Origin: Geodermatophilus siccatus
Lineage (GTDB): Bacteria > Actinomycetota > Actinomycetes > Mycobacteriales > Geodermatophilaceae
Direction of reading: 5' to 3'
Length of the DNA: 64,000 nucleotides
NCBI RefSeq assembly: GCF_900103785.1
Contig: NZ_FNHE01000003.1
Location: 434,001-498,000, forward strand
Shown: positions 1 through 64,000 of the stretch, piece after piece
Layout of the letters: each line of letters starts with the position of its first letter
Position numbering within the stretch: position 1 is the first letter of the stretch
Made by a program: the position numbers and the translations under genes
Notes under the pieces: generated by a model
Told to the model about the DNA's origin: nothing
The model's input: the letters and a program-made list of their open reading frames with translations, nothing else
The model's database searches: none

Positions 1-749
1 ACCAGCGTGGGCATCCCGGAGGCCTGCGACCAGACCGCCGCCACCCCCGGACCGGCGGTGAGCCGCACCCGGCTGCCGTCGAGACCCGGCGGCACGGGCG
101 GCAGGGGCTCCCCGGTCGCCGCCGCGGCCTCGGCGGCCTCGGCGGCGGAGAAGGTGAAGACGCCGCTCAGCTCGCCGACCACCTGGTACGTCGGCTCGCC
201 CTCCACGCCCTCGGGCAGGGCGGACACCTCGGGGACGTCCAGCCCGCTCTCGGCGCGGGCGGTCGCGGCGTCGGGCACCGCGTGCGGACCGTCGTCCCCG
301 GTGAGCTCGACGTCGCCGTAGGCGGTCAGGTCCGGCAGCGCCACGAGGTCGGCGGTGCTGACCTCGAGCGGCGCGACCTGCTCGGTGCGGAAGATGGGCA
401 GCCAGTCGTTCGCCGCGGCGACACCGGCGCCGGAGAGGACGACGACGGAGGCGAGCACGGCCGCGGCCGGGCGGTGCAGCCACCCGCCGCGCCTGCGGGC
501 CGGCGCGGGTGCGGGCGTCGCGGCCCGGGCGGGCAGCGCCGACGACAGCCGCTGCCACGCGGCCGCGGGGTCGGGGTGCACGGCGTCGTCGGAGCGCAGC
601 GCGGCGCCCACGGCCGCGGCGTCCGCCCGCACGGCGGCCAGGCCGGCGAGGCAGACGGGGCAGTCGGCGACGTGCTGCCGGTCGGCGTCGGAGACCCCGG
701 CCGGCTCGTCGACCAGGCGGCGCAGCACGCCCTCAGTCGGATGACGCAT
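1..749 (-). CDS. Zinc-finger anti-sigma factor, partial (cut by left edge)
   Basis: Only the first 249 codons are visible. The ATG lies 17 nt inside the 3' end of the sigma gene, so the pair is probably translationally coupled. Residues 26-33 carry HxxxCxxC (H26, C30, C33), the zinc-binding motif of ZAS/zf-HC2 anti-sigma factors. A hydrophobic stretch near residues 95-113 looks like a single membrane span, followed by a region that would be extracytoplasmic. By family knowledge such proteins hold an ECF sigma factor inactive at the membrane until a signal releases it. The partner is the gene directly upstream. The signal cannot be read from the sequence, and the C-terminus is not in the window. 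Confidence 0.85.
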   Translation of the reverse strand, partial: MRHPTEGVLRRLVDEPAGVSDADRQHVADCPVCLAGLAAVRADAAAVGAALRSDDAVHPDPAAAWQRLSSALPARAATPAPAPARRRGGWLHRPAAAVLASVVVLSGAGVAAANDWLPIFRTEQVAPLEVSTADLVALPDLTAYGDVELTGDDGPHAVPDAATARAESGLDVPEVSALPEGVEGEPTYQVVGELSGVFTFSAAEAAEAAAATGEPLPPVPPGLDGSRVRLTAGPGVAAVWSQASGMPTL

Positions 750-1353
750 GGTGGTCCAGCTCCTTCCGCAGCGCGGACTCGGCGCGCCGCACGGTCGTGC
801 CGACGCTCCCGGGGGACAGGTCGAGGGCCGCCGCGACGTCGGCGTAGCCCATGCCGCTGTGCCGCAGCACGAGGGCCACGGCCTGCTTGCGGGGCAGCCG
901 GGCGAGCGCGGCCCGCACCCGGCGGCGTTCCTCGAGGGTCACGACGGCGTCGGCCACGTCGGGCGCGACGACGTCGTCCGCCGCGGCGGCGGTCTCCTCG
1001 CGGGACGCGCGGCGGCGTCCCGAGCGGAGCAGGTTCAGCGCGGTGTGGGCCGCGGCGACCGAGAGCCAGCCGCGGGCCTCGCCGGCCGGTACGGACGAGC
1101 GGGCGAAGGACAGGAACACGTCCTGGGCGACGTCCTCGGCGGAGTCCCGCGACCCGAGCACCCGGGCGGCCACGCCGACGACCCGCGGGTACTCCGCGCG
1201 GAACACCTCGCCGAGGTCGGCGCGCACGGGCCCGGAGGCCGCTCGGGGTACCGCTCCGCCGTCGGTCCCCCCGACCCGGCCCGTCGCACCCCGGTGGGCC
1301 GCGCCCGGGAGCGCCAGGACGGCCTCGGGTCGCGCGGATCGAACGAGCTCCAT
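733..1353 (-). CDS. ECF-type RNA polymerase sigma factor
   Basis: A 206-residue sigma-70 family protein. Region 2 (core binding and -10 recognition) spans about residues 49-115 and includes SRDSAEDVAQDVF. Region 4 (-35 recognition helix-turn-helix) spans about 141-195 and includes LPRKQAVALVLRHSGM and the HTH around DVAAALDLS. The ATG at 1353 was chosen because the longer open frame upstream reads through low-complexity intergenic sequence. The N-terminus before region 2 is longer than usual (about 48 residues), so a later start is possible. The gene ends inside the anti-sigma gene, the usual arrangement for a sigma/anti-sigma operon. Its target promoters are not identifiable here. Confidence 0.88.
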   Translation of the reverse strand: MELVRSARPEAVLALPGAAHRGATGRVGGTDGGAVPRAASGPVRADLGEVFRAEYPRVVGVAARVLGSRDSAEDVAQDVFLSFARSSVPAGEARGWLSVAAAHTALNLLRSGRRRASREETAAAADDVVAPDVADAVVTLEERRRVRAALARLPRKQAVALVLRHSGMGYADVAAALDLSPGSVGTTVRRAESALRKELDHHASSD

Positions 1354-1480
1354 GTCCCTACAGCACCGCCCGGAGCCCAGATGTGACACCCGTCGAGGAT
1401 GCCTGCCCATGGCCCCCTGCAGAGTCCCGCCGCGAGCCCGGTGACGTACGGGAACGGGGCCACCCTCCAAGGGACCCGCC

Positions 1481-1567
1481 GGCCCCGTCCCGGGTCCCGC
1501 CCTGAGCCGGCGAAGGGTGGGGAGGACGGGGTCCTTCTCCGGGGCGTGGGGGAAGGGTGGTCCTCGC
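1481..1567 (-). repeat. Stop-proximal hairpin repeat, copy A (half copy plus full copy)
   Basis: On the minus strand this begins right after the flavin-reductase stop codon: a half copy (1541-1567), then a full element (1481-1540). It opens AAGGACCCCGTCCTCCCC, has loop TTCGCCGGCTCAG, and closes GGGACGGGGCC, which pairs with the opening arm. It probably acts as the transcript-end hairpin of the gene before it. Confidence 0.75.
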
Positions 1568-2080
1568 TCAGGCCCGTCCGGCGGGCTGCCCGGTCGCGTC
1601 GACGTAGCGGCCCCGCAGCCGCACCAGCGGAGCGCCGCCCGGGGCCAGCACGGGGACGCCGGTGACCTCCAGCAGCGCCAGCACGTGGTCGCCGGCCTCG
1701 ACCAGCCGCTCCAGCCGGCAGTCCAGTGCCGCCAGACCGCCCTCGAGCAGGATCGCCCCGCTCCCCTCGGCGCGCCGCCAGGGCACCGACTCGAGCAGGT
1801 GGCGGGCGCTGGGCCGCCCGGCCGAGGAGAACCGGCTGGCCACGATGGCGTGCTCGGCGGCCAGCACGGTCAGCCCGCAGCTGCCCACCTCCTCGAGCAC
1901 CTCGGCCGGGTAGCCGCCCGCGGAGAGGCCGACGGCGACCAGCGGCGGCTGCGCCGACACGCTCATCACCGAGGAGACCGTGGTGCCGACGTCGTCGATG
2001 TCGTCGCGGACGGTCAGCAGGCACACCCCGGCGGCGTACTGGCGGAGGGCCTCGGCGAACGTGGCGGGGTCGACCGGCAT
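1568..2080 (-). CDS. Flavin reductase-like domain protein
   Basis: A 170-residue protein of the flavin reductase (FMN-binding split-barrel) family. These proteins reduce free FMN or FAD with NAD(P)H and often supply a two-component monooxygenase. The signature runs from the N-terminus: FAEALRQYAAGVCLLT, then VSSVMSVSAQPPLVAVGL (flavin phosphate-binding segment), and later SGAILLEGGLAALDCRLE. Length is typical. The start is the ATG at 2080, which begins MPVDPATF. No oxygenase partner is adjacent; the luciferase-like oxidoreductase 4 kb away is a possible but unproven partner. The gene is followed directly by repeat copy A. Confidence 0.85.
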   Translation of the reverse strand: MPVDPATFAEALRQYAAGVCLLTVRDDIDDVGTTVSSVMSVSAQPPLVAVGLSAGGYPAEVLEEVGSCGLTVLAAEHAIVASRFSSAGRPSARHLLESVPWRRAEGSGAILLEGGLAALDCRLERLVEAGDHVLALLEVTGVPVLAPGGAPLVRLRGRYVDATGQPAGRA

Positions 2081-2421
2081 GGCGGCCAGTCGACCACACC
2101 TCGCCGGCCCGGGAGCACGGACGCCGTGGACTCCTCGCCGACGGCCCGCAGCGGGCTGGTCCCGCACCCGCGGCGGACGCCGGCCTCGGCCGGCTGGGCT
2201 CGCTCGCCGAGGTCGAGGGCGCGCTGGAGGCCCTGGCCGAGTTACGCGCCCGCACCGAGTCACGCTCCTGCCCGGTGGTGCGCCCAGGGGAGCGCGCGCA
2301 GGTGCTGGTGACACCGTCGGCGCCGGCCCGCGGGGTCCCCGGTCCTCTCCTGGCGTGCCCTGAGCTCGCGAAGGGCTCGGGGAGGGGCCTTCTCCGAGCG
2401 GCGGAGGGCACGGGTCCTCCG
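2081..2421. other. Gap with no confident gene; holds repeat copy B
   Basis: The right part is repeat copy B. On the plus strand about 2158-2335 one frame reads like a short coding fragment rich in Leu, Ala and Glu (for example SLAEVEGALEALAELRAR) but has no start codon. It may be a gene remnant or chance. Nothing else is recognised. Confidence 0.4.
2355..2421 (-). repeat. Stop-proximal hairpin repeat, copy B (half copy plus full copy)
   Basis: Starts directly after the NUDIX stop codon on the minus strand. A half copy (GGACCCGTGCCCTCCGCC) is followed by AAGGCCCCTCCCCGAGCCC, the loop TTCGCGAGCTCA and a returning GGGC arm. It is more diverged than the other copies, but loop and position match. 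Confidence 0.6.
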
Positions 2422-2991
2422 TCACGCGCGGTCGAGCAGCAGCAGGCTGTAGGCGGCCAGGCTCGGCCCGTCGGTGAACCGGCCGTCGCGGACCATCGCC
2501 CGCAGCTCGGCCGCGCCGACGAAGGCCGACCGCATGTCGGCCTCGGTCGCCTCCCGCGCGGTCGGCCCCTGGGTCAGGTCGGTGGCCAGCCACACGTCGA
2601 ACTCCTGCGTGGACAGCCCCGGCGCGAGGTCCAGGTGCCCGAGGTGGCGCAGCGACCCGGCGCGCAGGCCGGTCTCCTCGGCCAGCTCGGCGCGGGCCAG
2701 CTCCTCGTCCGACCCGTCCGACCCCGCCGTCCAGGTGCCCTGCGGGAACTCCCAGGCCCGACGGCCGACCGGGTGGCGGAACTGCTCGACCAGCCAGAAG
2801 CCGTCGCGCTCGTACGGCAGCACGAGCGCGAAGTGGGGCTTCTCCACCACGCCGTAGACCCCGACGCTGCCGTCGGCGCGCTCCACCGCGTCCTCCCGCA
2901 CCCGGATCCACGGGTTGCGGTAGACCTCCCTGCTGCCCGTCGTCCGCACGGCGGCCAGCCTCTCAGGGCGGACGCGTGTGCGCCGGGTCAC
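2422..2991 (-). CDS. NUDIX hydrolase (ADP-ribose pyrophosphatase-like)
   Basis: A 189-residue NUDIX-fold protein expected to hydrolyse nucleoside-diphosphate-linked compounds such as ADP-ribose. The first half has the ADPRase-like pattern WIRVREDAV, FALVLPYERDGFWLVEQFRHP and AWEFPQGTW. The NUDIX helix reads ELARAELAEETGL. The glutamates that bind metal are kept, but the usual Arg of REUxEE is Ala here. The start ATG at 2991 lies only 17 nt from the GTG chosen for the divergent SGNH gene, so promoter elements must overlap the coding starts. Substrate is not predictable from sequence. Confidence 0.85.
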   Translation of the reverse strand: MTRRTRVRPERLAAVRTTGSREVYRNPWIRVREDAVERADGSVGVYGVVEKPHFALVLPYERDGFWLVEQFRHPVGRRAWEFPQGTWTAGSDGSDEELARAELAEETGLRAGSLRHLGHLDLAPGLSTQEFDVWLATDLTQGPTAREATEADMRSAFVGAAELRAMVRDGRFTDGPSLAAYSLLLLDRA

Positions 2992-3008
2992 CGTGCTGGA
3001 GTGGAGGC

Positions 3009-3803
3009 GTGCAGCTCGGACCCTCCCGCACCTCCTGGCGTCGCTACGTCGCCCTCGGCGACTCCTTCACCGAGGGGCTGGCCGACCCCGATCCGCAGCG
3101 CCCCGGCGAGTTCCGCGGCTGGGCCGACCGGCTGGCCGAGCACCTGGCGGTCGCGGCCGACGGCGAGGTGGAGTACGCCAACCTGGCCATCCGCGGCCGG
3201 CTGCTCGGCCAGGTGCTCGCCGAGCAGGTGCCGGTCGCGCTGGCCGCCGAGCCGGACCTGGTCAGCCTGGTCGCCGGCGGCAACGACCTGCTGCGCCCCG
3301 GCGCCGACCCCGACCGGCTGGTCGCCGACCTGGAGGACGCCGTCGCCCGCTTCCGCGCCGCAGGGGCCGACGTGCTGCTGGCGACGGGCGTGGACCCGCG
3401 GCAGACGCCGATCATCCGGCGCACCCGCGGGCGGGTGGCGGTGTTCAACACCTCGCTGTGGTCGGTCGCCAACCGGCACGGCGCCGTCGTCCTCGACCAG
3501 TGGGGCGCCGGGTGGGTGCAGGACTGGCGGATGTGGGACAGCGACCGCATCCACCTCACCGCCGAGGGCCACCGGCGGACGGCGCTGGCCGCCGCCACCG
3601 CGCTGGGCCTGCGGGTGGACGACGACTGGCGCACCCCGCTGCCGCCGCAGCCGCCGCGCGCGCTGCGGGCGGCGCTGGCCGAGGAGGCGGCGTGGGTGCG
3701 CGGGTTCGTCGCGCCGTGGATCGGCCGGCGGCTTCGCGGCCGGTCCTCGGGGGACGGCCGCGCCGCCAAGCGCCCGGTGCCGCTGGCGCTGCCACGCGGC
3801 TGA
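3009..3803 (+). CDS. SGNH/GDSL-family hydrolase
   Basis: A 264-residue SGNH hydrolase (esterase, lipase or acyl-ester hydrolase fold). Block I is GDSFTEG with nucleophile S19. Block III is GGND at 90-93. Block V is DRIH at 179-182, giving the catalytic Asp and His. No signal peptide is seen, so a cytoplasmic enzyme is likely. The GTG at 3009 keeps the gene clear of the divergent NUDIX start; the ATG at 2976 would overlap it and add eleven unconserved residues. The purine run GGAGG sits too close to the GTG for a standard ribosome site, so the start is uncertain. The C-terminus after about residue 215 is a basic tail. Confidence 0.85.
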   Translation: MQLGPSRTSWRRYVALGDSFTEGLADPDPQRPGEFRGWADRLAEHLAVAADGEVEYANLAIRGRLLGQVLAEQVPVALAAEPDLVSLVAGGNDLLRPGADPDRLVADLEDAVARFRAAGADVLLATGVDPRQTPIIRRTRGRVAVFNTSLWSVANRHGAVVLDQWGAGWVQDWRMWDSDRIHLTAEGHRRTALAAATALGLRVDDDWRTPLPPQPPRALRAALAEEAAWVRGFVAPWIGRRLRGRSSGDGRAAKRPVPLALPRG

Positions 3804-3863
3804 GAGAGGACCCCCTCGCCCCCCACCGCTCGCCAGCTCGCGGCGGGACCGTGCACGGGGGCC
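3804..3863 (+). repeat. Stop-proximal hairpin repeat, copy C
   Basis: Begins right after the SGNH stop codon and points the same way. Opening arm GAGGACCCCCTCGCCCCCC, inner stem plus loop CGCTCGCCAGCTCGCGGCG, closing arm TGCACGGGGGCC. It lies between converging genes. Confidence 0.8.
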
Positions 3864-3918
3864 ACCGGGTGCGGTGTCGAGGCGGAGGACACGAACCGGT
3901 CGTGCTCGGGGCGCGCCC

Positions 3919-5916
3919 CTAGTCCGTGTCGAGCCGGCGGTCCTCGGTGGGCAGGCCCTCGGCGATCAGCTCGTCGAGCGTCATCGCCCGGGTGGTCGGC
4001 GGCTTCGGGGCGGGCACCGGCGGCAGCCCGGAGGTGACGACCGCCTCGCCGTCCAGCACGTCCTGCACGGTGACCTCGCCGGGCGGCAGGGTGCCGGTCA
4101 GGTCGACGTCCCCGGTGCTGGGGACGGTGGCGGGCAGCGGCGCCGGCCGGCCGAAGGCGTAGCCCTGGGCCATCTCGCAGCCGTGCTCGCGCAGCCAGTC
4201 GGCCTGGTCGAGGTCCTCGATGCCCTCGGCGATGACCTGCAGGCCCATGCCCAGGCCCAGCTGCACCAGGCCCTGCACGAGCGCGGCGGTCGAGGGCTCG
4301 GTGACCACGTCGGCGACGAAGGAGCGGTCGATCTTGACCGTGTGGATGGGCAGCCGGTGCAGCGCGGTGATCGCCGAGTAGCCGGTGCCGAAGTCGTCGA
4401 GGGCGAGGGTGACGCCGGCGTCGGTGACCTCGGAGACCGCCTGCAGCGTGGCGTCGGCGGCGAACAGCGCCGTCGACTCGGTGATCTCCAGCTCCAGCCG
4501 CTCCGGCGGCAGGCCGGACTCGGCCAGCGCGTCGGTGACCAGCTCGGCGAAGCCCGGCTCGGCGAGGTGCCGCGCGGAGATGTTGACGTGCACCCGCAGG
4601 CCCGCCGGCCAGCCGGCGGCGTCGAAGCAGGCCTGGCGGAGCACCCAGGCACCCAGCCGGGAGGTGAGCCGGTTGTCCTCCGCGGCGGCGAGGAAGGCCC
4701 CCGGCGGCAGCAGCCCGCGAGTGGGGTGCTGCCAGCGGATGAGCGCCTCGTAGCCGAGCAGCGTCTCGTCGTGCAGCGACACGATCGGCTGGTAGAAGAG
4801 CCGCAGCTCGTCGGACTCCAGGGCGTTGCGCAGGTCGGCCTCCAGCTGCAGCTGGTCGACCTCGCTGTCGGACAGCCCGCCGTCGTGCACCTCGATGCGG
4901 GCGCGGCTGCCGTCGGTCTTGGCGCGGGCGAGCGCGGCGTGCGCCTGGCGCAGCAGGTCGTCGGGGGCGACGTCGGAGCCGAGTGTCAGGCCGACGCTGG
5001 CCGAGAGCACGATCTCGCGCTTGCCGATGAGGAAGGGGTCGTCGAGCACCGACAGCAGCCGGTCGGCCATGGTGCGCAGCCCGTCGAGGTCCTCGACGTC
5101 CTCGGCGAGGATGAGGAACTCGTCGCCGCCCAGCCGGACGGGGGTGTCCTCGGCGCGGGTGCTCCAGCGCAGCCGGTCGGCGACCTGGATGAGCAGCTGG
5201 TCGCCGGCCTCGTTGCCGAGGACGTCGTTGACCGCCTGGAACCGGTCGAGGTTGAGGTGGACCAGCCCGACCTGCAGCCCGCGGCGGCGGGACAGCGCGA
5301 GGGCGTGGTCGAGCCGGTCGTTGAGGGCCCGCCGGTTGGGCAGGCCGGTCAGCGGGTCGGTGAAGGCCCGCCGGACCAGGTCCTCCTCGGCGCGGCGGCG
5401 GTCGGTGACGTCGACCAGGCAGAGGACGACGAACTGCGGCGTCCCCGCGCTGGTGTGGACGACCTCGTGCGACTGGGTGGCCCACAGCTCCGTGCCGTCG
5501 GCGCGGCGCAGCCGTCGTTCGCCGTCGACGCGCAGCCACGGGTCCAGCGGGCCGTCGCCGCGGTCGGGCACCGGCGCCTCGTCGGGGTGGGCGAGCAGGT
5601 CGACGTGCCGGCCGACCATGTCCTCGGGCGTGCGGCCGGTCAGGGCGCACAGCGCGTCGTTGACGACGAGCAGGTGGCCGTCGAGGTCGACGAGGGCCTT
5701 GGGGATGGGCGCGGCGACGAACAGGGCGCGGAAGAGTTGTCCGCGGTCGGCCAGCAGGGTGTCGATCGCGCGGAGCCTCGAGCCGGCGGCAGCGCCGGCG
5801 GTCCCCTCCTGGGGACGCGACACGTCGGGGGCGCTCAGGTTCACCCGGACAGCCTGCGGGACCGGATCCCTCCAGGCCGGGAACCCGTGGACGGAGAGTC
5901 GTGGTCGATCGATCAC
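3919..5916 (-). CDS. PAS-GGDEF-EAL cyclic-di-GMP turnover protein
   Basis: A 665-residue signalling protein. A PAS sensor spans about residues 55-170. The GGDEF domain (about 180-345) has intact GGDEF at 263-267 and RAED at 254-257, exactly where the RxxD inhibitory site lies, so diguanylate cyclase activity and product inhibition are both plausible. The EAL domain (about 360-610) keeps EAL at 390-392, NISARH, ELEITES, DDFGTGYS, KIDRSF, EGIE and the final QGYAFGRP, so phosphodiesterase activity is plausible too. No membrane span is seen. The start is the GTG at 5916; another in-frame GTG at 5844 could be used instead. The gene is divergent from the luciferase-like gene. Confidence 0.92.
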   Translation of the reverse strand: MIDRPRLSVHGFPAWRDPVPQAVRVNLSAPDVSRPQEGTAGAAAGSRLRAIDTLLADRGQLFRALFVAAPIPKALVDLDGHLLVVNDALCALTGRTPEDMVGRHVDLLAHPDEAPVPDRGDGPLDPWLRVDGERRLRRADGTELWATQSHEVVHTSAGTPQFVVLCLVDVTDRRRAEEDLVRRAFTDPLTGLPNRRALNDRLDHALALSRRRGLQVGLVHLNLDRFQAVNDVLGNEAGDQLLIQVADRLRWSTRAEDTPVRLGGDEFLILAEDVEDLDGLRTMADRLLSVLDDPFLIGKREIVLSASVGLTLGSDVAPDDLLRQAHAALARAKTDGSRARIEVHDGGLSDSEVDQLQLEADLRNALESDELRLFYQPIVSLHDETLLGYEALIRWQHPTRGLLPPGAFLAAAEDNRLTSRLGAWVLRQACFDAAGWPAGLRVHVNISARHLAEPGFAELVTDALAESGLPPERLELEITESTALFAADATLQAVSEVTDAGVTLALDDFGTGYSAITALHRLPIHTVKIDRSFVADVVTEPSTAALVQGLVQLGLGMGLQVIAEGIEDLDQADWLREHGCEMAQGYAFGRPAPLPATVPSTGDVDLTGTLPPGEVTVQDVLDGEAVVTSGLPPVPAPKPPTTRAMTLDELIAEGLPTEDRRLDTD

Positions 5917-6060
5917 ACACCGTCACATCCTGTGCCCGGTGTGGCAGGTGGGTCTGCTGGGGCGCCTCAGGACCCCCGCCGGGGTGGGACCGCCCGCCGT
6001 CGGGAACAGCCGCGGGGTTCCGGGTGCTCGACCGCAGCAGAGCGACGAGAGGTGAGGGTG

Positions 6061-7098
6061 ATGGAGAAGCGGATCGGGTTCCTGTCCTTCGGGCACTGGC
6101 AGCCGATCCCGGGCTCGCAGGTGCGGACCGGGCGGGACGCGCTCGTGCAGAGCGTGGAGCTCGCGGTCGCGGCCGAGGAGGTCGGGCTCGACGGCGCCTA
6201 TGTGCGGGTGCACCACTTCGCCCGGCAGCTGGCCTCGCCGTTCCCCCTGCTGGCCGCCATGGCCGCGCGCACCCGCCGGATCGAGGTCGGCACCGGTGTG
6301 GTCGACATGCGCTACGAGAACCCGATGTACATGGCCGAGGAGGCGGCGGCGACCGACCTGCTCAGCGACGGCCGGCTGCAGCTCGGCGTCAGCCGGGGGT
6401 CACCCGAGACGGCGCTGCGCGGCTCCGAGGCCTTCGGCTACGTGCCGCCGGACGGATCGACGGACGCCGACCTCGCCCGGCAGAAGACCGCGCTGTTCCT
6501 GGCGGCGGTCCGGGGTGAGCGGCTGGTCGACGCCGACCCGCGGATGACCGGCGGCATGCCCGGCAAGCTGGCGGTCCAGCCGCAGTCGCCGGGCCTGGCC
6601 GAGCGCATCTGGTGGGGCGCGGGCACGCGGGCCACGGGGGAGTGGGCCGCGCGTCAGGGGCTGAACCTGATGAGCTCCACGCTGCTCAGCGAGGACACCG
6701 GCGTCCCCTTCGACGAGCTGCAGGCCGACCAGATCGCCCGCTACCGCGCCGCCTGGGCCGAGGCCGGCTGGGAGCGGACGCCGCGGGTGTCGGTGAGCCG
6801 CAGCGTCCTGCCCGTCACCAGCGACCTCGACCGGCAGTACTTCGGCGAGCGCTCGGGGGAGGACCAGGTGGGCCTGCTCGAGGGCGTGCGCGCCCGCTTC
6901 GGCAAGAGCTACGTCGGCGAGCCCGACCAGCTGGCCGAGGAGCTGGCGAAGGACGCCGCCGTCCGCGAGGCCGACACCCTGCTGCTGACCGTGCCCAACA
7001 TGCTCGGCGTCGAGTACAACGCCCGGCTGCTGGGGACGATCGCCCGCCACGTCGCCCCGGCCATCGGCTGGGTGCACCCGGACCAGCGCGGCCGCTGA
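6061..7098 (+). CDS. Luciferase-like (LLM class) flavin-dependent oxidoreductase
   Basis: A 345-residue bacterial luciferase-like monooxygenase (TIM-barrel, using reduced FMN or F420). The N-terminus MEKRIGFLSFGHW, then GAYVRVHHFARQLASPF, MAARTRRIEVGTGVVDMRY and LSDGRLQLGVSRGSP are family features; the last carries the usual GRLxLGVxRG turn. The ATG at 6061 follows GAGAGGTGAGGGTG, a workable ribosome site. A far longer open frame extends upstream but is only GC-rich read-through. The substrate is unknown. A flavin reductase gene 4 kb away could in principle supply reduced flavin. Confidence 0.88.
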   Translation: MEKRIGFLSFGHWQPIPGSQVRTGRDALVQSVELAVAAEEVGLDGAYVRVHHFARQLASPFPLLAAMAARTRRIEVGTGVVDMRYENPMYMAEEAAATDLLSDGRLQLGVSRGSPETALRGSEAFGYVPPDGSTDADLARQKTALFLAAVRGERLVDADPRMTGGMPGKLAVQPQSPGLAERIWWGAGTRATGEWAARQGLNLMSSTLLSEDTGVPFDELQADQIARYRAAWAEAGWERTPRVSVSRSVLPVTSDLDRQYFGERSGEDQVGLLEGVRARFGKSYVGEPDQLAEELAKDAAVREADTLLLTVPNMLGVEYNARLLGTIARHVAPAIGWVHPDQRGR

Positions 7099-7177
7099 CC
7101 CGGGGGCGTCACCTGGACGGGTGGCGCCCGGACGCCGGGAAGGGCCGCGGCGCGGTCCACGGGTGGTGCTGCGGCCG

Positions 7178-7816
7178 ATGCCCGACGACCAGCCTCTGCC
7201 CCGCGACGCCGACGCCCGCTGGGCGGAGGCGCAGGCACTGCTCTCCGGTGGCCCGGACGCGGCTGCGGAGCAGCGGCTGCGCCGGACGCTCCGTCGGCGG
7301 GTGCTCGCCGTGCTCGGTGCCACCCTCGGCGCGGGCGTCCTGGTGTGGCTGGTCGTGCTGCTCGCAGCCGACGGTGGCGAGAGCTCCTCGCCCGGCGTCC
7401 CGCTGCGGCAGGTGGTCACCGGCTTCGCGCTCGCCACGGTCGGGCTCGTGGTGGCGGGCGTCGCCGTGGTGCGGCAGGTGCGCGCCGTGCGCCGCCGGCG
7501 GGTGCGGAACGGGCCGCTGTTCGTCCTCGCGGTGTCCCAGCGTCGCGAGCTGCTGGCGCAGGTCCGGGGACGGGTGCCCGTCGACCCGGCGCGGGTGGGG
7601 CTCGCCCGCCGGACGGCCGAGGACCTGCAGCACCAGCGGCACACCGTCTGGACCAACGTGGGACCGTCGGTGCTGTGGACGGGCCTGGCGGTGGCCCTGC
7701 CGAGCTGGTGGCGGGTGACCGCGGCCGCCGCCTACCTGCTGCTGACCGTGGTGGCCGGAGGTCTGGCGCAGCGCGGTGCCCGGAGTGCACAGACCTTCCT
7801 CGTCGCGCACCGCTGA
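7178..7816 (+). CDS. Membrane protein of unknown function
   Basis: A 212-residue protein I do not recognise. After an Arg-rich N-terminal segment (about residues 1-55) there are hydrophobic spans near 52-72 and 86-107, a basic loop (RQVRAVRRRRVRNG) and another hydrophobic pair near 160-200 containing SWWRVTAAAAYLLLTVV. This suggests three or four membrane segments with a positively charged cytoplasmic loop. The start ATG at 7178 was preferred; a GTG at 7163 is in the same frame. The gene follows the oxidoreductase in the same direction after an 80-nt gap. Confidence 0.65.
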   Translation: MPDDQPLPRDADARWAEAQALLSGGPDAAAEQRLRRTLRRRVLAVLGATLGAGVLVWLVVLLAADGGESSSPGVPLRQVVTGFALATVGLVVAGVAVVRQVRAVRRRRVRNGPLFVLAVSQRRELLAQVRGRVPVDPARVGLARRTAEDLQHQRHTVWTNVGPSVLWTGLAVALPSWWRVTAAAAYLLLTVVAGGLAQRGARSAQTFLVAHR

Positions 7817-8030
7817 CCGGGCCGGGTCGGCGCGACCGCTGGTGGTCCGGCCGTTCCCGGTTCGTTCGACCCTGGTGTCCCGCACCCGACCGCGCTCCGA
7901 TGGGGGACGGCTCCGGAGTCGACCGCGGAGCGAGCGCCACGAGAGGAGCTCGCGACGGGGGCCGCGCCGCTGACCGAGGTGCGCAACGTGGCGCCGCACC
8001 AGGCTGCGCCCGATCGAGGGGGTCGATGAC

Positions 8031-8627
8031 GTGAGCGCCACGCTGCGGAGAACGGCACTGGTCCTGTTCGTCGTCGCAGGCGCGCCGGTGGCAGCGGCGA
8101 CTGCAGCCACCGCGGCGCCCGCCGCGACCGACGAGCCGACGACGCTGCAGGTCGAGGGCACGCAGACCCAGGTCAGCCCCGAGCTGTACGAGAGTCGCGG
8201 CGGGCTGCTGGGTGACTTCTGGATCCTCTCGTTCGATCCGCTGTACGAGTCCGACTCCCTGGTGATCGGAACGGGCAGCGAGCGGTTCGTGGGCTGCGTC
8301 GACGTGGACCTCGACGAGGCGTGTGGCGCGGGCGAGCCGTCCGGGGAGCTGTCGTTCGACTACGTCCAGTGGGCGACGTTCGACCCGTCCACGGGAGCGC
8401 TGATCGAGGGCAACTGCACCCACCCGATCACGGGCGGGACCGACGGCTTCCAGGGCGCTCGGGGGCTCGTCACGATGCACGACGTCGTGGAGAACGGCGA
8501 GGTCCTGACCACGTACGAAGGGACCGTCGTGCTGGACGCGGTGCCGGCGGCTGCACCCGCGGCCCGGGGGACGGCCCCTCAGGCGCTCGCCGCCGGCGCC
8601 CCGGCGAGCAGCCGAGGACACTGCTAG
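8031..8627 (+). CDS. Secreted protein, possibly AOC/dirigent-like barrel
   Basis: A 198-residue protein with an N-terminal signal peptide (basic start, hydrophobic core LVLFVVAGAPVAAATAA, Ala-rich cleavage region near residue 30). The mature part has two cysteines (in FVGCVDVDLDEACGAG) and another in GNCTHPITGGTDGFQGARG. The last segment followed by YEGTVVL resembles the GGTGxFxGARG turn of allene-oxide-cyclase/dirigent-like beta barrels; this is only a weak family hint. The C-terminal 30 residues are Ala-rich and end GHC. The start is the GTG at 8031. Function is unknown. Confidence 0.6.
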   Translation: MSATLRRTALVLFVVAGAPVAAATAATAAPAATDEPTTLQVEGTQTQVSPELYESRGGLLGDFWILSFDPLYESDSLVIGTGSERFVGCVDVDLDEACGAGEPSGELSFDYVQWATFDPSTGALIEGNCTHPITGGTDGFQGARGLVTMHDVVENGEVLTTYEGTVVLDAVPAAAPAARGTAPQALAAGAPASSRGHC

Positions 8628-9054
8628 ACCGGATGCCCTGCCCAGCCCCCGGCGTGGCGTACGAGCAGCATCCGGAGGAGTCGCCTGGCTGCACGTCGCC
8701 GCGGGGCCACGGAGCCAGGCGGGCCCTGCGCGAACTCCGCCGGGGCCTGGCGCAGCGGCCTGCACCCGTGCCCAGGATCGGCTGCTCGTGATCATCCTGG
8801 TCGGGCTGTGGGTCCTGACGCTGTGAGGTGGCGATGACGCCGGCGTGACACCGACACACCCAGCGCCGGTCCCCGGAGGACGCGGGGCGCGATCCGACGA
8901 GGTCTCTGTGGTGGAGTTCCTCGACGGTGCGGTGACGCTCTCGTGACGTCTCGACCCCACGCTGACGCACGGTGCGGCGGACCGCGCAGAGCGACGGGAC
9001 GACGACACGGGGGCCACACGGCTCCGTGCGCCGGGGACGAGCGGAGGATCCGAC
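8628..9054. other. Intergenic gap, 427 bases, no gene recognised
   Basis: No frame on either strand gives a recognisable protein. A very short frame ending at about 8826 finishes in a hydrophobic run (VIILVGLWVLTL) but lacks a supportable start. The gap presumably holds the promoter of the secreted hydrolase. Confidence 0.4.
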
Positions 9055-10755
9055 ATGACCAGCTCGTCCTGGACCGGCCGGCAGCGGCGCCGCGTCCGCG
9101 CTGCACTGGCCACCATCACCGCCGCGCTGAGCGTGACCCTGCTGGCGCCACCCGCCGGAGCCACGCCGTCGGCGAGCCCCTCCGCCGTCGCGACGCCCAC
9201 CGTGTCCTGGTCGGCATGCCGGGACGGCTTCCAGTGTGCGACGGTGCCGGCCCCACTGGACCACGGGGACCCCCAGGGCGTGCAGATCGGCATCTCGGTG
9301 ATCCGGCTGCCCGCGGGAGAGCCCGATCAGCGCATCGGCTCGCTCCTGCTCAACCCGGGTGGCCCCGGCGGCTCCGGCGTCGACTTCGCCCGCGCCGTCG
9401 CCCAGTTCATGCCGTTGGAGGTGCGGGCCCGCTTCGACATCGTCGGCTTCGACCCCCGCGGGACCAACCTCAGCACGCCGCTGCGCTGCTTCGACACCTT
9501 CGAGCAGGCAGTCGCGATCCTGCCGTCGTTCGCGTACCCGGACACCCCGGCCGAGGAAGAAGCCAAGCGGGTCTCCGACGACGACCTCGGTGCTGCGTGC
9601 GCCAAGCACGGCGACGCCGTTCTCGACCACATGTCCAGCGCCGACGCGGCCCGCGACATGGACCTGCTGCGCGAGGTGCTCGGCGACCAGCAGCTGACCT
9701 ACTGGGGCGTGTCCTACGGCTCGGTGCTCGGGCAGACCTACGCCAACCTGTTCCCCTCGCGGGTCCGGGCCCTCGTCATCGACGGGGTCGTCGACCCGAT
9801 CGCCTGGACCACCGGCCACGGCGAGGAGGCCCTCACCACTCCGATCGGTACCCGCATCGGCAGCGCCGATGGTGCCGCGCGCACCCTCGACGAGTTCTTC
9901 CGGCTGTGCGATGCGGCCGGTCCGGACTGCGCCTTCGGCGGGAACGCGAGTGGGCGGTTCGCAGCGATGGGAGAGCGACTGCGCGGGCACCCGGCCACCC
10001 TCACCGACCCGCTCACCGGCGATGCGTTCACGGTCACCTACAACGACCTGATCGCCATGACGTTGGGCGTGCTGTACGGCCCGTCGATCTGGTCGGACTA
10101 CGCCTCCTTCCTCGCCGGCCTGGAGCAGGATCTCTCGCCTGCCGTGCTGGGGCAGCGCCTGGCCGTCATCCGCTCCGAGCTCGGATTGCCCGGAGCGGCA
10201 CAGGAGGAGTACCCGAACGTCATCGAGGCCCCGCCCGGCGTCGCCTGCTCCGACAGCGTCAACCCGCAGTCCTTCGCGGCATGGCAGTCGGCCGCGGAGA
10301 GCGCCGAGGCGCGGTTCGGCCGCTTCGGCCGGGTCTGGAACTGGACCTGGAGCCCCTGCCGGTCGTGGCCGAGCACCGCCGGGGAGGACCGCTTCCTGGG
10401 TCCGTGGACGGCGCGCACGTCCTCGCCCGTGCTGGTCGTCGGCAACCACTTCGACCCGGCCACGCGTTACCAGGGTGCCGTGGCGGCGTCACAACTGCTG
10501 CCCAACTCGCGGCTGCTGTCCTACGCCGGGTGGGGGCACGCCGCCTACCTCATCGCCGGCAACTTCTGCGTGGACAGCCACGTCACCCGGTACCTGCTGA
10601 CGGGTGAGGTGCCCGCGGTGGGCACCGTGTGCCAGCCCCAGGGGTCGCCGCTCGGACCGACCTCGGCGGCATCGCCCCAGGAGAGTCGAGTCGGCGCGGC
10701 CCTGCGCGCGCTCGCCGTCCCCGAGGCCGTACGCCGCGCGTTGCACGCCCACTGA
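9055..10755 (+). CDS. Secreted alpha/beta hydrolase, tripeptidyl-aminopeptidase type
   Basis: A 566-residue exported serine hydrolase like Streptomyces tripeptidyl aminopeptidases. A signal peptide covers about residues 1-36 (Arg-rich start, hydrophobic core, cleavage near PAGA). The oxyanion region reads LLLNPGGPGGSG. The nucleophile is S220 in GVSYGS. Asp D467 lies in GNHFDPATRY and His H495 in GWGHAAY, both in the C-terminal TAP-like domain (about 420-520), which also has the cysteine pair of FCVDSHV and GTVCQP. The ATG at 9055 follows GGAGGATCCGAC. The likely role is to release short peptides outside the cell. Confidence 0.9.
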   Translation: MTSSSWTGRQRRRVRAALATITAALSVTLLAPPAGATPSASPSAVATPTVSWSACRDGFQCATVPAPLDHGDPQGVQIGISVIRLPAGEPDQRIGSLLLNPGGPGGSGVDFARAVAQFMPLEVRARFDIVGFDPRGTNLSTPLRCFDTFEQAVAILPSFAYPDTPAEEEAKRVSDDDLGAACAKHGDAVLDHMSSADAARDMDLLREVLGDQQLTYWGVSYGSVLGQTYANLFPSRVRALVIDGVVDPIAWTTGHGEEALTTPIGTRIGSADGAARTLDEFFRLCDAAGPDCAFGGNASGRFAAMGERLRGHPATLTDPLTGDAFTVTYNDLIAMTLGVLYGPSIWSDYASFLAGLEQDLSPAVLGQRLAVIRSELGLPGAAQEEYPNVIEAPPGVACSDSVNPQSFAAWQSAAESAEARFGRFGRVWNWTWSPCRSWPSTAGEDRFLGPWTARTSSPVLVVGNHFDPATRYQGAVAASQLLPNSRLLSYAGWGHAAYLIAGNFCVDSHVTRYLLTGEVPAVGTVCQPQGSPLGPTSAASPQESRVGAALRALAVPEAVRRALHAH

Positions 10756-10796
10756 CCAGCCCTGCGCCCTCCAGCAGGATGCGCTCGCTGCCGCCG

Positions 10797-10985
10797 GGCT
10801 GCGAACAGGCGTACACCGACACTGCCTCAGGTGCCCTGGCAGAGCGTCCAGGACCTGCTGGGGCACTTTCACACCCACGTCCCGGGGACACCCCCGTCGT
10901 GTGGCGGCTGGACCGGTTCGGTCGCTCCCTGGTGCATCTCATCGACGCCATCGCCGACCCGCAGGGCCCGGGCATCGGTATGTGA
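10797..10985 (+). pseudogene. Fragment of a serine recombinase (resolvase/invertase family)
   Basis: About 62 codons resemble the N-terminal catalytic domain of DNA invertases: CEQAYTDTASGALAERP followed by GDTPVVWRLDRFGRSLVHLI, which carries the conserved DRxGRS motif of this family. The catalytic Ser region at the normal N-terminus and the DNA-binding C-terminus are missing, and the frame ends at a TGA soon after the motif. It is therefore a remnant of a mobile element. It adjoins the AT-richer methyltransferase gene and lies 1.5 kb from a tRNA gene. Confidence 0.72.
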
Positions 10986-11018
10986 ATGACGAGCAGGACG
11001 TGTCGGGTCTACGGGGAG

Positions 11019-11768
11019 CTATCGTTTGCAGTCCTCGAGAAGAAAAAGGTCTCCATCGACCTCCACGCACTTGGCCTGGTGCTGGCTTCCTACTGCCTGC
11101 AGTAGCGAGTACGGCTGTGGGAAGAACTGCAGATGGAGATCAAATGTGTACTTGTATGGTCGCTGCTTGGGAACGATGATGATCAGGCGGCACCGTGCCA
11201 CTCTGCGCAGCTCTCGTAGCACGGGTTCTATCTGCACCACGTGCTCGAGGGTGTGCGCACATATGACCGTGTCGAAGGAGGCGGCCTTGAACGGGAGCAT
11301 CTCGATGTGGCCCTTGCAGAAATCAACCCTCGGGTGTCTTCTGCTCAAGTCTGGACCGAGGACGAAGTCGACACCGGTGACGGTGTACCTCTCGGCCAGC
11401 CTCCCGGCTAGATACCCTCGTCCGCAACCTGCGTCGAGGACCGTCTTGCCCAGGATGCTCCTGTCGATCTTGTCGAGACAAGCACGATTGATGTCCGTAT
11501 CCCGTTGCACTGACACCGATTGGACCTGCTCGTAGAGCTCAGCCATCTCCTTGGGCGCCATGCCCGGAGCCCGCGACTTGAAGTCCATGAACAGCTCGGC
11601 CTTCTCCCGGAAGACCAGTCGCATGGGAAACGACATGAAGAAGCGGCTGTCTCGAATGAAGGGCGGCAGCAGCTCGTCGAGGCATGAACGCAGTCTGTTG
11701 GAGGCCGATCTGCTCAATCTCAGTGAGATCTTCGATATCGTGTCGCCAATGAGGGTCACGTCGATCAT
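11019..11768 (-). CDS. SAM-dependent methyltransferase, type 11, atypical composition
   Basis: A 249-residue class I methyltransferase. Motif I is VLDAGCGRGYLAGRL (SAM-binding GxGxG-type loop), then VTGVDFVLGPDL (acidic residue after strand 2), IEMLPFKAASFDTVICAHTLEH (motif IV) and ELRRVARCRLIIIVP. An approximately 85-residue N-terminal helical part is unassigned. The ATG at 11768 is well supported by CGGAGG seven bases upstream. Base use is clearly richer in A and T than in every neighbour, with codons rarely used elsewhere in the window, suggesting horizontal transfer. The substrate is unknown. Confidence 0.85.
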   Translation of the reverse strand: MIDVTLIGDTISKISLRLSRSASNRLRSCLDELLPPFIRDSRFFMSFPMRLVFREKAELFMDFKSRAPGMAPKEMAELYEQVQSVSVQRDTDINRACLDKIDRSILGKTVLDAGCGRGYLAGRLAERYTVTGVDFVLGPDLSRRHPRVDFCKGHIEMLPFKAASFDTVICAHTLEHVVQIEPVLRELRRVARCRLIIIVPKQRPYKYTFDLHLQFFPQPYSLLQAVGSQHQAKCVEVDGDLFLLEDCKR

Positions 11769-12449
11769 GGGGCACCTCCGGGGACGTGGCTGAACCTCGT
11801 TATGGATGCCAGCCACGTCGAGCGCAGTATGCCCCAGGTCTTCATAGCCGCGCCAGGGTGCGCTACAAGACCTCATGGGCCCTCTGTCCAACAATGCCGT
11901 CGGGCGCGGCTGAGGGCCTGTCGCGAGAACGCTGTTCTGCGACACGTGGGTCATTCGTGGTGTTCATATCTGTGGCCGCTCGCTGGCTCGCCTCTGACTT
12001 CCTCCCGCCCGATCGTGTTCGACGGCCGGCTCGGCCGCTTCACTGCGACCGTCGGCAAGGTCGTGATCCGATCGGCTCCGGTGCCGCCGGTGCCGGACTG
12101 CCTCAGCCTGCGTCGCAGGTCATCCAGGGGCTCGATGTGGGAAGTCGGCTCGGATGTCCCAGTGGCAGTCAGCAGGCGATCCGAGGATGGACTGGGACAT
12201 GGCGGTCTTCGAGAAGCCTGACGAGGAGTCGTGCAGTCCTGATCTCCCCGGGTCCAGCCAACGGCGCTGGTGCTCTCGTGTGCGTCCCCTCCGTCCCCCC
12301 GCTCCTGGCGCCTCGGGTCTCCCCGTACCGAACGTCTCGGCAAGCGTGGTCGTTGCAGCGGTGGGGGTGATGGCGACAGCCGCTGCAGAGCGCTGCGCGA
12401 AGAGCCGAAGACTCTGATCCAGCTGGACCAGCAGGTCAGAGGTCCGAAG
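11769..12449. other. Intergenic gap, 681 bases, atypical composition, no gene recognised
   Basis: The stretch between the methyltransferase and the tRNA is less GC-rich than average. Short frames occur on both strands, but none resembles a known family or has the third-position bias of real genes here. I looked for a second copy of the tRNA 3' end that would mark an integrated element and saw none. Confidence 0.4.
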
Positions 12450-12522
12450 TGCGCCCGGCAGGGATCGAACCTGCGACCAAGTGCTTAGAAGGCACCTGCT
12501 CTATCCGCTGAGCTACGGGCGC
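12450..12522 (-). tRNA. tRNA-Arg (anticodon TCT)
   Basis: A 73-base cloverleaf on the minus strand. The acceptor stem GCGCCCG pairs with CGGGCGC, followed by discriminator A. The D arm contains AGCTCAGCGGATAGAGC. The anticodon stem encloses the loop CTTCTAA with anticodon TCT, which reads AGA. The T arm is CAGGTTCGATCCCTG. CCA is not encoded. AGA is rare in such GC-rich genomes. Genes like this are common integration targets, and the adjacent recombinase remnant fits that. Confidence 0.95.
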
Positions 12523-12840
12523 TCGGGCTCCGATCATCGCACCTCCGTGGTCGGGCTCCCGCGCTCCCGCCGCTGTCGGCCTGCTGTCGCGGCCCACGAC
12601 GGCCCGGTACACCTCACGGCACGGGTATGGGCGGTGTGCGGACGTCGTCCCCGAGTCGGTCACGGCCGGGAGGGGAACACCGGCGTCCGGCATCCGGCGC
12701 CGAGCCGTCCACAGGCGCTGACCTCGTCCACAGATCCCTCTCCTGCACGGTGCGTGGGTCCACGGCGGCTCAGGGTCCTGGGTGCACCGGCACAGCGCCG
12801 GTCCCCGCCGGACCTGGCGGACAGCCCCCTGAGGAGCACC
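12523..12840. other. Intergenic gap, 318 bases, promoter region of the SSB gene
   Basis: No gene is seen between the tRNA and the SSB paralogue. The end of the stretch carries GAGGAG eight bases before the GTG of the SSB gene. No clear promoter box can be assigned by eye. Confidence 0.4.
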
Positions 12841-13338
12841 GTGAACGACACCCACGTCACCGTCGTCGGCAACGTCGTCGACTCGCCGCGCCGCGTCAGC
12901 CTGGAGAACGGCGCGGTCACCAACTTCCGCCTGGCCTCGACCGCGCGTCGCTTCGACCCCCAGACCCAGGAGTTCGTCGACGCCGGCACCTTCTGGGTCG
13001 ACGTCGAGTGCTGGAACGACCTGTCCGGCAACGTCTCCGGCAGCGTCAGCAAGGGCGATCCGGTCATCGTCCAGGGCACCCTGACCACGCACAGCTGGGA
13101 GAGCGAGAACGGTCGGCGCAGCACGCCCCGCATCCGCGCCGCCGTAGTGGGCCACAACCTGGCGCGCGGCGTCGGGGTGTTCAGGCGAAGCCGGTCGGCC
13201 CGTCCCGCGGAGCCGGTGCCGGCCCCGGCGCACCCGGGGGACGAGGAGTTGGTGCGCGGTCGGGACTACGAGGCCGGTCCCGAGACGTTGCACTCCGTGG
13301 ACACCGCCGACCTCGCCACGGAGCCCGCGCACACCTGA
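12841..13338 (+). CDS. Single-stranded DNA-binding protein paralogue (OB fold)
   Basis: A 165-residue SSB-family protein. The OB fold covers residues 1-105 (VTVVGNVVDSPRRVSLENG, FWVDVECWNDLSGNVSGSV, GDPVIVQGTLTTHSW). The start GTG at 12841 follows GAGGAG. The C-terminus (VDTADLATEPAHT) lacks the acidic DDDIPF-type tip by which housekeeping SSB recruits partner proteins, so this is probably an accessory SSB, as in actinobacteria with two SSB genes. It lies just upstream of ettA, as in Mycobacterium tuberculosis (Rv2478c/Rv2477c, from memory). Confidence 0.85.
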   Translation: MNDTHVTVVGNVVDSPRRVSLENGAVTNFRLASTARRFDPQTQEFVDAGTFWVDVECWNDLSGNVSGSVSKGDPVIVQGTLTTHSWESENGRRSTPRIRAAVVGHNLARGVGVFRRSRSARPAEPVPAPAHPGDEELVRGRDYEAGPETLHSVDTADLATEPAHT

Positions 13339-13377
13339 GCGCCCGGGCTGGGAGGATCGGAGGGGAGAACGCACGGG

Positions 13378-13403
13378 GGCGGGCCGGCACCGGCCGGCCC
13401 GCC
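13378..13403 (+). terminator. GC-rich hairpin after the SSB gene
   Basis: A perfect 10-bp inverted repeat (GGCGGGCCGG and CCGGCCCGCC) with a 6-base loop lies 40 bases after the SSB stop. There is no T tract, which is common for actinobacterial terminators. It also lies just upstream of ettA and could instead act as an attenuator. Confidence 0.5.
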
Positions 13404-13439
13404 CGCCACTCGCGAACCGACGGAAGGCCTCGAAGCCCA

Positions 13440-15110
<1,671 letters not shown>

Positions 15111-15119
15111 CGTGGGGAT

Positions 15120-15149
15120 GGCCGGCCGGAGCACCTGCTCCGGCCGGCC
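15120..15149 (+). terminator. Perfect GC-rich hairpin after ettA
   Basis: Ten bases past the ettA stop lies a 30-base near-perfect palindrome (14-base arms GGCCGGCCGGAGCA and its complement around CC). No T run follows. The position and the strength of the stem suggest transcription termination. Confidence 0.65.
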
Positions 15150-15209
15150 GTCGCCCGTCTGCGCCACCACCCCCGGCCGCCGGGCCGCCGGCCGGGCCGA
15201 TGCGGCAGG

Positions 15210-15635
15210 GTGTCGGGCGTGAGGCACACCGTGCAGGTCCCCATGCGCTGGTCGGACATGGACGCCTACGGCCACGTCAACAACGTCGTCTTCCTGACGT
15301 ACTTCGAGATGGCCCGCGTCGACCTCTTCTTCGACCGGGCCTCGCTGGAGGAGCAGACCGGCCTGCGGCGGGGGACCGTCGTCGCCGCCCACGACGTCCA
15401 GTACCGGCTGCCGGTGGTCTACTCCCGCGACCCGCTCGACGTGCAGATCTGGGTCTCCGGCATCCGGGCCGCCGCCTTCACCTGCCACTACGAGCTGTCC
15501 GACCACGGGCGTCGGGCGGTCACCGGCAGCACCCTGCTGGTGCCCTTCGACTTCGCCATCGAGCGGCCGCGGCGGCTCACCCCGGCCGAGAAGGCCTTCC
15601 TCGCCCGCTACGCCGACGAGCAGCCCGCGGACTGA
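15210..15635 (+). CDS. Acyl-CoA thioesterase, hotdog fold (4HBT)
   Basis: A 141-residue hotdog-fold thioesterase. The motif RWSDMDAYGHVNNVVFLTYFEMAR contains the Asp and the HVNN turn typical of 4-hydroxybenzoyl-CoA-type thioesterases. Then come VVAAHDVQYRLPVVY and TGSTLLVPFDF. It hydrolyses some acyl-CoA; the substrate is unknown. The start GTG at 15210 was used; another GTG at 15219 is equally possible. It lies downstream of ettA, as Rv2475c does in mycobacteria (from memory). It converges with the YccF gene. Confidence 0.88.
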   Translation: MSGVRHTVQVPMRWSDMDAYGHVNNVVFLTYFEMARVDLFFDRASLEEQTGLRRGTVVAAHDVQYRLPVVYSRDPLDVQIWVSGIRAAAFTCHYELSDHGRRAVTGSTLLVPFDFAIERPRRLTPAEKAFLARYADEQPAD

Positions 15636-15645
15636 GCCCCGGTCC

Positions 15646-16086
15646 TCAGCCGACCGGCGCGCCGTGCACCACGCCGCCGCCGGCGTGCAGCCAGTCCCGC
15701 GGCTGATCGGTCCCCACGACCCGCTTGCCCAGCGGGAACAGCCCCACCGCGGCCAGCCTGAACGAGGCGACCCCGAACGGGATGCCGATGATCGTCACGC
15801 AGAAGGCGATGCCCGCCAGGACGTGGACCAGCGCCAGCCACCAGCCGGCGACGAGGAACCACACGAGGTTGCCCACGGCCGAGGCCACCCCGGCGCCGGG
15901 CGCGCGCACCGTCGTCCGGCCGAAGGGCCAGACGACGAAGCCGGCCAGGCGGAAGGCGGCGATCCCGAAGGGGATGGTGACGACCAGCAGGCAGGCGATC
16001 AGCCCGGCCAACGCGTAGGCCAGGGCGAGCAGCCACCCGTGCAGGACCAGCCACACCAGGTTGAGCAGCGTCCGGAGTCCGTCCAC
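15646..16086 (-). CDS. YccF-domain membrane protein
   Basis: A 146-residue inner-membrane protein made of two similar YccF units. Each has a hydrophobic span followed by the IPFGxAxFRLA motif: TIPFGIAAFRLAGFVVWPFGR in the first half and GIPFGVASFRLAAVGLFPLGK in the second. Four membrane segments are likely. The molecular function of the family is unknown. The start GTG at 16086 gives the usual N-terminus VDGLRTLLNLVWLVLHGW. It is separate from the biotin operon upstream by 87 bases. Confidence 0.85.
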   Translation of the reverse strand: MDGLRTLLNLVWLVLHGWLLALAYALAGLIACLLVVTIPFGIAAFRLAGFVVWPFGRTTVRAPGAGVASAVGNLVWFLVAGWWLALVHVLAGIAFCVTIIGIPFGVASFRLAAVGLFPLGKRVVGTDQPRDWLHAGGGVVHGAPVG

Positions 16087-16172
16087 ACCTGTTCGACGGA
16101 CCTGGGAACCGCCCGGTTCCCCGACGCTCGTCCCCTGCCCACAGGACGGGGCAGGGGGGAGCCTTCCGGGGG

Positions 16173-16709
16173 TTAGCCGTTGACGATCCGCGGCACGGGG
16201 CGGTCGGCGCCGGTGGGCGCGCCCCGCCGCGCGGCCTCCTCCTCGGACACCGGCCGCACCACGGCACCCTCCGCGACGGGCGCCCCGGAGAAGACCGCCG
16301 CGTTGATGCCGCCGCGGTGCACCATCGCCTTGACCAGCCGGGCGCCGGTCAGCCGCTCCAGGTGCGTGCACGGCGGACAGCGCTTCACGCCGAACAGCAG
16401 CGCGTCGCCGACGGCGAACCAGCGGCCCACCAGTGCGGGCAGGTCGACGCCCGCGGTCACCAGGTTCCGTCGGGTGTCGCCCGGGGTCAGCGGCACGCCC
16501 ACCTCGTCGGCGACCGCGGCGACGTCCGCGGCGTCGATCAGCGTCAGCTGCTTCTCCAGGTCGGGGTACTGCGCCCACGTCCCGCCGCCCAGCGCGTAGC
16601 GGTCGCCCTCCAACCCGCGACCGGCGAGCAGCTGGGCCGAGGGCACCCGCCGCATCGGCGCGGCCGCCTCGGATGTCAGCCAGATCCCGGTCAGCACGCC
16701 GCCGTCCAT
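16173..16709 (-). CDS. MOSC-domain protein
   Basis: A 178-residue MOSC (molybdenum cofactor sulfurase C-terminal) domain protein. Seen features are GRGLEGDRYALG near residue 30, DTRRNLVTAGVDLPALVGRWFAVGDALLFGV, and KRCPPCTHLE, with the conserved cysteine expected to bind or transfer sulfur. Family members bind sulfur or sulfurated Mo cofactor; the exact role is unknown. The ATG at 16709 overlaps the bioN stop and follows GAGGAGGACG, so it is translationally coupled to the biotin transporter genes. It could link cofactor sulfur handling to biotin uptake, but that is inference. Confidence 0.88.
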   Translation of the reverse strand: MDGGVLTGIWLTSEAAAPMRRVPSAQLLAGRGLEGDRYALGGGTWAQYPDLEKQLTLIDAADVAAVADEVGVPLTPGDTRRNLVTAGVDLPALVGRWFAVGDALLFGVKRCPPCTHLERLTGARLVKAMVHRGGINAAVFSGAPVAEGAVVRPVSEEEAARRGAPTGADRPVPRIVNG

Positions 16710-17350
16710 CACGTCCTCCTCGGCCGGTGCGCCGGCACGTCGTCCGCACCCCGCGCGTCCAGCGCCTCGCTCACGTCGTGGGCCATCTGCAGCAGCTGCA
16801 CCAGCAGCGGGGCGACCGTCGTCCGCAGGGCCCGCACCCCCCGGGGCGCACCGCCCCGGGCCGCCTGCGCCGCGCGGATCCGGTCGGCCCGCTCGACCAG
16901 CACCGGGATGAACCGCAGCGCCATCGCGATCAGCAGGCCCACCCGCTGCGGCCGCCCCCCGACCAGTCGCAGCGGCGCGCAGAGCCGCTCGACCACCGCC
17001 ACCATCTCGGTCACCCGCGTCGTCGCCGTCACCACCGCCGCCGCCAGCACCAGGGTGAGCAGCCGCAGCACGGTGTGCGCACCGGAGGCCACGTCGGTGG
17101 TCAGCGCGTGCACGACGAGGAGCGCGAGCAGGAACCACCGCAGCGCCCACGCCTGCCGGGCGAGCACGGCGACCGGGAGCCGGGCCACGCCCAGCCCCAC
17201 GGCCAGCGTGCCCACGAGCGCGGCGCCGGCCACCGTCAGCGTCGGCCGGGCGAAGAGCAGGACGGCGAGCGCGGCCAGGCACAGCAGCTTGACCCCGGCC
17301 GACAGCCGGTGCACGGGGCTGGCCACCGGCACGTACAGCGGGAGGGTCAC
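16709..17350 (-). CDS. bioN: Energy-coupling factor transmembrane protein (BioN/EcfT)
   Basis: A 213-residue T component of an ECF-type vitamin transporter. Five or so membrane spans are visible (for example LLCLAALAVLLFA, WFLLALLVVHALT). The cytoplasmic coupling helices carry the two Ala-Arg-Gly-type motifs that contact the ATPases: AAQAARGGAPRG and SEALDARGADDVP. The start GTG at 17350 overlaps the bioM stop in GTGA form. It sits between bioM and the MOSC gene. Confidence 0.9.
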   Translation of the reverse strand: MTLPLYVPVASPVHRLSAGVKLLCLAALAVLLFARPTLTVAGAALVGTLAVGLGVARLPVAVLARQAWALRWFLLALLVVHALTTDVASGAHTVLRLLTLVLAAAVVTATTRVTEMVAVVERLCAPLRLVGGRPQRVGLLIAMALRFIPVLVERADRIRAAQAARGGAPRGVRALRTTVAPLLVQLLQMAHDVSEALDARGADDVPAHRPRRT

Positions 17351-18087
17351 CGGTGCTCCATGAGCGCGCGGTAGGTGGCCACCGCCGGACCCGGGGGAGC
17401 GTCCTCGACGACCCGGCCGCCGTCGACCACCAGCACCCGGTCGAAGCCGTCGAGCAGGTCCAGCTGGTGGGTCACCACGACGACCTGCTGCTCGAGCCCG
17501 GCGATCAGCTCGGCGACGCGGCGGGCGTTCACCAGGTCCAGCAGCGTCGTCGGCTCGTCGAACACGATCCGGGCCGGCCGCATGACCAGCACCCCGGCGA
17601 TGGCGAGCAGCTGCTTCTGGCCGCCGGAGAGCAGGTGCGCCGGGTGGTCGGCGTGCCCGGCCAGGCCGTAGCGCTCCAGCACCTCGGCGACCCGGGCAGC
17701 CCGCTCGTCGGGGGGCACGCCCTGGTTCTCCAACCCGTAGGCGACGTCCTCGGCGACGGTCGGGTGCACGATCTGCGCGTCGGGGTCCTGGAAGACGAAC
17801 CCGACCCGGCGGCGCACCGCGCGCACCTGCGTGCGGGTGTCCAGCCCGTCGACCAGCACCTGCCCGTCGGTGGGCACCACCAGCCCGTTGAGCAGCCGGG
17901 CGAAGGTGCTCTTGCCCGAGCCGTTGGCGCCGACCACGCCGACGCGCGGTTCGGTCAGCCGGAGGTCGATGCCCTCGAGCACCACCCGGTCGCCGTACCG
18001 GTGCCCGACCCCGCGGAGCTCGATGCCGCGACCCGGGTCGGCGACGTCGACTGCTGCGGGCGCGGCACCGGGACGGCGGAACCTCAC
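17347..18087 (-). CDS. bioM: Biotin ECF transporter ATP-binding protein (BioM/EcfA)
   Basis: A 246-residue ABC ATPase of the energy-coupling-factor class. Walker A GANGSGKST, Q-loop FVFQDPDAQIVHPTVAEDVAYG (the extended ECF Q-helix), signature LSGGQKQLLAIAGVL, Walker B ARIVFDEPTTLLD and switch His in VVVVTHQLDLL are all present. One ATPase gene only, so a BioM2NY-type complex with a homodimer is likely. The start GTG at 18087 overlaps the bioY stop (GTGA). Confidence 0.92.
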   Translation of the reverse strand: MRFRRPGAAPAAVDVADPGRGIELRGVGHRYGDRVVLEGIDLRLTEPRVGVVGANGSGKSTFARLLNGLVVPTDGQVLVDGLDTRTQVRAVRRRVGFVFQDPDAQIVHPTVAEDVAYGLENQGVPPDERAARVAEVLERYGLAGHADHPAHLLSGGQKQLLAIAGVLVMRPARIVFDEPTTLLDLVNARRVAELIAGLEQQVVVVTHQLDLLDGFDRVLVVDGGRVVEDAPPGPAVATYRALMEHR

Positions 18088-18647
18088 CGGGCGCCGGCGG
18101 CCCGGCGAGGACGCTCGATGACCGGGTAGCTGCGCCGCACCACGTCGGCGATGGCCGCGGCGACGAAGGCCTTGAACAGGTCCCCGGGGATGAACGGCAG
18201 GGCGCCGCCGGTCACCGCCGCGGTCCAGGACAGCCCGGCGACGGCCTTGAGCACCGGCACGCCCACCGCGTAGATGACGACGATGCCACCCACGACGTTG
18301 ATCAACGTGCCACGCAGGACGTTGTAGCGGTCCCAGGCCCGCTCGGTCAGCCAGCCGATGACGAACGCGGCCACCGGCCAGCTGTAGAGGTAGCCGGCCG
18401 TGGTGCCGACGAAGGGCGCCAGGCCACCGGCGCCGCTGGCCAGCAGCGGCAGCCCGAGCGCGACCAGCACGAGGAACAGCAGGACGGCGAGGAAGCCACG
18501 GCGGGCCCCCAGCACGGCCCCGGCGAGCATCACGCCGAGCGTCTGGGCGGTGATCGGCACCGGGCCCACGGGGATGGCCGGGATCGTCCCGAGCACGGCG
18601 ATCACCGCCGCGAAGAGGGCGACGTAGGCGAGGTCCCTGGTCTTCAC
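18084..18647 (-). CDS. bioY: Biotin transporter substrate-binding subunit BioY
   Basis: A 187-residue S component for biotin uptake, with about six membrane spans. Characteristic segments are VGPVPITAQTLGVMLAGAVLG, LGLPLLASGAGGLAPFVGTTAGYLYSWP and a C-terminal region ALPFIPGDLFKAFVAAAIAD. The start GTG at 18647 follows GGAGGAGACTGCC. It leads the operon bioY-bioM-bioN-MOSC, whose members overlap by a few bases. I could not identify a biotin repressor site upstream by eye. Confidence 0.93.
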   Translation of the reverse strand: MKTRDLAYVALFAAVIAVLGTIPAIPVGPVPITAQTLGVMLAGAVLGARRGFLAVLLFLVLVALGLPLLASGAGGLAPFVGTTAGYLYSWPVAAFVIGWLTERAWDRYNVLRGTLINVVGGIVVIYAVGVPVLKAVAGLSWTAAVTGGALPFIPGDLFKAFVAAAIADVVRRSYPVIERPRRAAGAR

Positions 18648-19207
18648 GGCAGTCTCCTCCCGGGGCGCGACGGGCCGCGCTGCCCCGCGCGGAAGGTACC
18701 CGAGGACGGCGGGCGGCCGACCGGCGCGGGTGGGCGAGCGGCCGTCGGGGACCCCGGGAACCGGTGGCCGTCGGTGTCGGCGCGCTCACCTGCAGATACG
18801 TCCGCCGGTTTGCCGGGCCTGCCGGGGACGTGTTGTCTGGGGTCCCTGAGCCCCTCGGCGAAGGCGGAACGACAGGCATGGCAACCGCGTGGTGGGCGTC
18901 GCTGTGGTCGTGGGGACGCCCCGCGGCGCACGACGTCCCCGCGGAGCGTCCGCAGGACCCGGTCCGGGAGCCCGACGTGGCGCCCCGGACCGCGCGGACC
19001 CCGCCGGCCGGTGCACCTCCCGCCGTCGGCGGGACGGCTGCGCACCGCGCTCCGGCCGGTGCGACGCGCGCCGGTGCGGCACCGTCGCCGCCCGGGGAGC
19101 CCGCGCACAGGCAGGCGTCCGGCCCGTCCGGTCGACCCGGGTCGCCCCCCGACCCGGACCGCAGCACCCCGCTGCGCCTCCCCCTCGAGACGACAGGAGT
19201 CCCATCC
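18648..19207. other. Divergent intergenic region, 560 bases
   Basis: Divergent between bioY and the roadblock gene, so it should hold both promoters. An open frame from an ATG at 18878 joins the roadblock gene in frame and would add a Pro/Ala-rich, low-complexity N-terminus; I treat this as probably non-coding because a good ribosome site sits at the later GTG. No other gene is seen. Confidence 0.45.
19195..19199 (+). promoter_or_regulatory. Ribosome binding site fixing the roadblock start
   Basis: AGGAG eight bases before the GTG at 19208. It favours the short 122-residue product over the longer in-frame reading. Confidence 0.65.
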
Positions 19208-19576
19208 GTGGCACAGCTCGACAACGTCATCGCCGACCTGCTCGCGATCGAGGGTGCCAGCGGCGCCGCGATCGTCGACATCGACAGCGGCATGGCCCTC
19301 GCGGCCGGCGGCACCCCCGGCTTCGACCTCAACGTCGCGGCCGCCGGCAACTCCAACGTGGTGCGCGCCAAGCTGCGCACCATCCAGGACCTCGAGCTGA
19401 AGGACGAGGTCGAGGACATCCTGATCACGCTGCAGGGCCAGTACCACCTGATCAACGTGCTCAAGGGTCAGGCCAACACGGGTCTGTTCATCTACCTCGT
19501 GCTCAACCGCGTCACCGCCAACCTGGCGCTGGCGCGGCACAAGCTGCGGGCCGTCGCGGCCACCGTCAGCGTCTGA
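19208..19576 (+). CDS. Roadblock/LC7-domain protein
   Basis: A 122-residue, single-domain Roadblock/LC7 protein. The pattern is VIADLLAIEGASGAAIVDIDSGMALA, then the central beta hairpin, LKDEVEDILITLQGQYHLI and LFIYLVLNRVTANLALARHKLR at the end. Bacterial roadblock proteins commonly partner small Ras-like GTPases (MglB-MglA type) or sit in multi-gene conservons; no GTPase or histidine-kinase-like partner is adjacent, so this one is solitary. The start is the GTG at 19208. It is followed by a strong hairpin at 19659. Confidence 0.82.
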   Translation: MAQLDNVIADLLAIEGASGAAIVDIDSGMALAAGGTPGFDLNVAAAGNSNVVRAKLRTIQDLELKDEVEDILITLQGQYHLINVLKGQANTGLFIYLVLNRVTANLALARHKLRAVAATVSV

Positions 19577-19658
19577 CCCCGCGGCGGTGCCGCCCGGCTC
19601 CGGGTCGGGCGGCCCCGCCGTGACGGCCGACGGGCCCGCGGGGTGCCGTACCCCCCCT

Positions 19659-19706
19659 TGGAGACTCCACCCCTGCTTCCCCCTGGAAGCAGGGGTGGAG
19701 TCTCCA
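19659..19706. terminator. Perfect 22-bp hairpin between converging genes
   Basis: A perfect inverted repeat with 22-base arms and a 4-base loop (CCCT). The left arm is 19659-19680 and the right arm 19685-19706. Each arm also contains a smaller dyad, GGAGACTCC. It lies between the converging roadblock and ABC genes, where a bidirectional terminator is expected. There is no T tract on either side. Confidence 0.75.
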
Positions 19707-19806
19707 CGGAGGGCGTTCGAGAGCCGTCCCGGGACGCAGTCGGCGTCAGGGGCCCGCCGGGCGCCGCCCGGCGACACGGACGCGACCGGGGCAGCAGGGT
19801 CCTTCC

Positions 19807-21342
19807 TCAGGCGGCGGTGGCGGCCTCGACGATCCGCTCGCGGACGGCGTCCACGGCGAGCTCGGAGGTGTCGATCCAGCGGGCCACGCGGCCGTCGGCC
19901 ACGATGCCGACGCGGTCGCAGCACTCGGCCAGCTCGTCGGGGTCCACCGAGACCACGACGACCGACGTCCCGTGCGCCGTGGCCTCGTCGAGCAGCTGGC
20001 GCACCTGCTGGCGGGCCCGGACGTCCAGGCCGCGGGTGGGTTCGTGCAGCACGACGACGTCCTGCGCCGAGGCCATCCAGCGGGCCAGCGCGAGCTTGTG
20101 CTGGTCGCCGCCGGACAGGGCGCCGAAGACGGTGCGGATGCTCAGCGTCTTGACGTCGAGCCGGTGCACGGTCCGGATCACGCCGCGCAGCGAGGCGATC
20201 TCGCTGCGGACGTCGGTGAGCGCTCCCCACGGTTCCCGGGTCAGCGTGCGGGCGATCGTCTCGCCGGGGTCGACCCCGTAGGCGTCGTCGTCGGGTCGGT
20301 AGGCGGGCAGCCGCAGCGCCGCCTCGTCCGCCGTGGAGCCCAGCGACCGCCGCTCGCCGTGCAGCACCAGTTCGTCGCTCAGCGCCGGCAGCTCCCCGGT
20401 CAGGGCGCCGGCGATCTCCTGGACGCCCGAGGACCGGTGCCCGGTCAGCCCGACCACCTCGCCCTGGCGCAGCAGCAGGTCGACCCCGTCGACCCGGCCG
20501 GGCACCCGCAGGTTGCGCACCCGCAGGGCCACGTCGCCGTCGGAGGGGGCCGGCCACGTCGAGGCGCGCGCCGGGGCGTCGTCCCGACCGGACCGCGTCG
20601 GGGCGGAAGCCACCCGGGGCGCAGGCAGCGACACCGGCTCGCCCACGGTCTCCGCGGCCAGCCGGACCGGGTCCAGGTCCTCCGACGGGCTGTCCAGGGC
20701 GATCACGCCGTCGCGCAGCACGAGCACCCGGTCGACCACCGCGAGCATCTCGGGCAGCCGGTGGCTGATGTAGAGGACGCCGCGGCCCTCCTGGCTCAGC
20801 CGGCCGGCGACGGCGTGCAGCCGGGTGACCTCCACGGGCAGCAGCGCCGCCGACACCTCGTCGAGCACGACCAGCCGGGTGTCCTCGGCGAGCACGCGCG
20901 CGGTCTCCACCAGGCCGTGCACGAAGTGCGGGAGCTCGCCGACGAGGGTGTCGGGGTCGACGTCGAGGGTGACCTCGGCGAGCAGCACCCGTGCCCGCTC
21001 GCGCAGCTCGGCCTGCGGGCGGTCGGCCAGCGGCGTGCCGCGGAAGACCGCCCGCGCGACGGTCAGCCCGGGGTCGATCCGGACCAGCTGCTCGACCACG
21101 CCGACGCCGAGGTGGCGGGCGTCGTCCGCCGACAGCGGCGCGTACGGGTGGCCCTGCAGCGTCATGAGGCCCGCGTCGGCCGGGGTGATGCCGGCCAGGA
21201 TGTCCCCGAGGGTCGACTTGCCCGCGCCGTTGCTGCCGACGAGCCCGACGATCTCCCCTTCGGCGACGCCGAAGGAGATGTCCCGCAGGACGCGCCGGGC
21301 CCCGAACGACTTCCTCAGGCCCTCGACCTGCAGCAGCGCCAT
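19807..21342 (-). CDS. Orphan sugar-type ABC transporter ATP-binding protein (RbsA/MglA-like)
   Basis: A 511-residue protein with two ABC domains in tandem, like ribose/galactose importer ATPases. The first domain has Walker A GSNGAGKST and Walker B RLVVLDEVSAALLPVE, but its signature is degenerate (ELPHFVHGLVETARVL). In the second, the Walker A place reads GHRSSGVQE, without the catalytic Lys, as is usual in this family, while the signature SGGDQHKLALARWM is good. About 40 residues in the middle are low complexity. No permease or binding-protein gene is next to it, so its partners are elsewhere or lost. The ATG at 21342 starts MALLQVEGLRKSFG. Confidence 0.85.
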   Translation of the reverse strand: MALLQVEGLRKSFGARRVLRDISFGVAEGEIVGLVGSNGAGKSTLGDILAGITPADAGLMTLQGHPYAPLSADDARHLGVGVVEQLVRIDPGLTVARAVFRGTPLADRPQAELRERARVLLAEVTLDVDPDTLVGELPHFVHGLVETARVLAEDTRLVVLDEVSAALLPVEVTRLHAVAGRLSQEGRGVLYISHRLPEMLAVVDRVLVLRDGVIALDSPSEDLDPVRLAAETVGEPVSLPAPRVASAPTRSGRDDAPARASTWPAPSDGDVALRVRNLRVPGRVDGVDLLLRQGEVVGLTGHRSSGVQEIAGALTGELPALSDELVLHGERRSLGSTADEAALRLPAYRPDDDAYGVDPGETIARTLTREPWGALTDVRSEIASLRGVIRTVHRLDVKTLSIRTVFGALSGGDQHKLALARWMASAQDVVVLHEPTRGLDVRARQQVRQLLDEATAHGTSVVVVSVDPDELAECCDRVGIVADGRVARWIDTSELAVDAVRERIVEAATAA

Positions 21343-21488
21343 GGACGGGCGGGCCTCCCCCGAACAGGCCCCGACCCCGGGGTCGGAGACCGAGCCGTCA
21401 GCGTCCCCGCGACGCTGTGTCACCACATCGATGCTACCCACCCCGGGGGGCGCCCACGCCCGGCGGACGGCGGTCACGGACGCCCCCG

Positions 21489-21555
21489 AACAGCCACCCT
21501 TCAGGGGCCCTCCGCCTGAGCCTGCGAGGCGTGGGGGAAGGGTGGTCCTTCCGCT
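21489..21555 (-). repeat. Stop-proximal hairpin repeat, copy D
   Basis: On the minus strand it begins at the alpha-glucosidase stop codon: AAGGACCACCCTTCCCCC, inner CGCC, loop TCGCAGGCTCA, GGCG, closing GAAGGGTGG. The outer stem (CCACCCTTC/GAAGGGTGG) differs from other copies on both sides, so pairing is kept. Confidence 0.8.
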
Positions 21556-23199
21556 TCACGCGTGCAGCCACACCGCCGCGTCGTCCAGCAGGACCCCGCC
21601 GGCGGTGTCCGCGCTGGCCAGGAGCACGCGGCCCTCGGGCAGCGGCACCGGGGCGCCGGAGAGGTTGAGCAGGCACACCAGCCCGCCGGGACGGCGGAAC
21701 GCGAGGCACCCGTCGGGTGCCGGCAGCCAGTCGAGGCCCTCGCCGGCGAAGGCGGGGGAGGTCCGCCGCAGGGCGAGCGCAGCTCGGTACAGCGACAGCA
21801 CCGAACCGGGGTCGCCCTCCTGGGCGGCGGCGGTCAGCGACTCCCAGCCCTCGGGCATCGGCAGCCACGTCTCGGCGCGCGAGGAGAAGCCGTAGGACGG
21901 CGCGGTGCCCGACCACGGCACCGGGATGCGGCAGGCATCGCGGCCGCGCTCGGTGTGCCCGGACCGCTCCCAGATCGGGTCCTGCAGCGCCTCGTCGGGC
22001 AGCTCGACGTCGGGCATGCCCAGCTCGTCGCCGTTGTAGAGGTAGGCCGCGCCGGGCAGCGCCAGCTGCAGCAGCGCCGCCGCCCGCGCCCGCCGGGTGC
22101 CCTGCGCGCCCCCGCCGTAGCGGGAGACGTGCCGGGGGCGGTCGTGGTTGGACAGCACCCAGCACGCCGGCGCCGGCGTCCCGGCCACGGCGGCCAGCGA
22201 GTGGACGACGGCGTCGCGCAGCGCGTCGACGTCCCAGTCGGCGGTCAGCAGCTTGAAGTTGAACGCCAACTGGAGCTCGTCCGGGCGCAGGTACTGCGCG
22301 AGCCGGTCGTCGTCGGACACCCACACCTCGCCGACGGCCATGGTGCCGGGGTACCGGTCGAGGACGGCGCGGACCCGCCGGTGCACGTCGTGCACGCCGT
22401 CGTTGTCGAACCGGTGGTCCCCGGGCCCGTGGTCGTCGAGCAGGCCGGTGTCCTCCATGGGCTCCATGTCCGGCAGCCCCTCGGGCTTGGCCATGCCGTG
22501 GGCGACGTCGATGCGGAACCCGTCGACGCCGCGGTCGAGCCAGAACCGCATCGTCGTCTCGAGGTCGGCGAGCACCTCGGGGTCGGTGAAGTCCAGGTCG
22601 GGCTGCTCGGGGGCGAAGACGTGCAGGTACCACTGCCCGTCCGCCACCCGGGTCCAGGCCGGCCCGCCGAAGACCGAGGGCCAGTTGTTGGGCGGCTCCG
22701 CGCCGTCCGGGCCGCGACCGTCGCGGAACAGGTAGCGGGCCCGCTCGGGCGACCCGGGACCGGCCGTCAGCGCCGCCTGGAACCAGGCGTGCCGGTCGGA
22801 GGTGTGGTTGGGCACCAGGTCGACGGTCACCCGGATGCCGAGCGCGTGGGCCTCGCCCAGCAGCGCGTCGAACTCGGCGAGGTCGCCGAAGGCCGGCTCG
22901 ACGTCGCGCGGGTCGGCGACGTCGTAGCCGTGGTCGGCCATGGGGGAGGGGTAGAACGGCGTGACCCACAGCGCGTCGACGCCCAGCGCGGCCAGGTGCG
23001 GCAGGCGGGCGCGGATGCCGGCCAGGTCGCCGACGCCGTCGCCGTTCCCGTCGGCGAAGCTGCGGATGTAGACCTGGTAGAAGACCGCGTCACGCCACCA
23101 GTCGGCGTCGGTGCGGCGGAACGGGCCGGCGGCCCCCTGCAGGGGCCCGCCGCGAGCCTGCGAGTGGTGGGGGGCAGGGGGTCCTTCTACCGGGCTCAC
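21556..23199 (-). CDS. aglA: Alpha-glucosidase, GH13 family
   Basis: A 547-residue GH13 enzyme hydrolysing alpha-glucosidic bonds of small glucans or sucrose-like sugars. The catalytic set is complete: D231 in GFRIDVAHG, E291 in AVGEVWV and D353 in SNHDRP; the N-terminal region has WWRDAVFYQVYIRSFADGNG and VDLVPNHTS. The GTG at 23199 has AGGAG four bases upstream, and no other start codon lies between it and the conserved domain. Residues about 5-26 are encoded by hairpin repeat copy E, an unusual N-terminal extension. It follows glbO, as Rv2471/Rv2470 are adjacent in mycobacteria (from memory). Confidence 0.93.
   Translation of the reverse strand: MSPVEGPPAPHHSQARGGPLQGAAGPFRRTDADWWRDAVFYQVYIRSFADGNGDGVGDLAGIRARLPHLAALGVDALWVTPFYPSPMADHGYDVADPRDVEPAFGDLAEFDALLGEAHALGIRVTVDLVPNHTSDRHAWFQAALTAGPGSPERARYLFRDGRGPDGAEPPNNWPSVFGGPAWTRVADGQWYLHVFAPEQPDLDFTDPEVLADLETTMRFWLDRGVDGFRIDVAHGMAKPEGLPDMEPMEDTGLLDDHGPGDHRFDNDGVHDVHRRVRAVLDRYPGTMAVGEVWVSDDDRLAQYLRPDELQLAFNFKLLTADWDVDALRDAVVHSLAAVAGTPAPACWVLSNHDRPRHVSRYGGGAQGTRRARAAALLQLALPGAAYLYNGDELGMPDVELPDEALQDPIWERSGHTERGRDACRIPVPWSGTAPSYGFSSRAETWLPMPEGWESLTAAAQEGDPGSVLSLYRAALALRRTSPAFAGEGLDWLPAPDGCLAFRRPGGLVCLLNLSGAPVPLPEGRVLLASADTAGGVLLDDAAVWLHA
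23130..23190 (-). repeat. Stop-proximal hairpin repeat, copy E, inside the alpha-glucosidase reading frame
   Basis: AAGGACCCCCTGCCCCCC, loop ACTCGCAGGCTCGCGG, closing GCAGGGGGCC. It lies about 66 bases after the glbO stop but downstream of the aglA GTG, so it is translated (EGPPAPHHSQARGG). It is the only copy clearly inside a coding sequence. Confidence 0.78.
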
Positions 23200-23203
23200 C
23201 GGT

Positions 23204-23208
23204 CTCCT
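23204..23208 (-). promoter_or_regulatory. Ribosome binding site fixing the alpha-glucosidase start
   Basis: AGGAG within GAGGAGACCG on the minus strand, four bases before the GTG at 23199. It supports a start upstream of repeat copy E. Confidence 0.6.
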
Positions 23209-23255
23209 CGAGGGTGTCGCGTGCTGGTGCCGCCCTGATGTCGGGCGGCGGTCGT

Positions 23256-23681
23256 TCAGGCGATGGAGAGGCCGCCGGGCGCGTCGTCGGGCCAGCGGTT
23301 CTGCATGCTGCGCGCGGCCATCTCCATGTAGCCCCACAGGGTCGCGTCCTGCTCGGGGGTCAGCTCCAGGGAGTCGACGGCGTCGCGCATGTGGCGCAGC
23401 CACGCGTCGCGCTCGGCGGGGCCGATGGCGAACGGCGCGTGGCGCATCCGCAGCCGGGGGTGGCCGCGCTGCTCGGAGTAGGTGGTCGGGCCGCCCCAGT
23501 ACTGCTCGAGGAAGCCGCGCAGCCGGCTCTCGGCGCCCTCCCAGTCGTCCTGCGGGTACAGCGGCGCGAGCACCGGGTCGCTGCGCACCCCCGCGTAGAA
23601 GCGGGCCACGAGCCGACGGAAGGTGGGGGCGCCGCCGACCTCCTCGTAGAAGGTCCGCGCCGACGGCAGGGATCGGCTCAT
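23256..23681 (-). CDS. glbO: Group II truncated haemoglobin (GlbO type)
   Basis: A 141-residue truncated haemoglobin with 2-over-2 fold. The proximal haem ligand is H81 in RMRHAPF; the B10 Tyr is Y29 in FYAGV; W94 is the G8 Trp typical of group II. The region [19 protein letters not shown] is diagnostic of the GlbO group. It binds oxygen and may handle nitric oxide or peroxide. The ATG at 23681 overlaps the MFS stop and follows GGAGG, so it is coupled to the transporter gene. Confidence 0.93.
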
Positions 23682-24994
23682 GCCTCCGATGGTCCCGCAG
23701 CCGGGGGAGCCGCTGCCACGTGACCCTGGGTACGCAGGTAGCCCACGAGCGGCGGGACGACGGCCAGCAGCCCGAGCGCGCCGATGAGGCCCACCACGGT
23801 CCCGGCCGTCAGACCCTCGGCCAGGGCGCCGGCGCCGAGCGCGCCGATGCCCTGGACGCCGTAGAGCCCGCTGACCGCGACGCCGAAGGCGCGGCCGCGG
23901 TAGGCCGGGGGCACCGACTGCACGAACGCGACGTTGAGCGGGATGCTCCAGGCCGCCCCGAGCCCGGCGACGAACATGAGCGCCACCACGGCCGCGTAGG
24001 CGCCGGAGCCCGGTCCGCTCCAGACGGTGACCAGGCCGGCCAGCAGGATCGGCGCCAGCGAGAGCACCACGAGGTGCGGCACGAGGCGCTCGCGGCGCTC
24101 CTGCGTGAGGGCGCGGGCGATCAGCAGCCCGCCCACGGTGACCCCCGCGGGGTTGGCGCCGAGCAGGACGCCGACCTGCGCGGGGCCCTGGCCCAGCTGC
24201 TCGACCAGCGGCGCGGCGATGCCCTCGGATGCGTTGGCGAACAGCATCCCCACCCAGGTGACGGCGATGATCGCCAGCAGCCGCGGCGTGCGGCCGATCA
24301 GCCGCAGCCCCTCGGCCGCGTCCCGCCACATCGAGCGGGGCCGCTCGGTGCCGCCGCCGTCGTCGGGGGCCGGGCGGCGCTGCAGCCGCGCCCACAGCCA
24401 CACCGCCGAGACCGCGAAGGTCGCCGCGTCCAGCAGCAGCGCCGCCGACGGGCTCAGGATCGCGACGAGCGTGCCGCCCAGGACGAAGCCCAGGACCTGC
24501 GCCACCTGCGAGCCGACGTTGGTCAGGGACGTCGCCAGCGCGTAGCGGTCGCCGTCGAGGACGTCGGCCACGAGCGCCGAGCGGGCCGACTCGAACGGCG
24601 GCCCGCACACCGCGACGACGAACAGCAGGCCCAGCAGCAGCGGCAGCGGCGTCCCCGGGACGGCCATGCCGGCGACCAGCAGGGCGCGTGCGGCGTCGGT
24701 GGCGATGAGCACGCGGTGCCGGGGGAACCGGTCGGCCAGCGTCGACAGCAGCGGCCCGCCGACCAGCCAGGGCAGGTAGCTGATCGCGAAGGTGATCGCC
24801 GACAGCAGCGGCGAGTCGGTGCGCTGGTACACGAGCACGGTCAGCGCGACGCGGGCCAGCTCGTCGCCGATGGTCGACAGCAGGTACGTGCCGAACAGCG
24901 GGCGGAACTCGCGGACGGCGAACAGGTCCCGGAAGGTCGCCGGGCGGCGGGTGGCGCCGGCCTTGCTGCCGCCGGCCGGCGCGCTGCCGCTCAG
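23678..24994 (-). CDS. MFS transporter (putative drug efflux type), non-canonical start
   Basis: A 438-residue major facilitator protein with about 12 membrane spans. The first part reads [28 protein letters not shown], and the loop after span 2 contains [15 protein letters not shown], the motif A region. A central low-complexity loop has [10 protein letters not shown]. The role is probably export of a small molecule. No ATG, GTG or TTG is available between the upstream stop and the first span; CTG at 24994, overlapping the MscS stop as CTGA, is the best candidate start. The stop overlaps the glbO ATG. Confidence 0.83.
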
Positions 24995-26001
24995 GACGCC
25001 CCCGCCGGTGTGCCGGCCGCGGACAGCAGCGGCACGGGGGTGCGGATGCCCTCGAGGGCGAAGCGCTCCTTGAGCCGCAGCCGCAGCTCGCGGCCGACCC
25101 GCCACTGGTCGGCGTTGGTGGTGCGGACCTGCAGGCGCATGACGACGCCCTCGGCGGTGATCATCTCCACTCCGAGGGACTCCGGCTCGGCCAGCAGCAC
25201 GCCGGCCCACTCCTCCTCGGCGTACATCTGGTCGGCCACCTCCTGCAGAACGGTCCGGCAGCGCTCCAGGTCGGTGTCGTGGGCGACCGGCATGTCGATG
25301 ACGACCTGCGCGTAGCCCTGGCTCTTGTTGCCGACCCGCAGGATCTCGCCGTTGCGGGCGTACCAGACCACGCCGTTGACGTCCCGCAGCCGGGTGATCC
25401 GCAGGCCGACCGCCTCGACGGTGCCGCCGGCCTCCCCGAGGTCGACGACGTCCCCGACGCCGTACTGGTCCTCGAGGATGATCCCGATCCCGGCGATGAA
25501 GTCCTTGACGAGGTTCTGCGCGCCGAAGCCGAGCGCCACGCCGACCACCCCGGCGCTGGCCAGGATGGGCGCGAGGTTGATGCCCAGCTCGCCGAGCACG
25601 AGCACCACCGCGATGGACAGCACCACGATGGAGGCGCAGCTGCGCAGCACCGACCCGATGGCCTCGGCCCGCTGGGTGCGCCGCGCGGTCAGCTGCTCCG
25701 CGCCGTCCCCCAGGGCCGTGGCGCGCAGCCGCCGGGCCCGCAGGATCGAGGGCAGCGGGCCCACCGCGGTGGTGTCGGTCAGCCGGCGGATCGCCCGGTG
25801 CGCCAGGTGACGCACCAGGACGGCGACCACGACGATGAGCAGGATCCGCGCCGGTGTGGCGATCAGGGCCCGGGCGTTCTCGGCGAGCCACTCGGCACCC
25901 GACCACTCGTAGACCTGCTGGCAGAGCCAGTAGTCGGCGCAGTCGGGTGCCGAGCCGTCGTCGGCGGCGGCAAGGGTGGTCACAGAGGGTGAAGCGGTCA
26001 T
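24991..26001 (-). CDS. Small-conductance mechanosensitive channel, MscS family
   Basis: A 336-residue MscS-family channel that opens on membrane tension to release solutes. A hydrophobic span near residues 55-75 and another near 120-145 precede the pore helix [26 protein letters not shown], the typical TM3 with Gly/Ala packing. The beta domain follows with [24 protein letters not shown]. The ATG at 26001 was chosen (MTASPSVTT); an ATG at 26049 would add 16 residues. It ends overlapping the MFS start. Confidence 0.9.
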
Positions 26002-26082
26002 CACGGCGATACTCTCAGGTACAGGAAGGCAACCCCGTGTTGCCATCATCCCCGAACGGTGTGGCGCGGCACACCCCCGGGA

Positions 26083-28176
26083 TCAGCCGGTCAGGCCGGT
26101 GTGCGCGGCGAGGAAGGCCAGCTGGTCGGCGGCCAGCCCCACGGTCCGGCTGACCGCCCGGGCGCCGTGGCCGACCGAGGTCTCCCGCCGCAGCAGCACC
26201 GGCGCGTCGGACGACGTGGCGTGCTGCAGCGCCGCGGCCAGCTTGCGGGCGTGCAGCGGGTCGACCCGGGTGTCGGACTCGAACGTCGTGAACAGCACCG
26301 CCGGGTAGGCCGTCCCCTCCACCACCCGGTGGTAGGGCGAGTAGCCCAGCAGCCAGCCCAGCTCGGTCGGGTCCTCGGCGGTGCCGTACTCGTCGTTCCA
26401 CGTGCGGCCCAGGCCGAAGCGCTCGTAGCGGACCATGTCCAGCAGCGGTGCGCTGCAGACGACGGCGGCCGCGAGGTCCGGGCGCTGGGTCAGGGTGGCG
26501 CCGACCAGCAGGCCGCCGTTCGACCCGCCCATCACCGCCAGCTGCGGGTGCGTCGTCCAGCCGCCGGCGACCAGGTGCTCCCCGGCGGCGGCGAAGTCGT
26601 CGAAGACGTTCTGCTTGCGCTCGCGCATGCCGGCCCGGTGCCACTCCTCGCCGTGCTCGGAGCCGCCGCGCAGGTTGGCCACCGCCCACACGCCGCCGGC
26701 CTCGACCCAGGCCAGGGCCTGTGCGGAGTAGCCCGGGGTGAGCGCGACGTCGAAGCCGCCGTACCCGTAGAGCACGGTGGGGCGCGGGCGGTCGGGCACC
26801 CCGGCCCGCGAGATCACGAACAGGTGCACCGGCGTCCCGTCCGCGGAGGTCGCGTGCGTCTCGACGACCCGGACCTCCGGGACGTCGCCGGCGACCGGCG
26901 CCTGCTCCCAGCTGGTGAGGGACGTCGGGTCGGCGGCGTCCCAGCGCAGCACCGACGGCGGGGTCGAGTGGTCGGTGAAGCCGACCCAGGCCGCGCCGCC
27001 GCCCTCCGGCGGCGCGCTCACGCCGGAGACGCTGCCGGCGCGCAGGGCGCCGACCTCGGCCTGCCGGCCGGAACCGTCGCCGGCCCAGACCGAGAGCCGG
27101 TCGGTGGCGTCCACCGAGTGGACGGCGAGCACCTGCAGCCCGCCGTCCGGGCCGTCGACCAGGGCCACGTCGGTGAGCACGCCGTCCTCCTGCTGCGGGA
27201 CGACGTCGCGCCAGGCCTCCGGCGCCCAGGTGGCCGGGTCCGCGGGGTCGGCGACGGCCAGCCGCCAGCGCGGGGTGCCGCGGTCGCTCATCAGCCAGAG
27301 CCGGCCGTCGCGGGCGACCCACGCCGCGGTCTGGGCGTCGACGCCGACCTGCAGCTCCCGCAGGTGCGGCGGCCCGCCCTCGGGTGACATGGCGAGGTCG
27401 GCCAGCCAGACGTCGTCGCGGGGCGCGGTGCCGATCGACGCGGAGACGACCAGCCAACGGCCGTCGCGGCTGGTGCGGGCGCCGAAGTAGGTGGCCGGGT
27501 CGCTGCCCTCGCCGTGCACGAGGACGTCCCCGTCGGCGTCGGCGCCCACCCGGTGGCGCCAGACCCGCCGGTGGAACTGCTCCTCACCGGCGGGCACCTG
27601 CTCGGGGGCCAGGCGGCGGACGTAGAACAGCTCCTCGCCGCCGGGCAGCCAGGCGACGGGGGAGTACCGGCAGCGGTCGATCGGCCCGTCGAGCTGCTCG
27701 CCGGTGGCGACGTCGAGCACGAACAGCCGCGACTCCTCGTCGCCGCCGGTGGACAGCTGGTAGGCCAGCCGGTCGCCCTCCCAGGAGGGTGACCAGGCGT
27801 CCAGCGTCGTGGTGCCGGAGGGGTCGACGGCCATGGGGTCGACCAGGACCCGCTCGGTGCCGTCGGGTTCGCGCACCCGCAGCACCGCGTGCTCCTGGCC
27901 TGGATCGCGCCGGGTGGAGAAGGCGCGGCCGGCCCGCCAGACGGGGACGCCGACGGCGCCGGCGTGCACCAGCTCGGCCAGCCGTGCGGCGAAGCGGTCG
28001 CGCAGCGGCAGGGCGGCCAGCGCCCCGGCGGTCAGCTCGTCCTGGGCGGCGGTCCAGGACGCCGTCCGCGGGTCGGCGGGGTCCTCGAGCCAGCGGTAGG
28101 GGTCGGCGACGGCGTGTCCGTGCAGGTGCTCGACGAGGTCGAGCCGGGGGGCCTCGGGGTAGCGCACGCGGCCCAC
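26083..28176 (-). CDS. Prolyl oligopeptidase family serine peptidase
   Basis: A 697-residue S9A-family enzyme. The N-terminus [20 protein letters not shown] is typical, a beta-propeller fills about residues 70-430, and the C-terminal alpha/beta-hydrolase domain holds the triad S552 (GGSNGG), D635 (ESDTRVDP) and H670 (SVGHGAR). It probably cleaves short peptides after Pro or a similar residue in the cytoplasm, since no signal peptide is seen. The GTG at 28176 starts it; a GTG at 28167 is an alternative. The gene is divergent from the HNH gene. Confidence 0.92.
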
Positions 28177-28382
28177 GGTAGTGACGGCCCGGGAGGCCCC
28201 TCGGGCCCGCTGAGCGCATCCCGGGAGCGCGGGAGCGGCTCCCCAGGTCAGAATGGGTACGCCCACGGGTCGCACTGCACCCGGCGCGCGGCCCCGGGCG
28301 CCGGAGGTGCCCCGTGCCGCGTACCGCGTCCGGGTCGTCCGCAGGCCATCCAGGTCCGCGGCGCGACCACCACTCCCATCCG

Positions 28383-28919
28383 ATGACGCCTGTCCCGGCG
28401 CGGTCCACCGCCGCCGCGACGCTGTTGCTCAACGCCACCTACGAGCCGTTGTGCGTGGTCTCCAGCCGGCGCGCCATCGTCCTCGTGCTCGCCGACAAGG
28501 CGGTCTCGGTGCACAGCGCGCCCGAGGAGGTGCACGCCGAGACGGTGGTCCTGCCCGTCCCCGTGGTGGTGCGCCTGACCCGCTACGTCCGGGTGCCCTA
28601 CCCGGCGCAGGTGCCGCTGTCGCGGCGGGCGGTGTTCCACCGCGACGCCTCCACCTGCGTCTACTGCGGCGGCTCGGCCACGAGCATCGACCACGTCGTC
28701 CCCCGCAGCCGTGGCGGCACGCACACCTGGGACAACGTCGTCGCGGCCTGCCGGCGCTGCAACCACACCAAGGCCGACCGGTCGCTGGCCGAGCTCGGCT
28801 GGAAGCTGCCGCACCCGCCCCGGACCCCGAGCGGCGCGGCCTGGCGGCTGCTCGGTGCGCGCACCGTCGACCCGCGCTGGCGCGAGTGGCTCGGCATGCC
28901 GGAGAGCGTGTCGGCGTGA
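28383..28919 (+). CDS. HNH endonuclease
   Basis: A 178-residue HNH nuclease of the kind found next to DUF5130 and pepN in actinobacteria (Rv2469c-like, from memory). Zinc is bound by C92xxC95 and C123xxC126; the HNH core runs D103-H104 in SIDHVVPRSRGG, N118 in TWDNVVAACRRCNH, and H128. The N-terminal 60 residues (LLLNATYEPLCVVSSRRAI) are the conserved leader of this subgroup. It is not obviously tied to an intron or mobile element; a housekeeping DNA role is possible. The ATG at 28383 is used. Confidence 0.9.
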   Translation: MTPVPARSTAAATLLLNATYEPLCVVSSRRAIVLVLADKAVSVHSAPEEVHAETVVLPVPVVVRLTRYVRVPYPAQVPLSRRAVFHRDASTCVYCGGSATSIDHVVPRSRGGTHTWDNVVAACRRCNHTKADRSLAELGWKLPHPPRTPSGAAWRLLGARTVDPRWREWLGMPESVSA

Positions 28920-28988
28920 AGGCCCCCTCGAAGGACCCCCTGCCCCCCGCCGCTCGCAGGCTCGCGGCGGGGCCCTGCAGGGGGCCGT
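28920..28988 (+). repeat. Stop-proximal hairpin repeat, copy F (half copy plus full copy)
   Basis: Directly after the HNH stop: a half copy (AAGGCCCCCTCG), then a full element: GAAGGACCCCCTGCCCC, inner stem CCCCGCCGC and GCGGCGGGG around TCGCAGGCTC, and closing GCAGGGGGCC. It ends only four bases before the ATG of the next gene and may supply that gene's purine-rich leader. Confidence 0.82.
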
Positions 28989-28992
28989 TCCC

Positions 28993-29856
28993 ATGACGTC
29001 ACCGGCGACGGCGCGGCGGCTGTGGGCGCTGGGGGAGCCGTACCACGCGCTGACCTACTTCGCCGACGAGTGCCGGTCGGCGGCGGAGGCGACCGGGCTG
29101 CGCGGGTTCTGGCGGACCTACTTCGCGCTGCGCGCCGCGCCGCTGGGCCCGGTCGGGGCCGAGGTCGTGACGGCCACCTTCTACAACTTCGCGCCGGCGT
29201 TCGTGGCCCGGTCCGTGCCGGAGGTGTGGGGGGTGATCGACCCGGCCGCGGCGCTCGAGGCGCGGCTGGTCGGGGTGGACGCCGCGGTGCGCCGGGTGGT
29301 GGGGGAGGAGTGGGTCGGCTCGCCCGCCGCGGCGGAGGCCGCCGAGCAGCTCGCCGTCGCGGCCGCGGCGGTGGACGCCCCCGGCCGGCCGCTCGCCGCG
29401 GCCAACGCCGGGCTGCCGCTGCCCTCGGAGCCGCACCTGGCGGCCTGGCAGTCCCTCACCACCCTGCGCGAGCACCGCGGGGACGGGCACAACGCCGCCC
29501 TGCTGCAGCGGGGCATCTCCGGCGTCGGCGCGCACGTGCTGGCCGCCGCGGCCGGCCGGACGGCGCGGGAGTGGCTCATGCGCGCCCGCGGGTGGGACGT
29601 CGCCGCGTGGGACGCCGCCGCCGGCGAGCTCGTCGCCCGCGGCTGGCTGGCCGGCGAGGAGCTCACCGCTGAGGGCGCGGCGATCGTCGCCGCGGTCGAG
29701 GCCGACACCGACCGGCTGGCGCTGGGCCCGTGGCAGGCGCTCGGCGACGTGCGCTGCGACCGGCTGGCCGAGCTGCTGGGGCCGGTGCGCCGCGCCGTCG
29801 TGGCGGCGGGCGTCTGGCCGGAGGCCAACCCGATCGGGGCTCCGGACCCCGGCTGA
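28993..29856 (+). CDS. SCO6745-family protein, function unknown
   Basis: A 287-residue protein resembling the actinobacterial SCO6745 family: RLWALGEPYHALTYFADE at the start, GFWRTYFALRAAPLG, ATFYNFAPAFV, and a C-terminal half with REHRGDGHNAALLQ, followed by a winged-helix-like stretch (WDAAAGELVARGWLAGEELTAEG). This last part looks like a MarR-type helix-turn-helix remnant. No reaction is known. The ATG at 28993 is the only plausible start. No normal ribosome site is present, because repeat copy F ends just before it; the G run of the repeat lies at about the right distance. Confidence 0.75.
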   Translation: MTSPATARRLWALGEPYHALTYFADECRSAAEATGLRGFWRTYFALRAAPLGPVGAEVVTATFYNFAPAFVARSVPEVWGVIDPAAALEARLVGVDAAVRRVVGEEWVGSPAAAEAAEQLAVAAAAVDAPGRPLAAANAGLPLPSEPHLAAWQSLTTLREHRGDGHNAALLQRGISGVGAHVLAAAAGRTAREWLMRARGWDVAAWDAAAGELVARGWLAGEELTAEGAAIVAAVEADTDRLALGPWQALGDVRCDRLAELLGPVRRAVVAAGVWPEANPIGAPDPG

Positions 29857-30017
29857 CCCCTCGGGGGGATCCGATCGGGGACCGGCCGGATCGGCGCCTC
29901 AGACGCCCCACGTCGTCACAGCTCGGCGTGTCGTCCGACAACGCGAGGTTGCGGTCACCCTAGGTTGCCTCCCCGGACGGCGCGGCCGGCGCGCCTCCGG
30001 ACCGGAGAGGCGCCTCG

Positions 30018-31148
30018 ATGACCCCGCTCGTCCCCACCCGTGGTCCGGGGCGCCGTCGGCTCGCGGCGCGCACCGGCGTCCTCGGCCTGGCCGTGCTGGC
30101 CTCGACCGCCCTCGGCGCCGGGACGGCCGGTGCGGAGGGACCCGCGACCATCCCGCTGGACCCGACGGACGTCGCGATCGTCCTCGAGGCCGTCGAGAAC
30201 TTCGGCACGGCGGCCGACCCGGCCGAGGACCCCGGACCGGTCCCGGTGGCCTGGGGCGGCGCCGTCGTGCTGCAGCTCCCAGACGGGCTCGACGCCACCA
30301 CCCTGGGCGCCCGGCTGGAGCTCGGCCCGGAGGTCGGCGGCTCGCCGACGCGGGTGCTCTCGACGGACACCCCGGGGCCCGACGGGCTCGTGGCGAGCCG
30401 CGTCGGCTCCGGCCGGTTCACGATCGCGCTCCCGCCGCTCGACCCGGCGAACGGACCGATCGGCGCGCTCCTCGTCTCCGGGGTCACCTCCGAGGACGGC
30501 TTCCCGGTCCACCCGGACACCTACTTCCTCGAGCTGCACCCCACCGCCCCACCCACCGCGGAGCTCGACCCGCAGGTGACCGTGGTGGCCGACCAGCCCT
30601 GCGACCCGACGGCCGCGGTCCGCTGCGCGGGGACGACGGTCACGGCCGGGACGCCGTTCCGCGTCACCGTCCCGCCGGGGTCGGAGCTGCGGGCCCTGGG
30701 CCACGGCACCCTCCAGGACGCCGGGGTGACGCTCGTGGACCTCACCGGGGCCCACGACGCGCCGCTCCCGCTCAGCGGCGACCCGGCTCGCTACGCCGCT
30801 GCCGGCCCCTGGGACGCCACGGTGACCCTCCCCGCCGACCTCGGGCCCGGCCGCCACTACCTGTCCGTGCTGCTGGGCGACCCCACCTCCGGCGGGCCGG
30901 TGACCATCGCCACCGTCGAGCTGCAGGTGCTGGCCGCGCCGGCCGTCGTCCCCCCTGCCGCGGAGCAGCCCCCGACCCCCCCGGTGGCCGTGGTGAACGT
31001 GGGGCTGCGGTCGAACACCGGTGTCGAGGCGGCGGAGGCCGGTGCGACCCGGACCGGTGCACTGGCCACGGGCGCCGGCCTCCTGGTGCTCGCGGGCGTG
31101 GGTGCGGTCGTCCTCCGCACAAGGCGCGACCCGCGTGCCGAGGACTAG
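30018..31148 (+). CDS. Secreted surface protein with sorting-signal-like C-terminus (1)
   Basis: A 376-residue exported protein. The signal peptide covers about residues 1-41 (Arg-rich start, LGLAVLASTALGAGTAGA). The body is beta-rich and repetitive in style, with the cysteine pair of DQPCDPTAAVRCAG. The C-terminus has the three parts of a sortase signal: motif GLRSNTGVEA, a hydrophobic stretch (TGAGLLVLAGVGAVVL) and a positive tail RTRR. The motif is not LPxTG or LAxTG. A paralogue and a sortase gene follow directly. I do not recognise the body domain. Confidence 0.75.
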   Translation: MTPLVPTRGPGRRRLAARTGVLGLAVLASTALGAGTAGAEGPATIPLDPTDVAIVLEAVENFGTAADPAEDPGPVPVAWGGAVVLQLPDGLDATTLGARLELGPEVGGSPTRVLSTDTPGPDGLVASRVGSGRFTIALPPLDPANGPIGALLVSGVTSEDGFPVHPDTYFLELHPTAPPTAELDPQVTVVADQPCDPTAAVRCAGTTVTAGTPFRVTVPPGSELRALGHGTLQDAGVTLVDLTGAHDAPLPLSGDPARYAAAGPWDATVTLPADLGPGRHYLSVLLGDPTSGGPVTIATVELQVLAAPAVVPPAAEQPPTPPVAVVNVGLRSNTGVEAAEAGATRTGALATGAGLLVLAGVGAVVLRTRRDPRAED

Positions 31149-31387
31149 GGAAAATCCACAAGCGAGCAGGTTTCCCCCGGTGAGAAGTGCCAGGTGCCAA
31201 CCCATGGGGACGTCGTTCGTCCGTCAGCTCCTGCCGACGAGTGCGGCGTCCCAGGTCACACTCCGGTCACACGCTGCCCCACGTGACCCGCGTCGCGTGT
31301 TCGGTACGCAGCTGACCTGACACGCGCCGTTACGTTCCGCGGCAGCCAGCGCCGCCGGGGCGCTGCGGTCGCCGGAAGGTGTCCCTC

Positions 31388-32548
31388 ATGTCCAGCCCCA
31401 CCCCGTCCCGCCGGCCGCTGCAGCGCCTGGGCCTCGTCGGCATCGGTTCCGCCGTGCTGTTCGTCGGGATCGCATCGCCCGCCGTCGCCGCGACCGGCGT
31501 CGTCATCCCGCTCGAGCCCTCCGAGGTCGCCCTCAGCGCCGTGCCGGTGGAGAACATCGGCGGTCCCATGGACCCGATGACGACGAACTCGAGCGCCGGC
31601 ATCTTCACCCCGGTGCCGGTGCAGTACAGCGGCACGATCACCGTGGACGTGCCCGCGGGCCTCGACGACTCCGCCGTCGAGGCCGAGCTGGTGTTCGACG
31701 ACGACGGGGACGGCACCCCGGAGGCGACGTACTCCTCCAGCCTGGCTCCGGCCGACCCCGACTTCCTCGCCGTGACCGGCCAGGGGACCGGGAGCGTCAC
31801 GGTCGCCCTGCCGGCCGACGACCCCGCCGCCGGCGATGCCGCCGTCCTGTACCTCCAGCCGCTCACCGACACCTTCGGCCCGGCGCTCACCTACTACGAC
31901 CCGCTCTTCTACGAGCTCGGCTTCGACGCCGCCGCGCCCGCCGCGGCGACCGTCCACCCGGAGCTGGCCGCCTTCTCGCAGGTCCCCTGCGGGATCACCA
32001 CCGGTGAGCGATGCCCCTTCCCGACCCCGGTGACCGTCGGCTCGGCCGTCACGCTCGACCTGACCGCGGGCTCCGTCCTGCGCGAGCTGGGCCTCAGCGA
32101 CCTCGCCGGTGTGCTGGTCGGCCTGCAGGAGCTCGACAACCGCGGCTTCCCGACCGCTGCCGCCCCGGTGGAGCTCACCGCCCAGGTCGACGGCTCGACG
32201 GCGTCGGTCGTCATCCCGGACGACACCGCCCCCGGCGCCTACTCCCTCGTGGTCGCGCAGCAGACCCCCTCCGGCGGCATCTCGGTGCTCAACGCCGAGA
32301 TCACCGTCGTCGCCGAGGAGGCCCCGGCGGTCGTCCCGCCGGCCGCGGCGCCGGCCACCCCGGCCGCGCCCGCCGTCGTCAACGCCGGTCTCCGCTCCAA
32401 CACCGGCGTCGAGGCCGTCGAGACGGGCTCCACCGGGAGCGTCGCCATCGCCGCGGGTGCCGGGATGCTCGTCCTGGCGGGCGTGGGCGGCGTCGCCGTC
32501 GCCCGCACCCGTCGTCGTCCGGCTGCCGAGGGCGGCACGTGCGCCTGA
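31388..32548 (+). CDS. Secreted surface protein with sorting-signal-like C-terminus (2)
   Basis: A 386-residue paralogue of the preceding gene. Signal peptide about residues 1-36. Both share the opening IPLxPxxVAxxxxxVEN, a cysteine pair (CGITTGERCPF here), a beta-rich body, and the end GLRSNTGVEA, a hydrophobic stretch (AGMLVLAGVGGVAVA) and RTRRR. The ATG at 31388 follows GGAAGG at good spacing. Its 3' end overlaps the sortase start by 10 bases, so the two are coupled. It is probably anchored to the cell wall by that sortase. Confidence 0.78.
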   Translation: MSSPTPSRRPLQRLGLVGIGSAVLFVGIASPAVAATGVVIPLEPSEVALSAVPVENIGGPMDPMTTNSSAGIFTPVPVQYSGTITVDVPAGLDDSAVEAELVFDDDGDGTPEATYSSSLAPADPDFLAVTGQGTGSVTVALPADDPAAGDAAVLYLQPLTDTFGPALTYYDPLFYELGFDAAAPAAATVHPELAAFSQVPCGITTGERCPFPTPVTVGSAVTLDLTAGSVLRELGLSDLAGVLVGLQELDNRGFPTAAAPVELTAQVDGSTASVVIPDDTAPGAYSLVVAQQTPSGGISVLNAEITVVAEEAPAVVPPAAAPATPAAPAVVNAGLRSNTGVEAVETGSTGSVAIAAGAGMLVLAGVGGVAVARTRRRPAAEGGTCA

Positions 32549-33213
32549 CCCGACCGAGTCGGCGCACCGCCGCGGTCGCGGCGGTCCTCACCCTCGGCTT
32601 CGCCGGGGGCACGGTGCTCGCCGTCGGCCTGGCCGACGGCGAGCAGCCGGCCGCGGCCACCGGGTCCCCCGACCCGGTGGCCGCGGCCACCGCGGCTCCG
32701 CCGCACGTCGAGGAGGCGCAGCCCACGCTGCCGCCGGAGGGGGTCGCCCTGCCGACGCCCTCGTCCGACGTGCACGTGGTCATCCCCGCGCTGGACGTGG
32801 ACCTGCCGGTCCTGCCCCTGAGCCCGCGGAACGGGACGATCAACCCGCCGACGCTGACCGCGGCCTACTGGCTCGACCCGTACGGCGACCCGGTCGGCAG
32901 CGCCGAGCAGGCCGACAACACCCTCTACCTCGCCGCCCACTCGACGGGCACCGGCGAGTACGGCTTCGACCCGCTGATGGAGTCCGACGGCGGCGGCAGC
33001 ACCCTCGGGGCCGGCGACGTCATCGAGGTCAGCACCCCGCAGGGCACGGTCGACTACACCGTCGAGCGCACCGAGCGGTACGCCAAGGGTGAGCTGCCCG
33101 GCGCCACCGAGGTGTGGGAGGCCCACCCGGGCCGGCTGGTGCTCATCACCTGCTTCCAGCGCGGTGGTGGCCGGGCCTCGACCGAGAACCTCGTGGTCTT
33201 CGCCGAGTCCTGA
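32539..33213 (+). CDS. Class E/F-like sortase (LPXTG-type transpeptidase)
   Basis: A 224-residue sortase. An N-terminal signal anchor (TAAVAAVLTLGFAGGTVLAVGLA) is followed by a Pro/Ala linker. The catalytic domain (about 78-222) has H134 in LAAHSTG, C205 in LITCF and R212 in GGRAST, the complete His-Cys-Arg set. The domain is short and compact, as in class F sortases of actinobacteria. It attaches secreted proteins to the cell wall by cleaving a C-terminal motif. The two upstream genes are the obvious substrates. The GTG at 32539 overlaps the previous gene. Confidence 0.88.
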   Translation: MRLTRPSRRTAAVAAVLTLGFAGGTVLAVGLADGEQPAAATGSPDPVAAATAAPPHVEEAQPTLPPEGVALPTPSSDVHVVIPALDVDLPVLPLSPRNGTINPPTLTAAYWLDPYGDPVGSAEQADNTLYLAAHSTGTGEYGFDPLMESDGGGSTLGAGDVIEVSTPQGTVDYTVERTERYAKGELPGATEVWEAHPGRLVLITCFQRGGGRASTENLVVFAES

Positions 33214-33232
33214 CGCCCTGGCGACGTGCTGG

Positions 33233-33298
33233 AACGGCCCTCGTGCAGAGCCCCGCCGCGAGCTCGCGAGTGGTGGGGGGCACGAGGGCCCCTCTTCA
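33233..33298 (-). repeat. Stop-proximal hairpin repeat, copy G
   Basis: Minus strand, starting at the kynureninase stop codon. Outer stem GGCCCTCGTGC and GCACGAGGGCC pairs perfectly; the loop region is ACTCGCGAGCTCGCGG. Both outer arms differ from the other copies in a matched way. It lies between converging genes. Confidence 0.82.
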
Positions 33299-34552
33299 GG
33301 TCACCCGGCTGCGCTCGGCGGGGTACCCCTCGTGCGCCCCGCTCGCCAGCACGTCGCGGAGGCAGGCCATCGCGTCCCAGACGTCGACGAAACGGGTGTA
33401 CAGCGGCGCCGGGCCCAGCCGGACGCGGTCCGGCGTCCGGAAGTCGGGGACGACGCCCCGGTCGACCAGCGCCTGGGTGAGCTGCCAGGCCGACGGGGAG
33501 GCCAGCGTCACGTGCGCGCCGCGGCGGGCCGGGTCGCGGGGCGAGGCCAGCGCGACGCCGTGCGGCGCCAGCCAGGCGTCGGCGAGGGCGACGACCAGCT
33601 CACCGAGCGCCCGGCCCTTGGCCGCCAGCCGGTCGACCCCGGCCTCGGCCACGAGCCGGGCGCCGACCTCCACCGCGGCGAGCGCGAGCACCGGCGGCGT
33701 ACCGACGGCGAAGCGCTCGACGCCCGGGACCGGGTCGTAGGCCGGGCCCATGGCGAACTGGTCGCGCTGGCCGAACCAGCCCCAGATCGGCTGCCGCAGC
33801 CGCTCCTGCAGCTCACGGCGCACGTAGAGGAAGGCCGGGGCTCCCGGCCCGCCGTTGAGGTACTTGTACGTGCAGCCCACCGCCAGGTCGACGCCGTCGG
33901 CCGCCAGGTCGACCGGCACCGCACCCGCGGCGTGCGACAGGTCCCAGACCACCAGCGCTCCGGCCTCCCGCGCCGTCCGGGTCACCGCGGCGACGTCGGC
34001 CAGCGCCCCGGAGCGGTAGGCGACCGCCGACAGGACGACGACGGCGACCCGCTCGTCGAGCGCCGTGGCCAGCACCGCCGGGTCCAACCCCTCGTCGGCG
34101 TCGGCGGGCACCTCGCGCACGGTCATCCCGCGCGCCTGCGCCACCCCGGCGACCACGTAGCGGTCGGTGGGGAAGTCGTCGGCGGAGCAGACCAGCACGT
34201 CGCGGCCCGGCCGGGCGTCCGCGGCGGCCACCAGCAGCTTGTACAGGTCGACCGTCGTCGAGTCGGCCACCAGCACCTCGCCGGGCCGCGCGCCGAGCAC
34301 GCCCTCGGCGAGCAGGTCACCGACCCGCGTGGCGGCGCCGACCCACGACGACCACGAGCGCACCAGGCCCCGCGCCCACTCCTCCTCGACCACCCGCGCG
34401 AGCGCGGCCGGCGTCTCCACCGGCATCCGCCCCAGCGAGTTGCCGTCCAGGTAGAGCAGCCCGTCCTCCCCGGCACCGGCGAACCGGTCCCGGAAGGCGG
34501 CCAGCGGGTCGGCGGCGTCGAGGGCCTCGGCGGCGGCCCGGGTCAGGTCCAC
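33296..34552 (-). CDS. kynU: Kynureninase
   Basis: A 418-residue PLP enzyme of tryptophan breakdown that cleaves kynurenine to anthranilate and alanine. The PLP lysine is K230 in GCTYKYLNGGPG; D204 in VWDLSHAAG contacts the pyridine ring; YLDGNSLGRMP at the N-terminus and RSWSSWVGAA are family motifs. The length is typical. The start GTG at 34552 faces the amidase start 38 bases away. No other kynurenine-pathway gene is next to it, so the pathway genes are scattered or the neighbouring amidase takes part in an unknown way. Confidence 0.93.
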   Translation of the reverse strand: MDLTRAAAEALDAADPLAAFRDRFAGAGEDGLLYLDGNSLGRMPVETPAALARVVEEEWARGLVRSWSSWVGAATRVGDLLAEGVLGARPGEVLVADSTTVDLYKLLVAAADARPGRDVLVCSADDFPTDRYVVAGVAQARGMTVREVPADADEGLDPAVLATALDERVAVVVLSAVAYRSGALADVAAVTRTAREAGALVVWDLSHAAGAVPVDLAADGVDLAVGCTYKYLNGGPGAPAFLYVRRELQERLRQPIWGWFGQRDQFAMGPAYDPVPGVERFAVGTPPVLALAAVEVGARLVAEAGVDRLAAKGRALGELVVALADAWLAPHGVALASPRDPARRGAHVTLASPSAWQLTQALVDRGVVPDFRTPDRVRLGPAPLYTRFVDVWDAMACLRDVLASGAHEGYPAERSRVT

Positions 34553-34590
34553 GCCGTCCTGTGTACCGGTCGCCGCTACCGTCGCCGACC

Positions 34591-36015
34591 GTGACCCAGC
34601 TGCACGACCTCACCGCACTGGAGCAGGCGGCCGCCGTCCGGTCGCGGGAGGTGAGCCCCACCGAGCTCGTCGAGCACGCGCTGCGCCGGGTCGAGGCCCT
34701 CGACGCCGGCCTCGGCGCCTTCCTCACCGTGACCCCGGAGCGCGCGCTGGCCGGAGCCCGCCGCGCCGAGCGCCGGCTGCGCGAGGGCGGTGAGCTGCCG
34801 CCGCTGCTCGGCGTCCCGACGGCGGTCAAGGACCTCAACAACACCGCGGGCGTCCGGACGACGTTCGGCAGCACCGTCCTCGCCGACAACGTGCCCACCG
34901 TCGACGACGCCGTGGTGACCCGGCTGGCCGAGGCCGGGACGATCAGCATCGGCAAGACCAACACACCCGAGTTCGGCTTCCCCTGCTACACCGACAACGA
35001 GCTGGTCGGCCCGGCCCGCTGCCCGTGGGACCCCGGCCGGCTGGCCGGCGGCTCCAGCGGGGGAGCGGCGGTCGCCGTGGCCGCCGGGATGCTGCCGGTC
35101 GCGCAGGGCAGCGACGGCGGCGGGTCGATCCGCATCCCGGCCAGCATCAACGGCCTGGTCGGCCTCAAGCCCACCCGCGGCCGGGTGAGCAACGCGCCCC
35201 TCGGCGGGGACGTCACCGGGCTGGGCACCAACGGCCCGCTGGCCCGCACCGTGCGCGACGCGGCGGCGCTGCTCGACGCGATGGCCGGGCCGGTGACCGG
35301 GGACCCGGCGTGGGCGCCGCCGCTGCCGCCCGGCGAGACCTTCCTCGGCGCCACCGACCGACCGGTCGGCCGGCTGCGGATCGGCCGGTACCTGGAGTCG
35401 CCCATGGCCGACGCCGGGCTGGAGCCGGCGGTGCAGGCCGCCTTCGACGACGCCGCCCGGCTGCTCGAGGAGCTCGGCCACGAGGTGGAGGACGTGCCAC
35501 CCGGGCTGCTGGGCCCCGACGTCCTGACCGCCTTCGAGCGGGTGTGGACCCTGTCCGGGACGCTGCTGCCGGTGCCGCCCGAGCGGGTCGGCGAGCTGCG
35601 GCCGCTGACCCGGGAGCTGCGGGCCCGCGGCCTGGCGCTGTCGGCGCAGCAGGCCATGGAGGCGCTCACCGCGTTGCGGCTGTTCGCCCGCCGCTTCGTC
35701 ACCGCGACCGACCGCTACGACGTCCTGCTCGCGCCGGTCACGACGATGACGCCGCGGCCGCTGGGCTGGTTCGACGCCGACGGCGACGGCGCCGCGGACT
35801 TCGAGCGGCAGAAGCGCTACGCCGCGTTCACCGCGGTCTTCAACGTCACCGGCCAGCCCGCGGTCAGCGTCCCGCTGCACTGGACCGACGACGGGCTGCC
35901 GGTCGGGACGATGCTCGTCGGGCGGCCCGCGGACGAGGTCACGCTGCTCGCGCTGGCCGCCCAGCTGGAGGCCGCCCACCCCTGGGCGCACCGCCACCCG
36001 CCGTCGTGGGACTGA
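34591..36015 (+). CDS. Amidase-signature family amidase
   Basis: A 474-residue amidase-signature enzyme with complete Ser-cisSer-Lys triad: K80 in PTAVKD, cis-Ser S155 or S156 in GGSSGG, and nucleophile S179 in GGGSIRIP. It hydrolyses a C-N amide bond; the substrate is unknown. Its divergent neighbour is kynureninase, which makes an aromatic amide substrate imaginable but unproven. The GTG at 34591 gives [16 protein letters not shown], the usual N-terminus; a GTG at 34561 would add ten residues. Confidence 0.9.
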
Positions 36016-36053
36016 TCGTGAGAGCAACGGCGGGTGCCGGTAGGTTGAGGGGC

Positions 36054-36452
36054 GTGACCGTCGTCGAGACCCTCCTCGTCTACGCGGTGGCCCCGCTGGC
36101 GCTGATAGCCGTCCTGGCCCTGCTCACCCTCGTCCCCGGGCGGCGCAAGAAGCTGCGCTACAAGCCCGGCCAGGCGTGGGACCACGAGCCGGTCTGGTAC
36201 GAGCCGCACCCGGTCGGTGGTGGCGGCCACGGCCCCACCGAGGCGCACGGCCCCGCCGGCGTCCCCGGCGACGGGACCACCGCGCTCGGCTCGTCGATGT
36301 ACCCCGAGCAGCACGGCCCGGGTGCCCCCGGCCAGTCCGGCGGGTACGGCGGGGGCGACTCGCACGGCGCCACCGGCGCGCGCGCCCTCGCGGCCGGGCC
36401 CTCCGCCGCGGCCGCGGCGCGTCCGTTCGGCGGCGCCCGCGGGACCTGGTGA
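36054..36452 (+). CDS. CtaJ-like small membrane subunit (aa3 cytochrome oxidase)
   Basis: A 132-residue protein with one N-terminal membrane span (VETLLVYAVAPLALIAVLALLTLVPG), then a basic stretch RRKKLRYKPGQAW and YEPHPVGGGGHG, and a Gly/Ala-rich tail. This layout fits the actinobacterial family annotated as aa3-type oxidase subunit CtaJ, found next to DUF5130. I recognise it with moderate confidence only. The GTG at 36054 follows TTGAGGGGC. The tail after residue 60 is low complexity. Confidence 0.55.
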   Translation: MTVVETLLVYAVAPLALIAVLALLTLVPGRRKKLRYKPGQAWDHEPVWYEPHPVGGGGHGPTEAHGPAGVPGDGTTALGSSMYPEQHGPGAPGQSGGYGGGDSHGATGARALAAGPSAAAAARPFGGARGTW

Positions 36453-36504
36453 CCGGCGTGAGCGTCCACCGCAGCACCCCTGAGACCCCCCACGGAGGCC
36501 GGAG

Positions 36505-36969
36505 ATGACCCGCGTGCTCGAAGGCACGTCGCACGACACCGCGACGTCCGCCGGCACCATGGCGACGCGCGCCGACGAGGCCGAGGCCCCGGACTCGATC
36601 TTCAGCTACCAGGAGCTGCTGCGCCTCGACGAGGCGCTGACCATGTCCTCCCGGGAGACCGGGCTGCGCTTCACCCTCTACATCGGTGACCTCGGCCCCC
36701 AGACCCGGGCCCGCGCCGAGGAGCTCTTCGAGCGCTCCGGCTCCGACCTCCCCGACTCGGTGCTCATCGCGGTCTCGCCCGGCCAGCGGGTCGTCGAGGT
36801 CGTCACCGGTGCCGCGGCCGCGCGCCGGCTGCCCGACCGCGCCTGCGCGCTGGCGGTGCTGTCGATGACCAACGCCTTCGCCTCCGGCGACCTGGTGGGC
36901 GGCATCGTCAACGGTCTGCGCCAGCTGTCGGACCAGGCCGGTCACCCGCGAGGTCTGCGCACCCACTGA
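36505..36969 (+). CDS. DUF5130 family protein
   Basis: A 154-residue protein like mycobacterial Rv2468c (DUF5130/TPM-like). The first 35 residues look disordered. The domain has [41 protein letters not shown] and [17 protein letters not shown], resembling the TPM-type fold. Its function is unknown. The ATG at 36505 follows GGAGGCCGGAG. It converges with pepN, with which it is conserved as a neighbour in actinobacteria. Confidence 0.8.
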
Positions 36970-37025
36970 GGAAGGACCCCCTTCCTCCCCACCTCCGCAG
37001 GCTCAGGGTGGGGCCGCTGGGCGAC
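36970..37025 (+). repeat. Stop-proximal hairpin repeat, copy H
   Basis: Begins directly at the end of the DUF5130 gene: GAAGGACCCCCTTCCTCC, inner stem CCCCACC and GGTGGGG around TCCGCAGGCTCAG. The inner stem has A-T pairs where other copies have G-C. The outer closing arm is lost, and a second hairpin follows. Confidence 0.75.
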
Positions 37026-37037
37026 CAGCCGTCGAAC

Positions 37038-37076
37038 GCGTGAGGCCCGGGACCCGACAGGTCCTGGGCCTCACGC
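37038..37076. terminator. Hairpin between converging DUF5130 and pepN
   Basis: 17-base arms (GCGTGAGGCCCGGGACC and its near-complement, with one mismatch) around CGACA. The last bases reach the pepN 3' end. It probably terminates transcription from both sides. Confidence 0.7.
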
Positions 37077-37087
37077 CTTCGACGCCC

Positions 37088-39640
<2,553 letters not shown>

Positions 39641-39802
39641 GCAGGGGAGCTTCCCACGGCCCTCCGACACGCCCCCGACCTGGACCGGGGGACGCCACGC
39701 CCGGGCGACCGCGGGAACAACGGCTCCCCGGCCCGGCTTGGCACCGGCAGGGACGACCCCGGCGCACCGCCGCCGGGCAGGACGACGCGAGGAGCGGAAC
39801 GC

Positions 39803-40468
39803 ATGACCGAGGCAGTGCAGAGCGCGCCGACGAAGGCCCGCGTGGACTTCTGGTTCGACCCGTTGTGCCCGTGGGCGTGGTTGACCAGCCGCTGGGTGCT
39901 GGAGGCCGGGAAGGTCCGCGACATCGACCTGCACTGGCACGTCATGTCCCTGGCGGTGCTCAACCGCGGCCGGGACCTGCCGGAGGAGTACCAGCGCATG
40001 ATGGAGAAGGCGATCGGCCCGGTGCGGGTCGCGATCGCCGCGGCGCAGCAGCACGGCGACGAGGTCCTCGGCGACCTCTACACGGCCATGGGGACGCTGC
40101 GCCACCACGAGGGCGTGGAGCTCGACGAGCTGATCGCCCCCGCGCTGGAGCGCGTCGGCCTGCCGGCCTCGCTGGCCGAGGCCGCCACCTCCACCGAGTA
40201 CGACGAGGCCCTCGAGAAGAGCCACCACGCGGGCATGGACCCGGTCGGCGACGACGTCGGGACCCCGGTCATGCACATCGACGGCGTGGCGTTCTTCGGC
40301 CCGGTCATCAGCAAGGTGCCCACCGGTGAGGCCGCCGGCAAGGCCTTCGACGGCGCCGTCCTGCTGGCCAACCTCCCCGACTTCTGGGAGCTCAAGCGGA
40401 CCCGGCTCTCCGGGCCCGACATGGACTCCGTGCCGGCCGACGCCCTCGAGCTGACCGGCCGCCGCTGA
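39803..40468 (+). CDS. DsbA-family oxidoreductase, Rv2466c-like, missing second cysteine
   Basis: A 221-residue thioredoxin-fold protein closely resembling mycobacterial Rv2466c, a mycothiol-dependent nitroreductase/disulfide reductase. Shared segments are [41 protein letters not shown] and [18 protein letters not shown]-like sequence. In Rv2466c the active site is CPWC, as I remember it; here it is C22-P-W-A25, so the second Cys is gone. A one-cysteine mechanism with mycothiol is possible. The ATG at 39803 follows GGAGCGGAACGC. It is divergent from pepN. Confidence 0.88.
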
Positions 40469-40479
40469 AGCGGCGCGGA

Positions 40480-40512
40480 GGGGTGCGGCATCCTCAGCGG
40501 GTGCCGCACCCC
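40480..40512 (+). terminator. Hairpin overlapping the SDR gene start
   Basis: An 11-base perfect inverted repeat (GGGGTGCGGCA and TGCCGCACCCC) just after the DsbA-like gene. The right arm covers the SDR start GTG at 40501. It may terminate the first gene, hide the start of the second, or both. Confidence 0.5.
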
Positions 40513-41256
40513 CTCCGCCAGCGCATCCTGATCTCCGGCGCCAGCTCCGGCCTCGGCGAGGGCATGGCCCGCCGCTTCGCCGCGATGGGCCGCGACCTGG
40601 CGCTCGTCGCCCGCAGGTCCGACCGCCTCGAGGCCCTGCAGCGCGAGCTGCTCGCCGCCCACCCCGGCATCCGGGTCGAGGTCGCGGCGATGGACGTCGA
40701 CGACGCCGACTCGGTCGCCACGGTCGTGCCCGCGCTGGCCGAACGGCTCGGCGGCCTGGACCGCGTGATCGCCAACGCCGGCATCGGCAACGGGGTCCCC
40801 ATCGGCACCGGTGCGGCGGCGACCAACCGGGCCGTCCTGGCCACCAACGTGCTCGGCACCCACGCCCAGTGCGAGGCGGCGGTCGAGCTCTTCCGCGCCC
40901 AGGGGTCCGGTCACCTCGTCGTGGTCTCCTCGGTGGCCTCCGTCCGGGGCATGCGCGGCACCCGGACGGCGTACGGCGCCAGCAAGGCGGCGCTGAACTC
41001 CCTCGCCGAGGGGATCCGCTCGGAGGTGCACGGGACGCCGATCGCCGTCTCGACGATCCTGCCGGGCTACATCGCCACCGACATCAACGTCGGCCGCCGC
41101 GGCCCGTTCACCGTCGACGTCGACACCGGCGTCGACGCGCTCACCGCGGCCGTCGAGCGGGAGCCGGTGCGCGCCTACGTCCCCGAGTGGCCCTGGCGTC
41201 CGATCGCCGGGCTGCTGCGGGTGCTGCCGCTGCCCGTCGTCCGCCGGGTGACCTGA
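40501..41256 (+). CDS. Short-chain dehydrogenase/reductase (SDR)
   Basis: A 251-residue classical SDR. The NAD(P) loop is SGASSGLGEGMA (TGxxxGxG type), with DVDDADS after it, NAGIG near residue 88, a catalytic Ser in VVVSSVAS and YGASKAALNSLA (YxxxK). The Arg after the first beta-alpha unit (VARRSDRLE) suggests NADPH. The C-terminal 40 residues (PEWPWRPIAGLLRVLPLP) may touch the membrane. The substrate is unknown. The GTG at 40501 was preferred; a GTG at 40483 is also in frame, and neither has a good ribosome site. Confidence 0.87.
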   Translation: MPHPLRQRILISGASSGLGEGMARRFAAMGRDLALVARRSDRLEALQRELLAAHPGIRVEVAAMDVDDADSVATVVPALAERLGGLDRVIANAGIGNGVPIGTGAAATNRAVLATNVLGTHAQCEAAVELFRAQGSGHLVVVSSVASVRGMRGTRTAYGASKAALNSLAEGIRSEVHGTPIAVSTILPGYIATDINVGRRGPFTVDVDTGVDALTAAVEREPVRAYVPEWPWRPIAGLLRVLPLPVVRRVT

Positions 41257-41335
41257 GGACCCCGTCCTCCTCACCGTGGAAGGACCCCGTCCTCCCCACC
41301 CTTCGCGAGCTCGGGGCGGTGCCCTGGACGGGGCC
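41257..41335 (+). repeat. Stop-proximal hairpin repeat, copy I (half copy plus full copy)
   Basis: Right after the SDR stop: a half copy (GGACCCCGTCCTCCTCACC), then a full one: GAAGGACCCCGTCCTCCCC, loop TTCGCGAGCTCGGG, and closing GGACGGGGCC, which pairs with the opening arm. The region is between converging genes. Confidence 0.85.
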
Positions 41336-41392
41336 GCGGCGAGCCTCCGGACGGGGCCTCACGTGGGACCCGGTGAAGGCTCGGGACGGACC

Positions 41393-42061
41393 TCACCAGC
41401 AGATGCGCATCGGCCGGCCGCGGGCGTCGGTCGCGCCGTCACCGACGCACTCCGCGGTGCCGTCGGCGATCCGCCGGGCCGACCACGCGGCGGCGCAGGC
41501 GTCGAGCGCGTCCACGGCCGGCACCCGCGGCGGGGCGCCCGCGAGCGCGTCGAGGATGTCCATCAGCGGCTGCAGCGCCCGGATCCGCTGCGCCTGCCCG
41601 CGCACGCTCGACTTGGGGTCGCACACCCGCTGGTCCAGCGCGCGGAAGGCCAACTCCGGGTGCACCTCGACGACGCGCTCGACCGGCGGGTCGCCGAGCG
41701 CCTCGTCCAGGCCCCGGATCGCCGCGACCAGCTGGAAGGACTGCGCCGACAGCGAGCGGCCGCCCGTCGCCGCGACCGACAGCTGCCGCGCCTCGGCGTG
41801 GTCGCGGGCACGCAGGACGGCCCGCACCGGCGCGGGGAAGACCGAGCTGCCCGCCCGCCCCAGCCGCTGCCGCGCCTCGACGTCGCAGGCCCGCACCCCG
41901 GTGTCGGACAGACCGATCGGCATGTCGATGCCGACCACCTCGACGTCCGGCACGGCGAGGACGGCGGCCGCATCGGGCAGCGCCAGCAGCTCCACCGTCC
42001 GGCCGTCCAGCCGGGCGCCGACCCAGGCGCCGCGCCACCCGTCGACACCCAGCACCGCCAC
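41393..42061 (-). CDS. DUF429 domain protein (RNase H-like fold)
   Basis: A 222-residue DUF429 protein, a family predicted to have an RNase H-like nuclease fold. It opens with VLGVDGWRGAWVGARLDG (first acidic strand), then VVGIDMPIGLSD, SVFPAPVRAVL, SAQSFQLVAAIRGLDEAL, VEVHPELAFRAL and VPAVDALDACAAAWSARR, the recurring family motifs with conserved Asp and Glu. Biological role unknown. The start GTG at 42061 faces the rpiB start 26 bases away. Confidence 0.87.
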   Translation of the reverse strand: MAVLGVDGWRGAWVGARLDGRTVELLALPDAAAVLAVPDVEVVGIDMPIGLSDTGVRACDVEARQRLGRAGSSVFPAPVRAVLRARDHAEARQLSVAATGGRSLSAQSFQLVAAIRGLDEALGDPPVERVVEVHPELAFRALDQRVCDPKSSVRGQAQRIRALQPLMDILDALAGAPPRVPAVDALDACAAAWSARRIADGTAECVGDGATDARGRPMRICW

Positions 42062-42087
42062 CCGGGCAGCCTGACAGACTCGCCGCC

Positions 42088-42579
42088 ATGCGCGTCTTCG
42101 TCGGGACCGACCACGCCGGCCTGGAGTTCAAGGAGCACCTCAAGCAGGCGCTCGCCGACGCAGGCCACGAGCCGGTCGACTGCGGGGCGTTCGAGTACGA
42201 CGCGCAGGACGACTACCCGCCGTTCTGCTTCGAGGTCGGCGAGCGGACGGTCACCGAGCCGGGCAGCCTCGGCGTGGTCATCGGCGGCTCCGGCAACGGC
42301 GAGCAGATCGCGGCCAACAAGGTGCCCGGGGTGCGCGCCGCGCTGGTGTGGAACCGGGAGACCGCCGAGCTGGCCCGCCAGCACAACGACGCCAACGTCG
42401 TCTCGATCGGCGCCCGCCAGCACAGCGTCGAGGAGGCCACCGAGCTGGTGCTGCACTTCCTCGCCACGCCGTTCAGCGACGAGGAGCGGCACGTGCGCCG
42501 GATCGGCCTGATCACCGACTACGAGCGCGACCGACGCCGCCCGGCCGGCGGGCTGCCCACCCGCGAGGAGCAGGTCTAG
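42088..42579 (+). CDS. rpiB: Ribose-5-phosphate isomerase B
   Basis: A 163-residue RpiB that interconverts ribose-5-phosphate and ribulose-5-phosphate in the pentose phosphate pathway. FVGTDHAGLEFKEHL at the start and GGSGNGEQIAANKVPGVRAAL with E72 are diagnostic. As in mycobacterial RpiB, the Glu of GNGEQ is expected to be the catalytic base instead of the Cys used in E. coli. NDANVVSIGARQHS is the phosphate-binding end. Its TAG overlaps the TAG of the converging acetyltransferase within CTAG. Confidence 0.95.
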   Translation: MRVFVGTDHAGLEFKEHLKQALADAGHEPVDCGAFEYDAQDDYPPFCFEVGERTVTEPGSLGVVIGGSGNGEQIAANKVPGVRAALVWNRETAELARQHNDANVVSIGARQHSVEEATELVLHFLATPFSDEERHVRRIGLITDYERDRRRPAGGLPTREEQV

Positions 42580-43817
42580 AACTCGTCGGGGCACCACGGC
42601 GTCACCGGCCAGCGGAACGCCGTCCCGGCCTGGGTGACCGCCCCCGGGCTGACCTCGGTGACCCGTCCGGCCGCCTGCAGCGTCGCCAGCGACACCCCGC
42701 CGAGGTAGGCCGCGCCCAGCGCCTCGACGTCGAGCACGAGGTCGGGGTCGGCGTCGGTCTCGAAGCAGAAGGCGCCGGCCGGGTGGCCGACGAGGGACCA
42801 GCGGCCGTCGTTCCAGGGGCAGAACCGGTCGCGCACCTCGAACACCAGGTTGACCCGGGCCGGGTAGCGGCGGGCGGCCAGCGCGCGGCCGACGTCGACC
42901 AGCCGCACCCACAGCGCGTCGTACGGCTGCGCCCGCAGCGCCCGCGGCTCGGCCAGCAGGTGCCGCAGCGGGTCGTCCGGCGAGGCGGTCGGCGCCCGCA
43001 TCGTGCGGACGAGGTCCAGCGACAGCAGGAACCGCCACAGCGACGCGCACGCCGGCGTCGTCAGGGAGCGCACCTCCTCGACGACGACGGTGCCGTCGGG
43101 CTGGCCGTCGTCGGTCCACGCCGACCGGACGCGGTAGGTGGCGTAGCCGGTCACCGTGCCGTCGGGCTCGACGTGCCGCAGGAAGCGCCGCTCGGTCGCG
43201 CCGTGGCGCCGGGCCGGGTCGTCCTCCAGCCCGCGGTCCCACCAGCGGGCGTCACGGGCGAGGTTGCCGGGCACCGACCGGCGGACCCGGTCGTGCAGCC
43301 CCACGGCGGCCGCGCGGAAGTCCTCGACGCCGACCTGCTCGACCCGCCCCGCGCCGAGGTCGACGTCCGGCCGCAGCGCCAGCCGGGCGACGTCGCCGGA
43401 GAGGTTGCCGCGCTCGGTGGCCGGTGCGTAGCCGAAGCGGCCGTAGATCGAGGACTCCGAGGCCCACAGCGCCGCGACCGGCTCGCGCCCCTGCTCGTGG
43501 AGCTCGGTGAGCTGGCGCCGCATGACCGCGGTGAGCACGCCGCGCCGCCGGTGGCTGGGCGCGACGCTCACCCAGGTCACGGCGGCACAGGGGACGACGC
43601 CGCCGGGCACGGTCAGCTCCCGGCTGTGGACGCCGGACGTCGCGACCACCCGGTCGCGCTCCCACAGCCCGAGCGAGCGGTCCAGCTCCGCGTGCGCGGG
43701 GACGGCGTCGACGAAGGAGGCGGGCGGCTCCTCGGCGAACGTGGTGAAGAAGGCCCGGCTGAACGACGGCCAGTCCTCGGGCGTGGCGGGGCGCAGCTGG
43801 TCGGCGATGTCGGTCAC
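42576..43817 (-). CDS. Eis-type GNAT N-acetyltransferase
   Basis: A 413-residue enzyme of the Eis (enhanced intracellular survival) family: two GNAT domains plus a sterol-carrier-like C-terminal domain. The first GNAT has AAVTWVSVAPSHRRRGVLTAVMRRQL, the acetyl-CoA-binding pyrophosphate loop. IYGRFGYAPAT follows. The C-terminus ends WCPDEF; the terminal carboxylate of Phe is catalytic in Eis proteins. Known members acetylate aminoglycosides or other amines. The GTG at 43817 starts VTDIADQLRPATPEDW. Confidence 0.9.
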   Translation of the reverse strand: MTDIADQLRPATPEDWPSFSRAFFTTFAEEPPASFVDAVPAHAELDRSLGLWERDRVVATSGVHSRELTVPGGVVPCAAVTWVSVAPSHRRRGVLTAVMRRQLTELHEQGREPVAALWASESSIYGRFGYAPATERGNLSGDVARLALRPDVDLGAGRVEQVGVEDFRAAAVGLHDRVRRSVPGNLARDARWWDRGLEDDPARRHGATERRFLRHVEPDGTVTGYATYRVRSAWTDDGQPDGTVVVEEVRSLTTPACASLWRFLLSLDLVRTMRAPTASPDDPLRHLLAEPRALRAQPYDALWVRLVDVGRALAARRYPARVNLVFEVRDRFCPWNDGRWSLVGHPAGAFCFETDADPDLVLDVEALGAAYLGGVSLATLQAAGRVTEVSPGAVTQAGTAFRWPVTPWCPDEF

Positions 43818-43830
43818 CCGAGCTGTCTAC

Positions 43831-43915
43831 CCGGCCCCGTCCCGAGGCTCGCGCCGAGCGTGCGAACCGCGGGGGGCAGGGGGCCTCCTCCGAGGCGGGA
43901 GGACAGGGTCCCCTT
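43831..43915 (-). repeat. Stop-proximal hairpin repeat, copy J (half copy plus full copy)
   Basis: Minus strand, directly after the stop of the small PTH2-like gene: a half copy (GGGGACCCTGTCCTCCCG), then GGAGGCCCCCTGCCCCCC, a diverged loop TTCGCACGCTCGG and GGGACGGGGCC. The stems are less perfect than in other copies. Confidence 0.65.
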
Positions 43916-44161
43916 TCAGCGGACCACCGTGGCACCGGCGGTCAGGGTCCCGGGCGCCACCTCGGTGCGGCCGGCGTCCCGGACGACGACGTCCATCGCG
44001 GCCACCTCGTCCGGCCGTCCGCCCAGCACGACGACCCGTCCGTGGGGGATGCCGAAGGCGGCCAGCGCGGCGTGCACGGCCTGCGCCGCCGCCTTGTGCC
44101 GCGACATCGACACGTTGGTGTTGACGAGGACGCGGACCTCGGGGGCGTCATCGGGTTGCAC
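43916..44161 (-). CDS. Small PTH2-like protein
   Basis: An 81-residue protein. LVNTNVSMSRHKAAAQAVHA recalls the signature of peptidyl-tRNA hydrolase 2, where the Lys and His lie in the catalytic region, and VVVLGGRPDEVAAMDVVVRDAGRTEVAPGT resembles the second half. It is about a third shorter than typical PTH2 (about 115 residues), so it may be a divergent stand-alone version rather than a working hydrolase. The GTG at 44161 is the only start giving the whole motif. It lies upstream of the Eis-like gene in the same direction. Confidence 0.55.
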   Translation of the reverse strand: MQPDDAPEVRVLVNTNVSMSRHKAAAQAVHAALAAFGIPHGRVVVLGGRPDEVAAMDVVVRDAGRTEVAPGTLTAGATVVR

Positions 44162-44404
44162 GGTGGGTGACCTCCCGGTCAGCGGTGCGGGTGGGCGAGG
44201 GTCGCCCGTCGGGTCCCGAGCGTGGCGGAGATCCGCCGGGTGCGCGCGGACCGCCGCGCCCCGGCGATCGGCCCGAGCAGCCCGCGGTCGCGACGGGCGG
44301 CCCGCTGTCCAGGGCCGTCGCGTCGTTAGGGTCGCCGGGGGCCGGGCGCGGCCACCGCCGTCGCGCTCCCGCACGACCGTGCGCCCGGCCGGGGGGAGGG
44401 AGCC

Positions 44405-46045
44405 GTGCGCTCTCCGACGGTGCCGATCGCCGTGACCGTGGCGTTGCTGGTCAGCGGCTGCGGCGCGGCCTCGGGCGACGAGGCCGCGCAGGGCGGCGGT
44501 GTGGCGACCTCCGCGCCCGACGCCCGCCTCACCCTCGTGGCCGACGAGGACCCCGTCGCCTCGGCCGCCTCCGCCAGCCGGGCCCTCTTCGACCGCGCGG
44601 ACGTCGTCGTCGTCGCCCGCGACGGCGACGCGGCCGGCACGCTGCTGGGCGCCTCGGCGGCCACCGGCCTCGGCGTCCCGCTGCTGCTCGAGCCGGCCGG
44701 CGGCGGCTCCGCCGACCCGCTGAGCGGCGAGCTGGAGCGCCTCGGCACGACGACGGTGCTCGCGGTCGGGGCCGCCGGGGGCGGCGCCGGCGGGGAGGGC
44801 GGCCTCGAGGTGGTCGCCGTCCCGGCCGCCCCGGACGCCGTCGCCGAGGTCACCGGGCTGGAGCTGGACGAGGCGCAGCAGGTGGACGCCGACGACGCGG
44901 TGGCCGCGGTCGCCGGGCTGGACCCCGAGCAGCCGACCGCGCTGCAGCCCACCGGCACCGAGCCGGCCGGTGACGAGCCGGGGGACGGCGAGCTGCCGGC
45001 CGTCGAGCGCGCCGAGCCGCTCGAGGACACCGTCGTCGTGAGCACCGGCGCCCCGGAGGCGCTGGCCGGCGTGGCCACAGCTCGGGCCGCCGGCGCCCAC
45101 GTGCAGCTGAGCCCCCCCGACCCGCGCGGCTCCGCCGAGCTGGTGGAGCTGCTGGGCGAGCAGCAGCCCGGGACCGTGGTGGCGCTGGGCGCCGGGTTCG
45201 GCGCCGAGGAGGGGCTGGACTGGAAGCTCGAGACCGCCGCCACCGGCCGGCAGCTGCCCGGCGGCGGCCAGCTGCTCTTCCCGCAGCACTTCCTCGTCGC
45301 CCTCTACGGCAGCCCGGGCACCGGCGCGCTCGGCGTCCTCGGCGAGCAGGACCTGCCGGCCTCCGTCGAGCGGGCGCAGGCCCACGCGGCCGACTACGAG
45401 CCGCTGGTGCAGGACGCCACCGTCGTCCCCGCCTTCGAGGTCATCGCCACCGTCGCCTCCTCGGTGGCCGGGCCGGACGGCAACTACTCCACCGAGCTGC
45501 CCGTCGAGGAGCTGCGGCCCTGGGTCGAGGCGGCCGGCGAGGCGGGCATGTACGTGGTCATCGACCTGCAGCCGGGGCGCACCGACTTCGTCACCCAGGC
45601 CGAGCAGTACCGCTCGCTGCTGGAGCTGCCGCACGTCGGGCTGGCGCTGGACCCGGAGTGGCGGCTGGGTCCGGACGAGGTGCACCTGACCCAGATCGGG
45701 TCGGTGTCGATCGACGAGGTCAACGAGGTCGTGACCTGGCTGGCCGACCTGACGCGGGGGGGCGACCTGCCGCAGAAGCTGCTGCTGCTGCACCAGTTCC
45801 GGGTCGACATGATCCCGGACCGCGACCGGCTGGACACCTCCCGCGACGAGCTGGCGCTCATGGTGCACGCCGACGGCCAGGGCGGTCAGGGCGACAAGCA
45901 GGCGACCTGGCGGACGCTGCGGCAGACCGAGCCGGACGAGGTCGCCTGGGGCTGGAAGAACTTCTACGACGAGGACGTCCCGATGCTCACCCCGGAGGAG
46001 ACGGTCGCCGTCGAGCCGCGCCCTGACCTGATCAGCTACCAGTAG
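44405..46045 (+). CDS. Lipoprotein of unknown function, two-domain
   Basis: A 546-residue exported lipoprotein. The lipobox is LVSGC with C19. Residues about 45-280 read like a repeated alpha/beta unit (ALFDRADVVVVARDGDAAGTLLGASAA and later VVVSTGAPEALAGVATARAAGA), similar to cell-wall-binding repeat 2-type folds. The second half (about 290-546) looks like a barrel with GMYVVIDLQPGRTDF, LPHVGLALDPEW and VAWGWKNFYDED, perhaps a glycosidase-like fold. No catalytic assignment is safe. The start GTG at 44405 follows GGGAGGGAGCC. Confidence 0.7.
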   Translation: MRSPTVPIAVTVALLVSGCGAASGDEAAQGGGVATSAPDARLTLVADEDPVASAASASRALFDRADVVVVARDGDAAGTLLGASAATGLGVPLLLEPAGGGSADPLSGELERLGTTTVLAVGAAGGGAGGEGGLEVVAVPAAPDAVAEVTGLELDEAQQVDADDAVAAVAGLDPEQPTALQPTGTEPAGDEPGDGELPAVERAEPLEDTVVVSTGAPEALAGVATARAAGAHVQLSPPDPRGSAELVELLGEQQPGTVVALGAGFGAEEGLDWKLETAATGRQLPGGGQLLFPQHFLVALYGSPGTGALGVLGEQDLPASVERAQAHAADYEPLVQDATVVPAFEVIATVASSVAGPDGNYSTELPVEELRPWVEAAGEAGMYVVIDLQPGRTDFVTQAEQYRSLLELPHVGLALDPEWRLGPDEVHLTQIGSVSIDEVNEVVTWLADLTRGGDLPQKLLLLHQFRVDMIPDRDRLDTSRDELALMVHADGQGGQGDKQATWRTLRQTEPDEVAWGWKNFYDEDVPMLTPEETVAVEPRPDLISYQ

Positions 46046-46112
46046 CCGGGGGACCTCCCGTTCCGTCGGTGTCCTGTGGTGAGCTGTCGCGGCCCAGGCC
46101 CGAGGAGGACAC

Positions 46113-47090
46113 GTGACGACCGTGCTGACCGACGAACTCGACCCTCGCCTGCTCGAACACCGGCGGGAGCTGACCGGCTACTGCTACCGGATGCTCGGGT
46201 CGGCGTTCGACGCCGACGACGCCGTGCAGGAGACGATGGTCCGCGCCTGGCGCGGCCTGTCCGACTTCGAGGGCCGCTCGGCGCTGCGCTCCTGGCTGTA
46301 CCGGATCGCCACGAACGTCTGCCTGGACCAGCTCTCCGGCCGGCAGCGGCGGGCGTTGCCCATGGACCTCTCCGGCTCCCCGTGGCAGCCGGTCGAGGCC
46401 TCGCTGGCCGCCCGCCGGCCGGGCACGGCGTGGGTGGAACCGGTGCTCGACCGGCAGGTCGTCGCCGAGGACGCCGACCCCGCCGAACAGGCCGTGCAGC
46501 GGGAGTCGATCCGGCTGGCCTTCGTCTCCGCGCTGCAGCACCTGCCTCCCCGCCAGCGGGCCGTGCTGCTGCTGCGCGAGGTGCTCCGCTGGCGGGCCGA
46601 CGAGGTCGCCCAGCTGCTCGACACCACCGTCGCGTCGGTCAACAGCGCGCTGCAGCGGGCCCGCGCCACGATGGCCGAGGTCGGGGGCGAGGCGGAGACC
46701 GAGCCGCTGGACGACGTCCACCGGGCCCTGCTCGATCGCTACGTCGACGCCTTCGAGCGCTACGACGTGGAGAGCCTCGTCGCGCTGCTGCACGAGGACG
46801 CCACCCAGCACATGCCGCCGCTCGAGATGTGGCTGCGCGGCCGGGCCGACATCGGCACCTGGATGCTCGGCCCGGGTGCGAAGTGCCGCGGCTCCCGGGT
46901 GCTGCCGACCCTCGCCAACGGGGCGCCGGCCTTCGCCCAGTACCGCCCCCGCGCCGGCGGCGGGCACGAGCCGTGGGCGCTGCACGTGCTCGAGGTGCGC
47001 GCCGGGCGGGTCGCGCACATCTCCAGCTTCCTCGACCTCGACAACGAGCTGTTCCGGCGGCTGGGCCTGCCGGTCGAGCCGCCGGCCTGA
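46113..47090 (+). CDS. ECF sigma factor with SnoaL-like C-terminal domain (SigG-like)
   Basis: A 325-residue sigma factor. Region 2 spans about residues 18-85 ([36 protein letters not shown]) and region 4 about 135-190 ([20 protein letters not shown]). Residues about 205-320 form a SnoaL/NTF2-like domain, which in this ECF group replaces an anti-sigma factor and controls activity in cis. The length and the C-terminal extension resemble mycobacterial SigG/SigJ. The GTG at 46113 has GAGGAGGACAC before it, a strong ribosome site. No anti-sigma gene is adjacent. Confidence 0.9.
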
Positions 47091-47151
47091 CGACGGACCC
47101 CGCCCTCCTCACCCCTCGCAGGCTCGCGGCCAGACCCTGGACGCGGCCGCG
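47091..47151 (+). repeat. Stop-proximal hairpin repeat, copy K
   Basis: Begins two bases after the sigma-factor stop: GGACCCCGCCCTCCTCACC, loop CTCGCAGGCTCGCGG, CCAGACCCTGGACGCGGCC. The loop is kept; the stems are degraded. It lies between converging genes. Confidence 0.7.
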
Positions 47152-47155
47152 GCGG

Positions 47156-48301
47156 TCAGCGGACCTCGGCCCCGGCCAGACTCGCGTACAGCTGCGTCAT
47201 CCGGTCGACCAGCCGGTCGTGCGAGCGGCTCGCGGCCAGCCGGCGGCCGTGGGCGCCGAGCCGCCGGGCCGACTCCGGGTCGAGCAGCAGCGACACCAGC
47301 GCCCGGGCCAGGTCCTCGGCCTCGCCCGGGCGCACCAGCAGCCCGCTGCCGCCGTCCTCGACCAGGTCGGGCAGCCCGCCCACCCGGCTGGCGACCACCG
47401 GCACGCCCGCGGCCATGGCCTCGCAGACCACCATCGGTGAGCCGTCGGACCGGGAGGGCACGGCGAGCACGTCGAGGCCGGTGAGCAGACGCGTGGCATC
47501 CGAGCGGTACCCGGTGAACGTGACCGCGCCGGCCAACCCGAGAACCGCCGCACGGTGCTCGAGGTCGGGCCGCAGCGGCCCGTCGCCGACCACGAGGAAA
47601 CGCGCCTGCGGGACGACGCCCGACACCAGTGCGGCGGCCCGCAGGAAGACGTCGACGCCCTTCTCCGGGACCAGCCGGCCCACCAGCCCGACCACCGGCC
47701 GTCCCGGGTCCGGGGCAGGGCTCCCCGCGGAGGGGACTGCGGCCGTCGTCGGCAGGAGCACCTCCACCCGCTCGGGCGCGACGCCGTAGCCGCTCACCAG
47801 CAGGTCCCGGATCGCCGAGGAGACGGCGACCACCCGGTCGGCGTGCCGGTAGACCAGGCCGCTCACCGCGCGCGTCCGGCGGTCCCGCCAGGGCCCCTCG
47901 GTGTGCTCGGTGACCACCAGCGGCACCGGCAGGTCGCGGACGGCGTGGACGGCGGCGGCCGCGCTGGCGAACAGGTGGGCGTGCACGACGGCCGGCCGCA
48001 GGTCGGCCACCAGCTGCGTGAGCGCGCGCTCGTACCGGCCGCTGACCCGTCGCTCGACGAGCTCGTCGAGCAGGGCGGTGACCGGCACCCCCGCGTCGGC
48101 GAGGGACGCGGCGTGGGCCCCGCCCACCGAGCAGGCCACGTGCACCGGCCACCCCCGCCGGTGCAGCGCGACGGTGAGGTCGACGACGTACCGCTCGGCG
48201 CCGCCTCCGTCGAGGGAGTCGATGACCATGAGCACGGACAGCGGCGGAGGGGTTCCGGCGTCGGGCCGGGGGACGGGGGTGCGCAGCCGGGAGCCGGTCA
48301 T
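47156..48301 (-). CDS. Glycosyltransferase, GT4 family
   Basis: A 381-residue GT-B-fold glycosyltransferase. The N-terminal domain has VLMVIDSLDGGGAERYVVDL and VVHAHLFASAAAAVHAV; the C-terminal domain has VVGLVGRLVPEKGVDVFLRA, RFLVVGDGPLRPDLE and the donor-binding DVLAVPSRSDGSPMVVCEAMA, where Glu of the EX7E-type motif is partly altered (SRSDGSPMVVCEA). It transfers a sugar from a nucleotide donor to a lipid or surface glycan; the substrate is unknown. The ATG at 48301 follows GGAGCGCCCC. Confidence 0.88.
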   Translation of the reverse strand: MTGSRLRTPVPRPDAGTPPPLSVLMVIDSLDGGGAERYVVDLTVALHRRGWPVHVACSVGGAHAASLADAGVPVTALLDELVERRVSGRYERALTQLVADLRPAVVHAHLFASAAAAVHAVRDLPVPLVVTEHTEGPWRDRRTRAVSGLVYRHADRVVAVSSAIRDLLVSGYGVAPERVEVLLPTTAAVPSAGSPAPDPGRPVVGLVGRLVPEKGVDVFLRAAALVSGVVPQARFLVVGDGPLRPDLEHRAAVLGLAGAVTFTGYRSDATRLLTGLDVLAVPSRSDGSPMVVCEAMAAGVPVVASRVGGLPDLVEDGGSGLLVRPGEAEDLARALVSLLLDPESARRLGAHGRRLAASRSHDRLVDRMTQLYASLAGAEVR

Positions 48302-48475
48302 GGGGCGCTCCGGAGGACGGCGGGACCCGCGGCTCGGGCCCGCCGACCATAGCCGTTCCGCGCGACGCAGAACCTCCGGCCGAGCGCCGTCCTGGTCGCG
48401 CGATGGCGTGCGCGAGGCTGGTGTCCCGGCCCCGATCAGGCCACCCGTCCCGACGGCACGACGCAGGGAGACCCG

Positions 48476-49636
48476 ATGCCCACCACCCCGCCCGCGGTCG
48501 TCGACCGCGGCGGCCGGCGCTACCCCCTCGACGAGCTCCGCTGGTGCGGCGACGACGGGTCGCCGCTCATGGTCGAGCCGCTGCCGGGCATCACGCGGGA
48601 CGCGATCGATCCGACGGTGCCGTCGCAGTGGCGGTACCGGGCGGCCCTGCCGCTGCCCGACCTGCCGCCGGTCACCCTGGGGGAGGGCCGGACGCCGCTG
48701 CTGCCGCGACGCCTCGCCGGGCTGGACGTCGCGGTCAAGGTCGAGGCGGTCAACCCCACCGCGAGCTTCAAGGACCGCGGGGTCTCCGTGATGGTCAGCG
48801 CCCTGCGCGCCCAGGGCGTGACCGCGCTGCTGGAGGACTCCAGCGGCAACGGCGGGTCCTCGGTTGCCGCCTACAGCGCGGCCGCCGGCATCGACGCGCT
48901 CATCCTCGCCCCGGCGTCGACGTCGTCGGCCAAGGTCCTGCAGAGCCGGCTGCACGGCGCCACGGTCGAGCTCGTCCCGGGGACCCGGCAGGACACCGCC
49001 AACGAGGCCGTCCGCCGGTCGAGGGAGCGCTTCTACGCCAGCCACAACTGGCACCCGATGTTCCTCCAGGGCACCAAGCTCATCGCCTACGAGATCTGGG
49101 AGGACCTCGGCTTCACCGCGCCCGACGCCGTCGTCCTCCCCACCGGCGCGGGGAGCCTCGTGCTCGGCTGCGCGATCGGGTTCGGCGAGCTGCAGAGGGC
49201 CGGTGAAATCACGCGCGTGCCCCGGATCCTGGTGTCCCAGCCCGCCCGGTGCAGCCCGCTGGTCGAGGCGCTGGCCGCCGGTCGCGACACCGTCGAACCG
49301 CGCACCTGGGAGCCGACGATCGCCGAGGGCACCGCCATCGCCCGACCGGTCCGCGACCGCGAGGTGCTCGCGGCCATCCGGGGGAGCGGCGGCTCGGCCA
49401 CCGCGGTCCGGGAGGAGGACCTGCGCGCCGCGACCCTGGCGCTCGCCGCGACCGGCCTGTACGTCGAGCCCACGTGCGGTCAGGTCGTCCCCGCGCTCGA
49501 GCACTTCGCGCGGGAGGGGCACGTGGCCGCCGGCGACAGCGTCGTGCTGGTCCTCACCGGCTCGGGCCTCAAGGCGAGCGACGCGATGGCCCGGCTGCTG
49601 GCCGATCAGCAGGGGGCGGGGTGGGGGAGGAGGTGA
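48476..49636 (+). CDS. Threonine synthase-like PLP enzyme
   Basis: A 386-residue fold-type II PLP enzyme. The PLP lysine is in NPTASFKDRGVSVMVSAL; SSGNGGSSVAAYSAAAGI is the phosphate- and substrate-binding loop. PTGAGSLVLGC and VVLVLTGSGLKASD match threonine synthase. The N-terminal part has the short leader YPLDELRWC rather than the zinc-ribbon-like start of typical threonine synthase. It may be a second threonine synthase or a related lyase. The ATG at 48476 follows GGGAGACCCG. Confidence 0.82.
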   Translation: MPTTPPAVVDRGGRRYPLDELRWCGDDGSPLMVEPLPGITRDAIDPTVPSQWRYRAALPLPDLPPVTLGEGRTPLLPRRLAGLDVAVKVEAVNPTASFKDRGVSVMVSALRAQGVTALLEDSSGNGGSSVAAYSAAAGIDALILAPASTSSAKVLQSRLHGATVELVPGTRQDTANEAVRRSRERFYASHNWHPMFLQGTKLIAYEIWEDLGFTAPDAVVLPTGAGSLVLGCAIGFGELQRAGEITRVPRILVSQPARCSPLVEALAAGRDTVEPRTWEPTIAEGTAIARPVRDREVLAAIRGSGGSATAVREEDLRAATLALAATGLYVEPTCGQVVPALEHFAREGHVAAGDSVVLVLTGSGLKASDAMARLLADQQGAGWGRR

Positions 49637-50230
49637 TGGGAGCCGGACCCGCGGGACCGGCTCGGAGAGCCGGACACCGGAGACCGTAGGGCCATCCGCG
49701 CTGGTCCGGGGTTCGTCCCGGTGTGCCACCGAGCCCGCGCGACCACTGTGCGACGCATCGCGGCCACTCCGGCTGCTCGTGGGCGCCCTCGCTCGGTGCC
49801 CCGGGAGTCGCTCGGCATGGTGGGGAGGGGGCGGGCGCCCTCGCCGTGGCGGTCGTCCGCGCCGTGCTGGTGGACGAGCCCCTGACGGGTGCCTCGCCGT
49901 GCGACGGTCAGCAGCGGGCTGCTGGGGGATCGCCGCTCTCCGGTCCCAGGCCGGACCCGTACCCGGACCGTCGTCCTGCTGCCAGTCCGGGCGCAGCGGT
50001 TCCTCCCCGGCCGCGGGACCGAGGAGACGGGCTGACACCGCTCGATCGCGCCGTCACTCAGCGCAACGACGCGCGTGCACACCCAACAATCATGTCCTGT
50101 GACCGGTTGCTCTACGCAGTGTTGCGGAGCACGGCCCTAGCCTCCGTCCCACTCGGCGCGTCCTCCGACGGAACAGCACGGAGGAGGACGCCGTCGGGGG
50201 ACCGAGCCGGTCCGTCCAAGGGGAGGCGCC
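49637..50230. other. Gap of 594 bases upstream of the conflict-type operon
   Basis: No convincing gene is present on either strand. Just before the patatin gene (about 50085-50160) the sequence is less GC-rich (for example AACAATCATGTCCTGTG), a place where a promoter for the six-gene operon is likely, but no box can be assigned firmly. Confidence 0.4.
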
Positions 50231-51475
50231 ATGGGCGTCGGACACGAGGCACCTGCCGTCGACGACTCGGTGCCGTTCGTCGACTCGCCGGCCGTCGGCA
50301 CCGGGCTCCGGATCACGCCGTGCGGGGACGACCTCCGGCCCGAGCCGCCGCCCGACAGCCGGGATCCGCTCGCGGTCACGCTCTCGGGCGGGGGGTTCCG
50401 GGCCACGCTCGCCGGACTGGGCGCACTGCGCCTCGTGGCCGGCACCGGGTCCCTCGGCGACCTGCGCTACCTCTCCTCGGTGTCCGGGGGCTCGATCACC
50501 AACGCGGTCACCGCTCTGGCCTGGCCGCGCCTGCGCGACCGCGGCTTCACGGCCGAGGCGTTCGACGAGCTCGTCGTCGAGCCGGTCGTCGCGCGGCTGT
50601 CGAGCCGCTCGTTGAAGTTCGCTCTCCTGCGCGGGCTGTGGCGCACGGTCGGACCGCAGACGCGGACCGACGTGCTCGCCCGTCGGCTGGACGAGTGGTT
50701 CCTGCACGAGGCGGAACTCGAGCACCTCGACCCCGGCGTCCGCTGGATCATCAGCGCCGCGAACATGATGTCGGGCGTGCGCTTCGGGTTCGAGCGCGAC
50801 GTCGTCGGCGACTACACCATCGGCCTCCTGGCGACGAAGGGAACCGGCCTCCGGCTCAGCCGGGCCGTCGCCGCCTCGGCCGCCGTGCCGGGGACCTTCG
50901 CGCCCGTCGTGCTCCGCGACCTCCCGTTCCCGTGCGGCACCGCCCCACCCGCCCTGCTGGACGGCGGGGTGTACGACAACACCGGTCTCGAGGCGCTCGA
51001 TGGCGAGCGGTACCGCGACGTCTTCCTGTTCACGATGAACGCCGGCGGCCTGCTGCGGGCCGGCTCGTACGGCAAGGTGCCGCTGGTCCGCGACCTCGCC
51101 CGGGCCAACTCCCTCCTGTACCGCCAGAGCACCACGCTGAGGACGCGGGACATGGTCAACCGGTTCCGTCGTGGACGAGAGCTCCCAGCGGGCTCGCCGC
51201 TGCCGGACGGTGCGCGCCGGGGGGTGCTGGTCTCGCTCGCCACCGACCTGCCCACCGAGCGACCGGAGCCGCTCCGGGCCTGGTGCGCCGCGCACCCCGA
51301 GCACCGGACGCACGACGGCCGCGACCTCGCCCTGGTCCCGACCGTCTTCGACAAGCTCGACGAACGGCTCTGCCGCGCCCTCGTGTACCGCGGGTGGTGG
51401 CTGATGGGAGCCGTGCTGGCGGCCTACCACCCTGAACGGCTGCCCTCCAGCGGCATCGGTCCGCCGCCGCTCTGA
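50231..51475 (+). CDS. Patatin-like phospholipase, first gene of the operon
   Basis: A 414-residue patatin-family lipid acyl hydrolase. The oxyanion loop SGGGFRATLAG has GGGFR at 53-57; the nucleophile is S85 in SSVSGGS, where Ser replaces the first Gly of the usual GxSxG; the catalytic Asp is D244 in LLDGGVYDN. No signal peptide. Patatin proteins are recurring membrane-damaging effectors in bacterial immunity (for example CapV in CBASS). Here it leads six same-strand genes and is separated from the next by 39 bases. The ATG at 50231 follows GGGGAGGCGCC. Confidence 0.88.
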   Translation: MGVGHEAPAVDDSVPFVDSPAVGTGLRITPCGDDLRPEPPPDSRDPLAVTLSGGGFRATLAGLGALRLVAGTGSLGDLRYLSSVSGGSITNAVTALAWPRLRDRGFTAEAFDELVVEPVVARLSSRSLKFALLRGLWRTVGPQTRTDVLARRLDEWFLHEAELEHLDPGVRWIISAANMMSGVRFGFERDVVGDYTIGLLATKGTGLRLSRAVAASAAVPGTFAPVVLRDLPFPCGTAPPALLDGGVYDNTGLEALDGERYRDVFLFTMNAGGLLRAGSYGKVPLVRDLARANSLLYRQSTTLRTRDMVNRFRRGRELPAGSPLPDGARRGVLVSLATDLPTERPEPLRAWCAAHPEHRTHDGRDLALVPTVFDKLDERLCRALVYRGWWLMGAVLAAYHPERLPSSGIGPPPL

Positions 51476-51514
51476 GACGGGCCGTCACGTCGGATCGGGA
51501 GAAGAGGAGGGATC

Positions 51515-52615
51515 ATGCCGACCGCGGATGAGGCCGGCCTCACCATCGAGGCCCTCCCCGTGCGGCAGGGCGACTGCACCCTGGTCACCTGGGGGCCGCA
51601 CACCGATCGCCACCGGATGCTGATCGACGCGGGCCCGGTGCCGGCCTATCCCGCGGTGCACCGCAGGATGTCCCGGCTGGAGCCCGCGGAGCGGCACCTC
51701 GACGTCGTCGTCGTCACGCACGTCGACGCCGACCACATCGAGGGGGTCCTCCGGCTGCTGAACGACGCCTCCCTCGGCCTCACCGTCGGCGATGTGTGGT
51801 TCAACGGCTACCAGCACCTGCCCTCCGACGACTTCCTCGGCCCCGTGCACGGGGAGATGCTCGGCGCGCTGCTGGACGAGCGGCACCTGCCCTGGAACGC
51901 CCGCTTCGATGGCGCGGCGGTCAGCCGGGCGCGGGGAGCGCCTCCGGCCGAGGTGGAGCTCGACGGCGGCCTGCGGGTGACCGTTCTCGCCCCGTCGGAC
52001 AGGGAACTGGCCGCCCTGCGCCCGGTCTGGGAGCGGGAGTGCCGCCGGGCGGGCCTGGTGGCGGGGTCGTCGCGGGACGCCCTGCCGAGACTGCAGCGGA
52101 CGAAGAAGTACAACCCGCTGGACTCCTACCTCGACCCCGGCGACGCGCTCGCGGAACTGGCCGACACGCCCACCGCAGACGACGACTCGGAGGCCAACGC
52201 CAGCAGCATCACCCTCCTCCTCGAGCTGGACGGCGGGAGCGCCCTCCTCGCGGCCGATGCGACGCCGACCGCCCTGAGCAGCGGCCTCGAGGCGCTGTCG
52301 GCCCGACGGACCGGGCCGACGCTCGCCGTCGACGTCCTCAAGCTCCCCCACCACGGCAGCAGCCGGAACGTCACCGCCGACGTGCTCCGAGCGGTGCCCG
52401 CGGGCACCTACCTCGTCTCGACCGACGGCAGCTACTTCGGCCACCCCCACGACATCGCCATGGCCAGGGTCCTCACCTACGGCTCGTCGGGCGGAACGCT
52501 GGCCTTCAACCACCGGACGGCGACGACCGAGGAGTGGTCGGCGACCGGCCGCTCGGTCGGCTTCGGCGCCGTGCTGCCCGACGAGCCGGCCGACGGCGTG
52601 CGACTGGAGGTCTGA
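51515..52615 (+). CDS. MBL-fold metallo-hydrolase, ComEC-like
   Basis: A 366-residue stand-alone metallo-beta-lactamase-fold enzyme. The metal site H69xDxD-H74 is intact in VVVTHVDADHIEGVLRLL; LLLELDGGSALLAADAT, KLPHHGSSRNV and DGSYFGHPHD follow, as in the soluble domain of ComEC and in small MBL hydrolases found in conflict operons. It probably cleaves a phosphodiester or a nucleotide. The ATG at 51515 follows GAAGAGGAGGGATC. It ends five bases before the CHAT gene, so it is surely in the operon. Confidence 0.88.
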   Translation: MPTADEAGLTIEALPVRQGDCTLVTWGPHTDRHRMLIDAGPVPAYPAVHRRMSRLEPAERHLDVVVVTHVDADHIEGVLRLLNDASLGLTVGDVWFNGYQHLPSDDFLGPVHGEMLGALLDERHLPWNARFDGAAVSRARGAPPAEVELDGGLRVTVLAPSDRELAALRPVWERECRRAGLVAGSSRDALPRLQRTKKYNPLDSYLDPGDALAELADTPTADDDSEANASSITLLLELDGGSALLAADATPTALSSGLEALSARRTGPTLAVDVLKLPHHGSSRNVTADVLRAVPAGTYLVSTDGSYFGHPHDIAMARVLTYGSSGGTLAFNHRTATTEEWSATGRSVGFGAVLPDEPADGVRLEV

Positions 52616-52620
52616 CGGCC

Positions 52621-53742
52621 ATGGGCGGGACCGAGACGGCGACACGGGAGATCCAGGTCCGGGTGCTGTCCTCGGGAGAGGTCGACGCCCGCCGGGACGA
52701 CGGCGCCACCTGGCAGGGCGGGAGCATCCAGTTCTCCGGCGTGGACGCCGAACTCATCCGGATCTTCGCCCGCTGGCTCACCGAGCGGGGCCGGGAGTGG
52801 CGGTGGGACGAGGTACGGGCCTTCGGCAGCCTGCTGCACCGGAGTCTCTTCCCCGCGGGCCTGTGGAGCTGGGTCGAGCAGTCGATGACCGAGTTCGGGG
52901 ACAGCCGCCTGCGCCTGCAGCTGGAGTTCCCGTCGGAGGGCCTGGCCGACCTCGCGGCCGTGCCGTGGGAGTACCTGCACGTGCCGAACCGGCCCGGCCG
53001 GGAGGGCTTCTTCCTGGCGGCGGACCACCACGTGATCCTCACGCGGTTCGTCCAGTCGGAGCGGGGCCGACGGGCTCTCGGGGGTGAGCCGCGGATCAGC
53101 GTCCTCGTGCTGACCTCCCAGCCGCAGGACCTCGGCGAGGTCATCGCCGGCCCGGTGGTCGAGCAGCTCGAGAAGCTCCGGAGGGAGAAGGAGCTGCCCC
53201 TGGACGTCGTGGTCCTCGAGCAGCCCTCGCGCTCGTCGCTGAGGGACCAGGTGCAGGAGACCCGTCCCCACGTCGTGCACTTCATCGGCCACGGGCAGTT
53301 CGACGCCGAGCACGCGGAGGGCCAGATCGCGCTCGTGGGTGGAACGGGCCGGGCCGACTGGGTCGGCGAGCAGGCGCTCGCCCAGCTCCTCGACGCCGGC
53401 GGGACGCTTCCGCGGCTGACCCTGTTCCACTCGTGCGCCGGTGCCCAGGTCGACTACCGCGCCAGCTTCGCCGGACTCGCGCCACGGCTGATCAAGCGTG
53501 GCGTGCAGTGCGTCGTCGCCATGCAGTACGCGGTGACGAACCGGACGGCGCTGGAGTTCGCTCGGATCTTCTACGACCGGTTGGGCCGGGGGCTCCCGGT
53601 CGACGAGGCGGTCCAGGCCGGGCGGATGGAATTGCACGTCATCTACGGGGACGACTCGCGGCTGCTGGGCATCCCGGTGATCTACCTCAACAGCCGGGAC
53701 GCCGTGCTGCTCCCCCCGACGACCCCGTCCCCTTCCCCCTAG
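52621..53742 (+). CDS. CHAT-domain protease, active site intact
   Basis: A 373-residue caspase-like CHAT protein. The catalytic dyad is H224 in HFIGHGQFD and C272 in FHSCAGA. The N-terminal 150 residues hold the upstream part LRLQLEFPSEGLADLAAVPWEYL, which in CHAT proteins precedes the protease fold. VVAMQYAVTNRTALEFARIFYDRL and LGIPVIYLN complete the domain. CHAT proteases cleave partner proteins, for example in TPR-CHAT pairs and gasdermin systems. The ATG at 52621 is coupled to the MBL gene. Its own target is not visible; the degenerate paralogue next door is a candidate partner. Confidence 0.92.
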   Translation: MGGTETATREIQVRVLSSGEVDARRDDGATWQGGSIQFSGVDAELIRIFARWLTERGREWRWDEVRAFGSLLHRSLFPAGLWSWVEQSMTEFGDSRLRLQLEFPSEGLADLAAVPWEYLHVPNRPGREGFFLAADHHVILTRFVQSERGRRALGGEPRISVLVLTSQPQDLGEVIAGPVVEQLEKLRREKELPLDVVVLEQPSRSSLRDQVQETRPHVVHFIGHGQFDAEHAEGQIALVGGTGRADWVGEQALAQLLDAGGTLPRLTLFHSCAGAQVDYRASFAGLAPRLIKRGVQCVVAMQYAVTNRTALEFARIFYDRLGRGLPVDEAVQAGRMELHVIYGDDSRLLGIPVIYLNSRDAVLLPPTTPSPSP

Positions 53743-53750
53743 GACCTGGC

Positions 53751-55181
53751 GTGGACGACGGATACGAGTACCGCATCGTGGTCGACACGGACCTCCGCGG
53801 TTTCAGGAGCGGGCCGGGCGAGACGGTGCCCACCGAAGTGGCCCGCGCCCCGCGGACGGACGACGCGCTGCAGCGGGAGACGGTGCGGGTGCTCCGGCTC
53901 TGGCTGGACCGATGGCCGGCCATCCGGCAGCAGAAGAAGCTCCCCGTCCCGGACACCTTCAAGCTGCTCGGCAGCTACCTCTACCGGACCGTGTTCCGCG
54001 AGGCCGTCGAGACCAAGTTCCGGGAGGTGCGCGAGGAGGCGGAGCGCGACGACCTCACCCTGCGGGTCGACCTCGCCCTGGGGCCGGGCGCCGGGGAACT
54101 GGCCGAGTGGCCGTGGGAGCTGCTGTACTCGCCGGACTGGGGCGGCGAGTTCCTCGCCAAGGCCTCCGGACTGGTGCTCAGCCGGAGCCTCAACCAGACC
54201 CGCTTCCCCAACCGGCACCAGGACCCACCGCTGCGGGTCTACTGCATCATCGCCGTGCCCGACACGCCCGCCTACGCGGCCCAGCGCGAGGAGCTGACCG
54301 AGGCGCTGACGGGGATGACCGAGTACAGCAGGACCATCCAGCCCGAGATCACCGAGCGGTGGAACCAGAAGACCGTGCAGCAGCGGCTGCGCACGGCTCC
54401 GCACCCCCACATCATCCACTTCGTGGGGGTGTGCCGGCGGCGGTGGGAGGGCGGGGTCCTCAACCTGCAGATCTGCCTCGACGACGGCTCGGGCGGCCAC
54501 GAATGGGCGAGTACGACCGCGCTCGTGGACCTGCTGGCCAGCGGCGGCACGCCGCGCGGGGAGAACCGGGCCCGGCTCGCCGTCCTCCACCTCAGCGAGC
54601 CCTCGCCGCTGGACTTCGACGTGACCTTCGAGCGGCTCGCCCCGGCCCTCATCCAGCGCGGGATCCCCGCGGTGCTGGCCATGCAGTACCCGCTCACCGG
54701 CGAGCCCGCCGCGCGCTTCATCCGGCTCCTCTACGAGAAGATCGCCGAGCACAAGAGCATCGAGGAGGCCGTCCAGTGCGCCCGCGGCGAGCTCTTCGTC
54801 GACCTGCAGGACGACCTCGCCTTCGGCTCGCCCGTCCTCTACATGCAGAGCCTCGACAGCCAGTTGCTCCCGGGCGCGGACGCCGTGCCGGGCACGGCCG
54901 GAGCCGGGCCCGGCGGTGTGGTCACCACCCTCCTGCCGGCCGGGTCCCTGCGGGACGCCCTCCTCGCCGCTCTGACCGTGCTGCCCGAGAGCCCGGTGAC
55001 CGCGGGGGTGCGCCTCGAGGTGGAGCGCAACACCTGGCCCGACAGCGCTGTCGGGGTGGGCCAGCTGCTGGCCCGGCGCATCCGCGAATCGGTCTCCCGA
55101 CCGGACGAGCTGGTCGTCTACGAGGAGCTCGCCCGGGTCGTCTCCGAGTGGGAGAGGGGCGGTGGTCTCCTTGCCGGCTGA
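53751..55181 (+). CDS. Degenerate CHAT-like protein with C-terminal extension
   Basis: A 476-residue paralogue of the preceding CHAT protein. Residues about 105-370 align with it (WPWELLYSPDWGGEF, IIHFVGVCRRR, LHLSEPSPL, VLAMQYPLTGEPAARFIRLLYEK, SPVLYMQS). At the catalytic positions, His is V227 (HFVGV) and Cys is S282 (HLSEP), so it is presumably inactive and serves as scaffold, regulator or substrate. Residues about 395-476 (GSLRDALLAALTVLPE, PDELVVYEELARVVSEWE) form a separate helical module resembling an adaptor domain. The GTG at 53751 is eight bases after the previous stop. Confidence 0.85.
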   Translation: MDDGYEYRIVVDTDLRGFRSGPGETVPTEVARAPRTDDALQRETVRVLRLWLDRWPAIRQQKKLPVPDTFKLLGSYLYRTVFREAVETKFREVREEAERDDLTLRVDLALGPGAGELAEWPWELLYSPDWGGEFLAKASGLVLSRSLNQTRFPNRHQDPPLRVYCIIAVPDTPAYAAQREELTEALTGMTEYSRTIQPEITERWNQKTVQQRLRTAPHPHIIHFVGVCRRRWEGGVLNLQICLDDGSGGHEWASTTALVDLLASGGTPRGENRARLAVLHLSEPSPLDFDVTFERLAPALIQRGIPAVLAMQYPLTGEPAARFIRLLYEKIAEHKSIEEAVQCARGELFVDLQDDLAFGSPVLYMQSLDSQLLPGADAVPGTAGAGPGGVVTTLLPAGSLRDALLAALTVLPESPVTAGVRLEVERNTWPDSAVGVGQLLARRIRESVSRPDELVVYEELARVVSEWERGGGLLAG

Positions 55182-58100
55182 CAGCGAACGCAGTCCTGTG
55201 CGTGACGACCTCGACGCCGTGAGCCGGGCGGTCACCGACGACCTCGCCGCCGTCTCGATCGGGCCGCTGGCCCTGGCGGCCCGGGGGTGGCTGGCCTGGC
55301 AGCTGCGACGGGCGTCGTCCTACGACCAGGCCGGTGACGTGCTGCGGACCCTGGAGGACGAGCTGTCGGCCATGGCCGGGAGGCTCCGGGCGCAGCGCTC
55401 CCGACTGGACGCGCTCCGCGAGAGCCGGGTCCTCACCGATCCGGCCGGCCCCGCGTGGCGGGACGACGTCCGGACGCGGTTGTCGGGCACGCCCCGGGCG
55501 GACCGAGCCGCCGTGTGGCGCAACTTCTACGCCGCGGCCTTCTGCGCCTCCCAGTTCGAGGCTTGCCTGTGGCTCTGCGACGCCGATGGTGTCCGCCCCG
55601 ACGACGACACACGCCGCCAGCTGCGCGGCTCGGCGGAGGCCGCACGCCACGGACTGCTCGCCTACACCCTCCCTGGGCTGGAGCTGCTCACCGATCCCGC
55701 CTGCAGCGCCGCCATCGACGACGACGTGCGGGGGCGGTGCTGGGTGATGCGCGCCCGTGCCGTCTGCCGGGGGCTCAACGAGCCGGGAGCCGCCGTCGAG
55801 CTGCTCGGTTCCCTCACCGGCGCGTCACAGCCGTGGTCGTCCACCGTGCGCGCGGTGGTGCACGTGGCGTTGGGCGAGGCGCTCCTCGACCACGGGGACC
55901 CCGCGGCGGCGCAGGACGAGTTGCACCGGGCGCTCCTCGCCAGCGAGGCCGAACCGAGTGCGCACGTCCTGGGCGGCATGATCGCCGAGGCCGCCGGCGA
56001 AGTGGCACGCGCGGAGCAGTGGTACGACGCGGCCCTCGCGCTGGACGCGGAGCGCGTCGTGTCCGGGGCGCTGTTCGCGCCGGTCCCGCCGATCCTGCTC
56101 TGGCGCCACGGCCGGCGGCTGCGCAGTTCCGACACCGAGCGTGCCGTCACGGCGATCCGACGAGCGCTCCAGGAGGCCCAGGCCCTGCCCGCGGGCGCCT
56201 TTCCCGAGCGAAAGGCGTACGTGGACCTCGCGCGGACCCACGACCGGGCCGGCAACCGCACCGAAGCAGGCCGGGCCTACGCGAAGGCCGCCCAACGTTA
56301 TGCGGCCAAGGGTGACCGGTCCACGGCGCGGGAGTACATCGGCCTGGCCGTGGAGCGGCAACCGGCCGAGGTGGAGTACCGCTTCCTCTACGCCGAGGCC
56401 CTGCGGCTGGAGGCGGTGCGCCAGGACGGGCTCGTGGACCTGGTCCGGCTCGCGGAGGCGGCGCAGCACTGGTCGGAGGGGATGGTCCGGGCCGCTGACG
56501 GCGGCCAGCCGCCGTGGGTCTACGCGACCGGCGCGTCGATCGCCCACCTGCGCTCCGGCGACCTCTACCGGCCCAGGGCGTCCACCTCCGCCACGGCCGT
56601 CCTCGAACGGGGCCTGCTCGTGGCGCCCGCCGATCGGCAGCTGACGGGCCCGCTCTCCCAGGCCCACCGGCTGATCGGCAACCCCTGGGCAGCGCTGGAC
56701 CTGAGCCGGCAGGGACTGGAGCGCGACCCCGGCAACGAGGTGCTGTTCGACCAGCACCTCCTCGCCCTCCTCGAGCTCGAGAGACCCCAGGAGGCCCTCG
56801 AGCTCGTCACCGCCCGCCCGATGAGTCGGCGGACCCCCTGGCTGATCAACCGGACGGTCCAGATCCTGATCGAGCTCGGCCGTCCGGGGGAGGCCGTGGA
56901 GGTCCTCGAACGGCACAGCACGGGCGACGACGTCATGCACGCGCTGCAGGTCGGGCTCTGCCACTGGCTGGACGGACGTCCCGAGGACGCGTCCCGGGCG
57001 TACGCTCTGGCCGCCGACCGGGCCGACGCAGAAGGCCAGCGGCGGGACAACCTCCGGGCCTGGGCACTGCACCTGCTCGGGCGGCACGACGAGGCCGTGG
57101 ACGTCTACGAGCCGCTGCTCACCGCGGACCGGCGGGACCCCTCCCTGCACTGGGAGTACGGGCAGATGCTCCTGGCCCGCGGCCGCACCGGGGACCTGGA
57201 ACAGGGCGCCCGAGAGCTGGACGACGGCATCCGGATGGCGCGCAGCCGGTACGCCCTCTCCGTCCTCGTCCGGATGGACCTCCCCCGGCTCCTCCAGCTC
57301 ACGGAGCACGCCCCGCACGCCGACCGGCTGCGGGCCGAGGTGAACCGTGTCCGGACCACCGTGGCCGGCCTCGTCGAGGACCTGCGGGGCGCCGGGAACG
57401 CCGTCGAGGAACTGGAGCGGTGCCTCGACCTCCCCGCCCATCCCGCGGACGACGACGACGGCGCCGACCGCCGCCGGGCCTGCTTGGCCGGGCTGGCGCG
57501 GCTCGAGGCGGCCGACGACCGCACGCGGGCGCTGCGCCGCTATCTGCGGCTCGGCGCCGACCCCGCCGTCCCGGAGGCATCCCTGGGGACACGACGCGTC
57601 GTCCGCGACGTGTGGGCCGAGATCGAGGCGACCGCCCGGCAGGCCACGCCCGACGAGGGCCTGACCGCCGCCGAGGCGCTGCTGTCCCTGCTCTCCGGCG
57701 CACCCGGCGTGCCACCGGACGTGCTGACCACCACCCGGCTGCGCGCGGCCCTCCTGGCCGCACGCGCAGCACGACAGCAGCGGTTCGCCGAGCACCTGAC
57801 CGCGGCGCTGGCGGAACCGGCGCCCGGGGCCAGCGCTGCCGTGGCCTCGACGCTGGCCGAGGCCGTGGACACGTTCGCGACCTACTGGGTGGTCAGAGAC
57901 GCCGCCCAGGAGATGGGCCGCAGCGTTGCGGCCGGCAGCCCGGAGTGTGAGGCCGTCCGGCGACTCCTCGACGCCCTGCCCCTCGCCGGCCTGCTGCGGA
58001 CCCGGCGGGAGGACGTCGATCCGCGGCGCATGTACCCGCTCCTCACACCGCTGGCCATCCGCGTGGGCGCGGCCCTGTGGCCGAAGAACGACCCGGACCG

Positions 58101-58893
58101 GACCAGTGCCTGGCGGTCGGCGGTCACCGAGCTCCGTGGGCGCATCCAGGACGAGGTGGGGGTCCTCCTGCCGCACGTCGGCCTGGGGCTGGACCCGGAC
58201 CTCGCCGACGACGCGTACCGGGTCGAGCTGTACGACGACGTCCGTGTCCGCGGCACCGTCCAGGTCACCGCCGACCAGGACAGCGCGCAGTGGGCGGCCG
58301 CCGTGGACACCGTGGTGGCGCGGCTCGAGGAGGTCGCCCGGGGCACCCTGAACCGGCTCTTCACCATCGACGACGTCGCGCTCTGGCTGGGCGGCGGGGC
58401 CTTCCCCGAGGCCTCTCGTCAGGCGCTGGCCCGGACCAGCCGGTCGGAACGGCTGGAGCTCCTGCGGCTCCTCCGGCTGCTCCTCCGCGAGCAGGTCCCC
58501 ATCGTCGACCGCGACACCATCCTCGCCGAGGTGGCGCGGCACGAGCCGCACTGGAGCGCACCGGCCGCGCTGCCCGCCGTCCGCCGCCGCCTCCTCGCCG
58601 CCGACCGGGCATCCATCGTCGACGGCGTCCCGAGCGCCACCCTCCCGGTGGACCTCGAGCAGCGGCTCCGTGCCGGCCTCGACCCGGAGGACCCCAGCGT
58701 GTGGCAGCTCCCGCGGGAGGAGGCCACCACCCTGGCCGCCGCCCTGGCCGCCTGGCACGAGGACGCGGGTCACCCGCGCTGCGTGTCCATGGGCAGCGCC
58801 GAGCTGCGGCCGTACGTGTGGCGGCTGCTCGCCATGACGTCCGACCACCCCGTCCGGGTGCTGAGCAAGGAGGAGATCGGTGTCCGCACCTGA
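55162..58893 (+). CDS. TPR protein with C-terminal FlhA-cytoplasmic-like domain
   Basis: A 1243-residue protein. Residues about 60-900 are helical repeats of TPR kind (for example FERGLL-type pairs: AVLERGLLVAPADRQLTGPL, LDLSRQGLERDPGNEVLFDQ, VDVYEPLLTADRRDPSLHWE). From about 955 it resembles the cytoplasmic domain of FlhA: LTPLAIRVGAALWP, VTELRGRIQDEVGVLLPHV, and LLRLLRLLLREQVPIVDRDT with TILAEVA near 1108. There is no transmembrane part. It overlaps the CHAT-like gene by 20 bases and the next gene by 14. A GTG start at 55162 with GGGAGAGGGGC before it is used. It is probably the platform of the complex. Confidence 0.85.
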   Translation: MVSLPADSERSPVRDDLDAVSRAVTDDLAAVSIGPLALAARGWLAWQLRRASSYDQAGDVLRTLEDELSAMAGRLRAQRSRLDALRESRVLTDPAGPAWRDDVRTRLSGTPRADRAAVWRNFYAAAFCASQFEACLWLCDADGVRPDDDTRRQLRGSAEAARHGLLAYTLPGLELLTDPACSAAIDDDVRGRCWVMRARAVCRGLNEPGAAVELLGSLTGASQPWSSTVRAVVHVALGEALLDHGDPAAAQDELHRALLASEAEPSAHVLGGMIAEAAGEVARAEQWYDAALALDAERVVSGALFAPVPPILLWRHGRRLRSSDTERAVTAIRRALQEAQALPAGAFPERKAYVDLARTHDRAGNRTEAGRAYAKAAQRYAAKGDRSTAREYIGLAVERQPAEVEYRFLYAEALRLEAVRQDGLVDLVRLAEAAQHWSEGMVRAADGGQPPWVYATGASIAHLRSGDLYRPRASTSATAVLERGLLVAPADRQLTGPLSQAHRLIGNPWAALDLSRQGLERDPGNEVLFDQHLLALLELERPQEALELVTARPMSRRTPWLINRTVQILIELGRPGEAVEVLERHSTGDDVMHALQVGLCHWLDGRPEDASRAYALAADRADAEGQRRDNLRAWALHLLGRHDEAVDVYEPLLTADRRDPSLHWEYGQMLLARGRTGDLEQGARELDDGIRMARSRYALSVLVRMDLPRLLQLTEHAPHADRLRAEVNRVRTTVAGLVEDLRGAGNAVEELERCLDLPAHPADDDDGADRRRACLAGLARLEAADDRTRALRRYLRLGADPAVPEASLGTRRVVRDVWAEIEATARQATPDEGLTAAEALLSLLSGAPGVPPDVLTTTRLRAALLAARAARQQRFAEHLTAALAEPAPGASAAVASTLAEAVDTFATYWVVRDAAQEMGRSVAAGSPECEAVRRLLDALPLAGLLRTRREDVDPRRMYPLLTPLAIRVGAALWPKNDPDRTSAWRSAVTELRGRIQDEVGVLLPHVGLGLDPDLADDAYRVELYDDVRVRGTVQVTADQDSAQWAAAVDTVVARLEEVARGTLNRLFTIDDVALWLGGGAFPEASRQALARTSRSERLELLRLLRLLLREQVPIVDRDTILAEVARHEPHWSAPAALPAVRRRLLAADRASIVDGVPSATLPVDLEQRLRAGLDPEDPSVWQLPREEATTLAAALAAWHEDAGHPRCVSMGSAELRPYVWRLLAMTSDHPVRVLSKEEIGVRT

Positions 58894-60463
58894 GCAGACG
58901 GGCTTCCGCGCCGGCGCCCGGCGCGTCTTCCGCGAGGCGGTCCGGATCGCGCAGCTCCCGCGCCTCGACGTCCGGCTGGTCACGGCTCCCCCGACGACGG
59001 GGCCGGCGGACACGGACGCGGCTGCATCCCGCGTCGCGGACGTCCTACGGGTGCGCATGGCGGAGCTGGGCGTGCCAGGCGTCCCCGTCGTGCAGGTCGC
59101 CCTCGAGCCCGGGGCCGAGTTCCCCCGGCTGCACATCGCCGGCCAGCCGTGCCGGATCCCGCAGGACCGGCTCGCCGCGGCCCTGGCGCCGACCGGTCCG
59201 GTCCAGGGGGCGGACGGGGATGACGACGACCAGGCAGGAGCCGACTGGCCCACCGAGGTGGCCACGGCCTGCCAGGTGGCCGTCGAATGGGACCCGTCGG
59301 TGGTGATCGGCCCGCCCCAGCGCGCGGCCCTGGTGTCAGCGGTCCGGAAGGCCGGGATGACCGCCCACGCGCCGGACGTGCTGGGAGCGGCGCTGCAGGC
59401 GGTGGTGGCCAACGGGGTGTCCTGCCGTGACACGGCTGCCGTCGTCCGGGTGCTCGAGACCGCCCAGGGCGGCGCGTCGACCGACGCCGAGCTGGCAGAG
59501 GTGCTCATCGCCGGGCTGTCCCCGGGCGTGGTCCTGGTCGGGCTGCCCCAGCGGCTCCTGCGCGAGATGACCCGGGACGAGGTGGACCCTGAGACCTTCT
59601 CCCGCATGCGGGTCCGGCTGTACGAGGAGCTGGGGCTGCGGGTCCCCGACATCGACATCCGCATCGATCCGCGGGTGCCCGACGGCTGCTGCACCGTGCG
59701 GCTGCACCACACGGCGTTCCGGCCGCAGCGGCTGCCCGAGCCGGTCACGATCGAGGCCCTCGCGGCCGCCGTGGAGTCACGGGTGCGCGAGCACGCATGG
59801 TGGTTCGTCCACCTCGACGAGGTCCACAGCACCGTGGACCAGGTCCGGCTGGCACTGCCCGAACTCGTGGGCGCGGTCACCGACCGGTACAGCGAGGTGC
59901 AGCTCGCCGTCCTGGCCCGCACGCTGCTGGCCGAGGCGGTGCCGCTGCGCAACCCGCCGCGGCTGATGGTCCTGCTGCTCGACGTGCCGGCGATGGGCAG
60001 CGGCCGGGATGTCGTGCGCCTGGCCGAGCCGCACCGGTCCGAGCCGGAACGTCCGGCTCCGCGGCCGAGCCCGGGGCAGGTGCTGAGCTACGCCCGGCAG
60101 CAGGTGCTCGAGGAACGCACGCGCACCGAACCGGGACTGCGGGACGTCGTGGTGGACCAGGTCCCCGACCGACCCCGTGCTGGGAACGCCGGCGCCCTGC
60201 ACCGCGGTCGCCCCGCGGACACGCCCCCCGGGTTCGTCAACGCACTGCTCGAGCAGGCCGCCCGTGCCGTCGGGAGCGAGTGGGGACTGGTCGCGGCCAG
60301 CCAGGCGGAGCGGGACGTCGCCCACCGCCTGTTGCACTGGCAGTACCCCGAGGTGGCGGTGCGGGTGTCCCAGGAGTTCCCGCCGACCTACCGGCTGCGG
60401 CCCAGGCCCACCGGCCCGGTGCCGGCCGCGGACGGCACCGCCCGGGCCGAGACGTCCGCGTAG
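58880..60463 (+). CDS. Soluble FlhA-cytoplasmic-domain-like protein
   Basis: A 527-residue protein, last gene of the operon. It has the order of the FlhA cytoplasmic domain without membrane spans: RMRVRLYEELGLRVPDIDI (about 243-262), LPELVGAVTDRYSEVQLAVL and ARTLLAEAVPLRNPPRLMVL (about 325-370), and at the end PPGFVNALLEQAARAVGSEW with LLHWQYPEVAVRVSQEF, matching the FlhA C-terminal subdomain. An earlier, weaker similar unit lies at about 50-100 (VRMAELGVPGVPVVQVAL). AAGGAGGAG precedes the GTG at 58880. No flagellar or type III secretion gene is nearby, so it is not a secretion protein. Confidence 0.83.
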   Translation: MSAPEQTGFRAGARRVFREAVRIAQLPRLDVRLVTAPPTTGPADTDAAASRVADVLRVRMAELGVPGVPVVQVALEPGAEFPRLHIAGQPCRIPQDRLAAALAPTGPVQGADGDDDDQAGADWPTEVATACQVAVEWDPSVVIGPPQRAALVSAVRKAGMTAHAPDVLGAALQAVVANGVSCRDTAAVVRVLETAQGGASTDAELAEVLIAGLSPGVVLVGLPQRLLREMTRDEVDPETFSRMRVRLYEELGLRVPDIDIRIDPRVPDGCCTVRLHHTAFRPQRLPEPVTIEALAAAVESRVREHAWWFVHLDEVHSTVDQVRLALPELVGAVTDRYSEVQLAVLARTLLAEAVPLRNPPRLMVLLLDVPAMGSGRDVVRLAEPHRSEPERPAPRPSPGQVLSYARQQVLEERTRTEPGLRDVVVDQVPDRPRAGNAGALHRGRPADTPPGFVNALLEQAARAVGSEWGLVAASQAERDVAHRLLHWQYPEVAVRVSQEFPPTYRLRPRPTGPVPAADGTARAETSA

Positions 60464-60608
60464 GGCGACGGCGTGGCTCGCACGCCCGGCCCCGGGCGGC
60501 CCGCCGTGCCGCCACGGAGGTCGGTTCGTCACCACCCGCGCCCGAACCCTCTTCGTCCACGTCTGCAGCGCCCTGCGCCCCTCCCGCCGTCAGGACCCGC
60601 TCGTCTGT

Positions 60609-61150
60609 TCAGCGCGGGTCGATGGGGGTGAGGACGCCTGCTCGGGCCTCGATGACCGTGGCGGCTTCGAGCGGGTGTCCTCGTCGAACCGCCGCCCGAG
60701 GAGCTGCACGCCCGTGGGCAGGGCGCCGGCCACCCCGGTGGGCACCGACATGGCCGGGAACCCGAGGACGGGGATCGCCATCATCGACGCCTGCGCGGCC
60801 ACGAGCCGGCGCATGCTCTCCACGCTGACGATGTCGGCGTCCTGCTCGAACGCCTACTTGAACGCCTGCTCGGCCGACACCGGGAGGAGGACGAGCGGGT
60901 GGGACTCGAGGACCTCGGCGAGCCGGCGGATGAGCGTGCCCCGGCGGGCGTATCCGGCGATGAACTGGTCGAGCGTCGGCTTCTCGCCCCACCAGTCGGC
61001 CGCGACGGCGTAGTAGTGCTCTGCTGCCTTCTGCATCCCCTTGTCGCCGACCTCGTCGACCATCGGCATGGCGAGGCGGAACTCCTCCATGCACAGCAGG
61101 TACCAGAGCCGGTAGGCCTCGGCGAGGACGGGCAGCAGTCCGCTGAGCGG
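60609..61150 (-). pseudogene. Broken amidase-signature gene (C-terminal remnant)
   Basis: The minus strand encodes the last third of an amidase: LSGLLPVLAEAYRLWYLLC, HPLVLLPVSAEQAF, SMRRLVAAQASMMAIPVLGF, MSVPTGVAGALPTGVQLLGR, then EAATVIEARAGVLTPIDPR in another frame. An in-frame TAG stops it at about 60854-60856, next to a duplicated GCGTTC. A frameshift occurs near 60675. The triad-bearing N-terminal two thirds are absent. The break near 61147 coincides with an inverted repeat. Confidence 0.85.
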
Positions 61151-61173
61151 ACCGTCAACGCGCGACGGTCCGC
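61147..61173. repeat. Inverted repeat at the amidase break point
   Basis: A perfect 10-base inverted repeat (GCGGACCGTC and GACGGTCCGC) around AACGCGC. It lies exactly where the amidase similarity stops. It may be a deletion or insertion footprint, or a terminator between the pseudogene and the regulator gene. Confidence 0.5.
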
Positions 61174-61282
61174 TCTCACTGCTGCTGAGCAGCGCCGCCG
61201 TCCCGCCGTTCGGCCGGGAGCTCCTCCTCGGGTTCCGCAGCTCGTGACGGCTCCGGTGACGGTCGTGGGGGAGCTGCCCGGG

Positions 61283-64000
61283 TCACCGAGCCGAGTCGCA
61301 GGGGGCGTTCGCGCCGTCGAGCTGCTCCAGCCTGGCACGCAGTCGTTCGGCATCGGGGTGGGCCAGCTGGTCGAGGATGGTCAAGGCCTGCTGCCAGGCG
61401 TCGCGGGCGGCGTGGGTGTCGCCTGCCCTCCGTCGGGCTTCGCCGACGGCAGCGAGTGCGTTGGCTTCGTAGAACCGGTTCCCGAGCTCCCGGAACAGCT
61501 CCACTGCGTGCCTGTAGCAGTCGAAGGCCTGAGCGTGGTGGTCGAGACGACTGTGGGCGAGGCCGAGGCTGTCCCAGGTGGCGGCCTCCCCGTGGCGGTC
61601 ACCCATCTCCCGGAACAGGGTCAGCGCTCGCTCGCAGCAGGTCAGGGCCTGGCGGTGGTCGTCGAGCAGAGCGTGGCACCAGCCGACCGTGTTGAGGGCC
61701 CGGGCCCGCCCCTCGCGGTGATCGACGGCCTCGAACAGCTGCAACGCCCGGCGAGCGTGGTGGAGCGCCTCAGCAGGGCGGCTCTGCCGCTCGAACAGGC
61801 GCGCGAAGTTGATGTGGGTGTGGGCCTGCCCGACCCGGTCGTCCAGTTGCTCGAACAGGCCCAGCGCCTGCCGGGCTTCGTCGATGGCTTCGTCGAGGCG
61901 ACCCAACCGGATGTAGGCGCCTGCGAGACCGCGGTGAGCCAGGGCCTGGGCGAGCGGATCACCCAGCCGGTGGGCAACGGCCAGCGCGGTGCGCCCGACG
62001 GCGACCCAGTCGTGCCAGTGCCCCCGCCAGTCCAGGAACATCTCCATGCTCCAGACCAGTTGCCAGGCGTGGGTGTCCAAGCCCGCCGACACGGCCTGGT
62101 CGACGGCGGCCAGCAGGACCGGGTGCTCGGCGGCGAACCATGCGAGGGCCTGTCCGGCGTCAGCCAGGCCCGCGAGTGACACTCCGGCGCACTGCTCGAC
62201 CAGGCTGATCGGGATCCTGATCCAGTGCAGCAGCTGTGCGGCGGTGTAGCAGCTCTGCAGGTAGTGGTCCAGCAGCCGGCGGGTTGCCGCGCACCGGTCG
62301 GCCCCCGTGTCGACGGTGCGGGCCAGTTCCGTGGCGTAGGCACGGAGCAGGTCGTGGAGGGCGTACCGACCCGGTGTCAGCTCGGCGAGCAGGTGACTGC
62401 CGCTCAGCTCGGCCAGCAGGGGCCGCACCCGCGCGAGTGGCAGCCCGGCCAGGCTGGCCGCCGCGGGGGCCGTGAGGTGTGGACCGGGGTGGAGCCCCAG
62501 GAGGCGGAACAGCCGCGCCGCCTGGTCGCTGAGTTGCCGGTAGGACCAGGAGAACACGCTGCGCACGTCCGAGGCCGGACCGTCCTGGCTGGCGAGCGCA
62601 TCCAGCCGAGCCTGCGCCTCGCGTAGCTCATCGGCCAGCGTGGCGAGGGGGAACGTCGGCTGAGCGGCGGCCCGGGCGGCCACCATCGTCAGTGCCAGCG
62701 GCAGACGGGCGCACGAGGTGACGATGTCCGTGGTGGCCCGGGGTTCGGCTGCGATCCGGTGCTCACCGCAGCGGCGCGCCAAGAGGGCCTGGGCCTCGTC
62801 GTGGGTGAACACGTCGAGGGTCAGCGGCTGGGCGCCGGCGCCGGCGATCAGGCCCGTCAGCCGGTTGCGGCTGGTGACCAGGACCAGGCAGCCGGGGGTG
62901 CCGGGCAGCAGGGGGCGGACCTGGGCGGTGTCGCGGGCGTTGTCCAGCACGACCAGCATCTTCTTGCCGGCCAGGCGGCTCCGGTACAACGCCGCCTGGG
63001 ACTCCAGGTCCACCGGTAGGCGCTCGAGCGGCACCGCGAGAGCGTCGAGGAAGCCGTGTACTGCCTCGGCCGGGACCATCGGCTGTCCACTGGGGTCGAA
63101 TCCACGCAGGTTGACGTACAGCTGTCCGTCGGGGAACCGGTCCGCGACCTGGTGAGCCCAGTGCACCGCCAGCGTCGTCTTGCCGATGCCGGCGGTGCCG
63201 GCGATCGCCGAGATGACCACCGGGGCGCCGGCGGCGGTCGCTTCGGCCAGCAGCGCGTCCAGCGCCGCCACCTCGGCGGCCCGGCCGGTGAAGTGGCGGA
63301 TGGGGGGAGGGAGCTGCCGCGGGACCGGGGTGGTCCGGCCCGGGACGGAGGTCGCGGTCCGTGCGGGGAGGAGTGCCGGATCGTTGCGCAGGATCTGCCG
63401 GTGCAGGTGCTGCAGCGACCTGCCGGGGTCGACGCCGAGCTCGTCGGCCAGCGACCGGCTCAGTCGCCGGTAGACCCCCAGCGCCTCGGCCTGTCGGCCG
63501 GATCGGTACAGGCCGAGCATGAGCAGTTCGTGCAGCCCCTCGCGGAAGGGATGTCGGACGACGAGGTCCTCGAGCTCCGTGATCACCTGGCCGTGCTGCC
63601 CCACGGCCAGGTCCGCCTGGAGGCGCATCTCCAGTGCGCGGAGCCGCTGCTGTTCCAGCCGCGGGATCTCGGCCTGCGCGAAGGGCTCGGCGGTGAACTC
63701 CGACAGCGGTTGCCCGTACCACAGATCGAGCGCCTCCTGGAGCGCGCTCGCGGCCCTGGCCGGCGCCAGGGCCAGCTCCCGGGCACCTTCGCGGGAGAGC
63801 CGCTGGAAGCGGCGGAGGTCGAGCCGCTCGGGGTCGAGGTCGAGGGCGTACCCGGGTCTGCGGCGGTGGAGGATCCCTCCGCCGAGTGGCTCGGACTCCT
63901 CCTCGGTCAGGAGGGTCTTCCGTAGCCGGGAGACGTACACCTGGACGATGTTGGTCGCACTCGCCGGCGGCCGGCCTCCCCACAGGCCATCGATGAGGGT
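61283..64000 (-). CDS. SARP/AfsR-type regulator with NB-ARC and TPR domains, partial
   Basis: Runs off the right edge, so the first residues are missing; 905 codons are visible. The N-terminal winged helix is seen in part (LWGGRPPASATNIVQVYVSR), then the bacterial transcriptional activation domain (FREGLHELLMLGLYRSGRQAEALGVYRRLSR). The NB-ARC/STAND ATPase has P-loop GTAGIGKTT, MLVVLDNARD (Walker B) and LVTSRN. TPR repeats fill the last 350 residues (LGLAHSRLDHHAQAFDCYRH). Such proteins activate secondary-metabolism or stress genes. It is not clear whether it controls the adjacent operon. Confidence 0.92.
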   Translation of the reverse strand, partial: TLIDGLWGGRPPASATNIVQVYVSRLRKTLLTEEESEPLGGGILHRRRPGYALDLDPERLDLRRFQRLSREGARELALAPARAASALQEALDLWYGQPLSEFTAEPFAQAEIPRLEQQRLRALEMRLQADLAVGQHGQVITELEDLVVRHPFREGLHELLMLGLYRSGRQAEALGVYRRLSRSLADELGVDPGRSLQHLHRQILRNDPALLPARTATSVPGRTTPVPRQLPPPIRHFTGRAAEVAALDALLAEATAAGAPVVISAIAGTAGIGKTTLAVHWAHQVADRFPDGQLYVNLRGFDPSGQPMVPAEAVHGFLDALAVPLERLPVDLESQAALYRSRLAGKKMLVVLDNARDTAQVRPLLPGTPGCLVLVTSRNRLTGLIAGAGAQPLTLDVFTHDEAQALLARRCGEHRIAAEPRATTDIVTSCARLPLALTMVAARAAAQPTFPLATLADELREAQARLDALASQDGPASDVRSVFSWSYRQLSDQAARLFRLLGLHPGPHLTAPAAASLAGLPLARVRPLLAELSGSHLLAELTPGRYALHDLLRAYATELARTVDTGADRCAATRRLLDHYLQSCYTAAQLLHWIRIPISLVEQCAGVSLAGLADAGQALAWFAAEHPVLLAAVDQAVSAGLDTHAWQLVWSMEMFLDWRGHWHDWVAVGRTALAVAHRLGDPLAQALAHRGLAGAYIRLGRLDEAIDEARQALGLFEQLDDRVGQAHTHINFARLFERQSRPAEALHHARRALQLFEAVDHREGRARALNTVGWCHALLDDHRQALTCCERALTLFREMGDRHGEAATWDSLGLAHSRLDHHAQAFDCYRHAVELFRELGNRFYEANALAAVGEARRRAGDTHAARDAWQQALTILDQLAHPDAERLRARLEQLDGANAPCDSAR

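Follow-up and report, generated by a model that had tools for sequence, protein, structure and literature searches.

Geodermatophilus siccatus carries a six-gene operon that probably represents a new variant of the protease-activated pro-nuclease defences against phages. The operon lies in the 64,000-nucleotide stretch of DNA that we analysed (the window). In our preferred reading, to which we assign a probability of roughly 0.6, it would cause suicide or growth arrest in the manner of the Canu system, as a module that is activated by a protease, is built on an FlhA-C scaffold and has a nuclease and a patatin as effectors. The genes are as follows.

50231..51475, + strand: gene 1, patatin-like phospholipase (414 aa, ATG start)
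51515..52615, + strand: gene 2, MBL-fold hydrolase, predicted gated pro-nuclease of the ComEC type (366 aa, ATG start)
52621..53742, + strand: gene 3, CHAT1 protease with intact dyad (373 aa, ATG start)
53751..55181, + strand: gene 4, CHAT2, inactive CHAT paralogue (476 aa, GTG start)
55162..58893, + strand: gene 5, TPR protein whose C-terminus resembles FlhA-C (1243 aa, GTG start)
58880..60463, + strand: gene 6, FlhA-C-like protein with weak homology (527 aa, GTG start)

Operon layout and distribution

A preliminary description of this DNA had reported six co-directional genes with gaps of 39, 5 and 8 bases followed by overlaps of 20 and 14 bases, and we reproduced all coordinates exactly; the six-gene operon is real. 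A chance gene cluster is ruled out by another genome of this genus (G050), which carries all six genes in identical order on one strand. Local protein identities between the two operons are 32, 49, 45, 32, 28 and 28% for genes 1 to 6, and the G050 junctions, given manually chosen start codons, consist of four 4-base overlaps and a 3-base gap between genes 4 and 5. Base composition is equal inside the operon and in the remaining window (GC 0.743 versus 0.749). Promoter and terminator scans of the operon returned none, using a sigma-70 consensus that is poorly suited to this organism.

The intact operon was found only in its own genome and in G050, and is therefore very rare in the genomes searched. 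Gene 6 was detected in 2 of 112 family genomes, its own and G050 (E 1.9e-11), and a gene 5 pair profile, built partly from G050's own sequence, also retrieved 2 of the 112 (G000 and G050). Searches with gene 5 across 396 genomes of the phylum, and with the pair profile across 394 genomes of the class, each returned the own genome only, with at most two candidates scored per genome, a limit under which divergent copies can escape detection. Gene 5 had no match in 72,556 plasmid records; none of the 276 genome-contig stretches picked up by gene 6 alone (P0006) was confirmed, nor was any of the 28 viral-contig stretches picked up by CHAT1. CHAT1-like proteins occur in five class genomes and as a second copy in the own genome, with flanks that match CHAT proteins only, and in eight further family genomes. 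The preliminary description had proposed a conflict-type operon and a comparison of its neighbours in other genomes; the six genes stand together in G050, so the proposal survives that comparison. The operon is supported as conflict-type, conserved as a set and patchy in its distribution.

A remnant of the operon is present in Modestobacter excelsi, which matches window positions 50173–52063 only, at 88.9% DNA identity and without either flank. The patatin there is 91% identical (dN/dS 0.20 over 412 codons), the MBL is broken into several frames, and no trace of genes 3 to 6 was found in the available 14.9 kb. Another genome, G049, matches window positions 47150–48392 and 60607–61135 as pieces about 2 kb apart there versus 12.2 kb here, while G044 matches the window up to 49617 and then diverges. 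The edges of the insertion would lie as follows.

49617..50173, no strand: left insertion edge, between the end of the G044 match and the start of the M. excelsi remnant
60463..60607, no strand: right insertion edge, the G049 match beginning at 60607

The intact operon was thus found in one genus, plus the remnant in Modestobacter. This pattern of presence, absence and remnant looks like the footprint of a cargo operon gained and lost, although neither an integrase nor an end repeat came to light.

The CHAT pair, the MBL hydrolase and the patatin

Both CHAT proteins match Pfam PF12770 (77.2 bits for CHAT1 and 52.6 bits for CHAT2, cut-off 24), the only model above its cut-off in genes 3 and 4; PF00656 (C14) gave no match at E up to 1. 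The dyad of CHAT1, His224 and Cys272, is kept in both the window genome and G050. In CHAT2, by contrast, the alignment shows that His and Cys are lost in the two genomes alike, so that the intact dyad and the dead paralogue of the preliminary description are both borne out. Conservation of an inactive CHAT2 suggests, by analogy with pseudo-caspases, a regulatory or docking role. CHAT domain similarity is also recognised by the PADLOC SAVED_CHAT model (37.7 bits).

Gene 2 matches Lactamase_B (28.3 bits, cut-off 22.7), and with HVDADH and HHGS both present its metal site is intact, as had been claimed. The features of this protein that bear on its control are listed here.

51719..51736, + strand: MBL metal site HVDADH (residues 69–74)
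51803..51889, + strand: candidate gate 1 (about residues 97–125, low pLDDT at 101–110, putative limits)
51995..52186, + strand: candidate gate 2 (about residues 161–224, low pLDDT at 201–230, putative limits)
52121..52135, + strand: DSYLD in gate 2, candidate protease site (residues 203–207, also in G050)

The AlphaFold2 model of the MBL is confident save for the N-terminus and two internal loops (101–110 and 201–230), and its best fold match is the ComEC domain, so the predicted fold is ComEC-like. Between HVDADH and Asn228 the protein is about 80 residues longer than ComEC, and this stretch contains both loops; the alignment with ComEC is not significant in the gate 1 stretch and does not split the excess into two insertions. 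Among MBL profiles, the defence models score best on gene 2, which is similar to Avs1a and LmuA (179 bits against the Avs1a profile, below the curated cut-off of 420).

Gate 1 keeps G109 and G113, and DSYLD occupies gate 2. For gate 2 we defined a loose motif of the [ED]x[FYL]G type after inspection of the alignment. Of the 28 MBLs linked to C14 proteases, 24 from genome loci and 4 from plasmids, 27 have this motif, and the remaining one, L127, is divided between frames. The motif is also present in 5 of 10 MBLs linked to CHAT-like proteins and in 8 of 24 unassigned ones, and in neither of the two FlhA-linked members, those of the window and G050. We hypothesise that DSYLD may be the cut site for the CHAT protease. 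The preliminary description had assigned the MBL no role; given its modelled ComEC-like fold and gate-like loops, it now appears to be the best-supported effector of the operon.

Gene 1 matches Patatin PF01734 (60.3 bits, cut-off 27.7) and keeps the catalytic residues Ser85 (part of SVSGGS) and Asp244 (part of DGG). The textbook patatin motif is GxSxG, and its first Gly is replaced by Ser in both the window genome and G050; with this reservation, the description of an intact patatin lipase holds.

Relatives of the MBL show which proteins such hydrolases are encoded with. Three MBLs used as queries against genome contigs yielded 260 pattern matches and 60 loci, 21 of which are Streptomyces by title. 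Within 5 kb of the MBL, a caspase-fold protease is encoded at 36 of the 60 loci, a lipase at 28 and the two together at 24, as counted with a CHAT-like profile made from 7 of the same 60 loci, with patatin and CHAT profiles that include the window and G050 (L072), and with a Pfam CHAT match at L086 left out of the 36; beyond 5 kb the counts fall to 0 and 1. Restricted to the 38 loci whose flanks are complete, the corresponding figures are 28, 23 and 20 within 5 kb, versus 0 and 0 farther away. Plasmid searches gave 45 records, and of six examined in detail four encode a caspase, an unnamed protein and an MBL, while L070 and L071 are without an annotated caspase; two of the four have an adjoining lipase, a patatin on the opposite strand (L068) or a Tle1-like protein (L066). 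The recurrent cassette consists of a lipase, a C14 caspase, an unnamed protein of 400–500 aa and the MBL, and its hosts include Streptomyces, a Mycobacterium and rhizobial plasmids, among others. The combination of lipase, caspase-fold protease and MBL recurs across phyla. Because lipases recur beside this related MBL clade, the patatin is plausible as a membrane effector.

Other loci vary the theme: L074 carries an nSTAND1-WD40 protein, L086 a Tle1-like protein and a CHAT protein with a below-cut-off TPR-S match, and seven loci (L073, L076, L078, L079, L081, L084 and L108) a large protein whose C-terminal region has LPH(T/S/N) and GC(N/D/S/E)T motifs resembling a His-Cys dyad. In the MBL tree the window and G050 proteins (support 99/90) group with those of L083, L087 and L092 (99/88), whose second gates are shorter. 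The L083 MBL lies inside a hydrogenase cluster and that of L087 adjoins IMPDH genes; no protease was recognised in the neighbourhood of the L092 MBL. In view of the metabolic settings of L083 and L087, membership of this wider group alone does not mean defence.

The FlhA-C-like proteins

Gene 5 matches Pfam TPR models and FHIPEP (51.8 bits, cut-off 29.1), the latter limited to positions 327–653. Alignment of its C-terminus with eight true FlhA proteins by hhalign covers FlhA residues 328–647 (probability 94.9, E 4.4e-8).

58048..58884, + strand: FlhA-C-like domain of gene 5 (about residues 963–1241, from hhalign)
59537..60040, + strand: FlhA/SctV-like stretch of gene 6 (residues 220–387, from profile matches)

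At the level of sequence the FlhA-C homology of gene 5 is solid. Its domain has about 38 residues fewer than FlhA between 400 and 487, with gaps mostly at 400–451, a region that we take to lie within or close to subdomain 2 of FlhA-C, a part that helps to bind export chaperones. Shrinkage of this region would fit a non-secretory role.

The preliminary description had recognised two FlhA-C-like modules, and this stands for gene 5, whereas the relationship of gene 6 appears weak. Its FHIPEP score of 28.0 bits falls just below the cut-off, hhalign gives a probability of 28.6 (E 6e-4) against true FlhA and 61.8 (E 7.7e-5) against the gene 5 C-terminus, and the G050 orthologue has no Pfam match at E up to 1. 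An AlphaFold2 model of gene 6 built from four sequences was too poor to use (pLDDT 42.3), and phmmer found nothing solid in the PDB for either gene 5 or gene 6. An FHIPEP match of any kind occurs in 51 of 394 class genomes, with at most two candidates scored per genome, and among the matches listed only the window genome has more than one.

Described systems, rival explanations and meaning

The nearest described system is Canu (caspase-nuclease, CanABC), published in 2025 in a study by Tuck et al. of ComEC-like gated pro-nucleases in the Avs1, Hachiman and Canu defences (PMC12799240). As in Canu, a caspase-fold protease is encoded here with a ComEC-like MBL whose loops are predicted to be flexible and with an extra large partner protein, and some canu loci include TPR proteins (PMC12799240). 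However, Canu has a C14/MALT1-like caspase where we find CHAT proteins and no C14 match, and its nuclease gene lies downstream of the protease gene, whereas the MBL gene lies upstream here in both genomes (gene 2 versus gene 3); given these two differences, we do not class the operon as Canu. The gates of Canu are two disordered insertions close to the active site, each with a conserved glycine, and DSYLD stands at the place of the gate 2 glycine here. No Ig-like partner was detected in our operon, and the operon adds an inactive CHAT partner, a patatin and an FlhA-C-type scaffold. The words 'CHAT' and 'lipase' are absent from the main text of PMC12799240.

Trypsin-MBL pairs (AVAST type 1, HamMAB, Lamassu, DRT) share the similarity of the MBL to Avs1a and LmuA, and loops 101–110 and 201–230 resemble the reported cut places I118 and I218 of HamM and I134 and I234 of Avs1a (PMC12799240), but no trypsin-like protease, STAND, SMC, helicase or RT match was found among the six proteins; in Avs1 and HamMAB the trypsin-like protease is fused to a core gene of the defence. 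Craspase (type III-E CRISPR, with the TPR-CHAT protein Csx29) is likewise reported to place TPR repeats and a CHAT protease under the control of a partner complex; in our operon, TPR and CHAT are on separate genes and no Cas7-11 match was found among the six. CBASS SAVED-CHAT shares the CHAT similarity, with no SAVED or cyclase (CD-NTase) match here. Gene 5 is homologous at its C-terminus to the cytoplasmic domain of FlhA/SctV but differs in being shorter mid-domain, in its fusion to TPR repeats and in having no membrane half. The preliminary description had called the operon a candidate undescribed system: this holds for the scaffold, since FlhA/FHIPEP domains in such a system are not described among the matches listed from open-licence literature, but less so for the whole, which resembles Canu. 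Passage searches found no CHAT, patatin or FlhA in the main text of PMC7159879 and no FlhA or patatin in PMC10907252. Among the literature matches listed, none contained FHIPEP, and a single one, PMC8540345 on Campylobacter phage infection, contained both FlhA and 'chat'.

Several other explanations were weighed. The best NCBIfam family of CHAT1 is HetF (73 bits, far below the cut-off of 1200), and the operon could be the cell's own developmental or stress proteolytic cascade, in which the MBL would hydrolyse lipids or nucleotides and phages would play no part; the sister MBLs beside metabolic genes (L083, L087) and phosphorylcholine esterase Pce, the second-best solved fold for the MBL, agree with this. 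A gene set central to development should occur in most relatives, however, whereas this one is found in 2 of the 112 family genomes and is present or absent at a variable site. Together with the decayed Modestobacter copy and the best scores of defence models on the MBL, this makes it an unlikely reading. We consider it equally improbable that the operon is a defence in which the patatin kills while the MBL makes or destroys a nucleotide or lipid signal rather than acting on DNA. CBASS has signal-gated patatin effectors, lipases recur with the MBL group (28 of 60 loci), and purifying selection was measured on the patatin, the sole gene measurable; yet no cyclase match was found in the operon, the ComEC domain is the best fold match of the MBL, and its flexible gate-like loops would want another explanation.

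Interbacterial competition or an antitoxin-type addiction module, in place of phage defence, is very unlikely: the Pfam name of the Tle1-kind lipases beside related MBLs does refer to type VI secretion effectors, but we saw neither a small gene of the immunity type nor a toxin architecture rich in repeats among the six genes, and they form a tight operon of mostly large, cytosolic-looking proteins. Least credible of all is a part in a true secretion apparatus, with the FlhA-like proteins as an accessory of the export gate that delivers the patatin or the MBL. FHIPEP and SctV profiles do match genes 5 and 6, the genome has a full-length FlhA, and gene 6 has one 19-residue stretch at hydropathy 1.85, a feature missing from the G050 orthologue (maximum 1.25). 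Against this, the full-length FlhA (859 bits) is separate and lies on another contig, gene 5 aligns only to the cytoplasmic part of FlhA and is without the N-terminal membrane domain (highest 19-residue hydropathy 1.33), and no other secretion gene is found among the six. A secretion apparatus was rejected on these grounds, and neither FlhA-like protein is the export gate of the flagellum, in line with the preliminary description.

For the preferred reading, a protease-activated module resembling Canu, we infer proteolytic activation, DNase activity, a lipase effector role, sensing, oligomerisation and defence; the rings, sensing and phage defence of the preliminary description have the same standing. 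The TPR/FlhA-C protein and the FlhA-C-like protein would serve as sensor and scaffold, and the trigger would likely be a phage structure or activity. Upon triggering, the scaffold would assemble or shift and CHAT1, docked with inactive CHAT2, would be switched on. CHAT1 may then cleave the gate loops of the MBL and so release a ComEC-like DNase, which would destroy DNA, and the patatin might act as a second effector on the membrane, either directly or after release by the same cascade. More tentatively, and with rather less confidence than in the module itself, we suggest that an FlhA-C domain left secretion and was fused to a TPR sensor, giving an apoptosome-like cell-death platform, derived from an export-gate ring, on which CHAT protease, gated DNase and lipase would all be turned on together.

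If this reading is right, the pro-nuclease class would extend to CHAT proteases that are paired with an inactive but conserved partner, and a lipase would be its third recurring component. DSYLD in gate 2 offers a concrete cut-site hypothesis for a CHAT protease. An export-gate domain would have become a sensor or scaffold, a part of a secretion machine recruited to immunity.

Flanks of the operon and other parts of the window

The next called gene past the operon encodes a BTAD/SARP-type regulator, convergent to it in both genomes that carry the six genes (window 61283-64000; 1361-2188 of L011, the stretch from the second Geodermatophilus genome, G050), a recurrence in two of two genomes that is possibly due to chance. 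Directly downstream of the operon, window 60607-61135 is 94.5% identical to 15217-15735 of L145, the stretch of a family genome (G049) matching both flanks of the operon, with much lower identity on the other flank (85%); this piece is perhaps a recently moved element.

Further upstream, GC content falls to 0.655 at window 10001-12000 versus about 0.75 elsewhere, and this may be a foreign patch. The 93-base tRNA-Ala predicted at window 42335-42427 is probably a false call; it overlaps an ORF whose start presumably resembles ribose-5-phosphate isomerase B.

Relatives of the operon patatin and MBL

In Modestobacter excelsi (L128:2989-5063) the operon patatin looks intact and the MBL is frame-broken; the remaining operon genes were undetected in the 14.9 kb covered. 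At L083:9404-12581 a relative of the gene 2 MBL with short gates (candidate gating loops) is enclosed by a [NiFe]-hydrogenase gene cluster.

Partners of MBL relatives

Seven MBL partners of 630-970 aa have in common a C-terminal region that carries LPH and GC motifs.

L073:398-3193
L076:7176-10019
L078:3689-6481
L079:7065-9977
L081:8089-9987
L084:7194-9971
L108:7851-9980, with a fused Mrr N-terminal domain

This region had no Pfam match over the cut-off in the six members scanned (all except that of L084), and the family is perhaps an undescribed caspase/CHAT-like peptidase.

A cassette of lipase, C14 caspase, an unnamed 400-500 aa protein and MBL is widespread in Streptomyces and rhizobial plasmids.

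With lipase: L082, L085, L089, L093, L094, L096-L102, L105, L109, L110, L126; plasmids L066, L068
Without a lipase match: L091, L095; plasmids L067, L069

The four unnamed proteins that were scanned gave no Pfam match over the cut-off. The cassettes look like Canu (caspase-nuclease defence) loci with an extra Tle1-like or patatin lipase.
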